This document shows, in pieces, positions 1 to 64,000 of a stretch of DNA of 64,000 bases. How positions within the stretch are numbered: position 1 is the stretch's first letter; each line of letters begins with the position of its first letter. The translations under genes were made by a program, and so were the position numbers. Location: assembly GCA_019739225.1 (NCBI GenBank), contig JAHHDT010000006.1:729501-793500 (forward strand), given 5' to 3'. The notes below the pieces were generated by a model. That model ran no database searches and was not told where the DNA came from. It worked only from the letters and a program-made list of their open reading frames with translations. The DNA is from Aquamicrobium sp. GTDB taxonomy: Bacteria > Pseudomonadota > Alphaproteobacteria > Rhizobiales > Rhizobiaceae.

Positions 1-322
1 GGTTGGGCTTGCTGATCGTGGCAACCGAGGAGGTGACGATGGTCGATCCGGCGAACGGAAGGTATCCACGGAAATTCTTGTCGATCTTGAGCGCCAGCTT
101 CTCCTCTTCAGGCAGGGCGAAGAACGCCCGGCTGGCTTCGCGTACGGCCTCGATATCCGCCTGGGCGATGGGGTGGCCGACGACATAGAGAAACCCGATG
201 TTCTCGAGATAGCCCCGCAGCGTGTTCGCAACCGCGTCGATGGCGTCCTGATCGTCGCCATAGAGCGCCGAAACATCAAGGACGGGGATATCGGAGAAAT
301 CGCCACGGGCGTTGGCGTTCAT
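1..322 (-). CDS. 2OG-Fe(II) dioxygenase, isopenicillin N synthase-like (5' part only)
   Basis: The gene reads leftward off the window, so only about 107 N-terminal residues are visible. The translation starts MNANARGDFSDIPVLDVSAL and continues with GYLENIGFLYVVGHP and AFFALPEEEK. This is the typical N-terminal domain (DIOX_N) of isopenicillin N synthase/gibberellin-oxidase-like non-haem Fe(II)/2-oxoglutarate oxygenases. The HxD...H iron site would lie in the missing C-terminal half. The ATG at 320-322 is preceded on the minus strand by an AGGTAGGAGACAGAC stretch that fits a ribosome site. It is divergent from the nucleoside hydrolase, with a perfect palindrome between the two. The substrate cannot be told. 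Confidence 0.75.
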   Translation of the reverse strand, partial: MNANARGDFSDIPVLDVSALYGDDQDAIDAVANTLRGYLENIGFLYVVGHPIAQADIEAVREASRAFFALPEEEKLALKIDKNFRGYLPFAGSTIVTSSVATISKPN

Positions 323-345
323 GTCTGTCTCCTACCTTGAACATA

Positions 346-363
346 AAATACAGTACTGTATTT
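346..363. promoter_or_regulatory. 18-bp perfect palindrome, probable repressor operator
   Basis: AAATACAGTACTGTATTT is a perfect palindrome in the short space between the divergent dioxygenase and nucleoside hydrolase genes. Its size and symmetry fit a TetR-family dimer site. The tetR gene downstream of the nucleoside hydrolase (1451-2095) is the natural candidate ligand, but this is inferred from proximity. Confidence 0.55.
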
Positions 364-424
364 CTACACATCGGAAACCGCTCGGCAAGACCCCTTGTCG
401 GCACTGTGGAGGAAAGAGGTTCGC

Positions 425-1369
425 ATGCCACCTCGCAAGATTATCATCGACACCGATCCCGGTCAGGATGACGCGTTCGCAATCCTGTTCGCGCTCGGGT
501 CTCCTGCGGAACTGGAGGTGGTCGGCATAACGACCGTCGGTGGCAACGTGCCGCTGCCGCTGACGACGCTTAATGCACTGAAGGTCATTGAGCTGGCCGG
601 GCGACCGGACATACCGGTTTATGCCGGTTGCCCAGCGCCGATGGTGCGGAAGCTCGTTACAGCCGAGTATGTCCACGGCGAAACCGGCCTGGACGGTGCG
701 GATCTGCCGGAGCCGCGGATTGCCGCGCAGTCCGAGCATGCCGTCAATTTTCTTGTGCGGACAATCATGGACGCGCCGGAAAAGGAGCTGACCGTATGCA
801 CGCTCGGACCGATGACCAATCTGGCCATGGCCATTGCGATGGAACCGCGCATCGTTCCTCGCTTGCGCGAAGTGGTGCTGATGGGAGGCGGCTTCTTCGA
901 GGGCGGCAATGCGACACCTGCGGCAGAGTTCAACATCTTTGTGGACCCGCATGCCGCGCATAAGGTCTTTCATTCCGGCGTGCCGGTGACCATGGCCTCC
1001 ATCGATTGCACCTACTCGGCACAGATGACGCCCCAGTGGCTCGACAGGTTGCGCGCGACGGGCAAGCGCGCCGCGATCGAGGCGGCGAACCTGGCAGACT
1101 TCTTCCGGCAGTATGGCTCACACAAGTTCCCGACCGATGCGCGCCCAATCCATGACGCGTGCGTGACCGGCTATCTGCTGGCGCCGGAAATCTACGAGCA
1201 GCGAGACTGTCACGTCACCGTCGATATCGTGTCACCGGAAACGATCGGCATGACCGTCGTCGACTGGTGGCACGTCACCGGCCGCCCCAAAAATTGCAAA
1301 GTGCTTCGGCGTATCGACCCGCCACCCTTTTTCGAGTTGATGCTGGAGCGCATCGCAGCTCTGGACTGA
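425..1369 (+). CDS. Inosine/uridine-preferring nucleoside hydrolase
   Basis: The 314-aa protein probably hydrolyses the N-glycosidic bond of a purine or pyrimidine nucleoside, releasing base and ribose. The hallmark DTDPGQDDAFAI calcium/ribose-binding motif lies at about residues 8-19, followed by GGNVPL and TLGPMTNLAMAI, as in the IunH family, and the length is normal. I start at ATG 425 because a purine-rich Shine-Dalgarno (GGAGGAAAGAGG, 408-419) sits just upstream; a TTG at 395 would extend it but lacks a site. The neighbours are a divergent dioxygenase and a downstream tetR gene, so it is probably a regulated catabolic gene. Substrate specificity is not visible. Confidence 0.88.
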   Translation: MPPRKIIIDTDPGQDDAFAILFALGSPAELEVVGITTVGGNVPLPLTTLNALKVIELAGRPDIPVYAGCPAPMVRKLVTAEYVHGETGLDGADLPEPRIAAQSEHAVNFLVRTIMDAPEKELTVCTLGPMTNLAMAIAMEPRIVPRLREVVLMGGGFFEGGNATPAAEFNIFVDPHAAHKVFHSGVPVTMASIDCTYSAQMTPQWLDRLRATGKRAAIEAANLADFFRQYGSHKFPTDARPIHDACVTGYLLAPEIYEQRDCHVTVDIVSPETIGMTVVDWWHVTGRPKNCKVLRRIDPPPFFELMLERIAALD

Positions 1370-1450
1370 TCGTTCCGGGATGACTTGGTCGCCGAGTTTC
1401 TTTAAGCCTCCGGCAAATCGGCTGAGTATCGCTCGGCTGCAAGATTCGCG

Positions 1451-2095
1451 TTGAGGGAGACGCAGGCGCTTTTGAAGACCGACCCGCAAACGACCAAAAG
1501 ACGCCCATCGCAAGCGCGCCGGCAAACGCTGACCCGGGACGCCTGGGTTGCCGCGGCGCGCAAGGTTCTGGAGAAACGCGGCATCGCCGAGGTGAAGATC
1601 GATCGCCTGGCGCAGCGCTTCAAGGTGACGCGCGGCAGTTTCTATTTCCATTTCTCCAGCCTCAAGGATCTCCACGATGCCTTGCTAGAAGAATGGCGGC
1701 GCAATAATTGCGCGCCTTTCGAGGCCTTGCGCGGCGCCGAGATCACCGACGGGTTCTCGTTCTTCTCCACTATCGTGCATGTCTGGGTGGACGAAAAGCC
1801 GTTCAGCCCGCTGCTGGATCTGGCGATACGCGACTGGGCGCGCACCTCGCGCTCGCTCCATGGCGAGGTCTCCGACATGGACGACCTTCGGCTCGAACTG
1901 CTGCAACGCTCCTTCGCAGCCATGGGCTACGACGAAGACGAGAGTCTGGTGCGGGCGCGCATCACCTATTTCCACCAGATCGGCCAGTACGCGATTGCCT
2001 TCAAGGAAGACCCGGCCCGGCGGCGCGCATTGCAGCCGCTATTCGGCCAGGTACTGGTGGGTCCAAGGGTGATCCATCCCGAAGTCGACGGGTGA
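1451..2095 (+). CDS. TetR family transcriptional regulator
   Basis: A 214-aa regulator with an N-terminal TetR-type helix-turn-helix at about residues 30-75, including GIAEVKIDRLAQRFKVTRGS and FYFHFSSLKDLHDALLEEW. The C-terminal half is a variable ligand-binding domain. The start is uncertain: TTG 1451 is used, and TTG 1472, just after a GAGGGAGACGCAGG stretch, would give 207 aa. It lies about 80 bp downstream of the nucleoside hydrolase on the same strand and may bind the palindrome at 346-363. Confidence 0.85.
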   Translation: MRETQALLKTDPQTTKRRPSQARRQTLTRDAWVAAARKVLEKRGIAEVKIDRLAQRFKVTRGSFYFHFSSLKDLHDALLEEWRRNNCAPFEALRGAEITDGFSFFSTIVHVWVDEKPFSPLLDLAIRDWARTSRSLHGEVSDMDDLRLELLQRSFAAMGYDEDESLVRARITYFHQIGQYAIAFKEDPARRRALQPLFGQVLVGPRVIHPEVDG

Positions 2096-2137
2096 TTACG
2101 CCATAGGCGACTTCAAGTGACCGATTTTGCCTCGCGT

Positions 2138-2653
2138 CTAGCGCTCGGCAACCGCGATCATGGTGCCCAGCCCTCGCGCGATCGTTTCATGCAGTTCGGG
2201 CGGCAGGCAAGCGCAGAGTTCGCGCTCCACGGCTGCATGATCGGCCATGCTGGCATCGGCGGCGGCAATGCCCGCTTCGGTCAGTTCCACGATGACGCCG
2301 CGCCCGTCGCGCTTGTCCGCCATGCGCCGGATCAGCCCATCCTTCTCCATGCGGCGCAGCAGGTTCGACAAGCCGCCGGAGGACAGGAGCAATGTGGACA
2401 GCAGTTCGCCCGGCGACATGCGATAGGGATGGCCCGAGACCCGGATTGTTGCCAGCACCGCATAGGTGGGATATTTCAGCCCGTGCTGCGCCAACGCCCG
2501 GTCCACCGCGCGCAGGATGATGTCGTGCAGGTGGAGAATCCGTCCGACCACGGCCTTGCCGCTGCAGTCGATGTCGGGTCGTTCCCGCTTCCAGCTTTCC
2601 ATGCCGCGACCGACGCGGTCGAGCTCCCAGTATCGTATCTCGGCCGTGTTCAA
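2138..2653 (-). CDS. MarR family transcriptional regulator
   Basis: A 171-aa winged-helix regulator. MSPGELLSTLLLSSGGLSNL followed by LLRRMEKDGLIRR is the recognition-helix region, followed by the wing DKRDGRGVIVELTEAG. I start at TTG 2653 (protein MNTAEIRYWELDRVG) because a strong GAGGAGGA ribosome site lies about 7 nt upstream; the ATG at 2692 has no such site. It is divergent from the ABC transporter operon at 2848. An inverted repeat between them (2754-2771) suggests it controls both itself and the operon, probably with an operon substrate as inducer. Confidence 0.85.
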   Translation of the reverse strand: MNTAEIRYWELDRVGRGMESWKRERPDIDCSGKAVVGRILHLHDIILRAVDRALAQHGLKYPTYAVLATIRVSGHPYRMSPGELLSTLLLSSGGLSNLLRRMEKDGLIRRMADKRDGRGVIVELTEAGIAAADASMADHAAVERELCACLPPELHETIARGLGTMIAVAER

Positions 2654-2753
2654 AAACCGTCCTCCTCTAGGCGCTTGGCTGTGGAGTGCCATGCTCTGCG
2701 GAATCGCTACCGCAGGGCAACAAGCCTTGGCAAAAGATAATTTACCTTCAATA

Positions 2754-2771
2754 TATCTTTCTTGAAAGATA
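2754..2771. promoter_or_regulatory. Inverted repeat between marR and ABC operon, probable operator
   Basis: TATCTTTCTTGAAAGATA has perfect 8-bp arms and a 2-bp spacer. A further AAAGATA copy lies about 20 bp to the left. The stretch is much more AT-rich than its surroundings and sits between the divergent marR and solute-binding-protein genes, so it probably overlaps both promoters. Confidence 0.55.
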
Positions 2772-2847
2772 ATATCTGCGATGTTACGCTTCTCGAACGA
2801 TGCGGAAAGGGAAGAGGCCTAAATCGCGTCACAATGGGAGCCATCAC

Positions 2848-3876
2848 ATGATCAAGAAATCCTTGCTTGCAGCCGCAACGGCCAGTCTCGCCCTTGCGTC
2901 CGCGCCCGGCGTTGCCGCGGCCGACGAACTCGTGCTCGGCTCGTTCGGCGGCTCGTTCGCCGACAACGTCACGGCCTGCTACATCGAGCCCTTCAAGGCC
3001 GCCACCGGGGCGGACGTGATCCTCAAGCTCGGCAGCTCTTCACAACACGCGGCCGCCGTGCGCGCGACCGCCGGGCAATCGGACATGGATGTCGTCTTCG
3101 CCGACGACGCCTTTGCGGTGCAGATGGCCAATGAAGGCCTTCTGGTGCAGCTCGACCGCTCGAAGCTAAGCAATGCGCCGGAAATCATCGACGGTGCCTG
3201 GGGCGCAAACGATGCCTACGTTGCCGCCATGCTCGGCGCGACCACCATCATCTACAACAAGGATACGGTGACCACGCCGCCGACCTCCTGGAACGACCTG
3301 TTCGACCCCAAATACGAGGGGCGCGTTACCATCGGCGACATTTCCGGTACGACTGGCTGGCAGTTCCTCGCCGCACTCAATCAGATGGAAGGTGGTACGC
3401 TCGACGACATCACGCCCGGTATCGAGAAGGTGAAGCCGCTGGCGAAATCTTCCGTGCTGCTGTACTCGCAGGCCGACCAGGTGGTCGCTCTGTTCGAGCG
3501 TGGCGAGATCGACATCGCCGTCTGGTATCCCGATCGTGCCGGTGTCGCAGCCAAGAACGGTCTGCCGCTCGCCGCGGCCTATCCGGCCGAGGGCGCCGTC
3601 GGCATCCGTCCGACCATCTCGATCCCCAAGGGTACCGGACAGGAAGAACTGGCACTCAAGTTCATCGACACCGTTCTGGACGCCGACAACCAGAAGTGCT
3701 TCTCGGAGGTCCAGTTCATCGGCTCGGTCAACAAGAACGTGACCCTGTCGGACGAGGTGTCGGCAATCGTCCCGACGGGCGAGGCGCTGGACAAGATGCT
3801 GTTCCTCGATCCCAACGACATGGCCAAGCGTTTGCCTGAATGGACCCGTCGCTGGCAGCGCGAGGTTCTGCGATAA
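2848..3876 (+). CDS. ABC transporter substrate-binding protein, spermidine/putrescine (PotD-like) type
   Basis: A 342-aa periplasmic binding protein. The N-terminus MIKKSLLAAATASLALAS followed by VAAADE is a Sec signal peptide with a likely AxA cleavage near residue 25. LVLGSFGGSFADN, DMDVVFADDAFAVQMA and YNKDTVTTPPTSWNDLFDPK are typical of the family that binds polyamines and other small cations. I chose ATG 2848 because it begins the signal peptide; an in-frame ATG at 2800 would add a basic extension. It is the first gene of an operon with an ATPase and two permeases. The ligand is not determined by sequence; the downstream amidase and dehydrogenases point to a catabolic substrate. Confidence 0.88.
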   Translation: MIKKSLLAAATASLALASAPGVAAADELVLGSFGGSFADNVTACYIEPFKAATGADVILKLGSSSQHAAAVRATAGQSDMDVVFADDAFAVQMANEGLLVQLDRSKLSNAPEIIDGAWGANDAYVAAMLGATTIIYNKDTVTTPPTSWNDLFDPKYEGRVTIGDISGTTGWQFLAALNQMEGGTLDDITPGIEKVKPLAKSSVLLYSQADQVVALFERGEIDIAVWYPDRAGVAAKNGLPLAAAYPAEGAVGIRPTISIPKGTGQEELALKFIDTVLDADNQKCFSEVQFIGSVNKNVTLSDEVSAIVPTGEALDKMLFLDPNDMAKRLPEWTRRWQREVLR

Positions 3877-3896
3877 GCGTTCAGTCCTAACGCAAT

Positions 3897-3928
3897 GGTC
3901 GCCGGCGGCTTCGTGCCGCCGGTCGACC
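3897..3928 (+). promoter_or_regulatory. GC-rich hairpin between binding protein and ATPase genes
   Basis: GGTCGCCGGCGGC pairs with GCCGCCGGTCGACC around a TTCGT loop, with one bulge. It lies in the 122-bp gap between the binding-protein gene and the ATPase gene, with no T-run after it. Such hairpins often stabilise the upstream mRNA, giving more binding protein than transporter; that role is inferred. Confidence 0.4.
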
Positions 3929-3998
3929 GGGTCACCGCACTGCCTGATGGCGCCGGGCTTCCCCGGCTGGCGTTTGCCCGGGCTATCTGTGAGGTCAA

Positions 3999-5069
3999 AT
4001 GAGCAACGTTTCCCTGCGGCATCTCGCGAAACGCTACGGCAAGGTCGCCGTGGTCAAGGACGTGTCGCTGGAAATCGCGGAAGGTGAGTTCGTCTCGCTG
4101 CTGGGGCCGTCCGGCTGCGGAAAGACGACCATCCTTCGCATGGTTGCCGGGCTCATCGAGCCAAGCGATGGCGCGATTACCGTTGGCGGACGCGACATCA
4201 CGCGCCTGCCTCCCAACAAGCGCAATGTGGGGCTTGTGTTCCAGTCCTATGCGCTTTTCCCGCACATGACCGTTTTCGAGAACGTGGCGTTCGGCCTGCG
4301 CCGAAAGGGCGAAGGCGGGGCCGCACTCGATGAAAGGGTGCGGGAAGCGCTCGCGCTCGTGCGCCTCGAAGGCTATGGCGATCGCTATCCTCGCCAGTTG
4401 TCCGGCGGCCAGCAACAGCGTGTGGCTATGGCGCGGGCCATAGCGCCGCGACCGAGCGTGCTGCTTTTCGACGAACCGCTCTCCAATCTCGACGCCAAGC
4501 TGCGTGACGAGATGCAGATCGAGTTGAAGCGGCTCCAGCGCGACCTCAACATCACCACGCTGTTCGTTACGCACGATCAGGCCGAGGCGCTGTCGCTGTC
4601 GGACCGTGTCTGCGTCATGAACGACGGGGTCATCCAGCAGTTCGATACGCCGGAAGAAATCTACCACCGTCCGGCGACCGCCTTCGTGGCGAGCTTCATC
4701 GGCAAGCCGAACCGCCTTGCCGGCACGGTGAAGGACGGCGCGGTCGATCTCGGCGACGGGCTTATGCTGCAATCGAGCGGCGCTGCCTCGCTTGACGACG
4801 GGACGCCGGTCGACGTCTTCATCCGCCAGGAGGCGGTAACGCTTTCCGCTTCGCCGAACGGGGAGGGCACGAGCCTTCCCGGCACCATCGTCCTGCGTTC
4901 CTTTTCCGGCGCGCAGGTGCAATATGTCGTCCGGCTCGGCAATCGCTTCGAGGTCGTGGTCGAGGTGGCGTCGTCCGGCGAGGGCGCCAATCTTGCGCAG
5001 GGCAAGGAAGTCTTTCTCACCATCCGTCCGCAGGACACGATCATTCTCCGCAGCGGGGCCGGCGCATGA
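3999..5069 (+). CDS. ABC transporter ATP-binding protein, PotA/FbpC type
   Basis: The 356-aa ATPase energises the importer at the inner membrane. Walker A GPSGCGKTT is at about residues 37-45, the Q-loop is FQSYALFPHMTV, the signature LSGGQQQRVAMARA is at about 134-147, Walker B is VLLFDEPLSNLDAKLR and the switch His is in FVTHDQAEAL. The C-terminal ~110 residues form a TOBE-like regulatory domain. A GAGGT ribosome site precedes the ATG. Its last codon overlaps the first permease (ATGA), so translation is coupled. Confidence 0.92.
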   Translation: MSNVSLRHLAKRYGKVAVVKDVSLEIAEGEFVSLLGPSGCGKTTILRMVAGLIEPSDGAITVGGRDITRLPPNKRNVGLVFQSYALFPHMTVFENVAFGLRRKGEGGAALDERVREALALVRLEGYGDRYPRQLSGGQQQRVAMARAIAPRPSVLLFDEPLSNLDAKLRDEMQIELKRLQRDLNITTLFVTHDQAEALSLSDRVCVMNDGVIQQFDTPEEIYHRPATAFVASFIGKPNRLAGTVKDGAVDLGDGLMLQSSGAASLDDGTPVDVFIRQEAVTLSASPNGEGTSLPGTIVLRSFSGAQVQYVVRLGNRFEVVVEVASSGEGANLAQGKEVFLTIRPQDTIILRSGAGA

Positions 5070-5917
5070 AGTCGCTGCGAACCGGAGCGTTGCTGCTGTC
5101 GCCGCTGCTGTTCGTGCTGTTGGCAGCTTTCGTCGTGCCGTTGCTGCTGCTGGTGCCGACCAGCTTTCAGGAATACCGGCCCGGACAGGGCATCGCGACC
5201 GACGTGTGGACGTTGCAGAACTTCGTGCGCATCGGCGCCGACGAGTTCTATCGCGAGGTCGTTCTGCGCACGATCGGACTGGGGATCGCGGTCACGCTGT
5301 CCTGTCTCCTGCTTGGCTATCCGGTCGCCTACCTGATCGTGCGTGGCAATCCACGCTGGCGATTGCCGCTGACGCTGCTGGTGATCTTTCCGCTGATGCT
5401 CAATCTCGTCGTGCGTTCGTTCGGCTGGATCGTGCTGCTGACCAATCGCGGCGTCGTCAACAACCTGCTGATCGACATCGGGCTGATCGAACGTCCGCTG
5501 CGGCTGATGTTCAACATGACCGGGCTGATGATCGGACTTACGCACATTTACCTGCCGTTCATGGTGCTGATGCTCGTCGCCGCCTTGCAGAACGTGCCAC
5601 GAGACGTCGAATCCGCGGCCGCGACGCTGGGTTCCAGCCGGTTCCACATCTTCCGTGCGGTGACGTTGCCGCTGACTGCCCCGGGCATCATCTCGGGCTC
5701 GATCCTCGTCTTCGTGCTGACCATCAGCGCGCTGGTCACACCGCGTATGCTTGGCGGGCCGACCTACCAGGTCATGGCGACGCTGATCTATGACGAGTTC
5801 ATGCTGCTGCTCGACTGGCCGAGCGGTTCGGCGCTGTCCTTCGCGCTGGCGATCGCCACCATATTCATCATCTGGATTTCCAGCCGGATGACCAAACGCT
5901 GGGCGGGGCTGGCATGA
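5066..5917 (+). CDS. ABC transporter permease, PotB-like
   Basis: A 283-aa inner-membrane permease with about six hydrophobic segments. The EAA loop, which contacts the ATPase, is AAATLGSSRFHIFRAVTLPL at about residues 187-206. It starts inside the stop of the ATPase gene (ATGA) and ends in an ATGA overlap with the second permease, giving the usual heterodimeric channel of the polyamine/opine-type family. Confidence 0.9.
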   Translation: MKSLRTGALLLSPLLFVLLAAFVVPLLLLVPTSFQEYRPGQGIATDVWTLQNFVRIGADEFYREVVLRTIGLGIAVTLSCLLLGYPVAYLIVRGNPRWRLPLTLLVIFPLMLNLVVRSFGWIVLLTNRGVVNNLLIDIGLIERPLRLMFNMTGLMIGLTHIYLPFMVLMLVAALQNVPRDVESAAATLGSSRFHIFRAVTLPLTAPGIISGSILVFVLTISALVTPRMLGGPTYQVMATLIYDEFMLLLDWPSGSALSFALAIATIFIIWISSRMTKRWAGLA

Positions 5918-6702
5918 ACGAGCAACGGCCCGGACTGACCATATCGAGCGTGGCGCTGCTGGTCGTCCTGTTCCTGCAGATCCCGGTCATTGTTGTGATG
6001 CTCGCCTCTTTCAGCGAGACGTCCTATCTGACGATCCCGCCGCAGGGCTGGACGCTGAAATGGTTCGAGGCGGTGCTGACCGATCGCACCTATATCGACG
6101 CCATCAAGAACAGCCTGATTCTGGCGGTAGGCTCCACGACCATCTCGCTGGTCCTCGGAGTGGCTGCGTCCTACGCAATCTTCCGCAAGCTGGTGCCGGG
6201 CTCGGAAGCCCTGACCTCGCTGCTGATGGCGCCGCTGATCATCCCGTCGGTGGTGATCGGCGTCGCGCTTCTGCAATATTTCACGCTTGTCGGCATGCGC
6301 GGCAGCTTCTGGGTGCTGCTGATCGCGCATGTCGTCATCACCGTGCCTTATATCGTGCGGTCGGCGCTTGCGAGCCTGTCGGGCATCGACCTTGCGGTGG
6401 AAGAGGCGGCGCGCGTGCTGGGCGCCAACGGTTTCACGACATTCCGGCTGGTGACACTGCCGCTTATCAAGCCTGGCCTGGTCGCCGGCGCGCTGTTCTC
6501 CTTCGTCACGTCGATGGAGAACGTCCCGGTGACGATCTTCCTGGCCGGTCCGCGCGATACCACCTTGCCCATTCTCATCTTCACCTCGGTGGAGATGGGT
6601 GTGAACCCGAGCGTGGCCGCCGTGTCCACGCTCCTCATCATCGCGACGGCGATCGTGCTGCTTGCCGCCGAGCGCTGGACCGGCTTCCACCGCTTCGTCT
6701 GA
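5914..6702 (+). CDS. ABC transporter permease, PotC-like
   Basis: A 262-aa second permease with about six membrane segments. The EAA-type loop is AARVLGANGFTTFRLVTLPL, near residues 166-185. The first segment begins LTISSVALLVVLFLQIPVIV. It overlaps the upstream permease by four bases. The two permeases, the ATPase and the binding protein together make one complete importer. Confidence 0.9.
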   Translation: MNEQRPGLTISSVALLVVLFLQIPVIVVMLASFSETSYLTIPPQGWTLKWFEAVLTDRTYIDAIKNSLILAVGSTTISLVLGVAASYAIFRKLVPGSEALTSLLMAPLIIPSVVIGVALLQYFTLVGMRGSFWVLLIAHVVITVPYIVRSALASLSGIDLAVEEAARVLGANGFTTFRLVTLPLIKPGLVAGALFSFVTSMENVPVTIFLAGPRDTTLPILIFTSVEMGVNPSVAAVSTLLIIATAIVLLAAERWTGFHRFV

Positions 6703-6713
6703 CGGACACCTAC

Positions 6714-7535
6714 ATGCATCTTACCAGCAACGGATTTCCTCTCTTCCTGACCTTCGATCTCGATGCCGAGACGATGTGGACGGCGCGCGATCCCGACTAC
6801 GCCAAGCGTCCGATACTGATGTCGCAAGGCGCGTATGGCTGGAAGGTCGGCACCGATCGCGTGCTCAATCTTCTGGCCCGCTACGGCCTCAAGACGACCT
6901 TCTTCATCCCCGGCATCATCATCGATCAGCGCCCGGAACTGGTGGAACGTATCCTCGAGGCGGGGCACGAACTGGCGCATCACAGCTACACCCATTCATG
7001 GATCCTCAACCTCACGCACGAGCAGGAGCGCGAGGAGATGGAGAAGGGCTTCGAGACGATCAAGCGCGTTTCGGGCCGCGCCCCGCGCGGGTGGCGTTCG
7101 CCCGCAGCCGAACTCAGCGACATCTCCATGCAGCTCATGCTGGACTACGGCTTCGATTATTCGTCCAACTTCTTCGACGACGACTCGCCTTACATCCACA
7201 CAGTCGATGGCAAGCAGACGAAGCTCGTCGAGCTGCCTTTCCGATGGGTGCTCGATGACGCGCCTTTCTTCCAATATTCGATCGTTCTGCCGGGCCGCAC
7301 GATGCAGGCGCCGTCGGCGGTTCTGGAAGCATGGAAGGCCGAGTTCGACGTGCTTTATGCCGAGAAGCGCATGATGATGGTCGGCATGCATCCCGAGATG
7401 ATCGGCCAGCCGTCGCGCATCGGCGTTCTCGAGGGGCTCATCAAGCACGCGCTCGAGCATGGCGACGTCTGGATGGGACGCTGCGACGAGATGGTCGAGG
7501 ACATGCGGCCACGTCTCACCGGAGCGGCAGCATGA
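6714..7535 (+). CDS. Polysaccharide deacetylase-fold hydrolase (carbohydrate esterase 4 superfamily)
   Basis: A 273-aa NodB-like protein. FDLDAETMW near residue 15 supplies the first Asp, and HELAHHSYTHSW near residue 90 supplies the metal-binding H-x3-4-H pair; GWRSPAAELSD follows. There is no signal peptide, so it is cytoplasmic. That is unlike cell-wall deacetylases and more like cytoplasmic relatives such as PuuE allantoinase and cyclic imidases (family knowledge). Being in an operon with an amidase and a cation-type importer, hydrolysis of a ring or C-N amide bond is more likely than sugar deacetylation; this is inference. It ends in an ATGA overlap with the next gene. Confidence 0.75.
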   Translation: MHLTSNGFPLFLTFDLDAETMWTARDPDYAKRPILMSQGAYGWKVGTDRVLNLLARYGLKTTFFIPGIIIDQRPELVERILEAGHELAHHSYTHSWILNLTHEQEREEMEKGFETIKRVSGRAPRGWRSPAAELSDISMQLMLDYGFDYSSNFFDDDSPYIHTVDGKQTKLVELPFRWVLDDAPFFQYSIVLPGRTMQAPSAVLEAWKAEFDVLYAEKRMMMVGMHPEMIGQPSRIGVLEGLIKHALEHGDVWMGRCDEMVEDMRPRLTGAAA

Positions 7536-8278
7536 CAACCGACTTCACTGGGCGCCGCATGCTCGTCACCGGCGGGGCCAAGGGTATCGGCAAGGCCACG
7601 GCCTTGCGCTTCCTTGCCGGCGGCGCGCGGGTCGCTTGTCTGGACATGGACCGGGCCGCGCTTGCAGAACTGGAGCCCGGTTTCTTAGCCCTCAACGCCG
7701 ATGTGACCGATACGGTGTCGGTGGAGGAGGCCGTGGCCAAAGCGGCGGCTAGGCTGGGCGGGCTCGACGGCATCGTGAACTCGGCCGGCGTCGACCTGCA
7801 GTCCAGCCTCGAAGACATGACCGACGCGGCATGGGAGCGGCTGATCGCCGTGAACCTCACCGGGCCGATGAAAGTGTGCAGAGCCGCATCGCCGTTTCTC
7901 AAAGCGGCGGGCGGCGGCACCATCGTCAATGTCTCGTCGGGCGCAGGGCTGCAACCGTTGAAGTTCCGCAGCGCCTATTCCGCCTCCAAGGCTGGCTTGC
8001 AGATGTTTTCCAAGTCGCTAGCAATGGAGCTGGCCGAGGCCGGTATCCGTGTCAACGTCGTGTGCCCGGGTGCGGTCGAGACACCGCTGTTCCGTTCATC
8101 GATCGCAGAAGGCGAGACGGGAGACGCGCAGCTCGATGCCGTACGCGCCCGCTATGCACTGGCCCGCATCGCCGAGCCGGACGAAATCGCCGCTGGCATA
8201 GCCTTCCTGTCGAGTGCCGAAGCTTCCTATGTCACCGGCGTAGCACTCGCGATCGACGGCGGCCGAACGTTTCACTGA
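7532..8278 (+). CDS. Short-chain dehydrogenase/reductase (SDR)
   Basis: A 248-aa classical SDR. The NAD(P)-binding motif TGGAKGIG is near residues 13-20, NSAGVD near 86, the catalytic Ser in VNVSSGAG near 135, and Tyr/Lys in YSASK near 149-153. The C-terminal GVALAIDGGRTFH is typical. LDMDRAAL after the second strand has an acidic residue, which favours NAD. ATG 7532 overlaps the stop of the deacetylase-like gene. It presumably oxidises an alcohol intermediate of the operon's substrate. Confidence 0.88.
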   Translation: MTTDFTGRRMLVTGGAKGIGKATALRFLAGGARVACLDMDRAALAELEPGFLALNADVTDTVSVEEAVAKAAARLGGLDGIVNSAGVDLQSSLEDMTDAAWERLIAVNLTGPMKVCRAASPFLKAAGGGTIVNVSSGAGLQPLKFRSAYSASKAGLQMFSKSLAMELAEAGIRVNVVCPGAVETPLFRSSIAEGETGDAQLDAVRARYALARIAEPDEIAAGIAFLSSAEASYVTGVALAIDGGRTFH

Positions 8279-8289
8279 GGAAAACCGAT

Positions 8290-9045
8290 ATGCAGATGCC
8301 TGCCCGCTTCACCGACAAGGTCGCCATCGTGACCGGCGGTGGCGGTGGCATCGGCGCGGGGATTGCCGAGCGGCTGCTTGCCGAAGGCGCGAAGGTTGCC
8401 GTGCTCGATCTCGATGCCGGTCCACTCAAGACGCAGCTTGCCGACGACATGGCAGCGCGGCTGTTTGCAATCGAGGGTGACTGCACCGATCTCGGGACGC
8501 TTGAAGCGTTTCACGCGCAGGTGACCGGCGAGCTCGGTCCGATAGACGTGCTCGTCAACAATGTCGGCCAGAGCGGGCGGTCACGCAGCGCGCAGTTTCA
8601 CGAATCCCGCGAAGAGGTCTGGCGCTTCGTGCTCGAAATCTCGCTGTTCAGCGCCATGCGCATGTCGCGCCTCGTCGCGCCGGCCATGCGCGAACGCGGC
8701 GGGCGCATCGTCAACATGTCCAGCGACGCGGCCTTTGTGGGCGATGCCGGGCTGGTCGATTACGCCTCTGCCAAGATGGGGCTTATCGGGTTCACCCGCT
8801 CGCTGGCGCGCGAGCTGGCGCCGTTCGGCGTCACGGTCAATGCGGTTGCGCCCGGCGCGATCCGCACCCGCGCGCACGACAGCATGCCGAAAGATGTCAT
8901 CGACCGCATCAAGGCCGATACGCCCGCCGGCATCGTCGGCGAGCCGGAGGATGTCGCCGCCGCCGTCGCGTTTCTCGCCAGCGACGAAGCTCGTTTCATC
9001 ACGGGTCAGAGCCTGCTGATCGATGGCGGACGCTGGATGATCTGA
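8290..9045 (+). CDS. Short-chain dehydrogenase/reductase (SDR), second copy
   Basis: A 251-aa classical SDR, different from its neighbour. TGGGGGIGAGIAERL is the cofactor motif, VNNVGQSG the NNAG-like motif, VNMSSDAAF carries the catalytic Ser, YASAKMG the Tyr/Lys, and QSLLIDGGRWMI the C-terminus. It begins at ATG 8290 after GAGGAAAACC, 11 bp past the previous SDR. An alternative ATG two codons later is possible. Two consecutive SDRs suggest two redox steps in one pathway. Confidence 0.88.
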   Translation: MQMPARFTDKVAIVTGGGGGIGAGIAERLLAEGAKVAVLDLDAGPLKTQLADDMAARLFAIEGDCTDLGTLEAFHAQVTGELGPIDVLVNNVGQSGRSRSAQFHESREEVWRFVLEISLFSAMRMSRLVAPAMRERGGRIVNMSSDAAFVGDAGLVDYASAKMGLIGFTRSLARELAPFGVTVNAVAPGAIRTRAHDSMPKDVIDRIKADTPAGIVGEPEDVAAAVAFLASDEARFITGQSLLIDGGRWMI

Positions 9046-9059
9046 TGGCGGGAGAGATT

Positions 9060-9205
9060 GTGCGTCCTTCGAGGCTCCCCTTCGACAAGCTCAGGGTCGC
9101 ACCTCAGGATGAGGACTCTTGTGCATCGAGCCCGCACAGCGGTGGGGTCGAGAGCCAACCTCCCTCATCCTGAGGTGCGAGCGCAGCGAGCCTCGAAGGA
9201 CGCAC
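9060..9205. repeat. Long imperfect inverted repeat, family A copy 1
   Basis: The left arm (from 9060, GTGCGTCCTTCGAGGCT) and the right arm (to 9205, AGCCTCGAAGGACGCAC) are reverse complements, and both carry a CCTCATCCTGAGGTGC core. The left arm has extra bases (CCCCTTCGACAAGCTCAGGG) relative to the right. A second copy lies at 42480-42649. This is a rhizobial-type palindromic intergenic repeat in the gap between the second SDR and the amidase gene. Confidence 0.85.
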
Positions 9206-9239
9206 CACACCCGAAACGATCGATTATCGGAGAACGCCC

Positions 9240-10616
9240 ATGTCTCATCTCGCCGACCTCACCGCCACGCAGATGGCCGCCGCCGTGCGGGCGAAAGAGG
9301 TTTCGCCGGTGGAACTCATCGACGCCACGCTCCAGCGTATCGACGACCGCAGCGATCTGAATGCGTTCATCACCGTGACGCATGAGGAAGCGCGGGCGCA
9401 GGCCCGGCTGGCGGAGGACAAGGTCATGACGGGTGGCGAGCTGCCGCCGCTGCACGGTGTGCCCTATTCGGTCAAGGACCTGCTCAACACCGCCGGCGTG
9501 CGCACGACGATGGGCTCGCGGCTGTTCGAGGACAACGTACCAACCGCCGATGCCGTTTCCGTCACGCGCTCGAAGGCTGCGGGCGCGATCCTCGTCGGCA
9601 AGACGACCACGCCGGAATTCGGCCATCTGCAGGCGGCGACCTCTCCGCTGTTCGGCCGCACGCTCAATCCGATCGACCCGAAAGTGACGCCCGGCGCGTC
9701 GAGTTCCGGGTCGGCCGTCGCGGTTGCCGCGGGGATGGGGCCGCTGTCGCTTGGCACCGACGGCGGGGGATCGAGCCGCATTCCGGCGGCCTGCTGCGGC
9801 GTTGTCGGCTTCAAGCCGTCGCTTGGCACGATCCCCCATCTGCAACTGCCGGACCTGTTCGGCGCCAACTCCTATGTCGGGCCGATGGCGCGCACGGTTG
9901 ACGATGTTGCGTTGATGTTCAGCGCGATTTGCGGGCCGGATTTTCACGACACCTACGGGCAAGCGGAAAAGCTGCTGCATGAGGGCGGCGCGTCGCTTTC
10001 TGGCCTGCGCGTCGGCTACATCGCGGAAGGTGGCGCGCGGGTCGATCGGGAGACCGCCGCAATCACCGCCGCGGCGGTGAAGAAGCTGGAAGACGCCGGC
10101 GCGCTGGTGGATGAAGCGGTCATCGACTTCAAGTCGTATGAGCCTGTGTTCCTCACCATCCTGCGCGTTGGCCTTGCGGCACGCACCGGTCCACTGCTCC
10201 AGGGCCGAGACGAACTGGTTAGTCAAACCCTGATCGATACGATCACGCTCGGCGAGGGCTATTCCGCCGTCGAGCTTTCGAACGCCAACTCTGCGCGCAC
10301 GCGGCTGTTTCGCGAGCTTCAGGCGCTGTTCGAGCACTTCGACATACTGGTGTCGCCGACGTTGACCGCGCCGCCCCTGCCGATCGAGGTCGACCCGACA
10401 GGCAACATCGAGATCGACGGCGTCGATTGCGGGACGATACGCGGCGCGTGGTATCCGTTCACATTTCCGCAAAACCTCTCCGGCCATCCGGCCATCACCA
10501 TTCCGTGCGGCAAGACAGCATCCGGCCTGCCGCTCGGGCTGCATCTGTGCGCGCCCTGGTATCGCGACCTTGCCTTGTTGCAGGTGGCGACGGAGGCCGA
10601 AGCGCTGCTCGCATAG
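9240..10616 (+). CDS. Amidase (amidase signature family)
   Basis: A 458-aa amidase-signature enzyme that hydrolyses a carboxamide to acid and ammonia. The Ser-cisSer-Lys triad is visible: Lys in GVPYSVKDLLNTAG near residue 81, and the serines in PGASSSGSAVAVAAG and LGTDGGGSSRIPAA near residues 155-185. The length is normal for the family. It follows the SDR pair across a palindromic repeat and is probably the last gene of the operon. GatA is unlikely because no gatB/gatC is nearby; a catabolic amidase fits better. The substrate is unknown. Confidence 0.88.
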   Translation: MSHLADLTATQMAAAVRAKEVSPVELIDATLQRIDDRSDLNAFITVTHEEARAQARLAEDKVMTGGELPPLHGVPYSVKDLLNTAGVRTTMGSRLFEDNVPTADAVSVTRSKAAGAILVGKTTTPEFGHLQAATSPLFGRTLNPIDPKVTPGASSSGSAVAVAAGMGPLSLGTDGGGSSRIPAACCGVVGFKPSLGTIPHLQLPDLFGANSYVGPMARTVDDVALMFSAICGPDFHDTYGQAEKLLHEGGASLSGLRVGYIAEGGARVDRETAAITAAAVKKLEDAGALVDEAVIDFKSYEPVFLTILRVGLAARTGPLLQGRDELVSQTLIDTITLGEGYSAVELSNANSARTRLFRELQALFEHFDILVSPTLTAPPLPIEVDPTGNIEIDGVDCGTIRGAWYPFTFPQNLSGHPAITIPCGKTASGLPLGLHLCAPWYRDLALLQVATEAEALLA

Positions 10617-10697
10617 GTCCGGCAGCCTGGTGCAGGCACAAGCACCTATCCCAATCGTGGGCCTGCGTACCCCAGCCCCCGACAACGCCTAAGCCCT

Positions 10698-12497
<1,800 letters not shown>

Positions 12498-12660
12498 AGT
12501 CTTCTGCGTCGGGAATCAATCAGCGCCCTTCATAGCAGCTTTGCCTCCGGAAACGAGCAGCAAGCCGAATGGCATAGGCGCGTCGACGCGCCGCTCCTGG
12601 GAGCTGACGGTGCAATATCGTGACCTCTTTGGGATCGACGGATGAGCTGTTGTACAGGCC

Positions 12661-12676
12661 GATACCTGTGCGTATG
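12661..12676. promoter_or_regulatory. Degenerate operator upstream of tetR (CATACG-N4-CGTATG type)
   Basis: GATACCTGTGCGTATG matches the CATACG-N4-CGTATG pattern seen twice before nuoB-like, with one perfect half-site and two mismatches in the other. It lies 24 bp before the tetR start codon, a good position for autorepression. Confidence 0.5.
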
Positions 12677-12700
12677 GAGTTCTGAGCAAAGAAGGACAGC

Positions 12701-13291
12701 ATGCCCAGACGCAACACGTTGCAGCCGAAAGACTGGATACTGGGCGCAATGCACGCGCTCGCCGAAGGCGGCGTTGACGCGGTGTCGGTGGAACGCATAG
12801 CCAAGCAGCTCGGTGCCTCCAAGGGCTCGTTCTACTGGCACTTTGCAGACAGGCCCGCCCTGCTCGCAGCGGTGTTCGATCTCTGGGAACAGGAAGGCAC
12901 GGCCGATCTCATTGAACGCGCCAAGGCCGTTGCTGATCCAGTTGAGGGTCTGCGGGGTCTTGCACGAGATACGCTGGATGCAGAAACAAATGGGATCGAC
13001 GTGGCAAGGACCGAGGCTGCGATCCGCGCATGGGCATCGCGTGATCCGATAATAGGCAAACGCTTCGCCAAGGTTGAAGACGACCGTACGGCGTTTCTCG
13101 CACAGCAGATCGCGGCGCTTGGCTATGACCCCGAAATCGCCTTGCGGCTGAGCAAGATCATGCATCTGACCGTTGTAGGCCTGTTTGCCGCACGGGCATC
13201 GCGCTCGATGCTTGCCGAGGACGATACACTGACCTTCATGATCGAGCAGTTGATCGCCCACGCTCCAGGGAACGCGCTCCCCCATATATAG
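12701..13291 (+). CDS. TetR family transcriptional regulator of the nuoB-like module
   Basis: A 196-aa TetR regulator. The HTH is at about residues 10-55 ([20 protein letters not shown] followed by SKGSFYWHF). The remainder is a helical ligand-binding domain with no recognised class. AAGGACAGC before ATG 12701 is the ribosome site. It lies 85 bp upstream of the nuoB paralogue on the same strand, and three copies of one palindromic site flank it, so it probably represses itself and the downstream pair. The inducer is unknown. Confidence 0.88.
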
Positions 13292-13304
13292 CCGCACGTT
13301 TCTC

Positions 13305-13320
13305 CATACGGTTGCGTATG
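13305..13320. promoter_or_regulatory. Operator copy 1 upstream of nuoB paralogue
   Basis: CATACGGTTGCGTATG has perfect 6-bp arms CATACG/CGTATG with a 4-bp centre. It has the same arms and spacing as the perfect palindrome 39 bp downstream. Confidence 0.65.
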
Positions 13321-13343
13321 GACATTTCGATCTTCCTTGTTTA

Positions 13344-13359
13344 CATACGCATGCGTATG
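13344..13359. promoter_or_regulatory. Operator copy 2 upstream of nuoB paralogue (perfect palindrome)
   Basis: CATACGCATGCGTATG is a perfect 16-bp palindrome ending only 18 bp before the nuoB-like start codon, where bound repressor would block transcription. The centre-to-centre distance to copy 1 is 39 bp, close to four helical turns, so two dimers could sit on one DNA face. Confidence 0.7.
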
Positions 13360-13376
13360 GAATGGAGGGTTGTGGC

Positions 13377-13895
13377 ATGACAGCGTGGTCAGCTGCTGCT
13401 GAGAATGATTATGCCAATCTGTCTGATGACCTCGCCGACAAGGGCTTTATCGTCACAAGCACGCAGGCCCTTGTGACCTGGGCTCGTACCGGGTCGTTGA
13501 TGTGGATGACATTCGGGCTGGCGTGCTGCGCAGTGGAAGGACTGATGCACGCCTCGGGGCCGAGATACGATCTTGAGCGCTTCGGCGTGGCACCGCGAGG
13601 GTCGCCGCGTCAGTCAGACGTCATGATCGTTGCGGGAACACTCACCAACAAGATGGCCCCGGCATTGCGCAAGGTCTACGACCAGATGCCGGAACCGCGC
13701 TATGTGATCTCGATGGGATCGTGCGCCAATGGAGGTGGCTACTACCACTATTCATACTCGGTGGTGCGCGGTTGCGATCGTATCCTGCCGGTCGACATTT
13801 ACGTTCCCGGCTGTCCGCCTACCGCAGAAGCGCTGCTTTATGCGGTGCTGTTGCTGCAAAAGAAGATCCGCCGCACAGGCACGATCGAACGATGA
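13377..13895 (+). CDS. nuoB: Orphan NADH-quinone oxidoreductase subunit B (NuoB) paralogue
   Basis: A 172-aa NuoB homologue that would carry cluster N2 beside the ubiquinone site of complex I. All four N2 ligands are present: the tandem Cys pair in FGLACCAVE, Cys in [10 protein letters not shown] and Cys in [10 protein letters not shown]. The C-terminal half is near-canonical. The loop after the Cys pair reads [13 protein letters not shown], whereas from memory alphaproteobacterial NuoB has VEMMQTSMPRYD or similar, so the loop seems altered and one residue longer. GGAGGG 8 nt before ATG 13377 is the ribosome site. No other nuo gene is nearby; it is under a TetR operator and followed by a small membrane-protein gene. 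It may be an inducible replacement subunit. Confidence 0.9.
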
Positions 13896-13922
13896 CCTGC
13901 GGCCCGGCAAGAAGGCAACGCA

Positions 13923-14297
13923 ATGTTTGACCAGATTCTTTTCGGCATCGCAGGTGGTTTGGCGACAGTCTGGCTCGTCGTGCATTTGATCCTCGGCGGA
14001 AAGGAGGTGGTCGTGCCCATGCGCGCCGATCGGCACCTCGATCCGGTGGTCCGTGATACGCTGTACGTTGGCTGGCACTATATCTCCGTCAGCCTCGCCG
14101 CGATGGCCGCACTCTTCGTCGCCGCAATTTTCGCGGCGCGGGCGGACCTTGCGATGGCGGGAACTGTACTGGCTTGGGGCTTCACGCTCGTCGGCATCGG
14201 ACAGGTTCCAGCCATAGGTGCCAGCTACCGCGATCTTCCCCAAGGCTGGTTGTTTCTTCCCATCGCGCTTCTGGGCACCGTAGCCCTTCTTTTCTGA
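13923..14297 (+). CDS. Small integral membrane protein, unknown function
   Basis: A 124-aa protein with about four hydrophobic segments: ILFGIAGGLATVWLVVHLIL, a stretch around VSLAAMAALFVAAIFAA, MAGTVLAWGFTLVGIG and WLFLPIALLGTVALLF. I recognise no named family. It starts 27 bp after the nuoB-like gene with AAGGCAACGC before the ATG, so it is probably co-transcribed and under the same TetR control. It might partner the NuoB paralogue or be a separate membrane factor. Confidence 0.75.
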   Translation: MFDQILFGIAGGLATVWLVVHLILGGKEVVVPMRADRHLDPVVRDTLYVGWHYISVSLAAMAALFVAAIFAARADLAMAGTVLAWGFTLVGIGQVPAIGASYRDLPQGWLFLPIALLGTVALLF

Positions 14298-14370
14298 GGC
14301 GTTCTGTATGGGCGAGAGAGTGGCAACTCCGGCGCAGCCACAATAGCTGCATCGATGTTGCCGTTTGTCG

Positions 14371-15324
14371 TCATTGCGCTGGCAGATTCTGGATGAAATC
14401 CGAAACGCGGTCGACAACGGTTCGCGCAGCAGCATCCGCAATTATGTGCCCCATGCCGTCAATGACTTCCAATGGTGCGCCAAGGACAGCCGCCGTGCTT
14501 TGCGCGTGATCTATCGGGAACCAAGGATCATCGCTTCCGTGAATGACGAGCGCGGGGGCCACGATCGTCTCCAACAGCGGTCGCCGGTCTCCCGTGGCCG
14601 TAACGGCAGATCCCTGCCTCGCGGCTGCGTTGGGATCAGCCGCCGCCGTATCCGCATCGACTCTCGCTGCGATCTCGTCATCCGACATCCGCACGGAAGC
14701 GTCACCTTCGAAAATTCGGTAGGCCTTTATCTGTGCCTCGACGAACTCCATCGAAGCGAAGGTTTGTGGATCTGAAAGTTTAGTAAGCGCTGGACCAAAG
14801 GGCAGGCCAGATTCGCCCGACGTCGCCGAAACGGAGATCAAGGAGAGCACACGCTGCGGATGCTGGGCGGCGACTACCTGTGCGATCATGCCGCCCAGCG
14901 AATGACCCAGCACATGCGCGCCATCGATGTTGGCTGCATCCAGAACGGCTATCGCGTCAGTCGCCATGTCAGACAGATCGTAGGCGACGGTGGGGCGCAA
15001 ACCGGCAGACAAAGCCGTCCGGATCGTCTCAGTTTGGGGCGGGGCGCCTGCGGTGCGCAGGATTGTGCTCTGTCCGGAATCGCGATTGTCGAATGTGACG
15101 ACCCTATATCCCTTTGAAAGAAATGCGTCGACCAAGGCGTCGTCGCCAATGCGCGTGCCCACGCCCTGGCCGTTGATAAGCATCACCGGCGGGCCATCTT
15201 CCGGACCCTGAACCCAGTAGCCGAGTTCAACTTCGCCATTGATGGCCCGCCCGGATTGGGTTTGCGCCGCACACGGCGCCAGGGACACAAGCAAAGCGAT
15301 GAGAATTGATGATATGCGCAACAT
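14371..15324 (-). CDS. Secreted alpha/beta hydrolase
   Basis: A 317-aa alpha/beta-hydrolase. The triad is visible: nucleophile Ser in GHSLGGMIAQ, Asp in VIHGSDDPWFP and His in DGMGHIIAD; the oxyanion region is LINGQGVGTR. The N-terminus MLRISSILIALLVSLAPCAA is a signal peptide, so it acts in the periplasm or outside. I start at ATG 15324 (GAGGA 5-9 nt upstream) rather than GTG 15366. It is an esterase or lipase of unknown substrate and monocistronic; it is the last clear chromosomal gene before the mobile element. Confidence 0.85.
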   Translation of the reverse strand: MLRISSILIALLVSLAPCAAQTQSGRAINGEVELGYWVQGPEDGPPVMLINGQGVGTRIGDDALVDAFLSKGYRVVTFDNRDSGQSTILRTAGAPPQTETIRTALSAGLRPTVAYDLSDMATDAIAVLDAANIDGAHVLGHSLGGMIAQVVAAQHPQRVLSLISVSATSGESGLPFGPALTKLSDPQTFASMEFVEAQIKAYRIFEGDASVRMSDDEIAARVDADTAAADPNAAARQGSAVTATGDRRPLLETIVAPALVIHGSDDPWFPIDHAQSTAAVLGAPLEVIDGMGHIIADAAARTVVDRVSDFIQNLPAQ

Positions 15325-15833
15325 GATTTTCCTCGCAGCATTACCGGTAGCGCGCGACAGCGTCACAAGCCGGTAGGGACTTTTGGCGAGCGATCAGCTC
15401 GCCGGTCGAGGCAGAAGGATGCGCTCATGACACCATCGGCGTTAGAGGCGAATCGGAGCGTATCGGGGCTTTTGCGCCAAACTGGTTCGGTGCGGTACGA
15501 CACCCTTTTGAAGACCGTCGGGCTCAGAAGTTCATATCCCGGCCTCGGATGCCGGCTCGACATTGCACTAACGACCTCTGACGACGAGCCTGACGGTTGT
15601 CCCTTCGCAGACAAAGCTAATCCATGACCCTTTGATGCAGGGTGAAGCCCGGAATGCTCTCTGAAATATGAAGCTGCCTCGCGGTGCAAACTGCCTGTCG
15701 GCAGGGGGCTTCAGTTGCAACGAACGCTTTCGACGCCCTCGATTTGGGGGGGCGCTTACCTGAACTTGCATGTCATAGAAGTGGCATGCGTCGGTGCTGC
15801 GCATTACCACATGGGTGGTGCTTGCAAACATTC
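15325..15833. other. Long stretch without a convincing gene, left flank of the mobile element
   Basis: About 500 bp with only short overlapping open frames on both strands. None has a ribosome site, a recognisable domain or sensible composition. It probably holds the promoter of the hydrolase gene at its left end and chromosomal sequence that was once next to the tRNA-Ser gene. Confidence 0.5.
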
Positions 15834-15847
15834 TGGCGGAGAGGGAG
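15834..15847. repeat. attL: direct repeat of the tRNA-Ser 3' end
   Basis: TGGCGGAGAGGGAG, identical to 35747-35760 and in the same orientation. It contains the CCA end, the discriminator base and the 3' acceptor strand of tRNA-Ser. The match stops after 14 bases, as expected when only a short core is shared between attB and attP. Confidence 0.8.
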
Positions 15848-15954
15848 TCCGCATAACCTCTATTCCGTTCGATTTCGGATCGTCCCAAAAGACGCGGGAT
15901 TATAAGCTTTGCAGCCCCTCAGCGTCTGGTACTATCCCGTTTTGTCGGGTATTA

Positions 15955-15986
15955 TCCCCACTACGAAATGGGGAAAGTAGTGGGGA
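15955..15986 (+). promoter_or_regulatory. Inverted repeat directly before the integrase start codon
   Basis: TCCCCACTAC (15955-15964) and GTAGTGGGGA (15977-15986) are perfect 10-bp arms around a 12-base loop. The right arm ends one base before the integrase ATG and contains its only purine-rich ribosome site, so the folded RNA would hide it. The loop plus right arm (15965-15986) also recurs at 35669-35690. It may serve as an integrase arm site, a translational switch, or both. Confidence 0.55.
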
Positions 15987-17219
15987 ATGACCCGCGCACT
16001 GCACAAACTCTCTGATGCCTACGCAAAGTCGGATCGGCTCAAGCCCGGCCGGCACAGCGACGGCGGGGGGCTCTATCTCAATGTCGCGCCCTCAGGGGCT
16101 AAGTCCTGGCTGTTCATGTGGTCGGTCGTCACCACGAAGGCAAACGGCTCAAAGGGACAGAAGCGCTATGAAATGGGCTTGGGTTCGTACCCGCTGATTT
16201 CCCTTGCCGATGCGCGCAAGAGCGCTGCCGACCATCGCCAGACCGTTGCACAGGGCGGCAATCCGATTGCCGAGCGTGACCGGGAGGACGAGCCGACCTT
16301 TGCCGATGCAACCACCAAGTTCCTCGCTTCAATGGAAAAGAGCTGGCGAAACGAAAAGCATCGGGGGCAGTGGCGTTCGACGCTGACAACGTATTGCGCG
16401 GCCATCAATGAGAAGCGGGTTTCGACCATCACCACGGAAGACGTTTTGACGGTTCTCAATCCGATCTGGAGCGAGAAGGCGGAAACGGCATCGCGAGTGC
16501 GGGGCCGGATTGAGCGCGTGTTGGACTTCTGCAAGGCCAAGGGCTGGCGACAGGGCGAAAACCCGGCCATGTGGCGCGGACACCTGAAGAACGTGCTACC
16601 GGCCCGCCAGAAGCTTACGCGGGGCCACCACACAGCGATGCCATATGCAGAGGTGCCCGCATTCCTTGAGCGCTTGCGTGGCTCTGATGCGATGGCGGCC
16701 AGGGCGCTGGAGTTCAATATTCTCTGTGCGACCCGATCCGGCGAAACCATCGGCGCGAAATGGTCGGAAATCGATTTCGATGCCGGCGTGTGGATCATCC
16801 CAAAGCAGCGCATGAAAGCGGGCAAAGAGCATCGCGTGCCGCTGTCCAAGCAAGCCGTCGCGCTTCTCGACCGTCTGAAAGAGACCAGAGAGGCCAAGGG
16901 ATACGTGTTTCCTGGCGAACGCAAGGATAAGCCGCTGTCGAACATGGCCATGGCGATGCTGCTCAAGCGCCTCAAGGTCGCGGTGACGGTGCATGGCTTC
17001 CGTTCCAGCTTTCGCGATTGGGCAGGCGATGCGACCAGCTTTCAGCGTGAGGTAGCCGAGGCAGCACTTGCGCATAGCGTCGGCAACGCCGTTGAGGCCG
17101 CTTACCGCCGTTCCGATGCTCTGGAGCGCCGCAGGAAGATGATGCAGGCTTGGGCTGACTATCTGGATACCAAGCAGGCGCGGGCCACAAAGGGCAAGGT
17201 GTTGGCCTTCCCGAGATAA
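15987..17219 (+). CDS. int: P4-type tyrosine recombinase/integrase
   Basis: A 410-aa integrase that excises and integrates the element. An N-terminal DUF4102-like arm-binding domain includes KPGRHSDGGGLYLNV (residues 18-32) and KRYEMGLGSYPLISLADAR. A SAM-like core-binding domain follows. The catalytic domain has Arg in CATRSGETIGAKW (about 250), the HxxR box HGFRSSFRDW (about 335), a second His in ALAHSVGN and the Tyr nucleophile in EAAYRRSD (about 373). It is full length and looks intact. It lies 140 bp from attL, at the end away from the intact tRNA. Confidence 0.95.
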   Translation: MTRALHKLSDAYAKSDRLKPGRHSDGGGLYLNVAPSGAKSWLFMWSVVTTKANGSKGQKRYEMGLGSYPLISLADARKSAADHRQTVAQGGNPIAERDREDEPTFADATTKFLASMEKSWRNEKHRGQWRSTLTTYCAAINEKRVSTITTEDVLTVLNPIWSEKAETASRVRGRIERVLDFCKAKGWRQGENPAMWRGHLKNVLPARQKLTRGHHTAMPYAEVPAFLERLRGSDAMAARALEFNILCATRSGETIGAKWSEIDFDAGVWIIPKQRMKAGKEHRVPLSKQAVALLDRLKETREAKGYVFPGERKDKPLSNMAMAMLLKRLKVAVTVHGFRSSFRDWAGDATSFQREVAEAALAHSVGNAVEAAYRRSDALERRRKMMQAWADYLDTKQARATKGKVLAFPR

Positions 17220-17312
17220 CCGAACCCGCAGGGATAGGCCGGCCAGCCGACAAGCCGGGGCGCACCTCCCGGTTTCCCTGTGGTTTCTAAGGTGCTTTCG
17301 CGAGGTGCAGCG

Positions 17313-17810
17313 ATGTCGGAGAGACGCGGGCCGCCGAAATGGGCACCGCCAGCCGTTGTCAGACGGTTCAACTCGGAACCCCGCCAAGTGTTCGGCAGCA
17401 TTGCGCCGCCTGACAATTTCGAGCAGCGGCTGGCAGCCTTTGCAGCCGCACGGGGCATCGATGTCTCGACTGCCGTCGGACGGCAGTTTGCCCTTGAGTT
17501 AGCTGCCAGGGGAAATCCCGAAGTTGCCGAAACTAAGCGAAGTGCTGGCCGGCCGTCTAAGGTAATTAACAGGCTTTTCCAGTCGGACGACACCGACATC
17601 TTGGAACTGCTGGAGACGGTTGCTGCGGGACGTTGCTTGTCGGATCGGAAGGTCTTGATCGAATTTATTTCAGAAAAGGAGCGTCAAGCTGGGCGCAAAC
17701 CCGACCCCAACAGCAGCCTGTTTCTCGCAGAGTTGCGAAGAATGCAGAACAAAGTTTCGGCCGCAAGGAGGCGTGTCGGGAAGCCAAAGCATCAAAAAAA
17801 ATCTGACTGA
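17313..17810 (+). CDS. Hypothetical protein of the element
   Basis: A 165-aa basic protein that I do not recognise. The N-terminus is Pro/Arg-rich (MSERRGPPKWAPPAVVRRFN). The middle, FEQRLAAFAAARGIDVSTAV, looks helical, and the C-terminus is very basic (RRVGKPKHQKKSD). Together these suggest nucleic-acid binding. ATG 17313 follows GAGGTG; an in-frame GTG at 17280 would add 11 residues. It lies just downstream of int on the same strand. Confidence 0.6.
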   Translation: MSERRGPPKWAPPAVVRRFNSEPRQVFGSIAPPDNFEQRLAAFAAARGIDVSTAVGRQFALELAARGNPEVAETKRSAGRPSKVINRLFQSDDTDILELLETVAAGRCLSDRKVLIEFISEKERQAGRKPDPNSSLFLAELRRMQNKVSAARRRVGKPKHQKKSD

Positions 17811-17844
17811 ATTCTCAATGATATTCTGAGGCCCTGACCGTCTT

Positions 17845-17919
17845 CATATTCGCATCGTCAACAGGACGGAACAACCTCAACGGGACGTTCCGAACCAAGG
17901 AAAGGACGATGCGAATATG
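17845..17919. promoter_or_regulatory. Nested inverted repeats over the start of the HTH gene
   Basis: CATATTCGCATCGTC (17845-17859) and GACGATGCGAATATG (17905-17919) are perfect 15-bp arms. Inside the 45-base loop, CGGAAC (17867) pairs with GTTCCG (17887). The right outer arm ends in the ATG of the AlpA-like gene. It could be an operator for that protein or an RNA fold that hides its start codon. Confidence 0.6.
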
Positions 17920-18096
17920 ACTATCTCTTTGAATATTCGGCAGGCGGTCGAGGCGAGCGGACTGACGCGTTCGCACCTCTATATCGCCATGAGCGACGGC
18001 AAGCTGACGGCTCGCAAGGCTGGCAGGCGCACCATCATCATGGCCGACGACTTGCGCCGCTACGTCGAGAGCCTCCCCACTGCGCGGGAGGGCTGA
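17917..18096 (+). CDS. AlpA/excisionase-like helix-turn-helix protein
   Basis: A 59-aa protein starting MTISLNIRQAVEASGLTRSH and continuing LYIAMSDGKLTARKAGRRTI, then MADDLRRYVESLP. This is the MerR-like winged HTH of phage AlpA/Xis proteins and 'helix-turn-helix domain' proteins. Such proteins regulate integrase expression or help excision (family knowledge). It sits downstream of int, and its start codon is inside a 15-bp inverted repeat. It is short but well supported by domain, position and a following gene 2 bp away. Confidence 0.8.
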   Translation: MTISLNIRQAVEASGLTRSHLYIAMSDGKLTARKAGRRTIIMADDLRRYVESLPTAREG

Positions 18097-18100
18097 CGTG

Positions 18101-18466
18101 ATGCAGAAAGTACGAAAGCCGGTCGTGTGCAAGACGACCGGCCTCCAGAAAATCGAAATGCTCGCCAGCAAATTCGAACCTCAGGACCCTAGCCCAAACC
18201 CCCGGCAGCTTCAAGCGCTTCGCCTTCGCGAGCGGTTCCCGCTGTCATGGCCTTTGGCTCGTCTCACGGCCGAATTGGCATTTCGGGGAGGCGCGAGCAT
18301 GACCCCGCAAACGCTCCAGGCGGCGCACTGGCTTCTCAGCCACGGCGACCGCCGCGCCAACCCTATCGTCCCGACAATCCGCCGCCAGTTCGGTCTCACC
18401 GCTGTGCAGGCAATCGACGCGATCCGCGAGGCGAACCGCCTGCGCGCGTCCGAGCACAAGGAATAG
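18101..18466 (+). CDS. Hypothetical phage-type protein, possibly two fused small genes
   Basis: A 121-aa reading frame. The second half, from ATG 18299 (MTPQTLQAAHWLLSHGDRRA, then PTIRRQFGLTAVQAIDAIRE), looks like a separate small phage protein and has its own strong ribosome site (GGGGAGGCGAGC). The first half has LRERFPLSWPLARLTAELAF, which resembles the C-terminus of a different small protein. Either one fused gene or two genes whose intervening stop was lost. Function unknown. Confidence 0.55.
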   Translation: MQKVRKPVVCKTTGLQKIEMLASKFEPQDPSPNPRQLQALRLRERFPLSWPLARLTAELAFRGGASMTPQTLQAAHWLLSHGDRRANPIVPTIRRQFGLTAVQAIDAIREANRLRASEHKE

Positions 18467-18470
18467 CACC

Positions 18471-18767
18471 ATGCGCAACACTACCCTCACCATCATTGCC
18501 AAGATCGAGCCGGACGGTGCTACCGTCACCGTGAAGGGCCGGGATGCTTGGGCGCTTCAGGAACTCATCAAAGCCGGCAAGGCGGGCTGCACTCCCATTA
18601 CGCACCCCGGCCCCCGCTGGAGCGCCTACGTTCTCAAGCTGCGCAAGCATGGTTTCGTTATCGAAACGATCCATGAGGCGCACACAGGACCGTTCCCCGG
18701 CACTCATGCCCGGTACGTGCTGCGCTCTCAGGTCTCCGTTATCGAGGAAGACGCAAGGGCTGCCTGA
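18471..18767 (+). CDS. Small winged-helix domain protein
   Basis: A 98-aa protein. WALQELIKAGKAGCTPITHP, then RWSAYVLKLRKHGFVIET and a basic wing region, fit a compact winged-helix fold of the kind found in phage regulatory or replication modules. It ends in an overlap (TGATG) with the next gene, so translation is coupled. The DNA target is unknown. Confidence 0.65.
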   Translation: MRNTTLTIIAKIEPDGATVTVKGRDAWALQELIKAGKAGCTPITHPGPRWSAYVLKLRKHGFVIETIHEAHTGPFPGTHARYVLRSQVSVIEEDARAA

Positions 18768-19315
18768 TGAGCGCGCGCGAGTTCAGCAAGGTTTCCCCGG
18801 CCGTATGGCGGTCGGGGAGATTCCGCCGCCTTTCGGGGCAAATGTCGAAACAGGTGTATCTCTACTTCATCACGAATAGCCATGTGAATTCGGCCGGATG
18901 CTATCCATTGCCGGACCTGTACGCGTGCGCCGATCTAGATTGCGAGGCTGAAGTCTACACAGCGGCGCGAGACGAGTTGTTGGCCGGTGAATTGATTGAC
19001 CACGATCCGGACACCGCAGAAATTCTCATAGAGCGCTGGTTTCGCCACAACCCGCCGATGAATCCGAACCACTACAAGGGAACGTCAAAGCTGGTGTCCG
19101 AAGTCGAATCCGACCGCCTGCGTGAGAAGGCCGAGGAAGCACTCTCCGAGGCTTGGCAGGCATACCAAAAGCGCAAGGAAGAGGACGAGACACGGCGACA
19201 GATCGAAGCCGCTCAGAAGGAGGCGGCCAAGTCTCCCCGGGGATACGGGACACTCCAGCCAGTGGGTGCGAGCAGCTATCTACTGAACACCCGTCACATG
19301 AAAGGGGGTGGCTGA
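18767..19315 (+). CDS. Phage replication-organiser-like protein (N-terminal domain)
   Basis: A 182-aa protein. SPAVWRSGRFRRLSGQMSKQ and VYLYFITNSHVNSAGCYPLP, followed by EILIERWFRHNPPMNPNH, resemble the N-terminal domain of phage replication initiators (DnaD/RepO-like organisers). A charged helix (SEAWQAYQKRKEEDETRRQI) follows. It lacks the usual C-terminal domain; the next overlapping frame may be its displaced continuation. Confidence 0.6.
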   Translation: MSAREFSKVSPAVWRSGRFRRLSGQMSKQVYLYFITNSHVNSAGCYPLPDLYACADLDCEAEVYTAARDELLAGELIDHDPDTAEILIERWFRHNPPMNPNHYKGTSKLVSEVESDRLREKAEEALSEAWQAYQKRKEEDETRRQIEAAQKEAAKSPRGYGTLQPVGASSYLLNTRHMKGGG

Positions 19316-19482
19316 TGTGCCCGACACAACCCTATCCAAACCGTTTGCATACCGTTTCGATACCTAGTTTTTCGCTCTGGAAACCGTATCGAAATACCGA
19401 GACCCAAACACAGACCAGAGACCTAGACCCCCGTGCGCACTCGCGAGGGTCGTTCGCGGTGGAAATGTCAATGGGCTTATGA
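19315..19482 (+). CDS. Small frame after the replication protein, possible displaced C-terminus
   Basis: A 55-aa frame starting in the TGATG overlap of the previous gene. NRLHTVSIPSFSLWKPYRNT followed by ETQTQTRDLDPR resembles the Thr/Gln/Asp-rich linker of phage replication initiators, so a frameshift may have split one gene. The DNA also holds an inverted repeat, TTTCGATAC (19355) with GTATCGAAA (19386). Function uncertain. Confidence 0.4.
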   Translation: MCPTQPYPNRLHTVSIPSFSLWKPYRNTETQTQTRDLDPRAHSRGSFAVEMSMGL

Positions 19483-19632
19483 GAGGGAGCCAAGCGTCAG
19501 CGTTAGCGCTTTTTCCGAGAACTGGCCCCTTGTCAGCGAGGAATCTGTCTAGGGCGGTAAGAAGGCTGGATCTGATTGGTTACGGCAACCGAGAGTTGGC
19601 GAAAGCTCACCGATGTGGAAGCGTCAATCAGA

Positions 19633-20394
19633 TCACGCCGCCTTGTCAAATGCCTCTCGTGTTCTGCCAAAAGGTACGACCACGTCCGCAGCCTCACTGA
19701 GCAACACCTTGTCTGCTTGGCTAGTACGCTCAGAGTTGGTGAGCATAACGGTTCGCCGCACAGGGTCATCGAGGCGGGCGATATCCGTGAATTTGACGAA
19801 AGTGGAATTTATCGAAACGTGGCTCGGCGATACCAGCTCGATAAGACGGGGGGTCCTTTCGCGCATAATGGCCACGTCGAAGCGCCACTTTTTTAGCGAC
19901 CGCCCGCGCATTTCGTAGTCGAACTGCGCCTGACCTCCGAAAAACTCCCGTACCGTGGCCCGGAACACTTCCGTTAGGTCATGGTCGCGTTCCTCGCCAA
20001 GTTTCTGTGCGGTTTGCTCCACCGTTTTGCGGCTAGCGGACCCGACGAACAGAACGGCATTTGCCAGCCATTCGCGAGTAACGCGGGTCGTGAAAAAGCA
20101 GCTGCCGTCATATTCGACGCCGTGGAACTGAGCAATTTGAGGGGCTAGGCGAGCAAAAACAGTCGTTCCACCGAGGTGTTCAGCTTCCATATAGCCGTTC
20201 CCTTGGTCGCTTACATAAAACTCATCGTCATGGCCTCGAACGCGCACGACAACGGACGCGCCGCCCGGATACGTTTGGGGAAGCGCAATAAGCCCTTCGC
20301 CTTGATCGACGCCAGTAACCACCAGTTCTTTGGCGACTTCGTCGACAAGTGCTTGCATTGACATGTCTCGGTTCAAACCAGCTGTCGCGACCAT
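19633..20394 (-). CDS. DUF1828-domain-like protein of a two-gene accessory cassette
   Basis: A 253-aa protein. The N-terminal ~90 residues have the DUF1828-like pattern of a beta-rich domain ending in FYVSDQGNGYMEAEHLGG ('D-x-G' turn after a hydrophobic strand). The C-terminal part has FDYEMRGRSLKKWRFDVAIM and ends DVVVPFGRTREAFDKAA, reminiscent of a nuclease-like or DNA-interacting fold, which I cannot confirm. ATG 20394 overlaps the upstream gene by 22 bases. The pair faces the other way from the surrounding phage genes, as cargo (often defence or toxin-related) genes do. Confidence 0.6.
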   Translation of the reverse strand: MVATAGLNRDMSMQALVDEVAKELVVTGVDQGEGLIALPQTYPGGASVVVRVRGHDDEFYVSDQGNGYMEAEHLGGTTVFARLAPQIAQFHGVEYDGSCFFTTRVTREWLANAVLFVGSASRKTVEQTAQKLGEERDHDLTEVFRATVREFFGGQAQFDYEMRGRSLKKWRFDVAIMRERTPRLIELVSPSHVSINSTFVKFTDIARLDDPVRRTVMLTNSERTSQADKVLLSEAADVVVPFGRTREAFDKAA

Positions 20395-20918
20395 ACCGGC
20401 TCCTCCACCCAGAATTCAGGAATTACAAACTCATCCCGAACAAGCACCATAACTTCTTCGAATCTAACAAACTCTTGCTCGATAGGGAATGCGAGCGGGA
20501 GGCGCCCTTCGGGTCGAAACGCATCCAGGCCGAGATATCTATTCGGCCCAAATCGGTGGATTTGCCGTCCTCGAACCACAGGTGGCGCGCCGTGCGGGTT
20601 TAACGGGTTGCGATGCGGCTTGATAGGGTTCTCGGGGTCAAATTCAATTCTGCCGAGGTGGAACGTTGCCCCACGGATAGATGCAAATAGCAAGGCAACA
20701 AGGCCATAGAAGGGCCGCGATGCGGGTGTCGACCTCGGGCCACGCAGCAAAAGGCGAGAGCCACCAATCTGCGCACCATCGATTGCCAATGGCAGGCTCA
20801 GGGAGATGTACTCAGCATTCCCTTTATGTTCCGTGATCCATTCGCCAACGCTTACCGGGCTTTTCGGCGAAGTCGCAATCGTTTCCAAATCGAGCAGTAT
20901 TTCGTCGTCCCGCCCCAA
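20373..20918 (-). CDS. Hypothetical partner protein of the DUF1828-like gene
   Basis: A 181-aa protein that I do not recognise. It begins MGRDDEILLDLETIATS and has a His/Arg/Pro-rich middle (IKPHRNPLNPHGAPPVV, then QIHRFGPNRYLGLDAF) and an aromatic, acidic C-terminus. The TTG start is favoured by GGAGGGGGCG just upstream. It is the first gene of a two-gene minus-strand operon, overlapping the DUF1828-like gene by 22 bases, which implies coupled expression and possibly a complex. Confidence 0.6.
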   Translation of the reverse strand: MGRDDEILLDLETIATSPKSPVSVGEWITEHKGNAEYISLSLPLAIDGAQIGGSRLLLRGPRSTPASRPFYGLVALLFASIRGATFHLGRIEFDPENPIKPHRNPLNPHGAPPVVRGRQIHRFGPNRYLGLDAFRPEGRLPLAFPIEQEFVRFEEVMVLVRDEFVIPEFWVEEPVWSRQLV

Positions 20919-21108
20919 ACGCCCCCTCCCTAACTCACCGTTGCCGCGATCTAAGCGGGAATCTCAGCATCCAACAAGTGTGGCGGCCTCCGCCTGGGGC
21001 TGAAATCTCGATGGCCATTTCCACTCCCAGTAATCACAAACACGTGAAGTTGTGGAAAGCAGCCCCCCTGTGCGGACGTAGCGGCACAACGGGAAACGCA
21101 ATAGGACG

Positions 21109-21122
21109 ATACCGGACGGTAT
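21109..21122. promoter_or_regulatory. Inverted repeat upstream of the RHH gene
   Basis: ATACCGGACGGTAT has perfect 6-bp arms and a 2-bp centre, 83 bp before the ribbon-helix-helix gene. RHH proteins bind such short palindromes, so it may be the autoregulatory operator. Confidence 0.35.
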
Positions 21123-21205
21123 GTAAGTAATTGAGATAAAATGACTTTCTGTTACTCCATGCGAGCGAACGGTGGTATCGTGTCTTCAATGATTTGGAGA
21201 CAGAG

Positions 21206-21361
21206 ATGCGATTTTCCGAACCAATGGATGGCATGCTTCGAGTGAGGGTGGCGCGGGACGAAAAGCGCCGTCTAGCCGAGGTTGCCCGCAAGCGTGGCCT
21301 GACTCTTTCCGACTTCCTTCGCCAGACGGCGACCGAGGCGGCGCAGCGGGTGGCGGTGTAG
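21206..21361 (+). CDS. Ribbon-helix-helix (Arc/CopG-like) DNA-binding protein
   Basis: A 51-aa protein. MLRVRVARDEKRRLAEVARK followed by RGLTLSDFLRQTATEAA shows the beta-strand, helix, turn and helix of the RHH fold. GGAG lies 8 nt before ATG 21206. It is the first plus-strand gene after the minus cassette and may repress the phage-like gene run that follows. Confidence 0.75.
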   Translation: MRFSEPMDGMLRVRVARDEKRRLAEVARKRGLTLSDFLRQTATEAAQRVAV

Positions 21362-21363
21362 TC

Positions 21364-21561
21364 ATGGCCGTCTATGCCCCGCGCATCAGCCTACGCCAGC
21401 TCGTGCGGCTTCATCACCGTGATTGCCTGCCTATGCGCCATGTCCTGGCTGAGGCTCGTCGTGGCAGCCTTCCGGGCGTCGAGCCGGTAGCGGGTGGATC
21501 GGGTTTTGCCGTTATCGACCGTAGCGCGGCGCTTGCGGCCATCCGTAAGAGGGCTGCGTGA
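21364..21561 (+). CDS. Small basic hypothetical protein
   Basis: 65 aa, starting 2 bp after the RHH gene and ending in a TGATG overlap with the next. It is Arg/His-rich (ISLRQLVRLHHRDCLPMRHV). No family recognised; its packing in the operon is the main evidence. Confidence 0.5.
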   Translation: MAVYAPRISLRQLVRLHHRDCLPMRHVLAEARRGSLPGVEPVAGGSGFAVIDRSAALAAIRKRAA

Positions 21562-21818
21562 TGTTCTCTCCCGGCAAGCTAGGCGGCAGCATTTCGAGCC
21601 AGACCAATCCGACCAACTACTTCCCGCCCGCGCCACCGATGGACGGGTTCAATCCGTTCCAGCTCAACGTCGATCAGCGTGACGCCATCGTGAACGCTGC
21701 AAACAGCATGGAGCGCGATAACCAGATGCGCCCGCTTCAGCCCGCCCCGTTCCCCGGCGGTCCCAGTCCGGATGGGCAACAGCTCCTGCGCATCCTCGCC
21801 AACATGAGAGGCCGCTAA
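21561..21818 (+). CDS. Small Pro/Gln-rich protein, probable virion-associated
   Basis: An 85-aa, Pro-, Asn- and Gln-rich protein (NPTNYFPPAPPMDGFNPFQL) that starts inside the previous stop and abuts the 443-aa protein. The composition and position resemble the small protein preceding ejection proteins in podovirus-like genomes. This is inference from context. Confidence 0.5.
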   Translation: MFSPGKLGGSISSQTNPTNYFPPAPPMDGFNPFQLNVDQRDAIVNAANSMERDNQMRPLQPAPFPGGPSPDGQQLLRILANMRGR

Positions 21819-23149
21819 TGCTTCCCTACATCCCCCCTTCGATGATGGACCCGGAAAGGCTGGCTGCTGCCGGTCTTGGTTCGCAGGCTGAGCTTGTCGC
21901 GCGGCTCTATGGCACCGATGCGATATTCAATCAGCAGCAGATGCCGCAGCAGTCCGGCGACATGCCGCCAGCATTCGAACAGTCAGGCTCGGCCCTGCGT
22001 CCTCGCACGACCTCAATGAGCAACGAGGCGCATCCAGGTTTCGAGCCGGGCAATCAGCCTCGCGGCGGGCAACCTCAGGGTGGCGGTGGTTTCCTGTCCG
22101 GCATCTCGGATTGGCTGAGCGGCGGTAAGCGCCAAAAGGTCAATCAGACGGTCAACTGGCTCCAGCAGCAGGGCTTGGACGAGGGTACGGCGCGCGGCCT
22201 CGCTGCCAACCCGCCGCTGTTGCAGCACTATCTCAAGCAGTACGTCGATGCGCGCGACCCCCGCAATCAACTGGAGTTCGAGAAGACCCAGCTTGAGGTG
22301 GAAAACCTTCGTAATCCGCGCATGTCACCATACGAATCCAGCCGCCTCGGTCTCGATGAACGCAAGTTCGATTTCGAACGCTCCAATGCCGAGAAGACCA
22401 ACGACATTCGCGAATATCAGCAGGCCAAGCGCGAAGGCTACGAAGGCGATTTCCGCACATGGCAAATGGAGATGAAGCAGGCCGGCGCGACCACCATCAA
22501 CAACAACATGGCGGCAGAGAAGGCATGGGACACGGAAAGCGCCAAGCTATGGGCGAAGCGCTACGACGACATAACCGCAGGCGCGATGAACTCGCAGCAG
22601 ATGCTTGGCATGTACGACCTCGCTGAACAGGCGTTTGACAGCGGGGTGCGTACCGGTTTCGGGGCTGAGACTGAATTGACCCTTCGCCAGTTGGGTGCAG
22701 CCATGGGGCTTGATACCGACCCGGCAAAGCTGGCCGGTGGCGAGTTGATCCGTTCGGTTCAAAACCGCATGGCCCTGATGATGCGTTCGCCTGACGGCGG
22801 CATGGGTATGCCCGGCGCACTGTCCGACCGTGACATCAAGTTCCTGAAGGATTCACAGATCGGCATCGATCGCTCGCCTGAAGGCAATAAGCGCATGCTG
22901 CAAGCCTATCGCCTGATGGAACAGCGCAAGATTGAAATCGCCCGCATTGCTGACGAGTACGTGCAGCAGAATGGCCGGCTTGATGCCGGGTTCAACTCGT
23001 ATCTCCGCGACTACGCAAATGCGAACCCGCTTTTCGAGACCGCGACTAATGACGCCCCGCGCCAGATTATGGACGTGGAGGATTACAAGCGGCTTCCGAG
23101 CGGAACGCAATTCATTGCCCCTGACGGCACGGTTCGGAGGAAACCCTGA
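21818..23149 (+). CDS. Phage ejection/internal virion-like protein
   Basis: A 443-aa protein rich in Gln and charged residues. A disordered N-terminal ~100 residues with GGQPQGGGGFLSGISDWLSG precedes a long helical region (about 130-380, e.g. EFEKTQLEVENLRNP, MEMKQAGATTINNN). Such proteins are internal to podovirus particles and are injected with the DNA (family knowledge). It lies in a run of ATGA/TGATG overlaps with a 667-aa partner. No capsid or portal gene precedes it, which is odd. Confidence 0.5.
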   Translation: MLPYIPPSMMDPERLAAAGLGSQAELVARLYGTDAIFNQQQMPQQSGDMPPAFEQSGSALRPRTTSMSNEAHPGFEPGNQPRGGQPQGGGGFLSGISDWLSGGKRQKVNQTVNWLQQQGLDEGTARGLAANPPLLQHYLKQYVDARDPRNQLEFEKTQLEVENLRNPRMSPYESSRLGLDERKFDFERSNAEKTNDIREYQQAKREGYEGDFRTWQMEMKQAGATTINNNMAAEKAWDTESAKLWAKRYDDITAGAMNSQQMLGMYDLAEQAFDSGVRTGFGAETELTLRQLGAAMGLDTDPAKLAGGELIRSVQNRMALMMRSPDGGMGMPGALSDRDIKFLKDSQIGIDRSPEGNKRMLQAYRLMEQRKIEIARIADEYVQQNGRLDAGFNSYLRDYANANPLFETATNDAPRQIMDVEDYKRLPSGTQFIAPDGTVRRKP

Positions 23150-25152
23150 TGGCCAACTGGTGGGAATCCGTACCCGTCGTCAGCCAGCCGCAGAACTGGT
23201 GGGACGCAGCACCGATTGTCGGTGAACAGGCGGCACAAGGTCATGCCGGTGTGCCGAAGTTCATTCCTCCTGGCGTCGAAGGCTACGACCCCGAAACCGG
23301 GCTGGTCGAGCGCCAGCCTGCTAGATCCTCTGCGCCGGCTCTCCAGTCCGCGCTTTCGGGCTTTGTGGAAGGCATCCCGGTTGCCGGCCCCTACCTGCAA
23401 TCCGGTGTCGAGAACGCGGCAGCTTTCGCCGGCGCGACACTCACGGGCCGGCCACAGGAGGAAGTTCGCGCGGAAATGGGGCAGATGGTCGATGAGGCCG
23501 CTGCACAGCATCCGTATGTCAACACAGCGGCAAGCTTGGCGGGGGGTATCGCGGGCACATTGCCGGCCGTCGCCGCCGCGCCGGGTCTGTTTGGTGCCAA
23601 TGCCGGCCCTCTAGCCATGCGTGCGCTGGCTGGCGGTGCATCCGGTGCAGCTATCGGCGGCGCGGATGCCGGCGTGCGCCATGGTGCCGATGCAATCATC
23701 CCTGGCGCAGTTACGGGCGGTGCTATCGGGGCCCTCGCGCCCGCGCTCAGCGATGCGGTTGGCGGTCTAGGGCGGTGGGCTTATCGCAAGGCTGCGGGTG
23801 TCACGCCGGCTCAGGGCCATCTTGGACGCGCGGCCGGTGCCGATGCGATCGATGATATGGGCGCGCGCCTTTCGGCTCTTGGTCCCGACGCAATGCCAAT
23901 GGACCTTGGCCCCAACCTCAGGGGGCAGGCCGGCGCAATCGCCACTACTCCGGGACGCGGGCAAGAGGTGGTTCGCTCTGCGGTGACGGGTCGTCAGGCT
24001 CGCGCCGGCTCGCGTATTGCCGGTGCTCTGGACGATGCCCTTGGCGCTCCGGTGGATACCGTTGCCCTTGCCGACGATATCATTGCCCAGCGTTCGGCTG
24101 CTGCAAAGCCGCTCTATAACGCAGCCTATTCCAAGCCCGTGCCATTCACGCAGGAGCTGGAAGACCTGTTGAAGCGTCCTTCGGTCGGTCGCGCCATGCA
24201 GTCAGCACGTCGTCTAGCAGCCGATGATGAGACGTTCAGTGCTGCAACGCGTGGCTGGTTTGCCAACGTCGCTGATGACGGTGCCGTAACGATTACCAGA
24301 ACGCCTAGCGTCTACGAACTGGACATGACCAAGCGCGCGCTTGATGACATGTATTCCACCGCGCAGCGGGCCGGGAACAACAATGAGGCCCGCATCTTCG
24401 ACCAGCTCCGCAAGAAGCTTATCGGCTTTGTGGATGACGCTGTGCCGGAATACAAGCAGGCGCGGGCTGCGTTCTCCGGTCCTGCTTCGGTTCTGGATTC
24501 GCTGGAGGAAGGCCAGAAGGTCTTTTCCCGCAATCTGACCCCGAGCCAGCTTCGCACGCAGATGATGAAGATGGGCGATGCGGAGAAGGACGCCTTTGTG
24601 CAGGGCGCACGTGCCGAAATCGCAAAGACCATGGGCACGGCTCGCAATGATGCGCTGAAGGCCCGTCAGCTATTCGATGCGGGCTGGAACAAGGAAAAGC
24701 TGGGCATCATCCTGGGGGATGAACAGGCCTCGCGTCTGCTGCAATCCTTGCACGCCGAAGCGACGTTCGCGGCCACCAATCAGGAAATCACCGGGCAATC
24801 TGTAACGGCCGGCCGTCAGATGGCGCAGAAGGATTTGGGTATCCGTGGCAGTGATGAGCGCGGAATGCTTCGGTCTGCCCTCAACCTCAATGTGGGTGAC
24901 TCCCTCGCTCGCCTTGGTGACCGCCTCACTGGTGGCGTTCGGACGGCATGGAACGAGAAGAACCTGAGCGAACTTGGCGAGCTGCTCACCTCGCGCGATC
25001 CAAAGGCCATGACGCGGGTCATCAAGACCGTCCAGGCTGCGCAGCGCAGGGGAGACCTTACGGCTGCGAAAGCGCGCGAGATTATCCAGAGCCTTGCAGT
25101 CGGTTCGTCGCCCCGTCAGCCGCTTGAGCTGACTGTCACGCCCGCCCGGTGA
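23149..25152 (+). CDS. Large phage ejection-like protein with glycine-rich hydrophobic region
   Basis: A 667-aa protein. The N-terminus has a repeated motif, NWWESVPVV (residues 3-11) and NWWDAAPIV (about 17-25). Residues ~125-215 form Gly/Ala-rich hydrophobic stretches (ASLAGGIAGTLPAVAAAPGL, GGAIGALAPALSDAVGG) like glycine zippers that insert in membranes. The C-terminal 350 residues are helical and charged. Together these suggest a DNA-ejection protein crossing the cell envelope. I recognise no lytic transglycosylase motif. The TGATG overlap with the previous gene supports the start. Confidence 0.5.
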   Translation: MANWWESVPVVSQPQNWWDAAPIVGEQAAQGHAGVPKFIPPGVEGYDPETGLVERQPARSSAPALQSALSGFVEGIPVAGPYLQSGVENAAAFAGATLTGRPQEEVRAEMGQMVDEAAAQHPYVNTAASLAGGIAGTLPAVAAAPGLFGANAGPLAMRALAGGASGAAIGGADAGVRHGADAIIPGAVTGGAIGALAPALSDAVGGLGRWAYRKAAGVTPAQGHLGRAAGADAIDDMGARLSALGPDAMPMDLGPNLRGQAGAIATTPGRGQEVVRSAVTGRQARAGSRIAGALDDALGAPVDTVALADDIIAQRSAAAKPLYNAAYSKPVPFTQELEDLLKRPSVGRAMQSARRLAADDETFSAATRGWFANVADDGAVTITRTPSVYELDMTKRALDDMYSTAQRAGNNNEARIFDQLRKKLIGFVDDAVPEYKQARAAFSGPASVLDSLEEGQKVFSRNLTPSQLRTQMMKMGDAEKDAFVQGARAEIAKTMGTARNDALKARQLFDAGWNKEKLGIILGDEQASRLLQSLHAEATFAATNQEITGQSVTAGRQMAQKDLGIRGSDERGMLRSALNLNVGDSLARLGDRLTGGVRTAWNEKNLSELGELLTSRDPKAMTRVIKTVQAAQRRGDLTAAKAREIIQSLAVGSSPRQPLELTVTPAR

Positions 25153-25408
25153 CCCGAGCCTTGAGCGAAGCCCACACCCTGTCCCAGCCCTTCAGGAGCA
25201 AATGAACAGCACCGAAATAGAGACCGCCGCCGATGAGAGCCATGGCGACAATAACGGGTACGTCGTAGGCCGGTATGTCTGCGAAGTCGCCGCGCGAAAA
25301 GGAGAGCCCGATTCCGAGGATTACAGCCGTCGTGATGATGGAAATCGCTGTGGCCTTGGGCTTCGCCGCTTTCGGGGCTTGCTCAGTCTCATGCGGTCTC
25401 TGGTCCAT
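25136..25408 (-). CDS. Small two-TM membrane protein
   Basis: A 90-aa protein: a basic N-terminus, then two hydrophobic segments (AISIITTAVILGIGLSFS and VPVIVAMALIGGGLYFGAVH) and a basic tail. Its 3' end overlaps the 667-aa gene by 17 bases on the other strand. The size and topology resemble holins or small phage membrane proteins, but no lysis genes are adjacent. The start is unsure; in-frame TTG 25474 is an alternative. Confidence 0.5.
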   Translation of the reverse strand: MDQRPHETEQAPKAAKPKATAISIITTAVILGIGLSFSRGDFADIPAYDVPVIVAMALIGGGLYFGAVHLLLKGWDRVWASLKARVTGRA

Positions 25409-25458
25409 GGGCGAAGCCGTCCGTTCGGGTGCTGTACAGAGAATATAGGCGGAAACCG

Positions 25459-25818
25459 ATGAAAGCGGAAGCAAACACCCCCGGCAGCTCTATCCCGACC
25501 ATTCTTGACGTGATGGAAGCTGTCAGCGCGCGCCTGACGGATGCCGTTCTTGATCCGACGAACCCGGAAGAACTGGACGCCGTCACAGGTGCCATTGCGC
25601 AGGTCTACGGCGGTGGCGCAAGCACGGAAGCCGAACTGTCCAACCTCATCATCTATGCGCACGGGTGTCACGAGATGGCGGCCGTGTACCGTCAGCAAAG
25701 GAATGAGGACAACGCCGACCTCTATCACGCCATCGGGCAGGACATGCTCACAAAGGCTCTGTTTGCGGTCGAGAACCTGACCGTTCAGAGCCTCGATATT
25801 CTCGGAGGGCGTCAGTGA
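25459..25818 (+). CDS. Hypothetical phage protein
   Basis: 119 aa, acidic and helical (TILDVMEAVSARLTDAVLDP, HEMAAVYRQQRNEDNADLYH). Not recognised. It ends in a TGATG overlap with the C39-like gene, so it belongs to the same plus-strand operon. Confidence 0.6.
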   Translation: MKAEANTPGSSIPTILDVMEAVSARLTDAVLDPTNPEELDAVTGAIAQVYGGGASTEAELSNLIIYAHGCHEMAAVYRQQRNEDNADLYHAIGQDMLTKALFAVENLTVQSLDILGGRQ

Positions 25819-26291
25819 TGGGCACCTACGTCCCCCAGCGCACCCACGACGACTGCATGATTGCGGCTTTTGCTACCGCGACCGATCGCACCTATGAGGA
25901 AGTCGCAGAGGCGTTTGGCGTGCCGTGCAATGGCGATGGGTATCCCTCATTGCCTCCGGTGGGCGGTGTCAATCTCCTGGGGGTCCCGGTGCCGCTTCTG
26001 TCGCTAGGCTTCAATGCCGTCCTATGCCTGTCTACAGAGGCCACAGGTAACCCCTCGCTACGCCTGCCTACCTCCGATGCTCTCAAGACCCTGCTGCCGT
26101 CGCGAACAGCCGTGGTGACAGCCCCCGATGCTCATTTGCGAGTGCTGGGCATTCAGCACGCGATGGCATGGAAGGACAGCGCGGTCATCGATTGCCGAGA
26201 GCCGGAAGGCAAAGGCCCCAAGCTGGACCGGCTCACCCTCTCAGCCGTGGTGCTCCTTACGCCGATCAACGACAGAGAGGTAGTGGACTGA
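25818..26291 (+). CDS. C39-like cysteine peptidase-fold protein
   Basis: A 157-aa protein. QRTHDDCMIAAFATATDRTY gives a Cys near residue 13 at the start of a helix; HAMAWKDSAVIDCRE near residue 112 gives His and Asp. This is the Cys-His-Asp order of C39/papain-like folds seen in phage and bacteriocin modules. It could be an active protease or an inactive relative. It is translationally coupled on both sides. Confidence 0.55.
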   Translation: MGTYVPQRTHDDCMIAAFATATDRTYEEVAEAFGVPCNGDGYPSLPPVGGVNLLGVPVPLLSLGFNAVLCLSTEATGNPSLRLPTSDALKTLLPSRTAVVTAPDAHLRVLGIQHAMAWKDSAVIDCREPEGKGPKLDRLTLSAVVLLTPINDREVVD

Positions 26292-26560
26292 TGCTTAGCA
26301 AGGACCAGCTTGCATTCGTCAGAGAGTATTTCGTTGATGTGAACGCTACCGCTGCCGCCAAGCGGATCGGCCGTGAGGGCGCAACGGCTTCGTCTTTCGC
26401 TGCCGAGTGCATGGACAGCCCTACCGTCAAAAGCGTCATCAGCGCCGTGTGGCAGCACATCATGGATGATGTCGCAGTCAATGGCCGCGCTCTGCATCAT
26501 CCCCTGCCAGAGCAGGGCAAGGAACAGGCTTTCATCATCATCGAGACGGGCTCAGCATGA
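26291..26560 (+). CDS. Small-terminase-like protein, short
   Basis: An 89-aa protein. LSKDQLAFVREYFVDVNATA, then AAKRIGREGATASSFAAECM, is like the HTH N-terminus of small terminase subunits (Fv-eY-vD-NAt-AA). The C-terminal oligomerisation region is missing, so it is a fragment or a minimal DNA-binding derivative. It is coupled to the DUF5681 gene by an ATGA overlap. Confidence 0.55.
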   Translation: MLSKDQLAFVREYFVDVNATAAAKRIGREGATASSFAAECMDSPTVKSVISAVWQHIMDDVAVNGRALHHPLPEQGKEQAFIIIETGSA

Positions 26561-26997
26561 CGGACAAGCAATCCGAACCGCCGAAGGAAACGCGCTTTCA
26601 GCCGGGGCAGTCAGGCAACCCACGCGGCAGGCGTGCCGGTTCGCGCTCCAAGGCACTTGTCGCTCTGGACGCGCTTGGGGAGGGCGAGGTGCAGGACATC
26701 GTCAAGGCAATCATGGAAAAGGCCAAGGAAGGGGACGCACAGGCCGCGCGGATCATCCTTGATCGGGTGTGGCCGCCCCGAAAGGGAACGCGCTTTGAGT
26801 TCGATCTGCCCGAGGTTTCGAAGGCGGAGGACATCCCCGGCGCGATTGGCGAGGTCACGGCACAGGTTGCGGAGGGCATCATCTCGCCTGACGAGGGAGC
26901 CGTCATCGTTGGGCTACTGGACGCGCGGCGCAAGGCTATCGAGACCGAACAGCTAGCGAGCAGGATTGCAGCACTTGAGGCGAGGGCCGCGCTATGA
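26557..26997 (+). CDS. DUF5681 domain protein (terminase-associated family)
   Basis: A 146-aa protein. The N-terminal TRFQPGQSGNPRGRRAGSRS is the DUF5681 hallmark (FkPGqSGNPkGRP). It is followed by a helical region (GDAQAARIILDRVWPPRKGT) and a coiled C-terminus. Such proteins lie just before large terminase genes in rhizobial phages (family knowledge). Here no large terminase follows, only three tiny coiled-coil genes. Confidence 0.75.
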   Translation: MTDKQSEPPKETRFQPGQSGNPRGRRAGSRSKALVALDALGEGEVQDIVKAIMEKAKEGDAQAARIILDRVWPPRKGTRFEFDLPEVSKAEDIPGAIGEVTAQVAEGIISPDEGAVIVGLLDARRKAIETEQLASRIAALEARAAL

Positions 26998-27251
26998 ACC
27001 TGGTAGCCCGCTTGTCGAAGCTGGAGCGGAACCGAGGCAGATGTACCGATGCGTTCGGCCATCTCAGCGACGATGAGCTGACCGCGCGGATTGATGAACT
27101 GGACAGGTCCGTGATGGCCGCTGCTGACCTTTCGCAGTCTCAGCTTGCCCGCCTACAGCGCGAAACCACTCGCAAGCCCGCACTGCTGGAGCCGCACGCA
27201 TTGGCGGTGCTGCTGGCCAGCATCAAACAGGAGGCAGAGGCCCATGCGTAA
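26994..27251 (+). CDS. Small coiled-coil protein, RLxKLE type copy 1
   Basis: 85 aa, starting MNLVARLSKLERNRG and then mainly helical (DELTARIDELDRSVMAAADL). It overlaps the DUF5681 gene (ATGA) and the next gene. The N-terminal amphipathic helix is shared with the next two proteins. Confidence 0.6.
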   Translation: MNLVARLSKLERNRGRCTDAFGHLSDDELTARIDELDRSVMAAADLSQSQLARLQRETTRKPALLEPHALAVLLASIKQEAEAHA

Positions 27252-27501
27252 CGTTCTGGAATCGCGATTGCGCAGGCTGGAGGACATGACGCGCGGTTCA
27301 CAGGGCATTGTCTCGCGTGTGGTCCGCGTCGTGGCTCCTGCTGGCTGGGATGGGGATGCCAATGCACTGCTGAGGCAGAGCGGTTATGCAGCATCGCCAG
27401 AGGGGCGCGACATCGTCATCACCCGGCTTATCGTGACGCCAGAGGGCAGGCCGTCAAGCCAGATCGAGCCGCGCATCCTGAGCGTGAGCGGAGGAGCTTG
27501 A
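27244..27501 (+). CDS. Small protein, RLxxLE type copy 2
   Basis: 85 aa, starting MRNVLESRLRRLEDM. The rest is more beta-like (GIVSRVVRVVAPAGWDGD, RDIVITRLIVTPEGR). It overlaps the previous gene by 8 bases and is followed by another member one base later. Confidence 0.6.
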   Translation: MRNVLESRLRRLEDMTRGSQGIVSRVVRVVAPAGWDGDANALLRQSGYAASPEGRDIVITRLIVTPEGRPSSQIEPRILSVSGGA

Positions 27502-27502
27502 G

Positions 27503-27700
27503 ATGGTGGACCTTGGCCGCAGACTAGAGAAGCTGGAACGTGCCCAGCCGGCCGCGAGAGTGCCAAAGTTGGTGAGGCTGTGCGTCTCGGACGACGATGA
27601 GGGAGCCGCGCTGCAAGGGGCTAAAAGCTTGGGATTGAATACCGATAGCAGTAGCGGCGAGCTCCAGCTGATCCGGTTAGTCCCGCTTACTGGTTCTTAG
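27503..27700 (+). CDS. Small protein, RLxKLE type copy 3
   Basis: 65 aa, starting MVDLGRRLEKLERAQPAARV, then VRLCVSDDDEGAALQGAKSL. The N-terminal helix resembles those of the two genes before it. Its end overlaps a convergent minus-strand gene by 14 bases. Confidence 0.55.
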   Translation: MVDLGRRLEKLERAQPAARVPKLVRLCVSDDDEGAALQGAKSLGLNTDSSSGELQLIRLVPLTGS

Positions 27701-27857
27701 TCCGGGCAATCTCCTGCAACCAGAATGCGTGTGCCTCGGCCTGGCTTCTGAATGGACGTTCTTGTCGCTCCTGACCATCGGCGTTCAAAACGACTACGTA
27801 CCAGTATTCACCGCGTTGCTCGATCTGCACCACGATTTTGGATGGCTCCCCTGTCAC
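27687..27857 (-). CDS. Very small hypothetical protein
   Basis: 56 aa from GTG 27857: KIVVQIEQRGEYWYVVVLNA, then RPFRSQAEAHAFWLQEIAR. The strand-strand-helix pattern looks like a compact alpha/beta domain. GTG overlaps the stop of the upstream gene (GTGA), which supports translation. Confidence 0.5.
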   Translation of the reverse strand: MTGEPSKIVVQIEQRGEYWYVVVLNADGQERQERPFRSQAEAHAFWLQEIARTKNQ

Positions 27858-28060
27858 CTACTTGCCTCCCCCTTCGATGGATTATCGTCCGCTAGCATTT
27901 TGATTACATGTTCGAGCCGAGCTTTGAGGCGACTCACCTGAGCGCCGGTGATATCGTCGCCGCTTGGCGAAACTAGCTTCGCGCCCGCTTCGTACCAATG
28001 CAGTTCTTCGCGAAGAGCCTGGCGCTCGTTTCTCGCCCACTTTTCGAGTTCCGTTGCCAT
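27854..28060 (-). CDS. Small coiled-coil protein
   Basis: 68 aa, almost fully helical and charged: ELEKWARNERQALREELHWY and VSRLKARLEHVIKMLADD. It is coupled to the 56-aa gene by a GTGA overlap. No family recognised. Confidence 0.5.
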   Translation of the reverse strand: MATELEKWARNERQALREELHWYEAGAKLVSPSGDDITGAQVSRLKARLEHVIKMLADDNPSKGEASR

Positions 28061-28169
28061 TGTAACTTCTACTCATCTCTCATTGAAACAGACCGGGCGT
28101 GTCATCTCGGAGTGACATGCATCCCGATTCGCGATGGATCATCTTAGCCGAGCGCGTCCCCGCATCTTT

Positions 28170-28667
28170 CTAGCCAGCGTATTCGAACAACGGTCGCTTA
28201 AGTGGATCGTTGATGTCCTCGATATTTCTCCAGACGCGCCATCTGCGTATCACGATCCACGAGCGGACCGGCTGGCAAACGCTGAAATCCGACACATCAA
28301 CATACCCGGCATTTATCATGAAGCTGGACCGACCTCCGCCGACACGCATTGTCGCCCGGTCGCCTTCCAGACAAATGCTACCGATGTCGTTAGCCTTGTC
28401 GCTGTCAGCGAATGCGTCGGTAGGTGCCACAATCTCGAACGCCCAATCCTTGCCGAGCAGGACGCATTCGTTTCCTCGATGATACTGCTGGAATTTGGGT
28501 CCGCTCCCCGCATCGTCGTTGAAAGTGACAAGCAGGACGTTATCGGGCGCGACTTGCTTGGCGACGACACAATAGACAATCTTGCCGTTGCCATACGAGA
28601 GCGCCAGAAGTTCCCCGTCTTCGGCGTCCTGTACGCGGCCGGTTCTCAGGTGCTTGACTAGATGCAT
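28170..28667 (-). CDS. Hypothetical protein, beta-rich
   Basis: 165 aa from ATG 28667, chosen because GGAGGGGG is just upstream. It has alternating short hydrophobic strands (GKIVYCVVAKQVAPDNVLLV, WIVIRRWRVWRNIEDI) and a Gly-rich turn. No known domain recognised. It is transcribed with or near the two small minus-strand genes to its left. A plus-strand frame covers the same bases but has no ribosome site. Confidence 0.55.
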   Translation of the reverse strand: MHLVKHLRTGRVQDAEDGELLALSYGNGKIVYCVVAKQVAPDNVLLVTFNDDAGSGPKFQQYHRGNECVLLGKDWAFEIVAPTDAFADSDKANDIGSICLEGDRATMRVGGGRSSFMINAGYVDVSDFSVCQPVRSWIVIRRWRVWRNIEDINDPLKRPLFEYAG

Positions 28668-28815
28668 ATCCCCCTCCGCTGTCGTCCAGTATGAATTTAC
28701 ATCCGCAGCCGCCAGTGGCAACGGATGCAGTGCGGTCTGCCGGGGCTGACGGTCTATTTATGCGTAAGGGCGGTACCGCTTGACCTTCCAAGGCATTTTT
28801 TCCTATTTCGTACCA

Positions 28816-29127
28816 ATGCCTGAGCAGTATCGATCGAAACGTGGAGTGCAGCCTTATATGCTGAGTGAAGCCGTCGATAACGGTTCGCTGGTAAAGGCGC
28901 GCTGTGGTGGATGCTCCCCGGTGCGCTGGTATCATCCCAAAGACCTCATCACTCTTTACGGGAATATTCCGGCGCGGAATCTTGAGCGGCAGATGCGCTG
29001 CGGGCGCTGCAAGGCGTTGCTTGCCGTCGATGTGACTACCCCTACCGCTGAAGAACGTCAGAACCTGCGACTGCGCCGCTTGGACGGCGTGTGGTGGGTT
29101 CGGCGGGTGCGGTGGCGAGAAGAATAG
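28816..29127 (+). CDS. Zinc-ribbon hypothetical protein
   Basis: 103 aa from ATG 28816. CxxC pairs at ARCGGC and RCGRC, about 35 residues apart, make a probable zinc ribbon. YHPKDLITLYGNIPARNLER lies between them. The C-terminus is Trp/Arg-rich (RLDGVWWVRRVRWREE). Proteins of this kind occur in phages and islands of Rhizobiales; the role is unknown. Confidence 0.65.
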   Translation: MPEQYRSKRGVQPYMLSEAVDNGSLVKARCGGCSPVRWYHPKDLITLYGNIPARNLERQMRCGRCKALLAVDVTTPTAEERQNLRLRRLDGVWWVRRVRWREE

Positions 29128-29233
29128 CACTCGCCCTCAGCGATTGCTCCTACCGGAATTCCGGGACTGCATTCTCTCACACTTCTCCGTAGGCTCGGCC
29201 GATACAATGCGGCAGTAAGGTGGAGAAACAAGC

Positions 29234-29464
29234 ATGGCCACTAATCGACCAAAGCCCGACATTGATTTCGAGACGGCGTATCTAGGGGCGGTCCTCGCAA
29301 ACGCTCTTAGTTCGCTCAGGCAGAAGGACGTTGATGCCCTGATAGGCGTGGCGAATGCATTCCTTGCTAACGACCCGAAAGGCCGCGCAACGCTGCTGTC
29401 TAACGTGAAGCGGATCTATGACGGTGTGTCCGCCCAATGCGTCGCGCAGCCAAATGAGGACTGA
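29234..29464 (+). CDS. Small helical hypothetical protein
   Basis: 76 aa with AAGGTGGAG upstream of ATG 29234. Mainly helical: YLGAVLANALSSLRQKDVDA, LIGVANAFLANDPKGRATLL. No family recognised. Confidence 0.55.
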   Translation: MATNRPKPDIDFETAYLGAVLANALSSLRQKDVDALIGVANAFLANDPKGRATLLSNVKRIYDGVSAQCVAQPNED

Positions 29465-29619
29465 GACGAGCGGGGGACGTCCGTTCACGAACTGTTAAGG
29501 TATGTGATTCGGTACCAACTGCTGAGTGTGAGACACTGGGTCATCGTCGGCCAGATTGTAAGGGCGCCGGCGGCTGTTTGCGACCATCATGCTTTCGCCC
29601 CAACTGCCAGGAGGCGGCC

Positions 29620-29835
29620 ATGGCTCTCGCCAAATTTGACAGACGCGGCATCTACACGCCTAACGAACTTGCGAAAATTTCCGAGGAGTTCCATCGCAGC
29701 GCGGCTATTAACGAGAGCGCCGCAGATCGCGAAGCCCGCGCAGAGGCTCTGCTGCAAAAGTGGGACAACCGGCAGCCCGACAAGTCGCTGAAGAACTCAG
29801 AGGAAGCTCACCACGAGGAGCGGCCGGATACGTAG
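29620..29835 (+). CDS. Small charged hypothetical protein
   Basis: 71 aa from ATG 29620, after a good CAGGAGGCGGCC ribosome site. MALAKFDRRGIYTPNELAKI is followed by a helical, Ala/Glu-rich stretch. No family recognised. Confidence 0.5.
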   Translation: MALAKFDRRGIYTPNELAKISEEFHRSAAINESAADREARAEALLQKWDNRQPDKSLKNSEEAHHEERPDT

Positions 29836-29858
29836 CGCCAGCAAAGCCGGTGCCCAAG

Positions 29859-30140
29859 ATGAAGGCTGGTTTCAAGTCGGATATTGTTGTGCTGCTTCCC
29901 GAACTTCGTTGGGAGGCCTACCTTTGGTGCGGCAATGTCAAGCAAGCCGACGTGTTGGTCGCGAAGGCCCTGCACACTGCCATCAATCAAGCTGCAAGCG
30001 CTCCGGAGGACGGAATGCGCGAATGGCTGATTGAACTGATCGAGCGCGCTGCCGTTGAGCATCAGCAACGAAGGCGCAGACGTGGTTTGGCAGAGCACAA
30101 GCGCCCTTGTACGCGGGATGCCCAGCACTCGAATTGCTAG
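29859..30140 (+). CDS. Degenerate ECF-sigma region-2-like protein
   Basis: 93 aa. IVVLLPELRWEAYLWCGNVK, then ADVLVAKALHTAINQA and MREWLIELIERAAVEHQQRR, follow the helix spacing of ECF sigma region 2 (LPxLRRYAxxLxGxxxxADDLVQxxLxRA...LRxWL). The acidic DDLVQ core is changed, so it cannot be assumed to bind RNA polymerase. GTG 29850 is an alternative start. Its stop overlaps that of the convergent small gene. Confidence 0.45.
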   Translation: MKAGFKSDIVVLLPELRWEAYLWCGNVKQADVLVAKALHTAINQAASAPEDGMREWLIELIERAAVEHQQRRRRRGLAEHKRPCTRDAQHSNC

Positions 30141-30298
30141 CTTTTCTCGCCACGCGCAGTCTCGGCTGCCAGCTTCCGCCGAACTTCTTCGAGCGCAACG
30201 CTCAGAAGAGCGTCAACCTCCTCTAATTCGGTTCGCAAGTTGTCCTGGTCGCCGATGTAGCGGCGCAGTTCTTCGATCATCCTGCAGACATTCTCCAT
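30137..30298 (-). CDS. Very small coiled-coil protein
   Basis: 53 aa: MENVCRMIEELRRYIGDQDN, then LRTELEEVDALLSVALEEVR. Regular heptads predict a coiled coil. GGAGT lies about 7 nt before ATG 30298. The stop shares a CTAG palindrome with the stop of the convergent sigma-like gene. Confidence 0.5.
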   Translation of the reverse strand: MENVCRMIEELRRYIGDQDNLRTELEEVDALLSVALEEVRRKLAAETARGEKS

Positions 30299-30378
30299 GT
30301 AACGCACTCCGGTTCACTCGCCATGAAGCGGCTGACAAAACACGCCAGAACGCAATACGAGTGCCCTGTGGGAATGGA

Positions 30379-30528
30379 TCAGTGACAATGAACCCGGCCG
30401 CCGTTGCTGTTGTCTGCATGGCAGCGTTGGCCTGCTGGCGAACTCTTGCGGCATCCTCCGCCGTGGGCAGCCGTCGTGCAAGTAAGCGCCAGCAGGACGG
30501 CCATCGCAGCCGATAGTGTGACCTTCAT
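30379..30528 (-). CDS. Small secreted Cys/His-rich protein
   Basis: 49 aa. MKVTLSAAMAVLLALTCTTA is a signal peptide with probable cleavage at AHG. The mature ~28 residues hold GGCRKSSPAGQRCHADNSNG then GRVHCH, i.e. three Cys and three His, likely a metal-binding or disulfide mini-domain. GGGAGGGGAAT is the ribosome site. It lies downstream of a lipoprotein gene on the same strand. Confidence 0.55.
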   Translation of the reverse strand: MKVTLSAAMAVLLALTCTTAAHGGGCRKSSPAGQRCHADNSNGGRVHCH

Positions 30529-30542
30529 ATTCCCCTCCCGAC

Positions 30543-31007
30543 CTACGTGCATGTGGTCAGCGATCCGCCCTTTATCGCTTCCTGCCATTTCGGCCCCAAG
30601 GTCTCCCGAGCCGAGATTGCCTGAGCGGCGTACGGCTCACCTTCGCGGAACATTTTCACCGCAAATGATTGGTCATGGCTGCCGGAATAGATGACTGGAC
30701 CGGGCGTATAGGTTGTCTGGGCGCTCATCCATCCGCCGCCGTATTGGCCGGTAGTGTGATAGGTGCCAGGCATCTGGCTTGCCCTCACGTTGTTGGCCGA
30801 TGCAGCGTCTACGATGACGTAGCGGTCGAACCCCGCCTTGATGGTTTCGATTGCCGCTTGCCGTTGGGCAACCTTGGCTGCCCCTATGCTTCCGCACACC
30901 GGAGCTGCGCTCGCCTGAATGATTACCGTGTCTTGAGACGTTCGAATTGCGTTCGTGCCGGCACAACCGGCAAGAACGACAAGAGCCGCCAAGCTTAGAT
31001 ATTTCAT
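30543..31007 (-). CDS. Lipoprotein, unknown function
   Basis: 154 aa with a clear lipobox: MKYLSLAALVVLAGCAGTNA gives LAGC at residues 13-16, so it is lipid-anchored. The mature part has GGGWMSAQTTYTPGPVIYSG and EPYAAQAISARETLGPKWQE. No named family. GGGAGGG precedes ATG 31007. It is probably co-transcribed with the Cys/His mini-protein 14 bp downstream; both act in the envelope. Confidence 0.7.
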   Translation of the reverse strand: MKYLSLAALVVLAGCAGTNAIRTSQDTVIIQASAAPVCGSIGAAKVAQRQAAIETIKAGFDRYVIVDAASANNVRASQMPGTYHTTGQYGGGWMSAQTTYTPGPVIYSGSHDQSFAVKMFREGEPYAAQAISARETLGPKWQEAIKGGSLTTCT

Positions 31008-31138
31008 GTGTACCCTCCCAACCCGAGCGAACCATCGCGCGTAAACCCGTGAGAGTCTAGCCGACTAGGTATGAGGGGTTCAGGACGACGGGCGGTGTCC
31101 GTGGGGCAACCGCCCGCTGCCTTGGCCTTGTTGCGTTT

Positions 31139-31345
31139 CTAGCGCCTGCCTTTCGATTTACGGCGGGCGGTTTCGGCAACAACAAACCAGTTCGGTGCGA
31201 CGCCGCTGTTCCACGTTAAATCGGACTCGGTGTCATGCTGTTCTTCGGCCGGCTCGGACTCGAAATCTGGATCGCCGTCCATTTCGTCCAACATCGCAAT
31301 GAGGCGCTCGACCTCAGCCTCTATCTCGGCCCGCGTCGGAATCAT
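31139..31345 (-). CDS. Small acidic protein with LDxxDGDPDxE motif
   Basis: 68 aa from ATG 31345, coupled to the upstream Myb-like gene by ATGA. AEVERLIAMLDEMDGDPDFE is the motif region, then an acidic stretch and a basic tail (TARRKSKGRR). The motif also occurs in the 175-aa protein at 33651, so they are related. Confidence 0.6.
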   Translation of the reverse strand: MIPTRAEIEAEVERLIAMLDEMDGDPDFESEPAEEQHDTESDLTWNSGVAPNWFVVAETARRKSKGRR

Positions 31346-31893
31346 TGGTCGCTCCAGCGAATTACTAGATCCCCGTCGAGGACCTTTGTTGCCTGAACGA
31401 CATGCTTGATGTGAATGCGGCGACTTGCCGAGTATCGTCTGAACTGCGCGCCCGACTTGCACGCCTCATCTAGTTCCTTCATCGAGACGTTGCACTCGAA
31501 CGCGCGCTTGCGGATCGAATCGATGAGTTCGTTGCCTGTTGGGTTCGGCGGCCGGCGTGGATAGGTGAGCCGGGAATACTGCATTCGATTAACAACCTGG
31601 AGCCTCGTTAGCCCCAGCTCCTTCGCAATTTCGGCCGTTGGAACACCATGCCGAACCCGCTGCCGCAGAATGCTGTGCTGTTCATCAGTCCACGAGTGTA
31701 TTTGCTTTCGCAGATTGCACTTGCCCGCGAAGCCGCGAATTGCGGCCTTGGTGCGGTGCGGCAGGCGCTTCTCAATTTCCTCGATATCCGGCCAGAACGA
31801 GACGACTACCTCGTGTTCTTTGAGCGTCCAATCGCTGTGACGCCTTACGATGGGGCGTGGCGGACTGCTTTCGCGGCCTATCATTCCATGCAT
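31342..31893 (-). CDS. Myb/SANT-like DNA-binding protein
   Basis: A 183-aa protein with two Trp-led helical repeats: DWTLKEHEVVVSFWPDIEEI with KRLPHRTKAAIRGFAGKC, and SWTDEQHSILRQRVRHGVPT with AEIAKELGLTRLQVVNRMQY. These look like tandem Myb-type or GcrA-like HTH units. ATG 31893 has GGAGGA 7 nt upstream. It is a probable DNA-binding regulator of the element. Confidence 0.65.
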   Translation of the reverse strand: MHGMIGRESSPPRPIVRRHSDWTLKEHEVVVSFWPDIEEIEKRLPHRTKAAIRGFAGKCNLRKQIHSWTDEQHSILRQRVRHGVPTAEIAKELGLTRLQVVNRMQYSRLTYPRRPPNPTGNELIDSIRKRAFECNVSMKELDEACKSGAQFRRYSASRRIHIKHVVQATKVLDGDLVIRWSDQ

Positions 31894-32132
31894 GGTCAAT
31901 TCCTCCGCTGACCTGGGGGCGCCCACCGCGCGCGGAGCATGAAAATCTACTCAACTGTTAGCTAGTGCTGCCCTTACGTAATTCTCGCATTCCACCGACC
32001 TCACGAGGATTGATGGGGATATAGGATTCGTGATTTCGGCAGGCGGCAGGCTGAGTCGCGCAGCGGCGTCGCGGCTCAATCATCATTGCTGGCATTGAGG
32101 TCTTGCGGACGCGTCCCCGATTCCGGTTCTGA

Positions 32133-32366
32133 TCAACTGCGGCGAGCTAGACGCACGCCCGCGCCGCCGCCGTTCTCAGGGATGAAAGCGACCCCCACCG
32201 CTTCCAAGGCTGCGACGATTGCCGCGAGGTTGTTGTGAACCGGGACGCTCCTACCAGCCTCGAAATTCCGCACCGTGGATAGCCCGACCTTGGCCGCGTC
32301 TGCCAATTGCTGTTGCGAGAAATCGACCAAGCCGCGCGCCGCCCTGCATTGTGATGGTGTAAGCAA
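32133..32366 (-). CDS. XRE family helix-turn-helix repressor
   Basis: A 77-aa Cro/CI-like protein. [20 protein letters not shown], then [20 protein letters not shown], is the HTH; the C-terminus has [13 protein letters not shown], typical of a small rhizobial XRE family. I start at TTG 32366 because AGGAGA lies 6 nt upstream and the family begins there; a TTG at 32423 would add 19 atypical residues. It is divergent from a small gene and a Tat-exported protein. Confidence 0.8.
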
Positions 32367-32392
32367 TCTGTATCTCCTTTTTAGGTCACCAT

Positions 32393-32453
32393 AACGAAAA
32401 TCGTTTGACAAGGCTATATGCAACGATTTAGGTTCATCTTAACGTTAATCGTT
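32393..32453. promoter_or_regulatory. Repeated AACGA/TCGTT half-sites in the XRE divergent promoter
   Basis: AACGAAAATCGTT (32393-32405, arms 5-3-5), AACGAT (32422) and AACGTTAATCGTT (32441-32453, one mismatch) lie between the XRE gene and the plus-strand gene. TTAACGTTAA (32439-32448) is itself a palindrome. These are probable operators of the XRE protein. Confidence 0.5.
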
Positions 32454-32471
32454 AGGCATTGGATCGGCGTT

Positions 32472-32756
32472 ATGTATGACCGACAGACCATCATGCGAGC
32501 CGCTTGGGAGAACTACCGCCGCTGGCATGCAGTGCGCGAGAGCATTCACGGCCCCCGCGCATTCGACCGCGTAGAGTTCGCTTGGAAGCTGCGCTGCGCA
32601 TGGGCGGACGCCAAGCGCGCCTCAATGAGCGAGACCGAACGCCGCGCCGATGCCATCCGCGCCGAGATCGACGCCCTCAAGTTCAAGTCCTTCCACATCA
32701 ACACCGAACCCACGCGCGTACGGCTCAACGCCGAGCTGGCCGCGCTCGCTGCATAG
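32472..32756 (+). CDS. Small Arg-rich hypothetical protein
   Basis: 94 aa: MYDRQTIMRAAWENYRRWHA, then MSETERRADAIRAEIDALKF. Helical and basic, not recognised. It lies 9 bp before the Tat-exported protein gene and is probably co-transcribed with it. Confidence 0.55.
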   Translation: MYDRQTIMRAAWENYRRWHAVRESIHGPRAFDRVEFAWKLRCAWADAKRASMSETERRADAIRAEIDALKFKSFHINTEPTRVRLNAELAALAA

Positions 32757-32765
32757 GAGGAAGTC

Positions 32766-33593
32766 ATGCAGACCGTCACTCGCCGCCATTTCCTACGAAA
32801 CACCGCCGCCGCTGGTGCGGTCGGTACGGCAGCCGCCGCGCCGGTTGCCGTCGCTGCTGTCGCCGCACCTATGGGCCAGGGCACCGTTGCAGCCCCTACC
32901 GAGAACCCGAAGCTACTGGCAGCGCATGAGGCGGTTTTGGCGGCGGATGCCGAGTTGCAGGCCGCAAAGGATGCGCTTGAATGGCTGGTGGACGAATACC
33001 GTCACCTTTGGCCGCTCGCGCCGGAGGAAATCCTTGGCGCTGCCAATGCATCACCGTATTTGCGGGGAGATGCGGTTCTCGAAACCGATCTTGCAGGTCG
33101 ACCGCTCCCCCGTGAGACGGCACCATTGACAAAGAGGCTGTCGAATCGCTTCCGGCAGACAAACGAAAAAACCTGTTTTCATCTCGACACTGCGATCGAC
33201 CTTCAGGAGCGCTTCAATTCTTTTCGCGCCCTTAAGCCTACCGGCAGGACACCCCGCGCTCTCGCTCGTAACCGCGCTTGGATTCAAGAAGCGCGCCGCA
33301 AGGTCGAAACGGCTCTTCAGTTGGCAATCCAATACGAGGCGGAAACCGCTAGACTGCGCAACGTGTCAGGCGTCGAAGGCGTGAAAATGCACGTGGCGAC
33401 TGCGATCCAGAAGCGCGACAGCGCCGTCGCTGCTCTTTGCAAGCAGACCGCATTCACCACAGCCGGCGTGGCTCTCAAGGCCGAGGCGGTCAAGATGCTC
33501 CTGCCGAGCCTGTTTAGCAAATTCGGTGAAGGAACAGACGCCTTTGATGCCCTTATCAACGCGCTGACCCGCGTAGCAGTCCCCCAAGTCTGA
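32766..33593 (+). CDS. Tat-exported protein, unknown function
   Basis: A 275-aa protein whose N-terminus TRRHFLRNTAAAGAVGTAAA is a classic twin-arginine signal (RRxFL, then a hydrophobic stretch and APVAVAAVAAP). The mature protein is helical, with ENPKLLAAHEAVLAADAELQ and KVETALQLAIQYEAETARL. No cofactor motif is seen, although Tat cargo is usually folded. TAGGAGG precedes the ATG. It is likely cargo of the element under XRE control. Confidence 0.7.
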   Translation: MQTVTRRHFLRNTAAAGAVGTAAAAPVAVAAVAAPMGQGTVAAPTENPKLLAAHEAVLAADAELQAAKDALEWLVDEYRHLWPLAPEEILGAANASPYLRGDAVLETDLAGRPLPRETAPLTKRLSNRFRQTNEKTCFHLDTAIDLQERFNSFRALKPTGRTPRALARNRAWIQEARRKVETALQLAIQYEAETARLRNVSGVEGVKMHVATAIQKRDSAVAALCKQTAFTTAGVALKAEAVKMLLPSLFSKFGEGTDAFDALINALTRVAVPQV

Positions 33594-33650
33594 TTCGTAG
33601 CCGGCGCGATACCTGCCCACCAATCAACCGGTACTCAACAGGAGATTACC

Positions 33651-34178
33651 ATGACGAACGACGCCACGCGGGCGGATGCCAGAGGTTTGCCCATCGATCG
33701 CCACGCTCTGGAGGTTGCGATAGAGCGCCTGCTGCGGGTTCTCGACGCACTAGACGGTGACCCCGACCTAGAACTGGAGGACGAACATGGCGGCGACATT
33801 GTAGATGAGCCGCACGACGACGATGTCTTCACGGGCGCGGATAGCGAATATTCAATTGGCTGGCAGGATGAGGGCAGCCAACTCAACCTGAGCGCCGGCC
33901 GCGATGACCTCGAAGCCGAATTAGGAGCAACCGAGGAAATCGATCAGGTGCGACGGATCGAAACCATCGAAGCGTGGTTTCATCCGGACGGGGAACCTGA
34001 ACTAGGTTGGACTGGCCACGGGCGCGGCTGCCTTCCCGGCGAACCTACTGATGACCGCGAGGTCGACGACGAGCGCGATTGCGACCTCGCGGGTGGCAGC
34101 ACAGATCTAGAGTTCGATCACGGCGAATACGATGGTCCCGGCTTCATATGGGGCGGCAACGAGAACGCGCACCCTTAG
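33651..34178 (+). CDS. Acidic protein with LDxxDGDPDxE motif
   Basis: 175 aa, strongly acidic. ERLLRVLDALDGDPDLELED matches the motif of the 68-aa protein at 31139. Asp/Glu/Gly-rich segments follow (GEPELGWTGHGRGCLPGEPT). The family is frequent in rhizobial genomes and islands, with no known role. CAGGAGATTACC precedes the ATG. Confidence 0.65.
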   Translation: MTNDATRADARGLPIDRHALEVAIERLLRVLDALDGDPDLELEDEHGGDIVDEPHDDDVFTGADSEYSIGWQDEGSQLNLSAGRDDLEAELGATEEIDQVRRIETIEAWFHPDGEPELGWTGHGRGCLPGEPTDDREVDDERDCDLAGGSTDLEFDHGEYDGPGFIWGGNENAHP

Positions 34179-34210
34179 TATCCCTTGTCACCGACGTTAC
34201 AGGCTGCAAC

Positions 34211-34516
34211 ATGCCCGTGTTGGCAGAGCGAGGTAACGTCGTGTCGGTAAACGCGAGAGCAGCAATCGTGCAGCTACGGGCGCTGCTACTCGCTGATGCG
34301 GCGATTGATGTGGACCACGCGCGCCGCTTGGTGGAAGCAGCCGCAAGCCGGCTATCCGATCCGGCCTCAGCACAGGAGCTTGTTGAAACGTTCCTGTGCA
34401 TGCTCCAAACCAACCCCGCTGATTACGGCAACATGCACGACGTGAAAGACCCGACAGGGGAAGCCCTGGCGCTATTGAGCGCTATCGAGGCGGGAATGAA
34501 CTGGCGCAGGCAATAG
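34211..34516 (+). CDS. Small helical hypothetical protein
   Basis: 101 aa from ATG 34211. RAAIVQLRALLLADAAIDVD and ARRLVEAAASRLSDPASAQE are helical. No family recognised. The ribosome site is weak. Confidence 0.45.
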   Translation: MPVLAERGNVVSVNARAAIVQLRALLLADAAIDVDHARRLVEAAASRLSDPASAQELVETFLCMLQTNPADYGNMHDVKDPTGEALALLSAIEAGMNWRRQ

Positions 34517-34765
34517 CCAAAGCGCGTTAACCTTGCCCATGCGTAGACGTGGACAGAATCAGCCGCCGATTGCTTCCTACGCTATCGAAGTTGAAAGTCG
34601 CTGTGCAGTCGCAAGGCTGTGGCGGGCCGGCGTTCTCAGGCAACTGGCTCGCTCGCGAGCTGCGCCGGCTCGTCTTACACCGCTCGCCATAGGTCGCTTG
34701 CTTATCCACCCCCATCAGCCTCGGCACATGATGCGCTCCAGATAGTCTACTGGAGGTGACACGTG

Positions 34766-34951
34766 ATGCCGTTCGATTTTGCAGTTTCCGCTACGTCCGC
34801 TCTGACCCTGCTATTCGCAGCCGCCGCTATTTGGCTGGCATCGGCCGGACCGGATGCGCAGGCATCGCGAAAGCAGGTCGCCGAGCGCTTGGCTCAAATC
34901 GCAGTTCTTGGGGCGGTGGCGCTGTTTGCGCTGCTGAGAGGAGATAGATGA
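34766..34951 (+). CDS. Small membrane protein
   Basis: 61 aa with two hydrophobic segments (ALTLLFAAAAIWLASAG and IAVLGAVALFALL) around a basic loop. TGGAGGTGAC precedes ATG 34766. It ends in an ATGA overlap with the next frame. A holin-like role is possible but unsupported by neighbours. Confidence 0.55.
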   Translation: MPFDFAVSATSALTLLFAAAAIWLASAGPDAQASRKQVAERLAQIAVLGAVALFALLRGDR

Positions 34952-35127
34952 GCACGAACCATCTCGACGCAGGGGGCAAAACGCCGTCTAATGTTCCGGG
35001 GAGGGGGAGCAGTGGCAAAGGGCGGGTCACGGCTTGGCTGGCTGGTTGCAGCAGCCATTGCTTTTGGATGGTGGAACTCAGGCACCGAGGAATCACGCGC
35101 TCCGGTGACGCCTCAGCGCGCAATTGA
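34948..35127 (+). CDS. Short coupled frame overlapping the SH3b gene
   Basis: 59 aa from ATG 34948 in an ATGA overlap, with AGAGGAGATAG just upstream, so the initiation signals are strong. The protein (KTPSNVPGRGSSGKGRVTAW) has no recognisable domain and overlaps the start of the SH3b gene in another frame. It may be a leader frame that couples translation to that gene. Confidence 0.35.
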   Translation: MSTNHLDAGGKTPSNVPGRGSSGKGRVTAWLAGCSSHCFWMVELRHRGITRSGDASARN

Positions 35128-35641
35128 GAAACTTGCGCCCTCGGTCCCACGGCCAAGCCCAGCTCCGTCATCGATCCGCGTTACGCCTCAGCAGAAAGTG
35201 CCGGATGCGATTGCGCGACCTTCACCGCCTTCTCTGCCTCAAGCAGCCGAGCAGGTTCTTTACACGACCGCGCGAGTGCGCCTGAGGGCTGAGCCAACCA
35301 CCAGCGCCCCCATCATTGTCGTTCTAGAAGCCGGGCAGCCCGTCAGGTCGGTTGGAACGCAAAGCCCCTGGCATAGGGTCAATGCTGCTGGCCGAAGCGG
35401 CTGGGTTCATGGAGACTATCTGAGGCGGACGCGACCAGTTCCCCCGAAGCAGCAAGTCCGCGCTCCTATCGCCCCGCTTATGCGTACGGCTCCAGCCCGC
35501 AGCGGCGGCGGCGCTCCAATTCGTGATGCCTATGTCGGTCGGTGCGATTGCCCGTACGATCTGATGCGCAATGGCCGTCGCTGCGGCGGCAACAGCGCCT
35601 ATAGCCGTCCCGGTGGTCGGAGTCCGGTCTGCTATCGATAG
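35012..35641 (+). CDS. SH3b-domain envelope protein
   Basis: 209 aa from GTG 35012, chosen because GGAGGGGG lies 5 nt upstream; ATG 34991 would add 7 residues. One N-terminal hydrophobic segment (LGWLVAAAIAFGWW) anchors or exports it. A Pro-rich linker leads to a bacterial SH3 domain (TTARVRLRAEPTTSAPIIVV, then GWVHGDYLRR). The C-terminus has the Cys motif GRCDCPYDLMRNGRRCGGNS. SH3b domains usually bind peptidoglycan, so an envelope role is likely. It is the last gene before attR. Confidence 0.75.
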   Translation: MAKGGSRLGWLVAAAIAFGWWNSGTEESRAPVTPQRAIEKLAPSVPRPSPAPSSIRVTPQQKVPDAIARPSPPSLPQAAEQVLYTTARVRLRAEPTTSAPIIVVLEAGQPVRSVGTQSPWHRVNAAGRSGWVHGDYLRRTRPVPPKQQVRAPIAPLMRTAPARSGGGAPIRDAYVGRCDCPYDLMRNGRRCGGNSAYSRPGGRSPVCYR

Positions 35642-35668
35642 ACCAAATTCAAGCGGCATCAAACCAGT

Positions 35669-35690
35669 GAAATGGGGAAAATAGTGGGGA
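35669..35690. repeat. Right arm-type repeat
   Basis: These 22 bp match 15965-15986 with one mismatch (core GAAATGGGGAAA, then TAGTGGGGA) in direct orientation. In the circular form the two copies would flank the att core at about 56 and 117 bp, like integrase arm sites. Confidence 0.6.
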
Positions 35691-35746
35691 TCGGCGCTCG
35701 ATCAGCGCAAAGAGCAAATGATTTTCAACATCATAGCGCAAATCGA

Positions 35747-35760
35747 TGGCGGAGAGGGAG
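35747..35760. repeat. attR: tRNA-Ser 3' end
   Basis: TGGCGGAGAGGGAG, identical to 15834-15847. Here it is part of the intact tRNA gene; the element carries a copy that keeps the tRNA functional. Confidence 0.8.
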
Positions 35761-35836
35761 GGATTCGAACCCCCGATGGGCTTGCACCCATGCCGCATTT
35801 CGAGTGCGGTGCATTCAACCACTCTGCCACCTCTCC
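35747..35836 (-). tRNA. tRNA-Ser (anticodon CGA)
   Basis: A 90-base tRNA including encoded CCA. The acceptor stem GGAGAGG pairs with CCTCTCC, the anticodon arm is CCGCA-CTCGAAA-TGCGG with anticodon CGA (reads UCG), there is a long variable arm as in serine tRNAs, and the T-loop is GGTTCGAATCC. The sequence is intact. Its 3' end faces the mobile element and is the integration site. Confidence 0.95.
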
Positions 35837-36061
35837 GCGGGCGCGTGGGCCGTTGCCGGCGCGGGCGCACACATAGCGATTGTCGCGGCGTGCGACAAGA
35901 GCAAACTGGACGAAGTTTTCTTCCGCCTCACATGAACGCGGGAGCGCGGTCCCGCAGCGTTGCAGCGGATGATAAGCAAGCTGCGTGATTGCAAGGCCAG
36001 CCTCCGCTCGCCTAGTCTCCGCCGGCGGCATCGGGCTCGCACGAGGGGAAGGGCAGCGGCA

Positions 36062-37507
36062 ATGGCGAGTGAGCGGTTTGCGCGATGGTCCCGAGGCGCC
36101 CTTGCCGGGGCTCGTTGGACGATCGCCTTACTCGCGCTGATGCCCGATCAGGCGTTCGCGCATGCGGCCGATCGGGGCCACGTGCTGCTGCTGCCGACAG
36201 GGCATTATCTCGTCGGCGGGGCCGCGGCCGTCATCCTGACCTTCATCCTGCTGGTGGTCGCGCCGCTGCCGGCGCTCGATCGGCTGGCGCGGCAAAGGCT
36301 GCCGCTTGGAAGCGTGCCGGTGTGGCCACGACTTTGGGGCAGTGCGGCCTGCCTGCTACTTGTCTGCGCGCTGGTGGCCGCAGGCTTCCTCGGCAGCCGC
36401 GACCCGCTTTCCAACCCGCTGCCGCTGATGGTGTGGACCGTCTTCTGGGTCGGGCTCACTCTGGTGCAGGGCGTGACTGGAAATTTCTGGTGGTGGATCG
36501 ACCCCTGGTATGCGCCCTGGCGTCTGCTGGCGGCGATCAGCGGCTGGAAAGATGGCTTCGTCGTGTTGCCGGTGTGGCTAGGTCACTGGCCCGCGGTCGT
36601 TCTTTTCTTCGCCTTCGCCTGGTTCGAGCTCATCTATCCGGCGCCGGACGACCCGGAACGGCTGGCGGTGGCACTTATAGGCTATTTTCTGACGAACCTC
36701 GCCGCGATGTTGGTTTTCGGCCACGAGCAATGGTCGCGGAGGGGCGAGTGCCTGTCGGTTTTCATGCGCATGATCGCGCGGCTCGGTGTGATGGAGGCTG
36801 GCCCGACCGCCGACGCCCGCCGCAGCGTCGCGCTCTGCCTGCCGGGGGCGAAGCTGGTGAACGCAGAGCCGTTGCCGCCAAGCGGGACGCTCTTTTTGCT
36901 GTTGGCGCTGGGTTCGGTCTCGTTCGACGGGTTGATGCGCACCTTCTTCTGGCTCGGGCTGTTCGGCATCAATCCGCTCGAGTTTCCCGGCCGCAGCGCC
37001 GTGATGGGGCTCGGTACGTTCGGGCTGGTCGCGACCTTTGTCGTGCTCGCATTGGGATTCTTCTCAGCGGTCGGACTCGGCGAGCGGCTGGCGAGCGCGG
37101 CGGGCAACATGCTGCCAGCCGCCGGCGCGCTGGTCTGGTCGATCATCCCGATCTCAATGGCCTATCATTTTTCGCACTACCTCGCCGCGCTGGTGGTGAA
37201 TGGGCAATATGCGCTGGCCGCACTGTCCGACCCGCTGATGAATGGCGTGGATCTCTTCGGGACGGCCGGGTTGCATGTGCAGGCGGGCGTGCTGATGGGG
37301 GCGGAGCGGGCCTGGATGCTCTGGAACCTTCAGGCGGGCGCAATCATCGGTGGCCACGTGCTGGCGGTGCTTGTCGCGCACACGATCGCGTTTCGCCTTC
37401 ACGGAAGTACCAGGGCGGCGGCATACAGTCAGGCGCCGCTGGCCGTATTGATGGTGGCCTACACTGTTTTCGGCCTATGGTTGTTGTCGTCCCCCACCGG
37501 GGCGTGA
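36062..37507 (+). CDS. Polytopic membrane protein, unknown function
   Basis: A 481-aa inner-membrane protein with about ten hydrophobic segments. FAHAADRGHVLLLPTGHYLV near residue 33 follows a possible signal sequence. His-rich spots (AYHFSHYLAALVVNGQYALA) could bind metal or haem. I recall similar rhizobial proteins labelled 'fenitrothion hydrolase', but no catalytic motif supports that here. ATG 36062 follows AGGGGAAGGG. It lies between tRNA-Ser and the Liv operon; a link to either is unproven. Confidence 0.6.
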   Translation: MASERFARWSRGALAGARWTIALLALMPDQAFAHAADRGHVLLLPTGHYLVGGAAAVILTFILLVVAPLPALDRLARQRLPLGSVPVWPRLWGSAACLLLVCALVAAGFLGSRDPLSNPLPLMVWTVFWVGLTLVQGVTGNFWWWIDPWYAPWRLLAAISGWKDGFVVLPVWLGHWPAVVLFFAFAWFELIYPAPDDPERLAVALIGYFLTNLAAMLVFGHEQWSRRGECLSVFMRMIARLGVMEAGPTADARRSVALCLPGAKLVNAEPLPPSGTLFLLLALGSVSFDGLMRTFFWLGLFGINPLEFPGRSAVMGLGTFGLVATFVVLALGFFSAVGLGERLASAAGNMLPAAGALVWSIIPISMAYHFSHYLAALVVNGQYALAALSDPLMNGVDLFGTAGLHVQAGVLMGAERAWMLWNLQAGAIIGGHVLAVLVAHTIAFRLHGSTRAAAYSQAPLAVLMVAYTVFGLWLLSSPTGA

Positions 37508-37576
37508 GCCTTGTCCAAGATACGCATCCTTCCGCAACGGAATTGTCCGGTTGCCAGTCCCAGGGATTGGTGATTT

Positions 37577-37590
37577 AGTTTGTACACATG
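37577..37590. promoter_or_regulatory. Candidate shared operator, Liv operon copy
   Basis: AGTTTGTACACATG, 77 bp before the Liv binding-protein gene, contains GTTTGTACAC, which fits GTTTGYAYAC found also at 43325 and 56626. It is weaker than the other two because the flanking symmetry is poor. Confidence 0.35.
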
Positions 37591-37666
37591 CAATTTCAGC
37601 ACCGGAAACTGCAGCAGATAATGGCGGAACGCTGCGCCAGCAGGCTTATCGTCAAGGGGAACCCAG

Positions 37667-38971
37667 ATGAACGATCGAACCAAGCCTTCCAGCCTTCTCA
37701 CGACCGGCATTTCCAGACGTGGCGCATTGAAAGGGCTCGGTGCTGCCGCCGCGCTCGGCACGGCGCCGGGCTTCGTGCGCTATGCGCAGTCGCAATCGTC
37801 GGAGCCGATCAGGATCGGCTTCCAGGCGCATCGCACCGGCATCGGCGCGGCTTACGGGCGCTGGTACGAGCGGACGACCGCTGCCGCCATCAAGCGCATC
37901 AACGATGCGGGCGGCATCAACGGGCGCCCGGTGGAGATCATCACCGAGGATGACGGCACGGATGCGGCGCGCGGCGCCGAGGTGGTGGAGAAATTCGCCA
38001 ACCAGCACAAGACTGACATCGTCTACGGCACGCTGTTCAGCCATGTGGTGGTGGGTTCCGCGCCGGCGGCCGGCGAACTCAAGATGCCGTATTACGTAGT
38101 CAGCGAGGGCTACCACGTCGCTTCCGGCAAGATGAACCGCTACGTGCTCCAGCCCGGCATCACCGATGTGCGCGCGCAGTGCCGCTCCGTGGCGCCCTGG
38201 ATCACGTCGAATGTCGGCAAGAAGATCACCATGATCTATCCGGACTATGCGTTCGGCCATGACCATCGCGACTTCTTCGGGCCGGCCGCCGCCGAGCAGG
38301 GCGGCGAGGTGATCGCACAGATCCCGATCCCGCCGACCGAGTCCTCGTTCACGCGCTACCTGCCACAGATCCCGTCGGACACCGATGTGATCTATCATGT
38401 GATGGTGGGGCCGGCCGTGCTGACCTTCGTCAAGGAACTCGGCGAGTTCTACGGCGGCAGCGGTCCGAAGCTGTTCGGTTTCATCGACAGCCTCGAGGCA
38501 GTGGACATCAACAGCCCCGGCCTAGAATTCCTGGAGGGCAGCCATTTCTGGGAAGGCATGCCGCGCTATCTGCAGGACGGCGCGTCGGAGCATGAAAAAG
38601 CCTATCGCGAAGCTGTCGGCCTCGACGAGAACGGCGCTTCGATAAACGATGCCAAGGACGTGTCCACGGCGGCCCACATGTTCGGCTGCTGGGAGACGCT
38701 CTACATCATCAAGGCCGCGATGGAAGCTGCCGGCTACCGTGGTCCCGAGGACCGTGCCAAGCTGGTCGAGGCGACCGAGGCGATGACGGAGTTTCCGGAA
38801 GGAGCCGAGCATCCGCAGGGCGCGAAGGTCTTCGACGGCAAGGTCCATCAGGTTTTCGGCAGCCAGAATATCTCCGTCGTGGAGAACGGGCGGCTGAACG
38901 TCGTGCACCGCACCTCCATCGAGGACGGTCGCTACGAGCCGGAAGCCGACTACACCACGCAGCCGCTTTGA
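37667..38971 (+). CDS. Branched-chain/amide-type ABC transporter substrate-binding protein
   Basis: A 434-aa periplasmic binding protein of the Leu/Ile/Val/urea-amide family. SRRGALKGLGAAAALGTAPG is a Tat signal. IRIGFQAHRTGIGAAYGRWY, then RINDAGGINGRPVEIITEDD and the conserved AFGHDHRDFF, are typical. The start is supported by AAGGGGAACCCAG. The first gene of a five-gene transporter operon. The family binds amino acids, amides and aromatic acids; the neighbouring pathway suggests nicotinate, nicotinamide or a related compound, which is inference. Confidence 0.88.
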   Translation: MNDRTKPSSLLTTGISRRGALKGLGAAAALGTAPGFVRYAQSQSSEPIRIGFQAHRTGIGAAYGRWYERTTAAAIKRINDAGGINGRPVEIITEDDGTDAARGAEVVEKFANQHKTDIVYGTLFSHVVVGSAPAAGELKMPYYVVSEGYHVASGKMNRYVLQPGITDVRAQCRSVAPWITSNVGKKITMIYPDYAFGHDHRDFFGPAAAEQGGEVIAQIPIPPTESSFTRYLPQIPSDTDVIYHVMVGPAVLTFVKELGEFYGGSGPKLFGFIDSLEAVDINSPGLEFLEGSHFWEGMPRYLQDGASEHEKAYREAVGLDENGASINDAKDVSTAAHMFGCWETLYIIKAAMEAAGYRGPEDRAKLVEATEAMTEFPEGAEHPQGAKVFDGKVHQVFGSQNISVVENGRLNVVHRTSIEDGRYEPEADYTTQPL

Positions 38972-39005
38972 TCCTCGGCCGGTCGTGATGTCAGCGTGGC
39001 GTTCT

Positions 39006-39170
39006 ACGTTGCCCCCCTCTGGCCTGCCGGCCATCTCCCCCACAAGGGGGGAGATCGGCTCCCTTCCACCGGAAGCCCAATTGCCAACGTTGTCTTGTGG
39101 GCGAGGCATGCCAAATGCTGATCTCCCCCCTCGTGGGGGAGATGGCCGGCAGGCCAGAGGGGGGCAACGT
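39006..39170. repeat. Long inverted repeat, family B copy 1
   Basis: Two 50-bp arms (39006-39055 and 39121-39170) are reverse complements with one mismatch. Each contains CTGCCGGCCATCTCCCCCAC or its complement. It lies in the gap between the binding-protein and LivH genes. A related copy is at 47005-47158. Confidence 0.9.
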
Positions 39171-39203
39171 GGAGAACCTTCCTTGCCAGCCGGTTACCTC
39201 TGA

Positions 39204-40085
39204 ATGGCCTTCGGACCCTATTTCCTGCTCGCCTCGCTTGAGGGGCTCGTCACGGCGGCGGTTCTGGCGCTGACGGCACTTGGCCTGTCGCTGGTGTTCG
39301 GGGTGATGCGCGTTGTCAACGTCGCGCATGGCGAGTTCTTCATGCTCGGCGCGGTGCTGGCCTGGGCGGTGTCGACCGCCTTTGCCGGCCATCCGTCGGT
39401 GGGGTTCGTAGCCGCGCTGTTCGTCGCGCCACTGGTCGTGGGTGGCGCGGCGCTCCTGTCCGAGCGGCTGGTGCTGCGCAGGCTGGGCTACGATCCCGAG
39501 GCGACCATCGTCGCGACGATCGGCATGCTCTACATCATCCAGCAGCTCGCGCTGACCTTCTACGGCGCGGATGCGCGGCCGGTGCAGGCACCCTTCAACG
39601 TCCGTATCCAGCTCCCGTGGTTCGGCTATTCGGGTTACAAGCTGTTCGTGATCGTCGCGGCGATCGTGCTGATACTCGCGGCCTGGTTCGTGCTGACGCG
39701 GACGAAGATCGGCCTGGTGATGCGCGCCACGCAATACGACCGGGAGACGGCGCAGGCGTTCGGCATCCCGGTCGACCGTGTCTATGCAGGCGTCTTCGCG
39801 CTTGGCGCGATGCTCGCAGCGGTTGCCGCCGTGCTGATCGTGCCGATCCAGCAGGCGCACTACCTGATGGGGCGCGACCCGCTGTTGCTTTCCTTCATCG
39901 TCGTCATCATCGGTGGGCTCGGTTCGCTGCGTGGCACCGTCATCGCGGCGCTGCTGATCGGGCTTTCGGACGGCATCATTTCCGTGTTCTTCTCGCCGAC
40001 GCTCGCCAAGATGCTGGCGACAGGCCTCGTTGCCATGGTGCTCGTCTTCCGGCCACAGGGCCTGTTCGGAGTGCCGGCACGATGA
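39204..40085 (+). CDS. Branched-chain-type ABC permease (LivH-like)
   Basis: A 293-aa permease with about eight hydrophobic segments. The LivH hallmark GVMRVVNVAHGEFFMLGAVL is at about residues 34-53; the cytoplasmic loop TKIGLVMRATQYDRETAQAF contacts the ATPase. It ends in an ATGA overlap with LivM. Confidence 0.92.
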   Translation: MAFGPYFLLASLEGLVTAAVLALTALGLSLVFGVMRVVNVAHGEFFMLGAVLAWAVSTAFAGHPSVGFVAALFVAPLVVGGAALLSERLVLRRLGYDPEATIVATIGMLYIIQQLALTFYGADARPVQAPFNVRIQLPWFGYSGYKLFVIVAAIVLILAAWFVLTRTKIGLVMRATQYDRETAQAFGIPVDRVYAGVFALGAMLAAVAAVLIVPIQQAHYLMGRDPLLLSFIVVIIGGLGSLRGTVIAALLIGLSDGIISVFFSPTLAKMLATGLVAMVLVFRPQGLFGVPAR

Positions 40086-41038
40086 CGATCACGACGCGCG
40101 ACTGGGCGCTGCACCTCGGCGTGATCGCGATCCTGCTCGCCGCCAACTTCCTGCTGCCGGAGTATCATCGCGGCGTGTTTTCCCGCGTGCTGGTGCTGGC
40201 GGTTTTCGCGATGGGCTACAATCTGCTCTTCGGCTACACGGGCCTTCTCAGCCTTGGCCATGCGATGTTCTTCGCCGCCGGGCTCTATGGGGCGGGGCTG
40301 CCACTTTATCATCTTGGCTGGAGCGTGCCCGTCTCCTTCGGCACCGGTCTGATGGCTGGCATTGCCGTCGCGGCCGTCGTCGGCGTGCTGGCGCTGCGCA
40401 CCACAGGCGTCGCCTTCATGATCGTCACCATGATGTTCGCGCAGGTGTTCTATCTGGGCACGCTCTACTTCACCACATGGACACGGGGCGAGGAGGGGCT
40501 GGTTCTCTCACAGGCAATGCGCAGTGTGGAATTCGGCGGGTGGAGCCTCAATCTCTCCGACCCGTCGACACGCTACATGCTGGCGCTGGCGCTTTTCGCC
40601 GTCGTGCTGCTTGCCATGCTGTGGCTCGTGCGCTCGCCGTTCGGGCGCACGCTGGTGGCGATCCGCGAGAACGAGGAACGCATGCGCATGCTGGGCTACG
40701 ACGTGTTCCGCGCCAAGCTAACGGCGGTGGTTGTGTCCGGCGTTTTCTGCGCGGCAGCAGGTGCGGCTTACGGTCTACTGTTCGGCTATGTCGGTTCCGG
40801 CTTCGCCTCGATCCAGTACTCGATCCTGCCGTTGCTATGGGTGCTGCTTGGGGGCGCCGCAACCACGCTGGGGCCGCTGCTCGGCACGCTCTTCATGTTC
40901 TACATCATCGACTACAGCTCGGGGGTTACTTCCGCCTATCTGCTCGTCGTCGGCGTGACGCTGATCCTGCTGGTCCTGTTCTTCCCCAAGGGCCTGCTCG
41001 GCTCGGTCCGCGAGCGCTGGCTGGGTTGGCTGCCATGA
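40082..41038 (+). CDS. Branched-chain-type ABC permease (LivM-like)
   Basis: A 318-aa permease. YNLLFGYTGLLSLGHAMFFA is the LivM signature near residues 48-67, and RSPFGRTLVAIRENEERMRM is the coupling loop. ATG 40082 lies inside the LivH stop. It is the partner of LivH in the channel. Confidence 0.92.
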   Translation: MTITTRDWALHLGVIAILLAANFLLPEYHRGVFSRVLVLAVFAMGYNLLFGYTGLLSLGHAMFFAAGLYGAGLPLYHLGWSVPVSFGTGLMAGIAVAAVVGVLALRTTGVAFMIVTMMFAQVFYLGTLYFTTWTRGEEGLVLSQAMRSVEFGGWSLNLSDPSTRYMLALALFAVVLLAMLWLVRSPFGRTLVAIRENEERMRMLGYDVFRAKLTAVVVSGVFCAAAGAAYGLLFGYVGSGFASIQYSILPLLWVLLGGAATTLGPLLGTLFMFYIIDYSSGVTSAYLLVVGVTLILLVLFFPKGLLGSVRERWLGWLP

Positions 41039-41772
41039 CGGCGCTTGTCGAGACACGCGCTCTGACGCGCCATTTCGGGGGGCTCAAGGCCGTAGAGAGC
41101 GTCGACTTCAGGCTCGACAAGGGCGAGATCCGGGCGATCATTGGGCCGAACGGCGCCGGCAAGACCACGTTCGTGAGCCTGATCTGCGGGCGTATCGCGC
41201 CAAGCTCCGGCGCAATCGTGTTCGAGGGACGCGACATCACCGCGCTGCCGGCGCACAGGCGCGTGCGCGCCGGTATCGCCTATACGTTCCAGATCACCAG
41301 CATCTTTCCGCGACTGACGGTCTTCGACAATGTCGCTCTGTCGGTGCAGCGTCGGCTGCTTTCGGCCGGGCGGCCGAAGCCGTCTGCGTTGAAGGCGGGC
41401 GTCGGCGAAGCGCTGGAGCGCGTCGGCCTCATCGACCGGGCCGGTACGCTTGCCGGCAACCTTGCCTACGGTCACCAGCGGCTCGTCGAAATCGCGATGG
41501 GGCTGGCGCTGGAACCGAAGCTGCTGATCCTGGACGAGCCGACGCAGGGACTTTCCGACGGCGAAGTCGAAGGCTTCATCGCTCTGGTTCGCGAGATCGC
41601 CAGCGATGCCACCGTGCTGCTGATCGAGCACAACATGCAGGTGGTGATGGATCTTGCGCGCAGGATAACGGTGATGAATTTCGGGCGCGTTCTCGCCGAA
41701 GGTTCGCCCGAAGAGATACGTGCCAACAAGGCCGTCCAGGACGCCTATCTGGGGACCGGCAGCGATGGCTGA
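41035..41772 (+). CDS. Branched-chain-type ABC ATPase (LivG-like)
   Basis: A 245-aa ATPase. Walker A is GPNGAGKTTFVSLI, the signature is LAYGHQRLVEIAMGLA (the LivG variant of LSGGQ), Walker B is LLILDEPTQGLSD and the switch His is in IEHNMQVVMDLA. It overlaps both neighbours. Confidence 0.93.
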   Translation: MTALVETRALTRHFGGLKAVESVDFRLDKGEIRAIIGPNGAGKTTFVSLICGRIAPSSGAIVFEGRDITALPAHRRVRAGIAYTFQITSIFPRLTVFDNVALSVQRRLLSAGRPKPSALKAGVGEALERVGLIDRAGTLAGNLAYGHQRLVEIAMGLALEPKLLILDEPTQGLSDGEVEGFIALVREIASDATVLLIEHNMQVVMDLARRITVMNFGRVLAEGSPEEIRANKAVQDAYLGTGSDG

Positions 41773-42472
41773 CGTGCTCACGCTTTCCGCTGTCGATGCC
41801 TATTACGGCGAGGTGCAGGTGTTGCGCGGCTTCGACCTGTCTCTGGCCAAGGGCGAGGTTCTGTGCCTGCTCGGGCGCAACGGCGCCGGCAAAACGACTG
41901 CGCTCAAGGCGATCATGGGGCTGGTCGCGGTGCGCGGCGGGACGATCATGAAGGACGGGACCGACCTGTCGAAGCTCGCCCCCCACGAGGTGCCCAAGGC
42001 AGGTGTCGCCTATGTACCGCAGGGCAGGCGGCTCTTCTCCGAGCTGACGGTTGCCGAAAATCTGGAGATCGGCCTGATGGCCCGGGGCAAGGGCCGCGTG
42101 ACGCGCGAAGCCGTGCTCGACCTCTTCCCAGTTCTGCGCGAACGCCTGTCGCAACGCTCGGGCACGCTTTCAGGCGGCGAACAACAGATGCTGGCGATGG
42201 CGCGGGCGCTTTGCATCGAGCCCGACGTGCTTTTGCTCGACGAGCCGACGGAAGGGCTGATGCCGTCGATGATCGCGCGCATCCGCGAGACGGTGGCCGG
42301 ACTGCGCGAACGCGGGGTATCCACCATCCTTGTCGAGCAGCGTGTCGACGCGGTGCTATCGCTCGCCGACCGCGTGGCCTTCATCGAGAACGGTCAGAAC
42401 CGCGAAACCGTCGACGTGGAAAAGGTCCGCGCCGATCCCGCCTATGTCCACCGCTATGTGGGGGTGGGGTAA
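41765..42472 (+). CDS. Branched-chain-type ABC ATPase (LivF-like)
   Basis: A 235-aa ATPase. Walker A is GRNGAGKTTALKAI, the Q-loop region is YVPQGRRLFSELTVAENL, the signature LSGGEQQMLAMARAL and Walker B VLLLDEPTEGLMPS. The H-loop position is Gln (VEQRVDAVL) rather than His, as is usual in LivF. It ends the transporter operon just before a family A repeat. Confidence 0.93.
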   Translation: MADVLTLSAVDAYYGEVQVLRGFDLSLAKGEVLCLLGRNGAGKTTALKAIMGLVAVRGGTIMKDGTDLSKLAPHEVPKAGVAYVPQGRRLFSELTVAENLEIGLMARGKGRVTREAVLDLFPVLRERLSQRSGTLSGGEQQMLAMARALCIEPDVLLLDEPTEGLMPSMIARIRETVAGLRERGVSTILVEQRVDAVLSLADRVAFIENGQNRETVDVEKVRADPAYVHRYVGVG

Positions 42473-42479
42473 GACGGTC

Positions 42480-42649
42480 GTGCGTCCTTCGAGGCTCGCT
42501 GCGCTCGCACCTCAGGATGAGGGGTGTTGTGCATCCAGCCCGCAACGCTGTGGGTTCGAGAACCAGCCTCCCTCATCCTGAGGTGCGAGCCCCCGGGTCT
42601 TGCCTTAGGCAAGCCCGAGGACAGGCTCCGCGAGCCTCGAAGGACGCAC
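42480..42649. repeat. Long imperfect inverted repeat, family A copy 2
   Basis: Outer arms GTGCGTCCTTCGAGGCT (from 42480) and AGCCTCGAAGGACGCAC (to 42649), as in the copy at 9060. The right arm contains about 40 extra bases with their own hairpin (GGGTCTTGCC, then GGCAAGCCC). It lies between convergent livF and pncA. Confidence 0.85.
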
Positions 42650-42653
42650 CTGT

Positions 42654-43253
42654 CTACTCGAGCGTCACGCCGGCCTTGGCCATCTTCTCCTTCATCGCCG
42701 CCAGCGAACCGCCGAGGTCGATTGCCCGGCAGGCATCGAGCAGGACGGTTGCCTTGAAGCCAGAGCGGACGGCGTCGAGGGCGGAATAGGCGACGCAGAA
42801 ATCGGTGGCTAGACCGACGAGCGTCAGGTCGGAAATGCCGCGCTCACGCAGATAACCAGCGAGGCCCGTGGGCGTCGTCCGATCGTTCTCGAAGAAGGCC
42901 GAATAGGAATCGATCGCGGGGCGAAACCCCTTGCGAATGACCAGCTCGGCCTTGGTCCACTCGAGGTCCGCGTGGAATGCCGCCCCATCCGTGCCCTGCA
43001 CGCAGTGGTCCGGCCACAATGTCTGCGTGCCGTAAGGCATTTCTGTCGTTTCGAACGGGTTTTTGCCGGGATGGACGGATGCGAAACTCGAGTGGCCGGC
43101 GGGATGCCAGTCCTGGGTGAGCACCACGTGATCGAACTCGCCGATCAGTCGGTTGACCATCGGCACGATCTCGTCGCCGCCCGTCACCGCCAGCGCACCG
43201 CCGGGACAAAAATCGTTCTGGACGTCGATGACGATCAGCGCTTTCTCACTCAT
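42654..43253 (-). CDS. pncA: Nicotinamidase (PncA-type)
   Basis: A 199-aa isochorismatase-fold enzyme converting nicotinamide to nicotinate plus ammonia. Catalytic Asp in VIDVQNDFCPGGALAV (about residue 9), Lys in LVIRKGFRP (about 110) and Cys in GLATDFCVAYSAL (about 153) are present. The metal-binding QDWHPAGHSSFASVHPG is specific to true nicotinamidases. I start at ATG 43253 after GGAGAGAGGC. It is divergent from the Mo-hydroxylase operon with a palindromic site between, so it may feed nicotinate into that pathway as well as NAD salvage. Confidence 0.92.
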   Translation of the reverse strand: MSEKALIVIDVQNDFCPGGALAVTGGDEIVPMVNRLIGEFDHVVLTQDWHPAGHSSFASVHPGKNPFETTEMPYGTQTLWPDHCVQGTDGAAFHADLEWTKAELVIRKGFRPAIDSYSAFFENDRTTPTGLAGYLRERGISDLTLVGLATDFCVAYSALDAVRSGFKATVLLDACRAIDLGGSLAAMKEKMAKAGVTLE

Positions 43254-43324
43254 TGCCTCTCTCCGTTTGCCTGGCGGCACAAGCTGGCGGCGAAATGATG
43301 TAATGGCAAGGGCCGCTTCTCGAT

Positions 43325-43342
43325 ATCGTTTGCATACGAACT
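43325..43342. promoter_or_regulatory. Candidate shared operator between pncA and Mo-hydroxylase operon
   Basis: ATCGTTTGCATACGAACT holds the inverted TCGT-TTGCAT-ACGA. It shares TCGTTTGYATAC with the site at 56626-56643. It sits between the divergent genes, 36 bp before the FAD-subunit start codon. Confidence 0.5.
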
Positions 43343-43377
43343 AATTTCGGCGCATTCTCCTGTCGGGAGCAGGAACG

Positions 43378-44241
43378 ATGCGATACGCGAAACCGAAGTC
43401 GATTGACGAGGCACTCGCGCTACTGGCCGAAGGAAGCTGGACGCTTCTGGCCGGGGGGACGGACTTTTATCCGGCGCAGGGCAATCGCCCCGTCCGCGAC
43501 GATGTGCTCGATCTCAACGGGCTGCAGCAACTGCGCCATATCTCGCAGACCGACAGACATTACATCTTTGGAGCGCGCGCGACCTGGACGGACATCATCC
43601 GTGCCGACCTGCCGCCCGCCTTCGACGCGCTGAAGCTCGCGGCGCGGGAAGTCGGCTCCATCCAGATTCAGAACAGCGGCACGATCGCCGGCAATCTGTG
43701 CAACGCCTCGCCGGCCGCTGACGGTGTGCCGCCGCTGCTCACGCTCTCAGCCGAGGTGGTACTACGCTCGGCCGGCGGCGAGCGCGTGGTCGGGCTGGCC
43801 GACTTCATCCTTGGCAACCGGCAGACTGCGCGTGCACCGGGCGAATTGCTGACGGCCGTGCGGGTGCCCAGGGAGGCTGCTGCCGGCAGCTCGCATTTCG
43901 TCAAGCTTGGCGCGCGGCGCTATCTCGTCATCTCGATCGCCATGGCGGCGGCCCGCGTTGTCGTCGACGAGGCAGGCAAGCTGTCGGATGTCGTGCTGTC
44001 GGTCGGCGCCTGTTCAGCCGTGGCAACGCGACTTCAGACGCTCGAAGAACGGCTCAGGCAAGCTGGTGCTCCGGGCGATGTCGCCCGCGTGGTCGAGGCT
44101 CACGATTTTGCGGAGCTGAAGCCGATCGACGATGTGCGCGGCAGTGCCGAATATCGCCGACAAGCAGCGCGCGAGATCGTCCTGCGCGCGCTAGTCGGTG
44201 CGCTCGCCGCCAGCGGCAAGACCGAGGATGTCGCGGCATGA
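43378..44241 (+). CDS. Molybdenum hydroxylase FAD-binding subunit
   Basis: A 287-aa CO dehydrogenase/xanthine dehydrogenase-type medium subunit. FAD motifs [10 protein letters not shown] (about residues 23-32) and [20 protein letters not shown] (about 101-120) are present, with the C-terminal CoxM-like domain. CGGGAGCAGG precedes the ATG. It ends ATGA-coupled to the fused catalytic subunit. It passes electrons from the iron-sulfur clusters to NAD or another acceptor. Confidence 0.92.
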
Positions 44242-46970
44242 GTATGGACCGTCTTTCCGTCAGCTTCACGGTCAATGACGAAGCGCGGCAGGTTGAGGTG
44301 CCGCCGCTTGCGCGGCTGTCGTCGGTGCTGCGCGAAGAACTTCATCTGACCGGCACCAAGGTGGGGTGCGACGCCGGCGATTGCGGCGCCTGCACCGTGC
44401 TGGTGGATGGCGCGCCGGTCTGCGCCTGCCTGGTGCCTGCGGCAGGTATGGAAGGCGCTAGCGTGCGCACGGTGGAGGGGCTCGCTAACGGACGGCTTTC
44501 CGCCTTGCAGGATTCGTTCCTGCGCCATGGTGCGGCGCAATGCGGGATCTGCACGCCAGGTCTGCTGGTCACAGCCACGGCGCTACTTGAAGCGAACCCG
44601 AGGCCCAGCGAGGCGGAAGTGCAGGACGCGTTGGGCGGGGTGCTGTGCCGCTGCACAGGCTATCGCAAGATCGTCAAGGCGGTGATGGATGTGGGCACTG
44701 CCGGGGCACCGCCACCGGTCGCGCTCGCCGGTGTCGGGGCAGCGATCCCCCGGCTCGACGGCGAGCCCAAAGTGCGCGGCGACGATCTTTTCGGGGCCGA
44801 TGAGCGGCCCGACGACGCTCTCTCGGTCGCGGTGGTGCGCTCGCCTTACTGGCATGCGCGCTTCACCTTCGGCGACCTCGACGCATTCGTGAAAGCGCAT
44901 CCCGGCATTATTGGTGTCTTTACTGCAGCCGACATTCCCGGCCGTAACCGCTTCGGCGTCATCCCGCCCTTTGCCGACCAGCCGGCGCTCGCAGACGGCA
45001 CCGCGCTGTTCCGCGGCGAGGCGGTTGCCGCGATTGCCGGTGAACGGGATGCGATTGCGGCCCTGGACCTCTCCGCGTTTCCGATTGCCTGGGAGGAACT
45101 GCCCCATGCGCTGACGGTTGCCGAGGCCCGGAACGGGTTCGCGGCGCTGCATGAAGATCGCAAGGGCAACGTGCTGCTCGAAGGCACCGTGGAACGCGGC
45201 GACGCGGATGCGGCGCTCGCATCCACCGCAGTCATTGCCGCCGGTTCGCTCGAGACCTCTTATGTCGAACACGCCTATATAGAGCCGGAAGCCGGCTATG
45301 CATTCATGGATGGCGATGTGCTGGTCATCAAGGCATGCACGCAGTCGCCGATCATGGATCGCGACGACACCGCCGCGATCCTCGGCCTACCAGCAGAAAA
45401 AGTCCGTATCATCCCGACCGCGACCGGCGGCGGGTTCGGCTCGAAGCTCGATCTTTCAGTGCAGCCGCTGATCGGTCTCGTGGCGCTGAAAACGGGTCGC
45501 CCTGCCGCGCTCACCTATACGCGGCAGGAGTCGATGGCATCGACGACCAAGCGGCACCCGGCCGTGATGTCGGCAACCATCGGTGCGGACGCGGAGGGCC
45601 GCGTGGTCGGCATGGTGTTCGAGGGCGACTTCAATACGGGGGCCTACGCAAGCTGGGGGCCGACTGTGGCAACCCGCGTGCCCGTGCACGCCTCGGGACC
45701 CTACTACACGCCGAGCTACCGCGCGCTCGGACGCGCAATCCATACGAACGGTCCTATCTCGGGCGCGTTCCGAGGCTTCGGCGTGCCGCAGGCCGCGTTG
45801 ATGCAGGAAACGCTCTACGACGAACTTGCCTTGCAACTCGGCATCGACCGGCTCGAATTCCGGCTGCGGAATGCACTGCGCGACGGCCAGCCGACGGTCT
45901 GCGGCCACGTGATGGACAGCGGCATCGGCATCGCCGCCTGTCTGGAAGCGCTGGAACTGCATTGGGCGCGCGCGATGAAAGACGCCGACGCCTTCAACGC
46001 CGGCAACGAACATCGCCAGCGCGGCGTTGGCGTGGCGTCATGCTGGTACGGCTGCGGCAATACCGGCATCGCCAACCCGTCTACGATCAAGATGGGGATT
46101 GCCGCCGATGGCCGCGTGGTCATGCATCAGGGCGCGGTGGATATCGGCCAGGGCTCCAACACCGTCATCCCGCAGATCGCGGCCGAGGCGCTTGGCCTGC
46201 CGCTCGACGCGTTCGACTTCATCTATGGCGACACCGCGCTGACGCCCGATGCGGGCAAGACCTCGGGTTCGCGGCAGACCTATATTTCCGGCCGCGCCGC
46301 CGAACTTTCGGGCAAGGCGCTGCGCGAGAGGGTTTTGCGCTACGCCAATGTGTCGGATGCCGCCGAGCTGTCGCTGAAGGACGGCATGCTCACGGTTCGC
46401 GAAGGCGAGGCGAGCCGCACCATCGCGCTTGGCGATCTGCCCACGGATGCCGATGGCTTCGTCTTTGCTGCTTGCGAAAGCTACGATCCGCCGACGGTGC
46501 CGCTCGACGCCAAGGGGCAGGGCAAGCCTTACGCCGTCTATGGCTGGGGTGCGCAGATGGCGGAACTGGAAGTCGACATGCGCCTCGGCACGGTAAAGCT
46601 CATCAAGATTACTGCCGCGCACGATGTCGGCCGGGCGATCAACCCGCTGCTCGCCGAGGGGCAGGTCGAGGGCGGCATCGCGCAGGGCATCGGCCTTGCG
46701 TTGATGGAAGAATATGTTCCAGGCCGCACCGAGAACCTGCACGACTACCTTATCCCGACCATCGGCGACGTGCCGCCGATCGAGACGATCCTGGTGGAGG
46801 TACCCGATGCCGAAGGTCCCTACGGGGCGAAGGGGCTTGGCGAGCATGTGCTGATACCCACCGCACCCGCGATCCTCAACGCGATCCGCGATGCTTCGGG
46901 CGCGAAGATCACGAAAGTGCCGGCCACGCCCGACCGGGTTCTGGCGGCGATCAAGGTGGCAAGAGGATGA
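44238..46970 (+). CDS. Molybdenum hydroxylase, fused 2Fe-2S and molybdopterin subunits
   Basis: A 910-aa xanthine dehydrogenase-family protein. Residues ~1-155 carry the two clusters: [15 protein letters not shown] with a further Cys, and CGICTPG with CRCTGY. Residues ~160-905 are the Mo domain: [44 protein letters not shown], and the catalytic Glu in [12 protein letters not shown] near the C-terminus. The small and large subunits are fused, with FAD separate. With nicotinamidase and a 6-hydroxynicotinate reductase-like gene adjacent, hydroxylation of nicotinate at C6 is the best guess; other N-heterocycles or aldehydes remain possible. Confidence 0.9.
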
Positions 46971-47004
46971 GAGCTTTCGGCAAAGAACCTTGCGTTCCTT
47001 CGCA

Positions 47005-47158
47005 CCCCCCTCTGTCCTGCCGGACATCTCCCCCACGAGGGGGGAGATCAGGCGGCCTAGCAGTTTTCGCCAATCGCCAACGTGGCAGTAAGGATGCCAG
47101 CGGCGAACTTGCCAATCTCCCCCCTCGTGGGGGAGATGTCCGGCAGGACAAAGGGGGG
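47005..47158. repeat. Long inverted repeat, family B copy 2
   Basis: Arms of 44 bp (47005-47048 and 47115-47158) with one mismatch, containing CTGTCCTGCCGGACATCTCC or its complement. It resembles the copy at 39006 but with GTCCTGCCGGAC in place of GGCCTGCCGGCC, a compensated change that keeps pairing. Confidence 0.9.
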
Positions 47159-47217
47159 CAACGTAGAGCATCATCGTCTCTCTGCCATGCGAGCACAGCA
47201 ACAGCGCCGGTCGCATC

Positions 47218-48744
47218 ATGAGCGAGCTGTCCGAACGGTTCGAAACGCACGATCCCGGTCAGCCGAAGGTCGGCGAGAAGCTGCGCTGCGATGCCTGCCC
47301 CGTGATGTGCTACATCGCCGAGGGGCGCACCGGGGCCTGCGATCGCTATGGCAATTTCGGCGGCCGGATCGTGCGGTGCGATCCGGTGACGATCCTGGAA
47401 CACCGGGCCGAAAATGGCGGCGACGCCGTCTCCTTTGCCGGCGAAGAATGGGATGGTAATCCCGTCAACCGCTCCCGGCGCTTCGTGACCGGCATCGGGG
47501 CTGGCACGACCTATCCGGACTACAAGCCCGCGCCTTTCATCGTCAGCCAGGAGGTTGAGGGCGTCGATCTGGTGACGGTCGTCACGGAAGGCATCTTCTC
47601 TTATTGCGGCGTCAAGGTGAAGATCGACACCGACCGCCATCTCGGCCCCGAGACCGCGACCGTGCGGGCTGGAGGAGAGCCGGTCGGCCATGTCACCACC
47701 GCCGAATACGGGTCGCAGATGCTGTCGCTGGGAGGCGTGCGACACCTCACGGGCGGTTCGAAACCGGAAGGGCGTATCACCTGCGATACGCTGCTGGCGC
47801 TGTGCAACCGCCAACCGGTCGAACTGACGATCGACGAGGGCTCGACGATTGTTGTGCAGGCGGGCAAGCCGCCGGTGATCGACGGCGCGGTTGAGCACCG
47901 GATGCGGGTCGGTTGCGGGTCGGCGACAATCGGCATGTTCGCCACGCAGTGGAAGGGGCTGGTCGACGAGGTGGTCGTCGTCGACGATCACATCACCGGC
48001 GTCGTTTCCGAACATCAGGCCGGCAAGGTGATCGACTGGCCCGATACCGGGATCAAGATCCTCGGCCGGCGCTCGACGCCCGGGCGCTATTTCAAGGTTT
48101 CCGAGCCGGGGCTTGGATGGGGTGGCACGACCATCTCCGATCCGCTTGAAATCCTCGGACCCTGGAACGAAAAGAAAGGCGCGCGCCCCGGCCTGTCGTT
48201 GCTGATGGTCTCCACCACGGGTGAGCAGTTTGCCTATTACGAGCTCGACGAGACGCTGACGCCGGTGGAAAAGCCGTTTCCGGACAGGCTGCGGCGGTCG
48301 GTCGAACTGATCGAGGAAAATTGCGAGCCGGCGCTGTGCACGGTGCTTTTCATGGGCGGTGCCGGCGGCAGCCTGCGCGCGGGCGTGACCGAGAACCCGG
48401 TGAACCTGACGCGTTCGGTGCAGCGCCTGCAGACTTATGTGACATGCGGCGGCGCGCCGGCCTATGTCTGGCCCGGCGGCGGCATCACGCTCATGGTCGA
48501 CGTGACGCGGCTGCCTGAAAACGCATTCGGCTATGTGCCGACGCCGGCGCTCGTCGCGCCGATCGAGTTCACATTACGGCGCGAGCACTATGAGGCGCTG
48601 GGCGGCTACGCCGGTCATGTGCGCTCGGTCGACGACGTGCAGCGTGCAGGCGGCGAGTATTTCAACGAACGCGCCGTTCATGGCGCGATGCCAGACAATC
48701 CGTGGCCCCTGCTTGAGCAGCTTCGACGCGAGCGGTCGACATGA
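47218..48744 (+). CDS. 6-hydroxynicotinate reductase-like protein
   Basis: A 508-aa protein that I recognise as the 6-hydroxynicotinate reductase (Hnr) family, which reduces 6-hydroxynicotinate to 6-oxo-1,4,5,6-tetrahydronicotinate with ferredoxin electrons (known from Eubacterium barkeri). The N-terminus has the Cys cluster LRCDACPVMCYIAEGRTGAC, suited to an iron-sulfur centre. Other conserved stretches include TVVTEGIFSYCGVKVKIDTD and TVLFMGGAGGSLRAGVTENP. It follows the Mo-hydroxylase and is ATGA-coupled to the UPF0280 gene. Family assignment is from memory and needs alignment. Confidence 0.7.
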   Translation: MSELSERFETHDPGQPKVGEKLRCDACPVMCYIAEGRTGACDRYGNFGGRIVRCDPVTILEHRAENGGDAVSFAGEEWDGNPVNRSRRFVTGIGAGTTYPDYKPAPFIVSQEVEGVDLVTVVTEGIFSYCGVKVKIDTDRHLGPETATVRAGGEPVGHVTTAEYGSQMLSLGGVRHLTGGSKPEGRITCDTLLALCNRQPVELTIDEGSTIVVQAGKPPVIDGAVEHRMRVGCGSATIGMFATQWKGLVDEVVVVDDHITGVVSEHQAGKVIDWPDTGIKILGRRSTPGRYFKVSEPGLGWGGTTISDPLEILGPWNEKKGARPGLSLLMVSTTGEQFAYYELDETLTPVEKPFPDRLRRSVELIEENCEPALCTVLFMGGAGGSLRAGVTENPVNLTRSVQRLQTYVTCGGAPAYVWPGGGITLMVDVTRLPENAFGYVPTPALVAPIEFTLRREHYEALGGYAGHVRSVDDVQRAGGEYFNERAVHGAMPDNPWPLLEQLRRERST

Positions 48745-49616
48745 GCGGCGCACAGGCGGCAATGCTGCCCGATGGGCGGCGGCTGCACCTCAACCATGGT
48801 CCGATAGACCTGATCGTCGAAGCCTTCGGCGAGCCTGACGAGTTGTCGGCTGCATACGCGCAGGCTAAGGATCGTTTCGATACCGTTCTGGAAGAACTGG
48901 TTTCCGAACTGGCGGAACTGCGACAGCCGACCACAGTCGCGCCACGCGGGTTTCGCGGCGCGACGGCACGGCGCATGGAGACGGCAGCGTCCGTGTTTGC
49001 CGGCCGGTTCGTGACGCCGATGGCAGCAGTGGCGGGGGCAGTTGCCGATGAGATGCTGGCGGCAATGGTGAAGGGGCGGCGGCTTACCCGCGCGTATGTC
49101 AACGATGGTGGCGACATCGCCATGCACCTTGCACCCGGAACGGCGATGAAGGCTGCAATCGCCGGTACGGGCCATGGTGTCGTCGACCGTGTGACCATCG
49201 CTGCATCCGATCCGGTGCGCGGCATTGCCACCAGCGGCTGGCGGGGCCGCAGCCACTCGCTCGGCATCGCCGATGCCGTCACCGTTCTGGCGAGGACCGC
49301 GGCGGCGGCGGATGTCGCCGCAACCCTGATCGCCAACGCCGTCGACCTGCCCGGCCACCCGGCAATCGAGCGGCAACCGGCCACCCAACTGGCGCCCGAT
49401 AGCGATCTCGGAGATAGACCGGTCACCGTCGCCGTGGGGCGATTGTCTTCGGCGGATACAGATGAGGCACTGCGCGGGGGAGTGCGGGTCGCCGACGAGT
49501 TCGTTGCCCGTGGCCTGATCGTTTCCGCGGCGCTGTTTCTGAACGGCCGGAGCCGGGTCGTCGGCGCGCTTGCTCTCGAACAAAACACCAGCATTGAGGA
49601 GCCGGCATATGGCTGA
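48741..49616 (+). CDS. UPF0280/ApbE-like protein
   Basis: A 291-aa protein. VNDGGDIAMHLAPGTAM near residue 114 and GIATSGWRGRSHSLGIADAV near 155 are the motifs of the UPF0280 branch of the ApbE (FAD:protein FMN transferase) superfamily. The role of UPF0280 is unknown. Being coupled to the reductase on one side and an AA_synth gene on the other, it may mature a flavin or cofactor of the reductase, or be a pathway enzyme. Confidence 0.75.
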   Translation: MSGAQAAMLPDGRRLHLNHGPIDLIVEAFGEPDELSAAYAQAKDRFDTVLEELVSELAELRQPTTVAPRGFRGATARRMETAASVFAGRFVTPMAAVAGAVADEMLAAMVKGRRLTRAYVNDGGDIAMHLAPGTAMKAAIAGTGHGVVDRVTIAASDPVRGIATSGWRGRSHSLGIADAVTVLARTAAAADVAATLIANAVDLPGHPAIERQPATQLAPDSDLGDRPVTVAVGRLSSADTDEALRGGVRVADEFVARGLIVSAALFLNGRSRVVGALALEQNTSIEEPAYG

Positions 49617-50193
49617 TTTCACCATCCGCAAGATCGCGGTGCTGACCGAAGAGATCCATCATGACGGCGGGCCGGTGCCCGGAGAGCCTCGACGCAGGGC
49701 TGCGGCGCTGGCGTTGGTGAAGAACCCGTTCGCCGGCACTTTCGTCGAGACTATTCAGCCCGCGATGGACGATCTGAAGCCGTTGGGGCTGGAACTGACG
49801 GACCGGCTGGTTGCCGCGCTCGGTGGCGACGTGTCGGTCATCGACAGCTACGGCAAGGGCGCGATCGTCGGCACCGACGGCGAGATCGAGCACGGCGCGC
49901 TGTGGCACGTGCCGGGCGGCTATGCGATGCGCGAGCGACTGGGCGCTTCCAAGGCGATCGTGCCGTCGGCGATGAAGGTTGGCGCGTTCGGCTCCAGCCT
50001 CGACGTCCCACTCGGACACACCAACGCCGCCTATGTGCGCAGCCACTTCGACGCTATGGTGGTGGGCATGCCCGACGGGCCGCGTCCGGACGAAATCCTG
50101 TTCTGCCTGGCCATGGCCAGCGGCGGGCGCATCCATTCCCGCATGGGTGGACTGGAGGCATGGCAGGTCAAAGGCGAGGACGGGCTGAGGTGA
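49609..50193 (+). CDS. AA_synth (PF06684-like) family protein
   Basis: A 194-aa protein. IRKIAVLTEEIHHDGGPVPG, then NPFAGTFVETIQPAMDDLKP and DVPLGHTNAAYVRSHFDAMV, match the 'amino acid synthesis' family, whose enzymatic role is not established. It overlaps UPF0280 by 8 bases and the MarR gene by 4. A function in the lower steps of ring degradation is possible from context only. Confidence 0.8.
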   Translation: MADFTIRKIAVLTEEIHHDGGPVPGEPRRRAAALALVKNPFAGTFVETIQPAMDDLKPLGLELTDRLVAALGGDVSVIDSYGKGAIVGTDGEIEHGALWHVPGGYAMRERLGASKAIVPSAMKVGAFGSSLDVPLGHTNAAYVRSHFDAMVVGMPDGPRPDEILFCLAMASGGRIHSRMGGLEAWQVKGEDGLR

Positions 50194-50609
50194 GCGGGGA
50201 ACCGCCCTATCATCTGGAAGACCAGATCGGCTTCGTCCTGCGCAAGGCCAGCCAGCGGCATATCGCGATCTTTGCTCGCCATATCGGCGAGCTGACGCCG
50301 CCGCAGTTCGCAGCGCTCGCCAAGCTTGCCGAGGTTGGCGACACGTCGCAGAACCAGCTCGGCACGCTGGTGGCGATGGATGCGGCGACCATCAAGGGCG
50401 TGATCGACCGCCTGAAGGCGCGGGGCCTTGTGGCGCTCACCCGGCATGACGGAGACAGGCGGCGGCTGGTGGTCAGCCTGACCTCCGAGGGGCAGGCGAC
50501 CGTGGAACGGCTGTTGCCCCTGGCAAAGCACATTACGCACGAGACGGCGTTCCCCCTCAACGACCGTGAACTGGCCACGCTGATGCGGCTTCTGTCGAAG
50601 CTTACCTGA
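50190..50609 (+). CDS. MarR family regulator of the Mo-hydroxylase operon
   Basis: 139 aa from GTG 50190 (GTGA overlap). LGTLVAMDAATIKGVIDRLK and the wing LTRHDGDRRRLVVSLTSEGQ show the MarR winged helix. As the last gene of the operon it is well placed for feedback control, and it may bind the GTTTGYAYAC sites. It overlaps the convergent MFS gene by 8 bases. Confidence 0.88.
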   Translation: MSGEPPYHLEDQIGFVLRKASQRHIAIFARHIGELTPPQFAALAKLAEVGDTSQNQLGTLVAMDAATIKGVIDRLKARGLVALTRHDGDRRRLVVSLTSEGQATVERLLPLAKHITHETAFPLNDRELATLMRLLSKLT

Positions 50610-52110
50610 CCGGCACGCGCGCGGGACTGGTTGCGACGGCGCGTCGCGTCGCCCACCAGACGGTTCCGGCCGTAGCAAGCAGCGTGATCGCCGCCAGTCC
50701 AACGACCCCCACAAAGGCATTGTCGAAAGCTGCGCGCGCCATCATGACGAGCTGCTCGGCCAGCGCCGGATCGAGGCTTTCGGCTGCCAGAAGCGCTTCG
50801 TCGAGGCTGTCGCGCGCGGTCTGGCTAACACGGGCGTCGGTCGGCAGCACAAGGGTGGCTGAATAGAGTGCCGACATCACGCTGCCAAGAACGGCAATGC
50901 CCATCGCGCCGCCGAGTTCGTAGGAGACCTCCTCCACCGAAGCCGCCATGCCCGCGCGATTTTCCGGGGCGCTCAGCATGATCGCACTCGAAGCTGCCGT
51001 CATGGCCGCGCCGATGCCGAAGCCCATGACACCCATTGCGGCCAGCCAGATCGCAGGATCGGCGTCGTAGCAAAGAAGAAATGCCGCCAAGCCGAGCCCC
51101 GAGATCGCCAGCGAGCCTGAAAGGATGCGCTCGCTGCCGAGCCGGGGCAGGGCGAGACCGGTGAGGGGGCCGGCGACGAACGATGCAAGCGGGATCGGAA
51201 GGATGAGCAGGCCGGCTTCCAGCGGCGAGAAGCTCGAAACGAGCTGCAGTCGCTGGCTGAAGACCAGTTCGACACCCATGAGCGCGGCCGAAGCGACCAA
51301 AGCAGTCGCAACGCCCGAGGAAAAGCGCCTGTTGCGGAACAGAGAGAAATCGACGAGCGGCGCGGCACTTGTGCGCTGACGCTTGACGAACAGAACTGTC
51401 GCGACAATGCCGACCGCTGCGGCAACCAGCGCGGCCTCGATGGATGCTTCGCGCTTGCTCACTTCCTTGATCGCATAGGCAAGGCCGATGAGGCCGACCA
51501 TGATCTGCAGCGAGCCGATCAGATCCCACGGTCTGCTGGCGTCACCGGGCCGCGAAGGCAGCAGCAGGGCCGCGAAGAAGAAGGCCGCGACGACGATCGG
51601 CACGTTGATGAGAAAGACCGAGCCCCACCAGAAATATTCGAGCAGCACGCCGCCGATCACCGGGCCGAGCGCCGCACCACCCGAGGCGACCGCCGCCCAG
51701 ATGCCGATCGCGAAGGCGCGTTCCTTCTCGTCGGTGAAGGTCAACCGGATGATCGAGAGCGTGGCGGGCATCATCATCGCGGCGCCGACCGCAAGCAGCG
51801 CACGGGCAGCGATGAGAATGGCGGGTGTTGGCGAAAACGCGGCCATCAACGATGCGGCGCCGAAGACGACCAGACCCGCCATGAAGAGGCGCCGGTGCCC
51901 GAGACGGTCGCCCAAGGCACCGAGACCGGGCAGCAACCCGGCCACGACCAGCGGATATGCGTTGACAATCCAGAGCTTTTCGGACGCGGTGGCCCCGAGA
52001 TCATGTGTCAGCCGGGGGAGCGCGGTGTAAAGCACGGTCATGTCGATAACAATGAGGAAAAGCGCGCTCGAAACGATCGCCAGAACGAACCAGCGGTTGT
52101 TGGAAGTCAT
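50602..52110 (-). CDS. MFS drug-efflux transporter, DHA2 (14-TM) family
   Basis: A 502-aa inner-membrane antiporter. FLIVIDMTVLYTALPRLTHD is motif D1 of 14-TM DHA2 transporters; LGDRLGHRRLFMAGLVVFG is motif A; GPVIGGVLLEYFWWGSVFLI is motif C. I start at ATG 52110. It resembles SmvA/QacA-type exporters of cationic or lipophilic compounds. It is divergent from a TetR gene, the usual efflux/repressor arrangement. Confidence 0.9.
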   Translation of the reverse strand: MTSNNRWFVLAIVSSALFLIVIDMTVLYTALPRLTHDLGATASEKLWIVNAYPLVVAGLLPGLGALGDRLGHRRLFMAGLVVFGAASLMAAFSPTPAILIAARALLAVGAAMMMPATLSIIRLTFTDEKERAFAIGIWAAVASGGAALGPVIGGVLLEYFWWGSVFLINVPIVVAAFFFAALLLPSRPGDASRPWDLIGSLQIMVGLIGLAYAIKEVSKREASIEAALVAAAVGIVATVLFVKRQRTSAAPLVDFSLFRNRRFSSGVATALVASAALMGVELVFSQRLQLVSSFSPLEAGLLILPIPLASFVAGPLTGLALPRLGSERILSGSLAISGLGLAAFLLCYDADPAIWLAAMGVMGFGIGAAMTAASSAIMLSAPENRAGMAASVEEVSYELGGAMGIAVLGSVMSALYSATLVLPTDARVSQTARDSLDEALLAAESLDPALAEQLVMMARAAFDNAFVGVVGLAAITLLATAGTVWWATRRAVATSPARVPVR

Positions 52111-52171
52111 CGGTGTGGCCTCGGTCTTGCCGCCGCAAATGGCAGGCTTTTCATGTCGAGCCGCCAATATA

Positions 52172-52185
52172 AATACATTCGTATT
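52172..52185. promoter_or_regulatory. Operator between MFS and tetR
   Basis: AATACATTCGTATT has perfect 5-bp arms and a 4-bp centre in the 93-bp divergent region, 18 bp before the tetR start codon. It is a likely TetR site controlling both genes. Confidence 0.6.
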
Positions 52186-52203
52186 GAAATTAAAGAGGTA
52201 AGG

Positions 52204-52761
52204 ATGGCAGGCCGACCGAGAACGATCGATCGCGACAAGGTGCTCGATGCAGCGGAGGCCGTGGTGACGCGCGACGGCGCTTCCGGGCTGACCATCGATG
52301 CCGTGGCCAAAGAGGCCGGCATCACCAAGGGCGGCGTGCAATACGCCTTCGGCTCCAAGGAGAACCTCATCCGCGCGATGATCCGGCGGTGGGGCGACAC
52401 CTTTGAGGAGGAGGTGATGGCCTTTGCCGGCGAGAACCCGGCGCCGGAAACGGTGATCCTCGGGCATATCGAAGCGTCGAGGCGCACCGACAAGGACGAG
52501 GCTTCACGCTCGGCGGTGATGATGACAGCGCTGCTGCAGCAGCCGGATCAGGTCGCCGAGAGCCGCGAATGGTACAATAGCAGGCTGCAAGGGCTCGACC
52601 CGTCGAGCGAGCATGCCCGAAGGGCGCGGCTCGCCTTTCTGGCCAGCGAAGGGGTGTTTTTCCTGAAATCCTTCAACCTCATCGACCTCGACGACGAGGC
52701 GTGGGAGGAGGTGTTCGGTGACATTCTGGCGCTGGCAGGGCCGGATAGTGCTGAAAAGTAG
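52204..52761 (+). CDS. TetR family repressor of the MFS pump
   Basis: A 185-aa TetR regulator. MAGRPRTIDRDKVLDAAEAV, then SGLTIDAVAKEAGITKGGVQ and YAFGSKENLIRAM, is the HTH domain. AAAGAGGTAAGG precedes ATG 52204. The C-terminal domain would sense the pump's substrate. Confidence 0.9.
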   Translation: MAGRPRTIDRDKVLDAAEAVVTRDGASGLTIDAVAKEAGITKGGVQYAFGSKENLIRAMIRRWGDTFEEEVMAFAGENPAPETVILGHIEASRRTDKDEASRSAVMMTALLQQPDQVAESREWYNSRLQGLDPSSEHARRARLAFLASEGVFFLKSFNLIDLDDEAWEEVFGDILALAGPDSAEK

Positions 52762-52781
52762 CCGCGCCGGCGACAGGACCG

Positions 52782-54488
52782 CTACCTGCCGACCTCATTG
52801 TCGCTCGCCGCAACGCCGAAGAGTTGTTCGGCCTGTTCGGCGGTGTAGTAGCCCAGCCGCACGTCGCAGCGCACCGTCTCGGGATCGCGCTCCGACGGAA
52901 GGCCGTAGCCGCCGCCGCCAGGCGTGCCGACGCGGACGCGATCGCCCGCCTTCATGGGAATGTCCTGCTCCTTGGAAAGGTGCTTCGGTACATGGGCCTG
53001 TCCGTCACGATACACGGTCACGGTGTTGACCGCGCCGTCCTGACCGCCCAGTGCACCCTGAGGGCCATAGCGGCCGTGATCCATGACGAACGACGCCCGC
53101 GCCTCGCCGCGCAGGAGTTCGATCTCGTAGTCGAGGCCCATGCCGCCGCGATGCTTGCCGGCGCCGCCCGAGCCCTCCCGCAGCCGGTAGTGGTTGTAGA
53201 GAATGGGGTAGGACTGCTCCATGATCTCCACCGGAGGCGATTTGGAGATGCCTATGGTCGAGCAGCCGTTGGAAAGGCCGTCATGGTCGGCATTGCCGCC
53301 GTAGCCACCGCCGGAGAGCTGATAGAGCACGAACGGGCGGCCGCGCACGGGGTCGAACCCGCCGAGACCGAAATTACCGCTCGAGCCAGCGGGCGCTGCC
53401 GTCACCTCGTCCGGTAGCGCCTTCACCATCGCAGAAAACACTGCTTCCGCGATGCGTTGCGACACTTCCGCCGCGCAACCCGACACCGGACGCGGGTACT
53501 GCGCGTCGAGGAATGTACCTTCGGGCCGGCGGATCACGAGCGGCTCGAACGCGCCGGCACTGATCGGAACATCGGGAAAGATGTGGCGCATTGCGAGATA
53601 GACGGAGGAATGCGTCGTCGCCAGCACCGAGTTCATCGGGCCGATGCAGGGCGGGCTGGAGCCGGCGAAGTCGAAGGTGAGCGTGTCGCCCTTCTTCTCG
53701 ACCGCGAGCCTGATCTCCAGCGGTTGATCCACGACGCCGTCGGAATCGACGAAAGCGAGGCCGTGGTAGACGCCGTCTTCGATGGCTGCGATCCTGGCGC
53801 GCATCTGCACGGCAGCGCGGCGGCGCAGCTCGGCGATGGCCTGGGTGACCGTTTCGTCTCCGTAACGGTCAAGAACTTCGAACAGGCGCGCCTGGCCTAC
53901 GTGGAGCGCGGCGGCCTGCGCCTTGATGTCGCCGATGCGCTGCTCGGCGATCCGGATGTTGGATGTTATGATCGCATAGATCTCGGGATCGAGCGCGCCT
54001 TTCTTGAAAAGCTTGACCGGGGGCAGGCGCAAGCCTTCCTGTTCGACCGCCGTTGCCGAGGCGGAAAAGCCGCCGGGTACTGCGCCGCCGATGTCGGGCC
54101 AATGCCCCGTGTTCGACAGCCAGCAGAAGATTTCCCCGTTTCGCCAAACCGGCATGGCGAAACGCACGTCCATGAGATGCGTGCCGCCAAGATAGGGATC
54201 GTTGATGATGTAGATGTCGTCTTCCTCGGGCGGAAGGCAGCGACCGTCGCGGATCATCTCGATAAGCGTCCGCGTGGAATATTGCATAACGCCGACAAAC
54301 ACCGGCAAACCGCCCACGCCCTGCGCTATAAGAGACCCATCCTCGGCCGCGTAAATGCCGTCGGACCGGTCGTTGGCCTCGGCTATGATCGGCGAGAACG
54401 CGGAGCGGGAGAAGGCCAGGTCCATCTCGTCGCAGGCTTGTTGCAGCGCGGCCTCGATGACCGAAAGTGTGATGGCGTCGAGGGTCAT
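52782..54488 (-). CDS. hyuB: Hydantoinase B/oxoprolinase-family subunit
   Basis: A 568-aa HyuB-type subunit that works with HyuA in ATP-dependent opening of a cyclic amide (hydantoin, 5-oxoproline or similar lactam). EAALQQACDEMDLAFSRSAF at the N-terminus, INDPYLGGTHLMDVRFAMPV near residue 92 and GRYGPQGALGGQDGAVNTV near 490 are characteristic. The length is normal. It overlaps hyuA (ATGA). The true substrate is unknown; the setting suggests the tetrahydro-oxonicotinate lactam, which is speculative. Confidence 0.88.
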   Translation of the reverse strand: MTLDAITLSVIEAALQQACDEMDLAFSRSAFSPIIAEANDRSDGIYAAEDGSLIAQGVGGLPVFVGVMQYSTRTLIEMIRDGRCLPPEEDDIYIINDPYLGGTHLMDVRFAMPVWRNGEIFCWLSNTGHWPDIGGAVPGGFSASATAVEQEGLRLPPVKLFKKGALDPEIYAIITSNIRIAEQRIGDIKAQAAALHVGQARLFEVLDRYGDETVTQAIAELRRRAAVQMRARIAAIEDGVYHGLAFVDSDGVVDQPLEIRLAVEKKGDTLTFDFAGSSPPCIGPMNSVLATTHSSVYLAMRHIFPDVPISAGAFEPLVIRRPEGTFLDAQYPRPVSGCAAEVSQRIAEAVFSAMVKALPDEVTAAPAGSSGNFGLGGFDPVRGRPFVLYQLSGGGYGGNADHDGLSNGCSTIGISKSPPVEIMEQSYPILYNHYRLREGSGGAGKHRGGMGLDYEIELLRGEARASFVMDHGRYGPQGALGGQDGAVNTVTVYRDGQAHVPKHLSKEQDIPMKAGDRVRVGTPGGGGYGLPSERDPETVRCDVRLGYYTAEQAEQLFGVAASDNEVGR

Positions 54489-56548
54489 GCTCCCACCTCG
54501 ATGATCAGATTGCCGTCGGCGTCCTGGGTGACGCGGTCGCCCGGTTCCACAACCGTTGTGGCATCGAGCTGTTCGAGGATCGCAGGCCCGGTGATCGTGG
54601 CGCTGAGCGGCAGCTTTTCGCGTGCATAGACAGGCGTCTCGATCCAGCTTCCATCAAACCATACGGGACGCGCTCCCGTCTGTGCATCGGCCAGCGTCGC
54701 CAGTCGGCCAGCAGGATCGATCAGCAGTGACAAATCGATCTGCCGGCGTTCGCCGATGACCGAGGTGTTGAGGTTGACGAGGTTGGCGCGAATTTCCGGC
54801 AACGACACCTTGAACCGCGCGAAGTATGCGGCTTCGAACAGCGATTGCAACTCGGCCGCCGACACCGTCGCGCTCGGGAGTGCGACGTTGATGAGATGTG
54901 TCTGGCCGACGAATTGCATATCGGCGGAGTGCACGAAGCGCAGCGTTTGCGGCTTCACCGCCTCCTTGGCGATCAGCGCGCGGCCTTCGTCTGCCTGTGT
55001 CGCGAGAATGGCGGCAAGCTCGGCTTCGTCAATCTCGGCCACGGGGACGTTCACCGTGCGCACGAAATCGTGCCGCATGTCCGCCACCACGCAGCCAAGC
55101 GCGTTGGTGATGCCGGGGCGCGCCGGCACGATCACCTTCGGGATCGAGAGCTCACGTGCGAGGGCGGCCGCATGCAGCGGCCCGGCGCCGCCGAAAGCAA
55201 AGAGCGCGAAGTCGCGCGGGTCGTGCCCCTTGGCGACCGAGACCATGCGGATCGCGCCTGCCATTTTCAGGTTGCCAAGCTTGAGCACCGCGCCCGCAGC
55301 GCCAACGCCGTCCAGGCCGGCCCTGCGACCGATCCGTTCAGCGAAAATGTCGGTGACGGCTTCGACCGAAACCGGGTTGTCGACCGCAAGCAACCGGTTC
55401 GGGTTCAGCCGCCCGAGCACCAGATTGGCATCCGATACGGTCGGCTCCGTGCCTCCACGGCCGTAGCAGATCGGACCGGGGGTCGCGCCTGCGCTGTCCG
55501 GCCCGACGCGGATGAGGCCTGCGTCATCGATGCGTGCGATCGAACCGCCCCCGGCACCGACCGTATGCACGTCGACCATCGGGACATGGATCGGCATCGC
55601 ATATTCGATCTCGATCTCGTTGGAAACCGCCGGACGGGCGTTGCGGATCAGCGCGACATCCGTCGATGTGCCGCCCATGTCGTAAGTGACGACGTGCGGG
55701 AAACCGGCGCGGCGCGCCGTATAGGCGGCGGCCATGACGCCGGAGGCCGGTCCAGACATGACGGTCTTTGCCGCCTCTTCGGTGACGAAACGCGCCGAGA
55801 TCATGCCGCCATTGCCGTTCATGACGAGAAAGTCGCGCGCGTAGCCCCGCGCGTTCAGTTCGTCGGCAAGCCTGCCGATGTAGCGTTTCAGGATCGGCTG
55901 TACCGAGGCGTTGACGGCGGCGGTTACGCCGCGCTCGAACTCGCGAGCCTCCGACAGCAGCGAATGACCCGTCGTGACATGCTCGTTGGGCCACATCGAG
56001 CGGGCGATCTCGGCTGCGCGCAGCTCATGCGCCGGATTGGCGTAGGCGTGAAGGAAATGGATCACCAGCGACTCGCAGCCAGCGTCCAGCAGGTGTTGGA
56101 CTGCTTTGCGCACGGCCTGCTCATCCAGCGGAATGCGCACGTTGCCGGACGCCTCCATGCGCTCCGGAACCTCCAGCCGCAAGTCGCGCGGGATGACAGG
56201 CACGAACACACCCGTCATGCCGTAGGGCTGCGGGCGGGTACGCCTGCCGAGCTCGATCACGTCGCGGAAGCCGGCCGTGGTGATCATGCCGGCCCTGGCA
56301 AGGCGTCGCTCCAGCACCGCATTGGTTGTCGTGGTCGTCCCATGGACGATGAGGTCGATGTCGGAAACGGCCTTGCCGGTGGCCTCGAGCGCCGCGACCA
56401 CGCCGAACGCCTGGTTGTCGACTGTGGTGGGCACCTTGGCGATGCGCACACGGCCATCTTCGGCGCCGTCGATCAGGAGAAGATCGGTAAAGGTTCCGCC
56501 GACATCGATCCCGGCGACCGTACCTTTTGCGGCATCTTTCTCAATCAT
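54485..56548 (-). CDS. hyuA: Hydantoinase A/oxoprolinase-family subunit
   Basis: A 687-aa HyuA-type ATPase subunit. GIDVGGTFTDLLLIDGAEDG at residues ~13-32 is the actin-like phosphate loop, HGTTTTTNAVLERR near 69, and TYDMGGTSTDVALIRN near 290; AFGGAGPLHAAALARELSIP lies near 460. The length matches. It is the first gene of the hyuAB operon, divergent from the ferredoxin reductase, with a site like that of the pncA/Mo-hydroxylase promoter between them. Confidence 0.9.
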   Translation of the reverse strand: MIEKDAAKGTVAGIDVGGTFTDLLLIDGAEDGRVRIAKVPTTVDNQAFGVVAALEATGKAVSDIDLIVHGTTTTTNAVLERRLARAGMITTAGFRDVIELGRRTRPQPYGMTGVFVPVIPRDLRLEVPERMEASGNVRIPLDEQAVRKAVQHLLDAGCESLVIHFLHAYANPAHELRAAEIARSMWPNEHVTTGHSLLSEAREFERGVTAAVNASVQPILKRYIGRLADELNARGYARDFLVMNGNGGMISARFVTEEAAKTVMSGPASGVMAAAYTARRAGFPHVVTYDMGGTSTDVALIRNARPAVSNEIEIEYAMPIHVPMVDVHTVGAGGGSIARIDDAGLIRVGPDSAGATPGPICYGRGGTEPTVSDANLVLGRLNPNRLLAVDNPVSVEAVTDIFAERIGRRAGLDGVGAAGAVLKLGNLKMAGAIRMVSVAKGHDPRDFALFAFGGAGPLHAAALARELSIPKVIVPARPGITNALGCVVADMRHDFVRTVNVPVAEIDEAELAAILATQADEGRALIAKEAVKPQTLRFVHSADMQFVGQTHLINVALPSATVSAAELQSLFEAAYFARFKVSLPEIRANLVNLNTSVIGERRQIDLSLLIDPAGRLATLADAQTGARPVWFDGSWIETPVYAREKLPLSATITGPAILEQLDATTVVEPGDRVTQDADGNLIIEVGA

Positions 56549-56625
56549 GGCGCAATTCCGGGATAGAGAATCTGCTTAAGACGCGCAATTTGGAAAGCCG
56601 CCCTACTGTGCTGCCTTGACGTAAT

Positions 56626-56643
56626 ATTCGTTTGTATACTAAT
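56626..56643. promoter_or_regulatory. Candidate shared operator between hyuA and fpr
   Basis: ATTCGTTTGTATACTAAT is an inverted repeat (ATTCGT-N6-ACTAAT, one mismatch) and shares TCGTTTGYATAC with the site at 43325-43342. The whole segment is AT-rich and lies between the divergent genes. Confidence 0.5.
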
Positions 56644-56724
56644 AAACTTGACTGGCAAGCACAGACCTTGCAACCGCCGTGATCGCTTTTCTCCGGCCCC
56701 ATATCAAGCAGCAGGACGACAGGA

Positions 56725-57552
56725 ATGAACACAGCCGCGCGCCAGGAAGTCGGTTCAGCACGCCCGATCGAGTTTCCCATCCCCGCCGGTGTCTATGCCG
56801 AGCGCGTGGTTTCGGTTCGCCATTATACCGACAGGCTGTTCTCGTTCCGCATCACGCGTCCGCAGGCCTTTCGTTTCCGCTCCGGCGAATTCGTCATGAT
56901 CGGCCTGCCCAACGCCGAAAAGCCGGTGTTCCGGGCCTATTCCATCGCCAGCCCGGCCTGGGACGAGGAGATCGAGTTCTTCTCGATCAAGGTTCCGGAC
57001 GGCCCGCTCACGCAGCACCTGCAGAAGATCCAGCCCGGCGACACGGTGCTGATGCGCCAGAAGTCGACGGGCACGCTGGTGCTCGACGCGCTGACGCCCG
57101 CCAAGCGGCTGTGGATGATCTCGACGGGCACGGGCATCGCGCCGTTCGCCAGCCTGATGCGTGATCCCGAGACCTACGAGAAGTTCGATCAGGTCATCCT
57201 GACCCATACCTGCCGCGATGTGGCCGAACTCGTCTACGGCAACGACCTCGCCCGCGGGCTCATCGAAGATCCGCTGATCGGGGAACTGGCGGCCGGCCGC
57301 TTCACGCACTACGCCACGACGACGCGTGAGAACCACCCCAAGATGGGTCGTATCACCACGCTGATCGAAAGCGGGCAGCTTTTCTCCGATCTCGAGGTGC
57401 CGCCCTTCGATCCCGCTGTCGACCGCGTGATGATCTGCGGTTCGATGGACATGATCCGCGACGTCAAGGCGCTCGTGGAAACCTTCGGCCTCACCGAAGG
57501 GGCCAACAACAAGCCTGCGGAATTCGTGGTCGAACGCGCCTTCGTCGGCTGA
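56725..57552 (+). CDS. fpr: Ferredoxin-NADP+ reductase
   Basis: A 275-aa FAD enzyme that exchanges electrons between NADPH and ferredoxin/flavodoxin. FAD-binding RAYSIASPAW near residue 71, NADP-binding STGTGIAPFASLM near 132, CGSMDMIRDV near 238, and the C-terminal FVVERAFVG typical of the rhizobial/FprA subclass are all visible. ACAGGA precedes the ATG. Divergent from hyuA, it could supply reduced ferredoxin to the 6-hydroxynicotinate reductase-like protein. Confidence 0.92.
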   Translation: MNTAARQEVGSARPIEFPIPAGVYAERVVSVRHYTDRLFSFRITRPQAFRFRSGEFVMIGLPNAEKPVFRAYSIASPAWDEEIEFFSIKVPDGPLTQHLQKIQPGDTVLMRQKSTGTLVLDALTPAKRLWMISTGTGIAPFASLMRDPETYEKFDQVILTHTCRDVAELVYGNDLARGLIEDPLIGELAAGRFTHYATTTRENHPKMGRITTLIESGQLFSDLEVPPFDPAVDRVMICGSMDMIRDVKALVETFGLTEGANNKPAEFVVERAFVG

Positions 57553-57564
57553 CCTTGTCGGGGT

Positions 57565-57582
57565 TTCAGGCTACAGCCTGAA
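57565..57582. terminator. Hairpin at the convergent fpr/diguanylate cyclase ends
   Basis: TTCAGGCTACAGCCTGAA has perfect 8-bp arms. It starts 13 bp after the fpr stop and covers the last codons of the minus-strand cyclase gene. No clear T-run follows, so it is a weak candidate for a shared terminator. Confidence 0.4.
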
Positions 57583-58741
57583 GCTCGGCCACGACCTTGT
57601 CGCGTCCGCTGTCCTTGGCTCTGTAGAGCGACGTGTCCGCGCGGTGAAGCACGCTTTCGAAACTTTCGCTTTGGATCTGGACAAGCGCGACGCCGGCGCT
57701 GGCGGTGCCGGAAATCAATCCGTTCGCCGTTTCGACCCGGCTTTGCGCGAAGATGGCGCGAATGCGCTCCGCGGTACTGGTGGCAAGCAGGGAAGACGCA
57801 TTCCTTAATACGAGGACGAACTCCTCACCGCCGATCCGGGCGGCAATGTCGTCCTCCCGCAGGACCACACGCGTGGCGTCGGCGAAACGGCGCAGGACTT
57901 CATCCCCGATCGCATGGCCGTGGCGGTCGTTGATGGCCTTGAAGTCATCAAGGTCGAAAGCTACTACGGCATGTCCGGGTTGAAGGTCCTGTCCCGACAT
58001 GCTGTCGAACAGGGCGCGGCGGTTGAGCAGGCCGGTCAGAATGTCGGTGCGGGCCTCCTGCCTGTGCCGCCGCGCCGCGCGCGCGTGGTTGAGGCCGAGG
58101 GAAAGCGCGCCCACCCCGGTTATGCCGATTATGCACATGATGGCGTTGAACTGTTCGGCCCAGTTGTCCGGTCTGCGCCCCATGATCCATTCGGCTTCAT
58201 GCAGGAGCACGGCGCCACAGGCGAAGAAAGAGAGGGCCGCCAGTACGTAGAGCAGGCAAAGGAGCGCCATCGATGAAGGCGCTTCGGAGCGGGTCGTCCA
58301 ATACTGGCCTGCGCTCGCGGCGAGAAACCCGCCTGCGAGAAAGTTGTAGATCATGATGCCGAACCCGTCGAAGCCGACCGCGATCGGGACTCCGACAGAG
58401 ACTGCCGTCAGCAACAGCAGCATCACCTGCAAGAGGGAGGTTTCCCTGCCGGCGAACTGCCGGGCGGCAACGAACACGATCACGAAGCCGACGATTTCCA
58501 TCGTGAACGCCGTGGCAGCAATCGCCATGTTGTCAGGCGGCAGCACGGAATAGAGGATCACACCGGTCGCGAGCAGGAGCATGCCCACCGCCCAGCCTAT
58601 CAGGAAGCGGTCGGAGCGATTGTGAAACCAGACACTAAGCATCGGCAGAGCCAGCGCCGCAGCGCACAGGCTTGCCGCAATGAAGAGCGAATCCCTATCG
58701 ATCAACTTCGCACACCCTACGGATTTTCGCGTTTCTACCAT
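57566..58741 (-). CDS. Membrane-bound diguanylate cyclase (GGDEF)
   Basis: A 391-aa protein with about six to seven N-terminal membrane segments (residues ~15-210; not a named sensor class) and a C-terminal GGDEF domain. The active-site motif is ARIGGEEFVLVL, with the I-site RxxD (REDD) five residues upstream, so feedback inhibition by c-di-GMP is expected. DILTGLLNRRALFD and FDLDDFKAINDRHGHAIGDE are well kept, so it should make c-di-GMP. The gene stands alone. Confidence 0.92.
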   Translation of the reverse strand: MVETRKSVGCAKLIDRDSLFIAASLCAAALALPMLSVWFHNRSDRFLIGWAVGMLLLATGVILYSVLPPDNMAIAATAFTMEIVGFVIVFVAARQFAGRETSLLQVMLLLLTAVSVGVPIAVGFDGFGIMIYNFLAGGFLAASAGQYWTTRSEAPSSMALLCLLYVLAALSFFACGAVLLHEAEWIMGRRPDNWAEQFNAIMCIIGITGVGALSLGLNHARAARRHRQEARTDILTGLLNRRALFDSMSGQDLQPGHAVVAFDLDDFKAINDRHGHAIGDEVLRRFADATRVVLREDDIAARIGGEEFVLVLRNASSLLATSTAERIRAIFAQSRVETANGLISGTASAGVALVQIQSESFESVLHRADTSLYRAKDSGRDKVVAELQAVA

Positions 58742-58818
58742 GCGGGTGACTGCCGAAGTGTATAGGTCGTGCGAAAGCTCGCCGCGTGGTGAAAAATGTC
58801 TTATCCCGCGCTGGCGGG

Positions 58819-59280
58819 CTACAGCGGCAGTGCAGTCTCCTGCTTGATATCCTTGAGCACGAGGTTGGTGCGGACATTGGCGATGCCCGGCAGGCGAAAC
58901 AGGAAGCCTTCCAGGAACCGGTTATAGGCGTCGAGGTTCTCGCAGGCCACGCGAAGGTGATAATCGGCCTCGCCTGTGGTGGCGAAGCAGTCGAGCACTT
59001 CCGGTCGCCTGCGCACTTCGGCGATGAAAGTGTCGACGTGGCTGTGGTCGTGCCGGGTCAGCGACACATGGGCAATCGCGTGGAATTTCTGGCCGGCGCG
59101 CGCGGCGTCGAGGATCGCCGCGTAGCGCCTTATCACGCCAGCCTCTTCCAGGGCCCTCACCCGTCGCCAGCAAGCTGATGGCGACATGCCAGCCTGCTCC
59201 GCCAGGTCCTGGTTGGAGATACGCGCATTGTCCTGGAGAATGCGCAGGAGACGGCGATCCTGTTCCGTCAGTTCCTCCAT
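58819..59280 (-). CDS. Lrp/AsnC family regulator
   Basis: A 153-aa regulator. The HTH is DRRLLRILQDNARISNQDLA followed by EQAGMSPSACWRRVRALEEA; the C-terminal RAM domain senses amino acids (DYHLRVACENLDAYNRFLEG). AAAGGAAATGAT precedes ATG 59280. It is divergent from the indolepyruvate oxidoreductase gene, which it probably controls in response to an aromatic or branched amino acid. Confidence 0.92.
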   Translation of the reverse strand: MEELTEQDRRLLRILQDNARISNQDLAEQAGMSPSACWRRVRALEEAGVIRRYAAILDAARAGQKFHAIAHVSLTRHDHSHVDTFIAEVRRRPEVLDCFATTGEADYHLRVACENLDAYNRFLEGFLFRLPGIANVRTNLVLKDIKQETALPL

Positions 59281-59425
59281 ATCATTTCCTTTTGTCGGCA
59301 GATTTTTTCGATTTTTATGTCGATTTGGTCATTCTTGCCGAATTTGTGCCCGATTTGCGGAAATCTGGCAAGTTCTACCGCTTGATGCGCGTTAGAATGG
59401 GCAAAGGCACCTCAGGGAGGCACCC

Positions 59426-62400
59426 ATGACCGCGCACGCGCCGCTTCGTGATCTCACACGCTATCGCCTGGATGATCGCTATACGCAGACCGACGGCAGC
59501 GTCTTCATGACCGGAACGCAGGCACTTGTGCGCATCGCGCTGGACCAGGCGCGACGCGACCGTGCGCAAGGCCGCAAGACGGGCGGTTTCGTTTCCGGTT
59601 ATCGCGGCTCGCCGCTTGGCGGGCTCGATCTGGAAATCTGGCGCAACAAGCGCCTTGTTGCCGATGCCGGCATCGAGTTCCTGCCCGCAGTCAACGAGGA
59701 CCTTGCAGCGACCGCCGTTCTGGGCTCGCAGCAGGTCGAGACCAACCCGGACCGGCAGGTCGAAGGCGTGTTCGCGATGTGGTACGGCAAGGGTCCCGGT
59801 GTCGACCGGGCCGGCGATGCACTCAAGCACGGCAACGCCTACGGCTCGTCGCCGAATGGCGGGGTGCTCGTGGTTGCCGGTGACGATCATGGCTGCGTCT
59901 CGTCATCCATGCCGCACCAGTCCGACGTCGCCTTCATGGCGTGGTTCATGCCGACTCTGAACCCCGCAAGCGTGTCCGAATATCTGGAGTTCGGCGAATA
60001 CGGCTACGCGCTGTCGCGCTTTTCCGGCATGTGGGTCGGCTTCAAGGCGGTGTCGGAGACGGTGGAATCGGCCGGCTCATTCGAGCTTAGGCAGGACCGC
60101 GTATTCAAAACGCCTGATTTCACACCGCCACCCGCAGGGCTCCATTATCGCTGGCCCGATCTGCCCGGCCCGCAGATCGAGGAGCGTATGGAGGCGAAGA
60201 AGCAGGCGGTCTTCGCCTTTGCCGAGGCAAACCCGATCGACCGTCACATCTACGACGTGAAGCACGCCCGTTTCGGCATCGTCACCACCGGCAAGGGCCA
60301 TCTCGACCTGATGGAGGCGCTGCGCTTGCTCGGCATTGGTGAAAGCGAATGCCGCGAGCTCGGCATCGACATCTACAAGGTCGGCATGGTGTGGCCGTTG
60401 GCCAGGCGCGATGCGCTCGACTTCGTGCGCGGCAAGGAGGAGGTGCTGGTCGTCGAGGAAAAGCGCGGCATCATCGAAAGCCAGTTCAAGGAATATTTCT
60501 ACGACTGGCCGGGCGACAAGCCGAAGCGGATGGTCGGCAAGCGCGACGAGAACGGCGAAAGGCTGATCCCGTGGACCGGCGAGCTTTCACCGCGCCAACT
60601 CGTGCCTCTGGTGGCAAAGCGGCTGGACGGGATCTTTCCGGGGCAGGGCTTTGCCGAACGCGCGGCGCGCATCGCCGGCGAGCCAGCGATTTCCATCAGC
60701 GTCGAGGGTGCGACGCGCACGCCCTATTTCTGTTCCGGCTGCCCGCACAACACCTCGACCAAGGTCCCCGAGGGTTCAAAGGCGCTGGCCGGGATCGGTT
60801 GTCATTTCATGGCGAGCTGGATGGATCGCGAAACGAGTTCGCTGATCCAGATGGGTGGCGAGGGCGTCAACTGGGCAGCTTCCTCGCTGTTTACCGGGAA
60901 GGGCCACATCTTCCAGAATCTGGGAGAGGGGACCTACTATCATTCCGGCTCAATGGCCCTTCGGCAGGCGATCGCGGCAAAGGCCAACATCACCTACAAG
61001 ATTCTTTATAACGATGCCGTCGCAATGACGGGTGGCCAGCCGGTCGACGGCCCGGTCAGCGTGCAAGCGATCGCGCAGGAGGTGCGTGCCGAAGGCGTCG
61101 AGCGCATCGCGCTGGTCAGCGACGATCCGGCCAAATTTCATTCCGGCGACTTCCCGCACGGCGTGACCATTCATCATCGCCGTGAACTCGATGCGGTGCA
61201 GCGCGAACTGCGCGACGTGGAGGGCGTATCCGTGCTCATCTACGAGCAGACCTGCGCCACGGAAAAGCGCCGGCGGCGCAAGCGCGGCACGATGGCCGAC
61301 CCCGGCAAGGTAGTCGTCATCAATGAACTGGTCTGCGAAGGTTGCGGCGATTGCTCTGTGGAATCCAACTGCCTGTCCGTCGAACCGGTCGAAACGGAGT
61401 TCGGGACCAAGCGACGCATCAACCAGTCGTCCTGCAACAAGGACTTCTCGTGCGTGAACGGCTTCTGCCCCAGCTTCGTGACGCTGGAAGGGGCGGTTCG
61501 GCGTAAGCGGACAGGACGAGAGCTCGATCTCGCGGCATTGGCCAGCGATCTCGAACAGCCGGAACTTCCGGGCCTGGACAAGCCCTATGACCTGCTGATC
61601 ACCGGTGTCGGCGGAACCGGGGTTGTTACCATCGGCGCGCTCGTCACGATGGCGGCGCATCTGGAGGCCAAAGGCTCGTCGGTGCTCGACTTCACCGGCT
61701 TTGCACAGAAGTTCGGCCCTGTGCTGTCCTTTGTGCGCATCGCCTCGAAACCCGCCGCGATCAACCAGGTGCGCATCGACCGTGGCGCGGCGGATGCGCT
61801 CATCGGATGCGATATCGTTGTCTCCTCGTCGCCCAAGGCTTCGGCCAGCTACCGGCCCGAAATGCGGGCTGCGGTGAACCTCGCCAAGATGCCGACCGGC
61901 GACATCGTGCGCCGGCGCGATGCGGACCTCGCGGTCGACCGACGTGTCACGGCGCTCACCAACGTCATCGGTGCCGAGCGGTTGTCGGCGATCGATGCGA
62001 ACCAGCTCGCGGAAACGCTGATGGGCGACGCGGTTTTCGCCAATGTCATGATGCTCGGCTTCGCCTGGCAGAAGGGGCTCGTGCCCGTCGGCGCTGCTGC
62101 GCTTGCACAGGCGATCGAACTGAACGGCGTCGCCGTCGAGGCCAACCATCGCGCGTTTCTGATCGGTCGGGTTGCCGCCGCCAACCCGGAACGGCTGGCC
62201 GCTCTTTTACGCCCGGAAAAGCCGAAGCCCGAAACGCTTGACGAGATGATCGGCCGCCGCGCCGATTTCCTCACGCAGTATCAGGATGCCGCCTATGCGG
62301 GACGATACCGGGAAGTTGTCGACAGGGTACGCGAAGCGGAGGCATCGCTCGGATCCGACCGACTGACCAAGGCCGTGGCGCGCTCGCTGTTCAAGCTGAT

Positions 62401-62851
62401 GGCCTACAAGGACGAATACGAGGTGGCGCGCCTGCACACGCAGACTGGCTTTGCCGACGGCTTGAAGGAGCAGTTCGACGGCGACTTCCGCATTGTCCAT
62501 CACCTCGCGCCGCCATTCCTTGCATCCGAAAAGGATGCGCGCGGGCGCCCGCTGAAGCGGGAGTTCGGCCCCTGGATCAGGCTGCCTTTCGCCGCGCTGG
62601 CGCGGATGAAGCGGCTGCGGGGCACGCCCTTCGACCTGTTCGGCTACACTGCCGAGCGCCGCATGGAACGCCAACTGATCGGCTGGTACGAGCAGGCGGT
62701 GGAGCGTTGCCTGTCACGCCTTTCGCCGGAGACCCACGAGGCACTGTGTTCGGCGATGGAGCGGCCGATGCAAATCCGTGGCTACGGCCCGGTCAAGGAA
62801 GAGGCCGCTCACCGCATCCGCGCAGAGGTCGATACGGCCCTGGCTGGATAG
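59426..62851 (+). CDS. Indolepyruvate ferredoxin oxidoreductase, fused alpha-beta
   Basis: A 1141-aa fused enzyme that decarboxylates aryl (indole-, phenyl-) or branched 2-oxo acids to acyl-CoA, reducing ferredoxin or another acceptor. The N-terminal thiamine-binding part has VSGYRGSPLGGLDLEIWRNK; CSGCPHNTSTKVPEG and GGEGVNWAASSLF are further on; the cluster region is VCEGCGDCSVESNCLSVEP; the gamma-like domain has DLLITGVGGTGVVTIGALVT near residue 720. The length is typical of the proteobacterial fused form. It is divergent from an Lrp regulator, suggesting amino-acid catabolism. Confidence 0.93.
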   Translation: MTAHAPLRDLTRYRLDDRYTQTDGSVFMTGTQALVRIALDQARRDRAQGRKTGGFVSGYRGSPLGGLDLEIWRNKRLVADAGIEFLPAVNEDLAATAVLGSQQVETNPDRQVEGVFAMWYGKGPGVDRAGDALKHGNAYGSSPNGGVLVVAGDDHGCVSSSMPHQSDVAFMAWFMPTLNPASVSEYLEFGEYGYALSRFSGMWVGFKAVSETVESAGSFELRQDRVFKTPDFTPPPAGLHYRWPDLPGPQIEERMEAKKQAVFAFAEANPIDRHIYDVKHARFGIVTTGKGHLDLMEALRLLGIGESECRELGIDIYKVGMVWPLARRDALDFVRGKEEVLVVEEKRGIIESQFKEYFYDWPGDKPKRMVGKRDENGERLIPWTGELSPRQLVPLVAKRLDGIFPGQGFAERAARIAGEPAISISVEGATRTPYFCSGCPHNTSTKVPEGSKALAGIGCHFMASWMDRETSSLIQMGGEGVNWAASSLFTGKGHIFQNLGEGTYYHSGSMALRQAIAAKANITYKILYNDAVAMTGGQPVDGPVSVQAIAQEVRAEGVERIALVSDDPAKFHSGDFPHGVTIHHRRELDAVQRELRDVEGVSVLIYEQTCATEKRRRRKRGTMADPGKVVVINELVCEGCGDCSVESNCLSVEPVETEFGTKRRINQSSCNKDFSCVNGFCPSFVTLEGAVRRKRTGRELDLAALASDLEQPELPGLDKPYDLLITGVGGTGVVTIGALVTMAAHLEAKGSSVLDFTGFAQKFGPVLSFVRIASKPAAINQVRIDRGAADALIGCDIVVSSSPKASASYRPEMRAAVNLAKMPTGDIVRRRDADLAVDRRVTALTNVIGAERLSAIDANQLAETLMGDAVFANVMMLGFAWQKGLVPVGAAALAQAIELNGVAVEANHRAFLIGRVAAANPERLAALLRPEKPKPETLDEMIGRRADFLTQYQDAAYAGRYREVVDRVREAEASLGSDRLTKAVARSLFKLMAYKDEYEVARLHTQTGFADGLKEQFDGDFRIVHHLAPPFLASEKDARGRPLKREFGPWIRLPFAALARMKRLRGTPFDLFGYTAERRMERQLIGWYEQAVERCLSRLSPETHEALCSAMERPMQIRGYGPVKEEAAHRIRAEVDTALAG

Positions 62852-62948
62852 GTCGCCAGTCTCGACGATTATTCGGAAAGAAATTGAACCCGGCTGTCGG
62901 TCGGTAGCATAGTCGCGCGTCCTTTGAACCGAACGATGAGGAAGCGTC

Positions 62949-63317
62949 ATGCTTTATGCCCTTCTCTGCTACAACAACGAGGCAGCCGTCTGCGGCCTTT
63001 CCAAGGAAGACGACGAGGCCATGATGAGCCGCGTCCGCGCAGCCGAGGAGAAGATCGTCGCCAAGAGCAAATTCGGTCCGCGGTTGAGGCTGATGCCGAC
63101 CACCGCCGCAACCTTCGTCAAGGCGGGTCAGGACCCGTTGGTCGTCGACGGCCCCTTTGCTGAGACCAAGGAGCAGTTGCTGGGGTTCTGGATCGTCGAA
63201 TGCGCCTCGCTCGACGACGCCATCGAGGCAGGGAAGCATCTGGCGCGCGAACGCGAATTCGGCGGTGTCGAGGTGCGACCCATCTCGGCATATATACCCC
63301 CTGCGGAGGCAATGTGA
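62949..63317 (+). CDS. YCII/DGPF-domain protein
   Basis: A 122-aa protein with the DGPF motif in DPLVVDGPFAETKEQLLGFW and the C-terminal EVRPISAYIPPAEAM. Family members are small, of unclear enzymatic function, and often paired with ECF sigma factors of the ECF42 type. GAGGAAGCG precedes the ATG, and the gene overlaps the sigma gene by 4 bases. Confidence 0.9.
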   Translation: MLYALLCYNNEAAVCGLSKEDDEAMMSRVRAAEEKIVAKSKFGPRLRLMPTTAATFVKAGQDPLVVDGPFAETKEQLLGFWIVECASLDDAIEAGKHLAREREFGGVEVRPISAYIPPAEAM

Positions 63318-64000
63318 ACGACCTTTCCTGGATAGATCAGGCCCTTTCTGCGGCGCGGCCACAGGTCGTGGGCGCGCTTATGCGCTATTTCCGCGACCTC
63401 GATACGGCCGAGGAAGCCTTTCAGGAGGCCTGCCTGCGTGCGCTGAAGAACTGGCCGCAGAAGGGTCCTCCGCGCGACCCCGCAGCCTGGCTGATCTTCG
63501 TCGGACGCAATGCCGGTGTGGACGACATCAGAAAGCGCAGCCGGCAGCAGGCGCTGCCTGACGAAGAGACGCTGTCCGATCTTGACGATACCGAGCCGTC
63601 GATGGCGGAACGCCTCGACAATGCCGACTATCGCGACGACGTGCTGCGGCTCCTGTTCATCTGCTGCCATCCGGACCTTCCGGCCACGCAGCAGATTGCC
63701 ATGGCGCTGCGGATCGTATCCGGCCTCACCGTGCCGGAGATCGCAAGGGCCTTCCTCGTTTCCGAAGCCGCGATGGAGCAGCGCATCACCCGCGCCAAGC
63801 GCAAGGTGGCTGTCGCCGGGGTCGAATTCGAGACGCCTTCCGCGGTCGACCGTGTCGAGCGCATCGCCACCGTCACGGCGATGGTCTATCTGCTTTTCAA
63901 CGAGGGCTATTCCGCAAGCGGCGGCGAGGCTCACATCCGCGAGCCGCTATGCGACGAGGCGATCAGGCTGGGCTATCTCCTCCTGAGGATGTATCCCGGC
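63314..64000 (+). CDS. ECF RNA polymerase sigma factor, DGPF-associated (3' truncated by window)
   Basis: About 229 residues are visible from GTG 63314, running off the window. Region 2 is RYFRDLDTAEEAFQEACLRA, then AAWLIFVGRNAGVDDIRKRS; region 4 is LTVPEIARAFLVSEAAMEQR followed by ITRAKRKVA. An extended C-terminal domain begins VYLLFNEGYSASGG, as in the ECF42 group. The GTG overlaps the stop of the DGPF gene, which supports co-regulation. Confidence 0.92.
   Translation, partial: MNDLSWIDQALSAARPQVVGALMRYFRDLDTAEEAFQEACLRALKNWPQKGPPRDPAAWLIFVGRNAGVDDIRKRSRQQALPDEETLSDLDDTEPSMAERLDNADYRDDVLRLLFICCHPDLPATQQIAMALRIVSGLTVPEIARAFLVSEAAMEQRITRAKRKVAVAGVEFETPSAVDRVERIATVTAMVYLLFNEGYSASGGEAHIREPLCDEAIRLGYLLLRMYPG

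Follow-up and report, generated by a model that had tools for sequence, protein, structure and literature searches.

An orphan nuoB with an altered quinone loop beside a TetR gene and its probable operators: a candidate inducible subunit swap in complex I

The novobiocin-resistant gyrB of producer organisms is an inducible, resistant copy of the drug target. Among respiratory enzymes, CcoN4 of Pseudomonas aeruginosa is described in excerpts of two reports as an orphan cbb3 oxidase subunit that is induced by cyanide via the regulator MpaR and aids cyanide resistance (PMC10790758, PMC5697931). Within complex I, Caenorhabditis elegans nduf-2.2 appears in an excerpted account as a tissue-restricted NDUFS2 paralogue, 96% identical to the main copy (PMC11265314), and within the same bacterial family Sinorhizobium megaplasmids carry an extra NuoB (~51-52% identical). 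Literature searches on spare or orphan nuoB, complex I inhibitor resistance, duplication and self-resistance returned no system of the kind presented here, and no complex I precedent for an inducible subunit swap, among the matches listed.

Here we describe such a candidate in a 64,000-nucleotide stretch of an Aquamicrobium genome (the window). A tetR gene, two palindromes, an orphan nuoB (hereafter nuoB*) and a small membrane-protein gene follow one another on the plus strand, with an alpha/beta hydrolase gene on the opposite strand (Table 1). A preliminary description of this DNA had proposed a lone nuoB behind a TetR gene and two CATACG-N4-CGTATG palindromes, which profile matches and exact sites confirm; its caveat that this might be the only nuoB in the genome falls away, as the genome holds one further NuoB match, a canonical protein 84% identical to NuoB*, encoded on another contig between nuoA and nuoC of the nuo operon. 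Our best reading, to which we give roughly even odds (about 0.5), is an inducible subunit swap that would remodel the quinone pocket of complex I.

Table 1. Positions of the cassette features within the window.
Feature	Position	Strand	Remark
Degenerate third operator GATACC-TGTG-CGTATG (2 mismatches), weak candidate	12661..12676		before tetR
tetR, TetR-family regulator, presumably repressor, 196 aa	12701..13291	+	Pfam TetR_N 1e-12
Probable operator O1 CATACG-GTTG-CGTATG	13305..13320		exact palindrome
Inferred promoter TGGACA-N17-TACATA, overlapping O1 and O2	13319..13347	+	GGACATT and spacing kept in 3 cassettes
Probable operator O2 CATACG-CATG-CGTATG	13344..13359		39 bp from O1
Orphan nuoB*, 172 aa	13377..13895	+	NCBIfam NuoB 6e-76
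Small membrane protein, 124 residues, four predicted helices	13923..14297	+	kept in 3/3 cassettes
Alpha/beta hydrolase, possible cargo	14371..15366	-	faces membrane-protein gene

Like the resistant gyrB, NuoB* would be a second, altered target copy under its own control, but its target is a single subunit within a many-subunit membrane complex. The nearest parallel, by analogy, appears to be CcoN4/MpaR: there too an orphan respiratory core subunit sits beside its regulator with a palindromic operator, and as with CcoN4 a canonical copy of NuoB* exists elsewhere and the neighbouring regulator looks dedicated, to judge from sequence alone. CcoN4, however, belongs to an oxidase rather than to complex I; its inducer and its exchange into the operon-made complex have been demonstrated, whereas an inducer, an exchange and a similar poison tolerance are proposals for NuoB*; and in the excerpted reports MpaR is required for expression (PMC10790758, PMC5697931), unlike the cassette TetR, which belongs to a family that is usually of the repressor type. 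The worm nduf-2.2, as excerpted, is likewise a second version, under separate expression control, of a complex I core subunit at the quinone site, and it can take over from the main copy, but it is a NuoD-type subunit and carries no link to a poison in that account (PMC11265314). The second NuoB of Sinorhizobium is diverged and often has nuoA under the same match (in the annotated cases), whereas NuoB* stands alone and is close to the main copy.

The cassette is present in further genomes. Of the eight searched in the genus, G002 is the one other in which a second close NuoB occurs, within the same cassette, and a pattern search of 394 family genomes with inspection of the loci revealed a third cassette in another genus (G693); a canonical nuoB lies elsewhere in all three genomes. 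At the 34 loci inspected from the order and family pattern searches, nuoC adjoins in 30 (nuoA too in 24), three are the cassettes, and the last (L128) is truncated by its contig end and shows nuoA alone; two further family pattern matches came without a locus and lie outside these 34. The three settings differ: the window cassette adjoins recQ, that of G002 a molybdopterin oxidase gene (recognised by eye), and that of G693 lies elsewhere. An AraC-type regulator, read by eye, is found near the cassette in both G002 and G693, and an AHSA1-type gene adjoins it in both (confirmed by Pfam in G693, by eye in G002). In the window, the cassette lies in a variable stretch, with similarity to the close relative G003 ending at 12556, just upstream of recQ. 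Across the cassettes the window's TetR is 82% (G002) and 81% (G693) identical to its counterparts and the membrane protein 65% and 66%; in every case nuoB* is the gene that immediately follows the operators, and the three NuoB* proteins form one clade (support 99/91 in a tree built without the insert columns described below). As a separate observation, a phage-like element (15834-35760) starts directly after the hydrolase gene and leaves the cassette just outside; it has an integrase (15987-17219) and large ORFs at 21818-25152, and a 14-bp repeat at its left end, TGGCGGAGAGGGAG, is common to a tRNA-Ser gene at 35747-35836.

The regulator has the helix-turn-helix domain of TetR_N and palindromic sites at its presumed target promoter, as expected of a TetR-family protein. 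Exact matches to CATACG-N4-CGTATG occur in the whole 5.35-Mb genome only at O1 and O2; by simple arithmetic, about 0.004 would be expected in a random 64-kb sequence. The pair is spaced 39 bp start to start in all three cassettes (with one mismatch in one copy in G693). A TetR relative on Sinorhizobium medicae pSymA, 46% identical by tblastn against plasmids and 41% in a second comparison, has the pair upstream with the 39-bp spacing preserved, one copy being exact and the other having one mismatch. Allowing up to three mismatches, the double palindrome was found in 4 of 100 relatives, namely the two cassettes of the genus plus G034 (one mismatch) and G040 (two), which come from other families of the order and in both of which a regulator from the same TetR family (34% and 28% identical, respectively) adjoins the pair, divergent from a small membrane-protein gene. 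Because the 39-bp register is kept both in the cassettes and beside related TetRs elsewhere, six loci in all (three cassettes, S. medicae L163, G034 and G040), the pair is very probably the operator of this TetR, which supports the earlier suggestion of a dedicated regulator with its own operators. A Shinella relative (37%) has just two weaker sites, 37 bp apart. At the S. medicae locus (L163, 2879-4564) the double-operator TetR is divergent from DUF6463 and AHSA1/SRPBCC genes, and in G040 (L170, 4657-5589) the TetR/operator module is followed by a pair of small membrane proteins that includes a DUF3995 member.

The preliminary description had counted three matching operators; two are exact, but the third is weak. 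It has two mismatches, and as statistical evidence it was rejected, since loose matches (up to three mismatches) number 19 in the window against 20.5 expected. We retain it as a weak candidate for its position alone: it ends 24 nt before the tetR start, and a two-mismatch site lies at the same distance in G693, though not in G002, making two of three cassettes. A scan for consensus sigma-70 promoters flagged none at the operators, and the promoter in Table 1 is our own reading.

The conserved cysteines of NuoB are ligands of cluster N2. In NuoB* these residues (C50, C51, C116, C146) are invariant across 28 aligned sequences, as befits a member of the family, and Cys50 and Cys51 presumably bind N2. 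Just beyond them, after CCAVE, a glycine (Gly55, codon 13539-13541) is inserted: phmmer alignment with PDB chains placed one additional residue directly before the methionine pair of Paracoccus NuoB (8qby_B), whose loop reads VE-MMQTSMPRYD, and the same insertion holds against mammalian chains. In addition, Leu56 replaces the first methionine of the pair, Met57 is retained, and Gly61 replaces the methionine preceding Pro62; residue 45 is Thr. NuoB* therefore falls outside the canonical Met-Met loop type (CCAVE-MM, no insert) and is not a plain copy of the operon NuoB. In the excerpted structural account, where the pair is Met59/Met60 in bovine numbering, the Met60 side chain is directed at the middle of the ubiquinone head group, with Met59 nearby (PMC9503403), so that the changes in NuoB* fall in the quinone-contacting loop, in keeping with the initial idea of a replacement quinone-pocket subunit. 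Comparison of the orphans gave dN of 0.03-0.06 against dS of 0.7-1.1, and nuoB* is by this measure under strong purifying selection. Its likely start is 13377, with an in-frame ATG further upstream at 13362; the predicted fold (mean pLDDT 43, from 28 sequences) was left out of the evidence.

Since the insert adjoins two N2 cysteines and a TetR could sense an electrophile, NuoB* might instead be a spare from which complex I is rebuilt after electrophile or metal harm to the iron-sulphur cluster. We regard this as very improbable: a canonical sequence would suffice for such a repair, and an altered quinone loop would not be needed.

The inserted loop is a natural variant. An exact 24-base degenerate pattern, which other codings could escape, matched 6/397 genomes of the order, 31/394 of the family and 2/398 of the phylum; both phylum matches come from this one family, in the window's own genome and in G194. 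Outside the three cassettes there are 32 insert genomes (28 of the family, four of other families of the order), and in the family carriers among them the loop lies in the nuo operon wherever inspected. A single NuoB was found in 29 of the 32 (23/25 at E<=1e-30 and 6/7 at E<=0.001); 2 of the 25 carry an additional 55% relative (E<=1e-30), and G764, whose assembly is 81% complete and gave three NuoB matches, was set aside. In G764 (L128, L139, L141, L142) the insert pattern is present in two of those three matches, and the assembly is possibly a mixed bin. At least two carriers occur among the 80 named loci listed, Agrobacterium vitis S00303 and A. cavarae, both with operon copies, and 24 of the 92 distinct NuoB rows gathered have the insert. 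Since 29 of the 32 genomes have no other close NuoB, the inserted loop appears functional.

The same count would suit a physiological optimum equally well, and the main rival to our reading is accordingly that NuoB* adjusts quinone affinity or limits superoxide and reverse electron transfer, with the TetR sensing a metabolite or quinone when the quinone pool or oxygen changes. CcoN4, too, acts in biofilms apart from cyanide, according to the excerpted report (PMC5697931). Against this, the dedicated TetR, the membrane protein (3/3 cassettes), the hydrolase (2/3) and the three settings suggest, in our judgement, a response to a foreign compound, and we consider physiological tuning the less likely account, if a serious one.

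The insert forms one clade when the insert columns are kept in the alignment and requires three changes when they are removed; a single origin was therefore rejected as a conclusion, as the outcome depends on those columns. With NuoC, the hypothesis that the insert genomes form a single clade is rejected (11 rows vs 57, p-AU 0.0002); with NuoD, trait residues masked, it is not (11 vs 70, p-AU 0.095). The linked changes in NuoB and NuoD may reflect co-selection or piecewise transfer.

These linked changes concern the GPxHP loop of NuoD, which we take to hold the head-group histidine. That placement is consistent with PMC9503403. The loop reads GPEHPSAHG in 11/11 insert operons and GPQHPAAHG in 70/70 canonical operons, counts that cover only NuoD reading GPQ or GPE and leave two Devosia loci outside. 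A survey with an open expression took in 115 loci, of which one stub (101 bp) and six loci without NuoD were dropped, leaving 108; at three loci the NuoB was missed by the survey expression and then displayed separately. The combinations were insert, Gln45 and NuoD E/S (29 loci); insert, Thr45 and NuoD Q/A (one locus, G070); canonical NuoB, Thr45 and NuoD Q/A (75 loci); Ser45 with NuoD Q/A in Bartonella (one locus); and no insert, Gln45 and NuoD V/S in Devosia (L076 and L084). Gln45 thus pairs with NuoD Ser in 31/31 and Thr or Ser45 with NuoD Ala in 77/77, although the loci are related and the counts are not independent events. In these sequences residue 45 is strictly tied to the NuoD change, whereas the insert itself is not.

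All three orphans carry Thr45, and each host has a single NuoD, of the Q/A type; NuoB* thus suits the NuoD that it would encounter in its host, which lends indirect support to its inferred place in an assembled complex I. The orphan's own combination has one natural precedent, G070 (one contig, 99% complete; insert, Thr45 and Ala with a single NuoB), because in 29 of the 30 insert operons with NuoD read, NuoD is also E/S and NuoB has Gln45 (NuoD was read in all 32 non-cassette insert genomes except G481, G631, G679 and G764). Two side observations concern NuoD. The Devosia loci join Gln45-Thr46 with GPVHPSAHG, a third quinone-loop combination, and in the insert operons (L005, L006, L171-L179) Leu is replaced by Met at columns 118 (11/11) and 130 (10/11) of the aligned NuoD reference, changes found in 0/70 canonical operons.

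The small membrane protein, which the preliminary description thought might belong to the system, is present in all three cassettes. It matched no Pfam family at its cut-off; a single-sequence model gave four helices (pLDDT 69.5), with no Foldseek match in the PDB at E<=0.001. Homologues (E<=1e-6) were found in 4 other genomes of 289 of the class and in one plasmid record, that is, five outside the cassettes (Phaeobacter, G772, G882, G891 and G994). The idea that it always accompanies the TetR was rejected: a related TetR lies in the fetched stretch of just two of the five (Phaeobacter and G772, where the operator pair is absent) and in that of none of G882, G891 and G994. The small membrane proteins beside the TetRs of G034 and G040 share 22% identity and a common motif in alignment, and tblastn with the cassette protein did not find them at E<=1e-3; we treat them as look-alikes, common descent with the cassette protein being unproven by sequence. 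Ten residues are common to the eight aligned membrane proteins (H21, G25, G26, P32, W51, H52, A84, P106, Q107 and F111), and hhalign found no relation between an alignment of the membrane protein and the S. medicae DUF6463 protein. We infer that regulator and small membrane protein are the older pair and nuoB* the newcomer.

In a further alternative, the TetR/membrane-protein module acts against a hydrophobic compound and nuoB* travels along with no benefit through complex I. Consistent with it, TetR and a membrane-protein homologue occur together without nuoB in Phaeobacter and G772, and in S. medicae, G034 and G040 the same operator pair, with a related TetR, precedes different small membrane-protein genes. 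A mere passenger, however, would hardly be expected to stand first after the operators in 3/3 cassettes, under strong purifying selection, in one clade, with a residue 45 that fits the host NuoD, and we think this alternative improbable. The hydrolase adjoins the cassette in G002 too; the stretch fetched from G693 showed none. A role as an inhibitor-destroying enzyme was rejected on that absence and because its best NCBIfam models are macrolide esterases, far below their cut-offs; it is possibly cargo.

In the subunit swap that we favour, ligand-free TetR on O1 and O2 would keep nuoB* and the membrane-protein gene off, until the repressor binds a hydrophobic ligand and leaves the DNA; this ligand would most likely be an inhibitor of the quinone site or a poison resembling quinone. 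The NuoB* then made would compete with operon NuoB during complex I assembly and join the host's own NuoD, and its extra glycine and lost methionines would reshape the head-group pocket beside cluster N2, giving new complexes that still reduce ubiquinone but bind the poison less tightly. From the locus we infer repression and the entry of NuoB* into complex I; the TetR ligand and the resistance are our guess, although protection from a quinone-site inhibitor seems the likeliest purpose of the predicted swap. Because membrane-protein homologues and regulator relatives exist without nuoB, induction by something other than a complex I poison is also conceivable. The interpretation first put forward for this DNA, an inducible target swap against quinone-site poisons, is thus partly supported from sequence data; the natural loop type in other genomes, the co-variation of residue 45 with NuoD and the match between orphan and host go beyond it.

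From bacteria to mammals, the loop that follows the N2 cysteines shows high conservation, as judged from aligned PDB chains, and the mode of quinone and inhibitor binding at this site is a matter of continuing debate in the excerpted literature (PMC9503403). A natural insert in what is often the only close NuoB, with a neighbouring residue that co-varies with NuoD, offers ready variants for models of quinone binding. For the Rhizobiales, we tentatively propose that two interchangeable quinone-pocket types exist, one with a fixed-length Met-Met loop and one with a glycine-inserted loop, usually with a co-evolved NuoD, and that some members may keep the second as a TetR-controlled, inducible single-subunit target swap against a quinone-site poison. 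If nuoB* is induced by an inhibitor, it would be, to our knowledge, the first inducible resistance by a complex I subunit swap, and would suggest that bacteria of soil and plants encounter natural poisons of complex I that are yet to be discovered.
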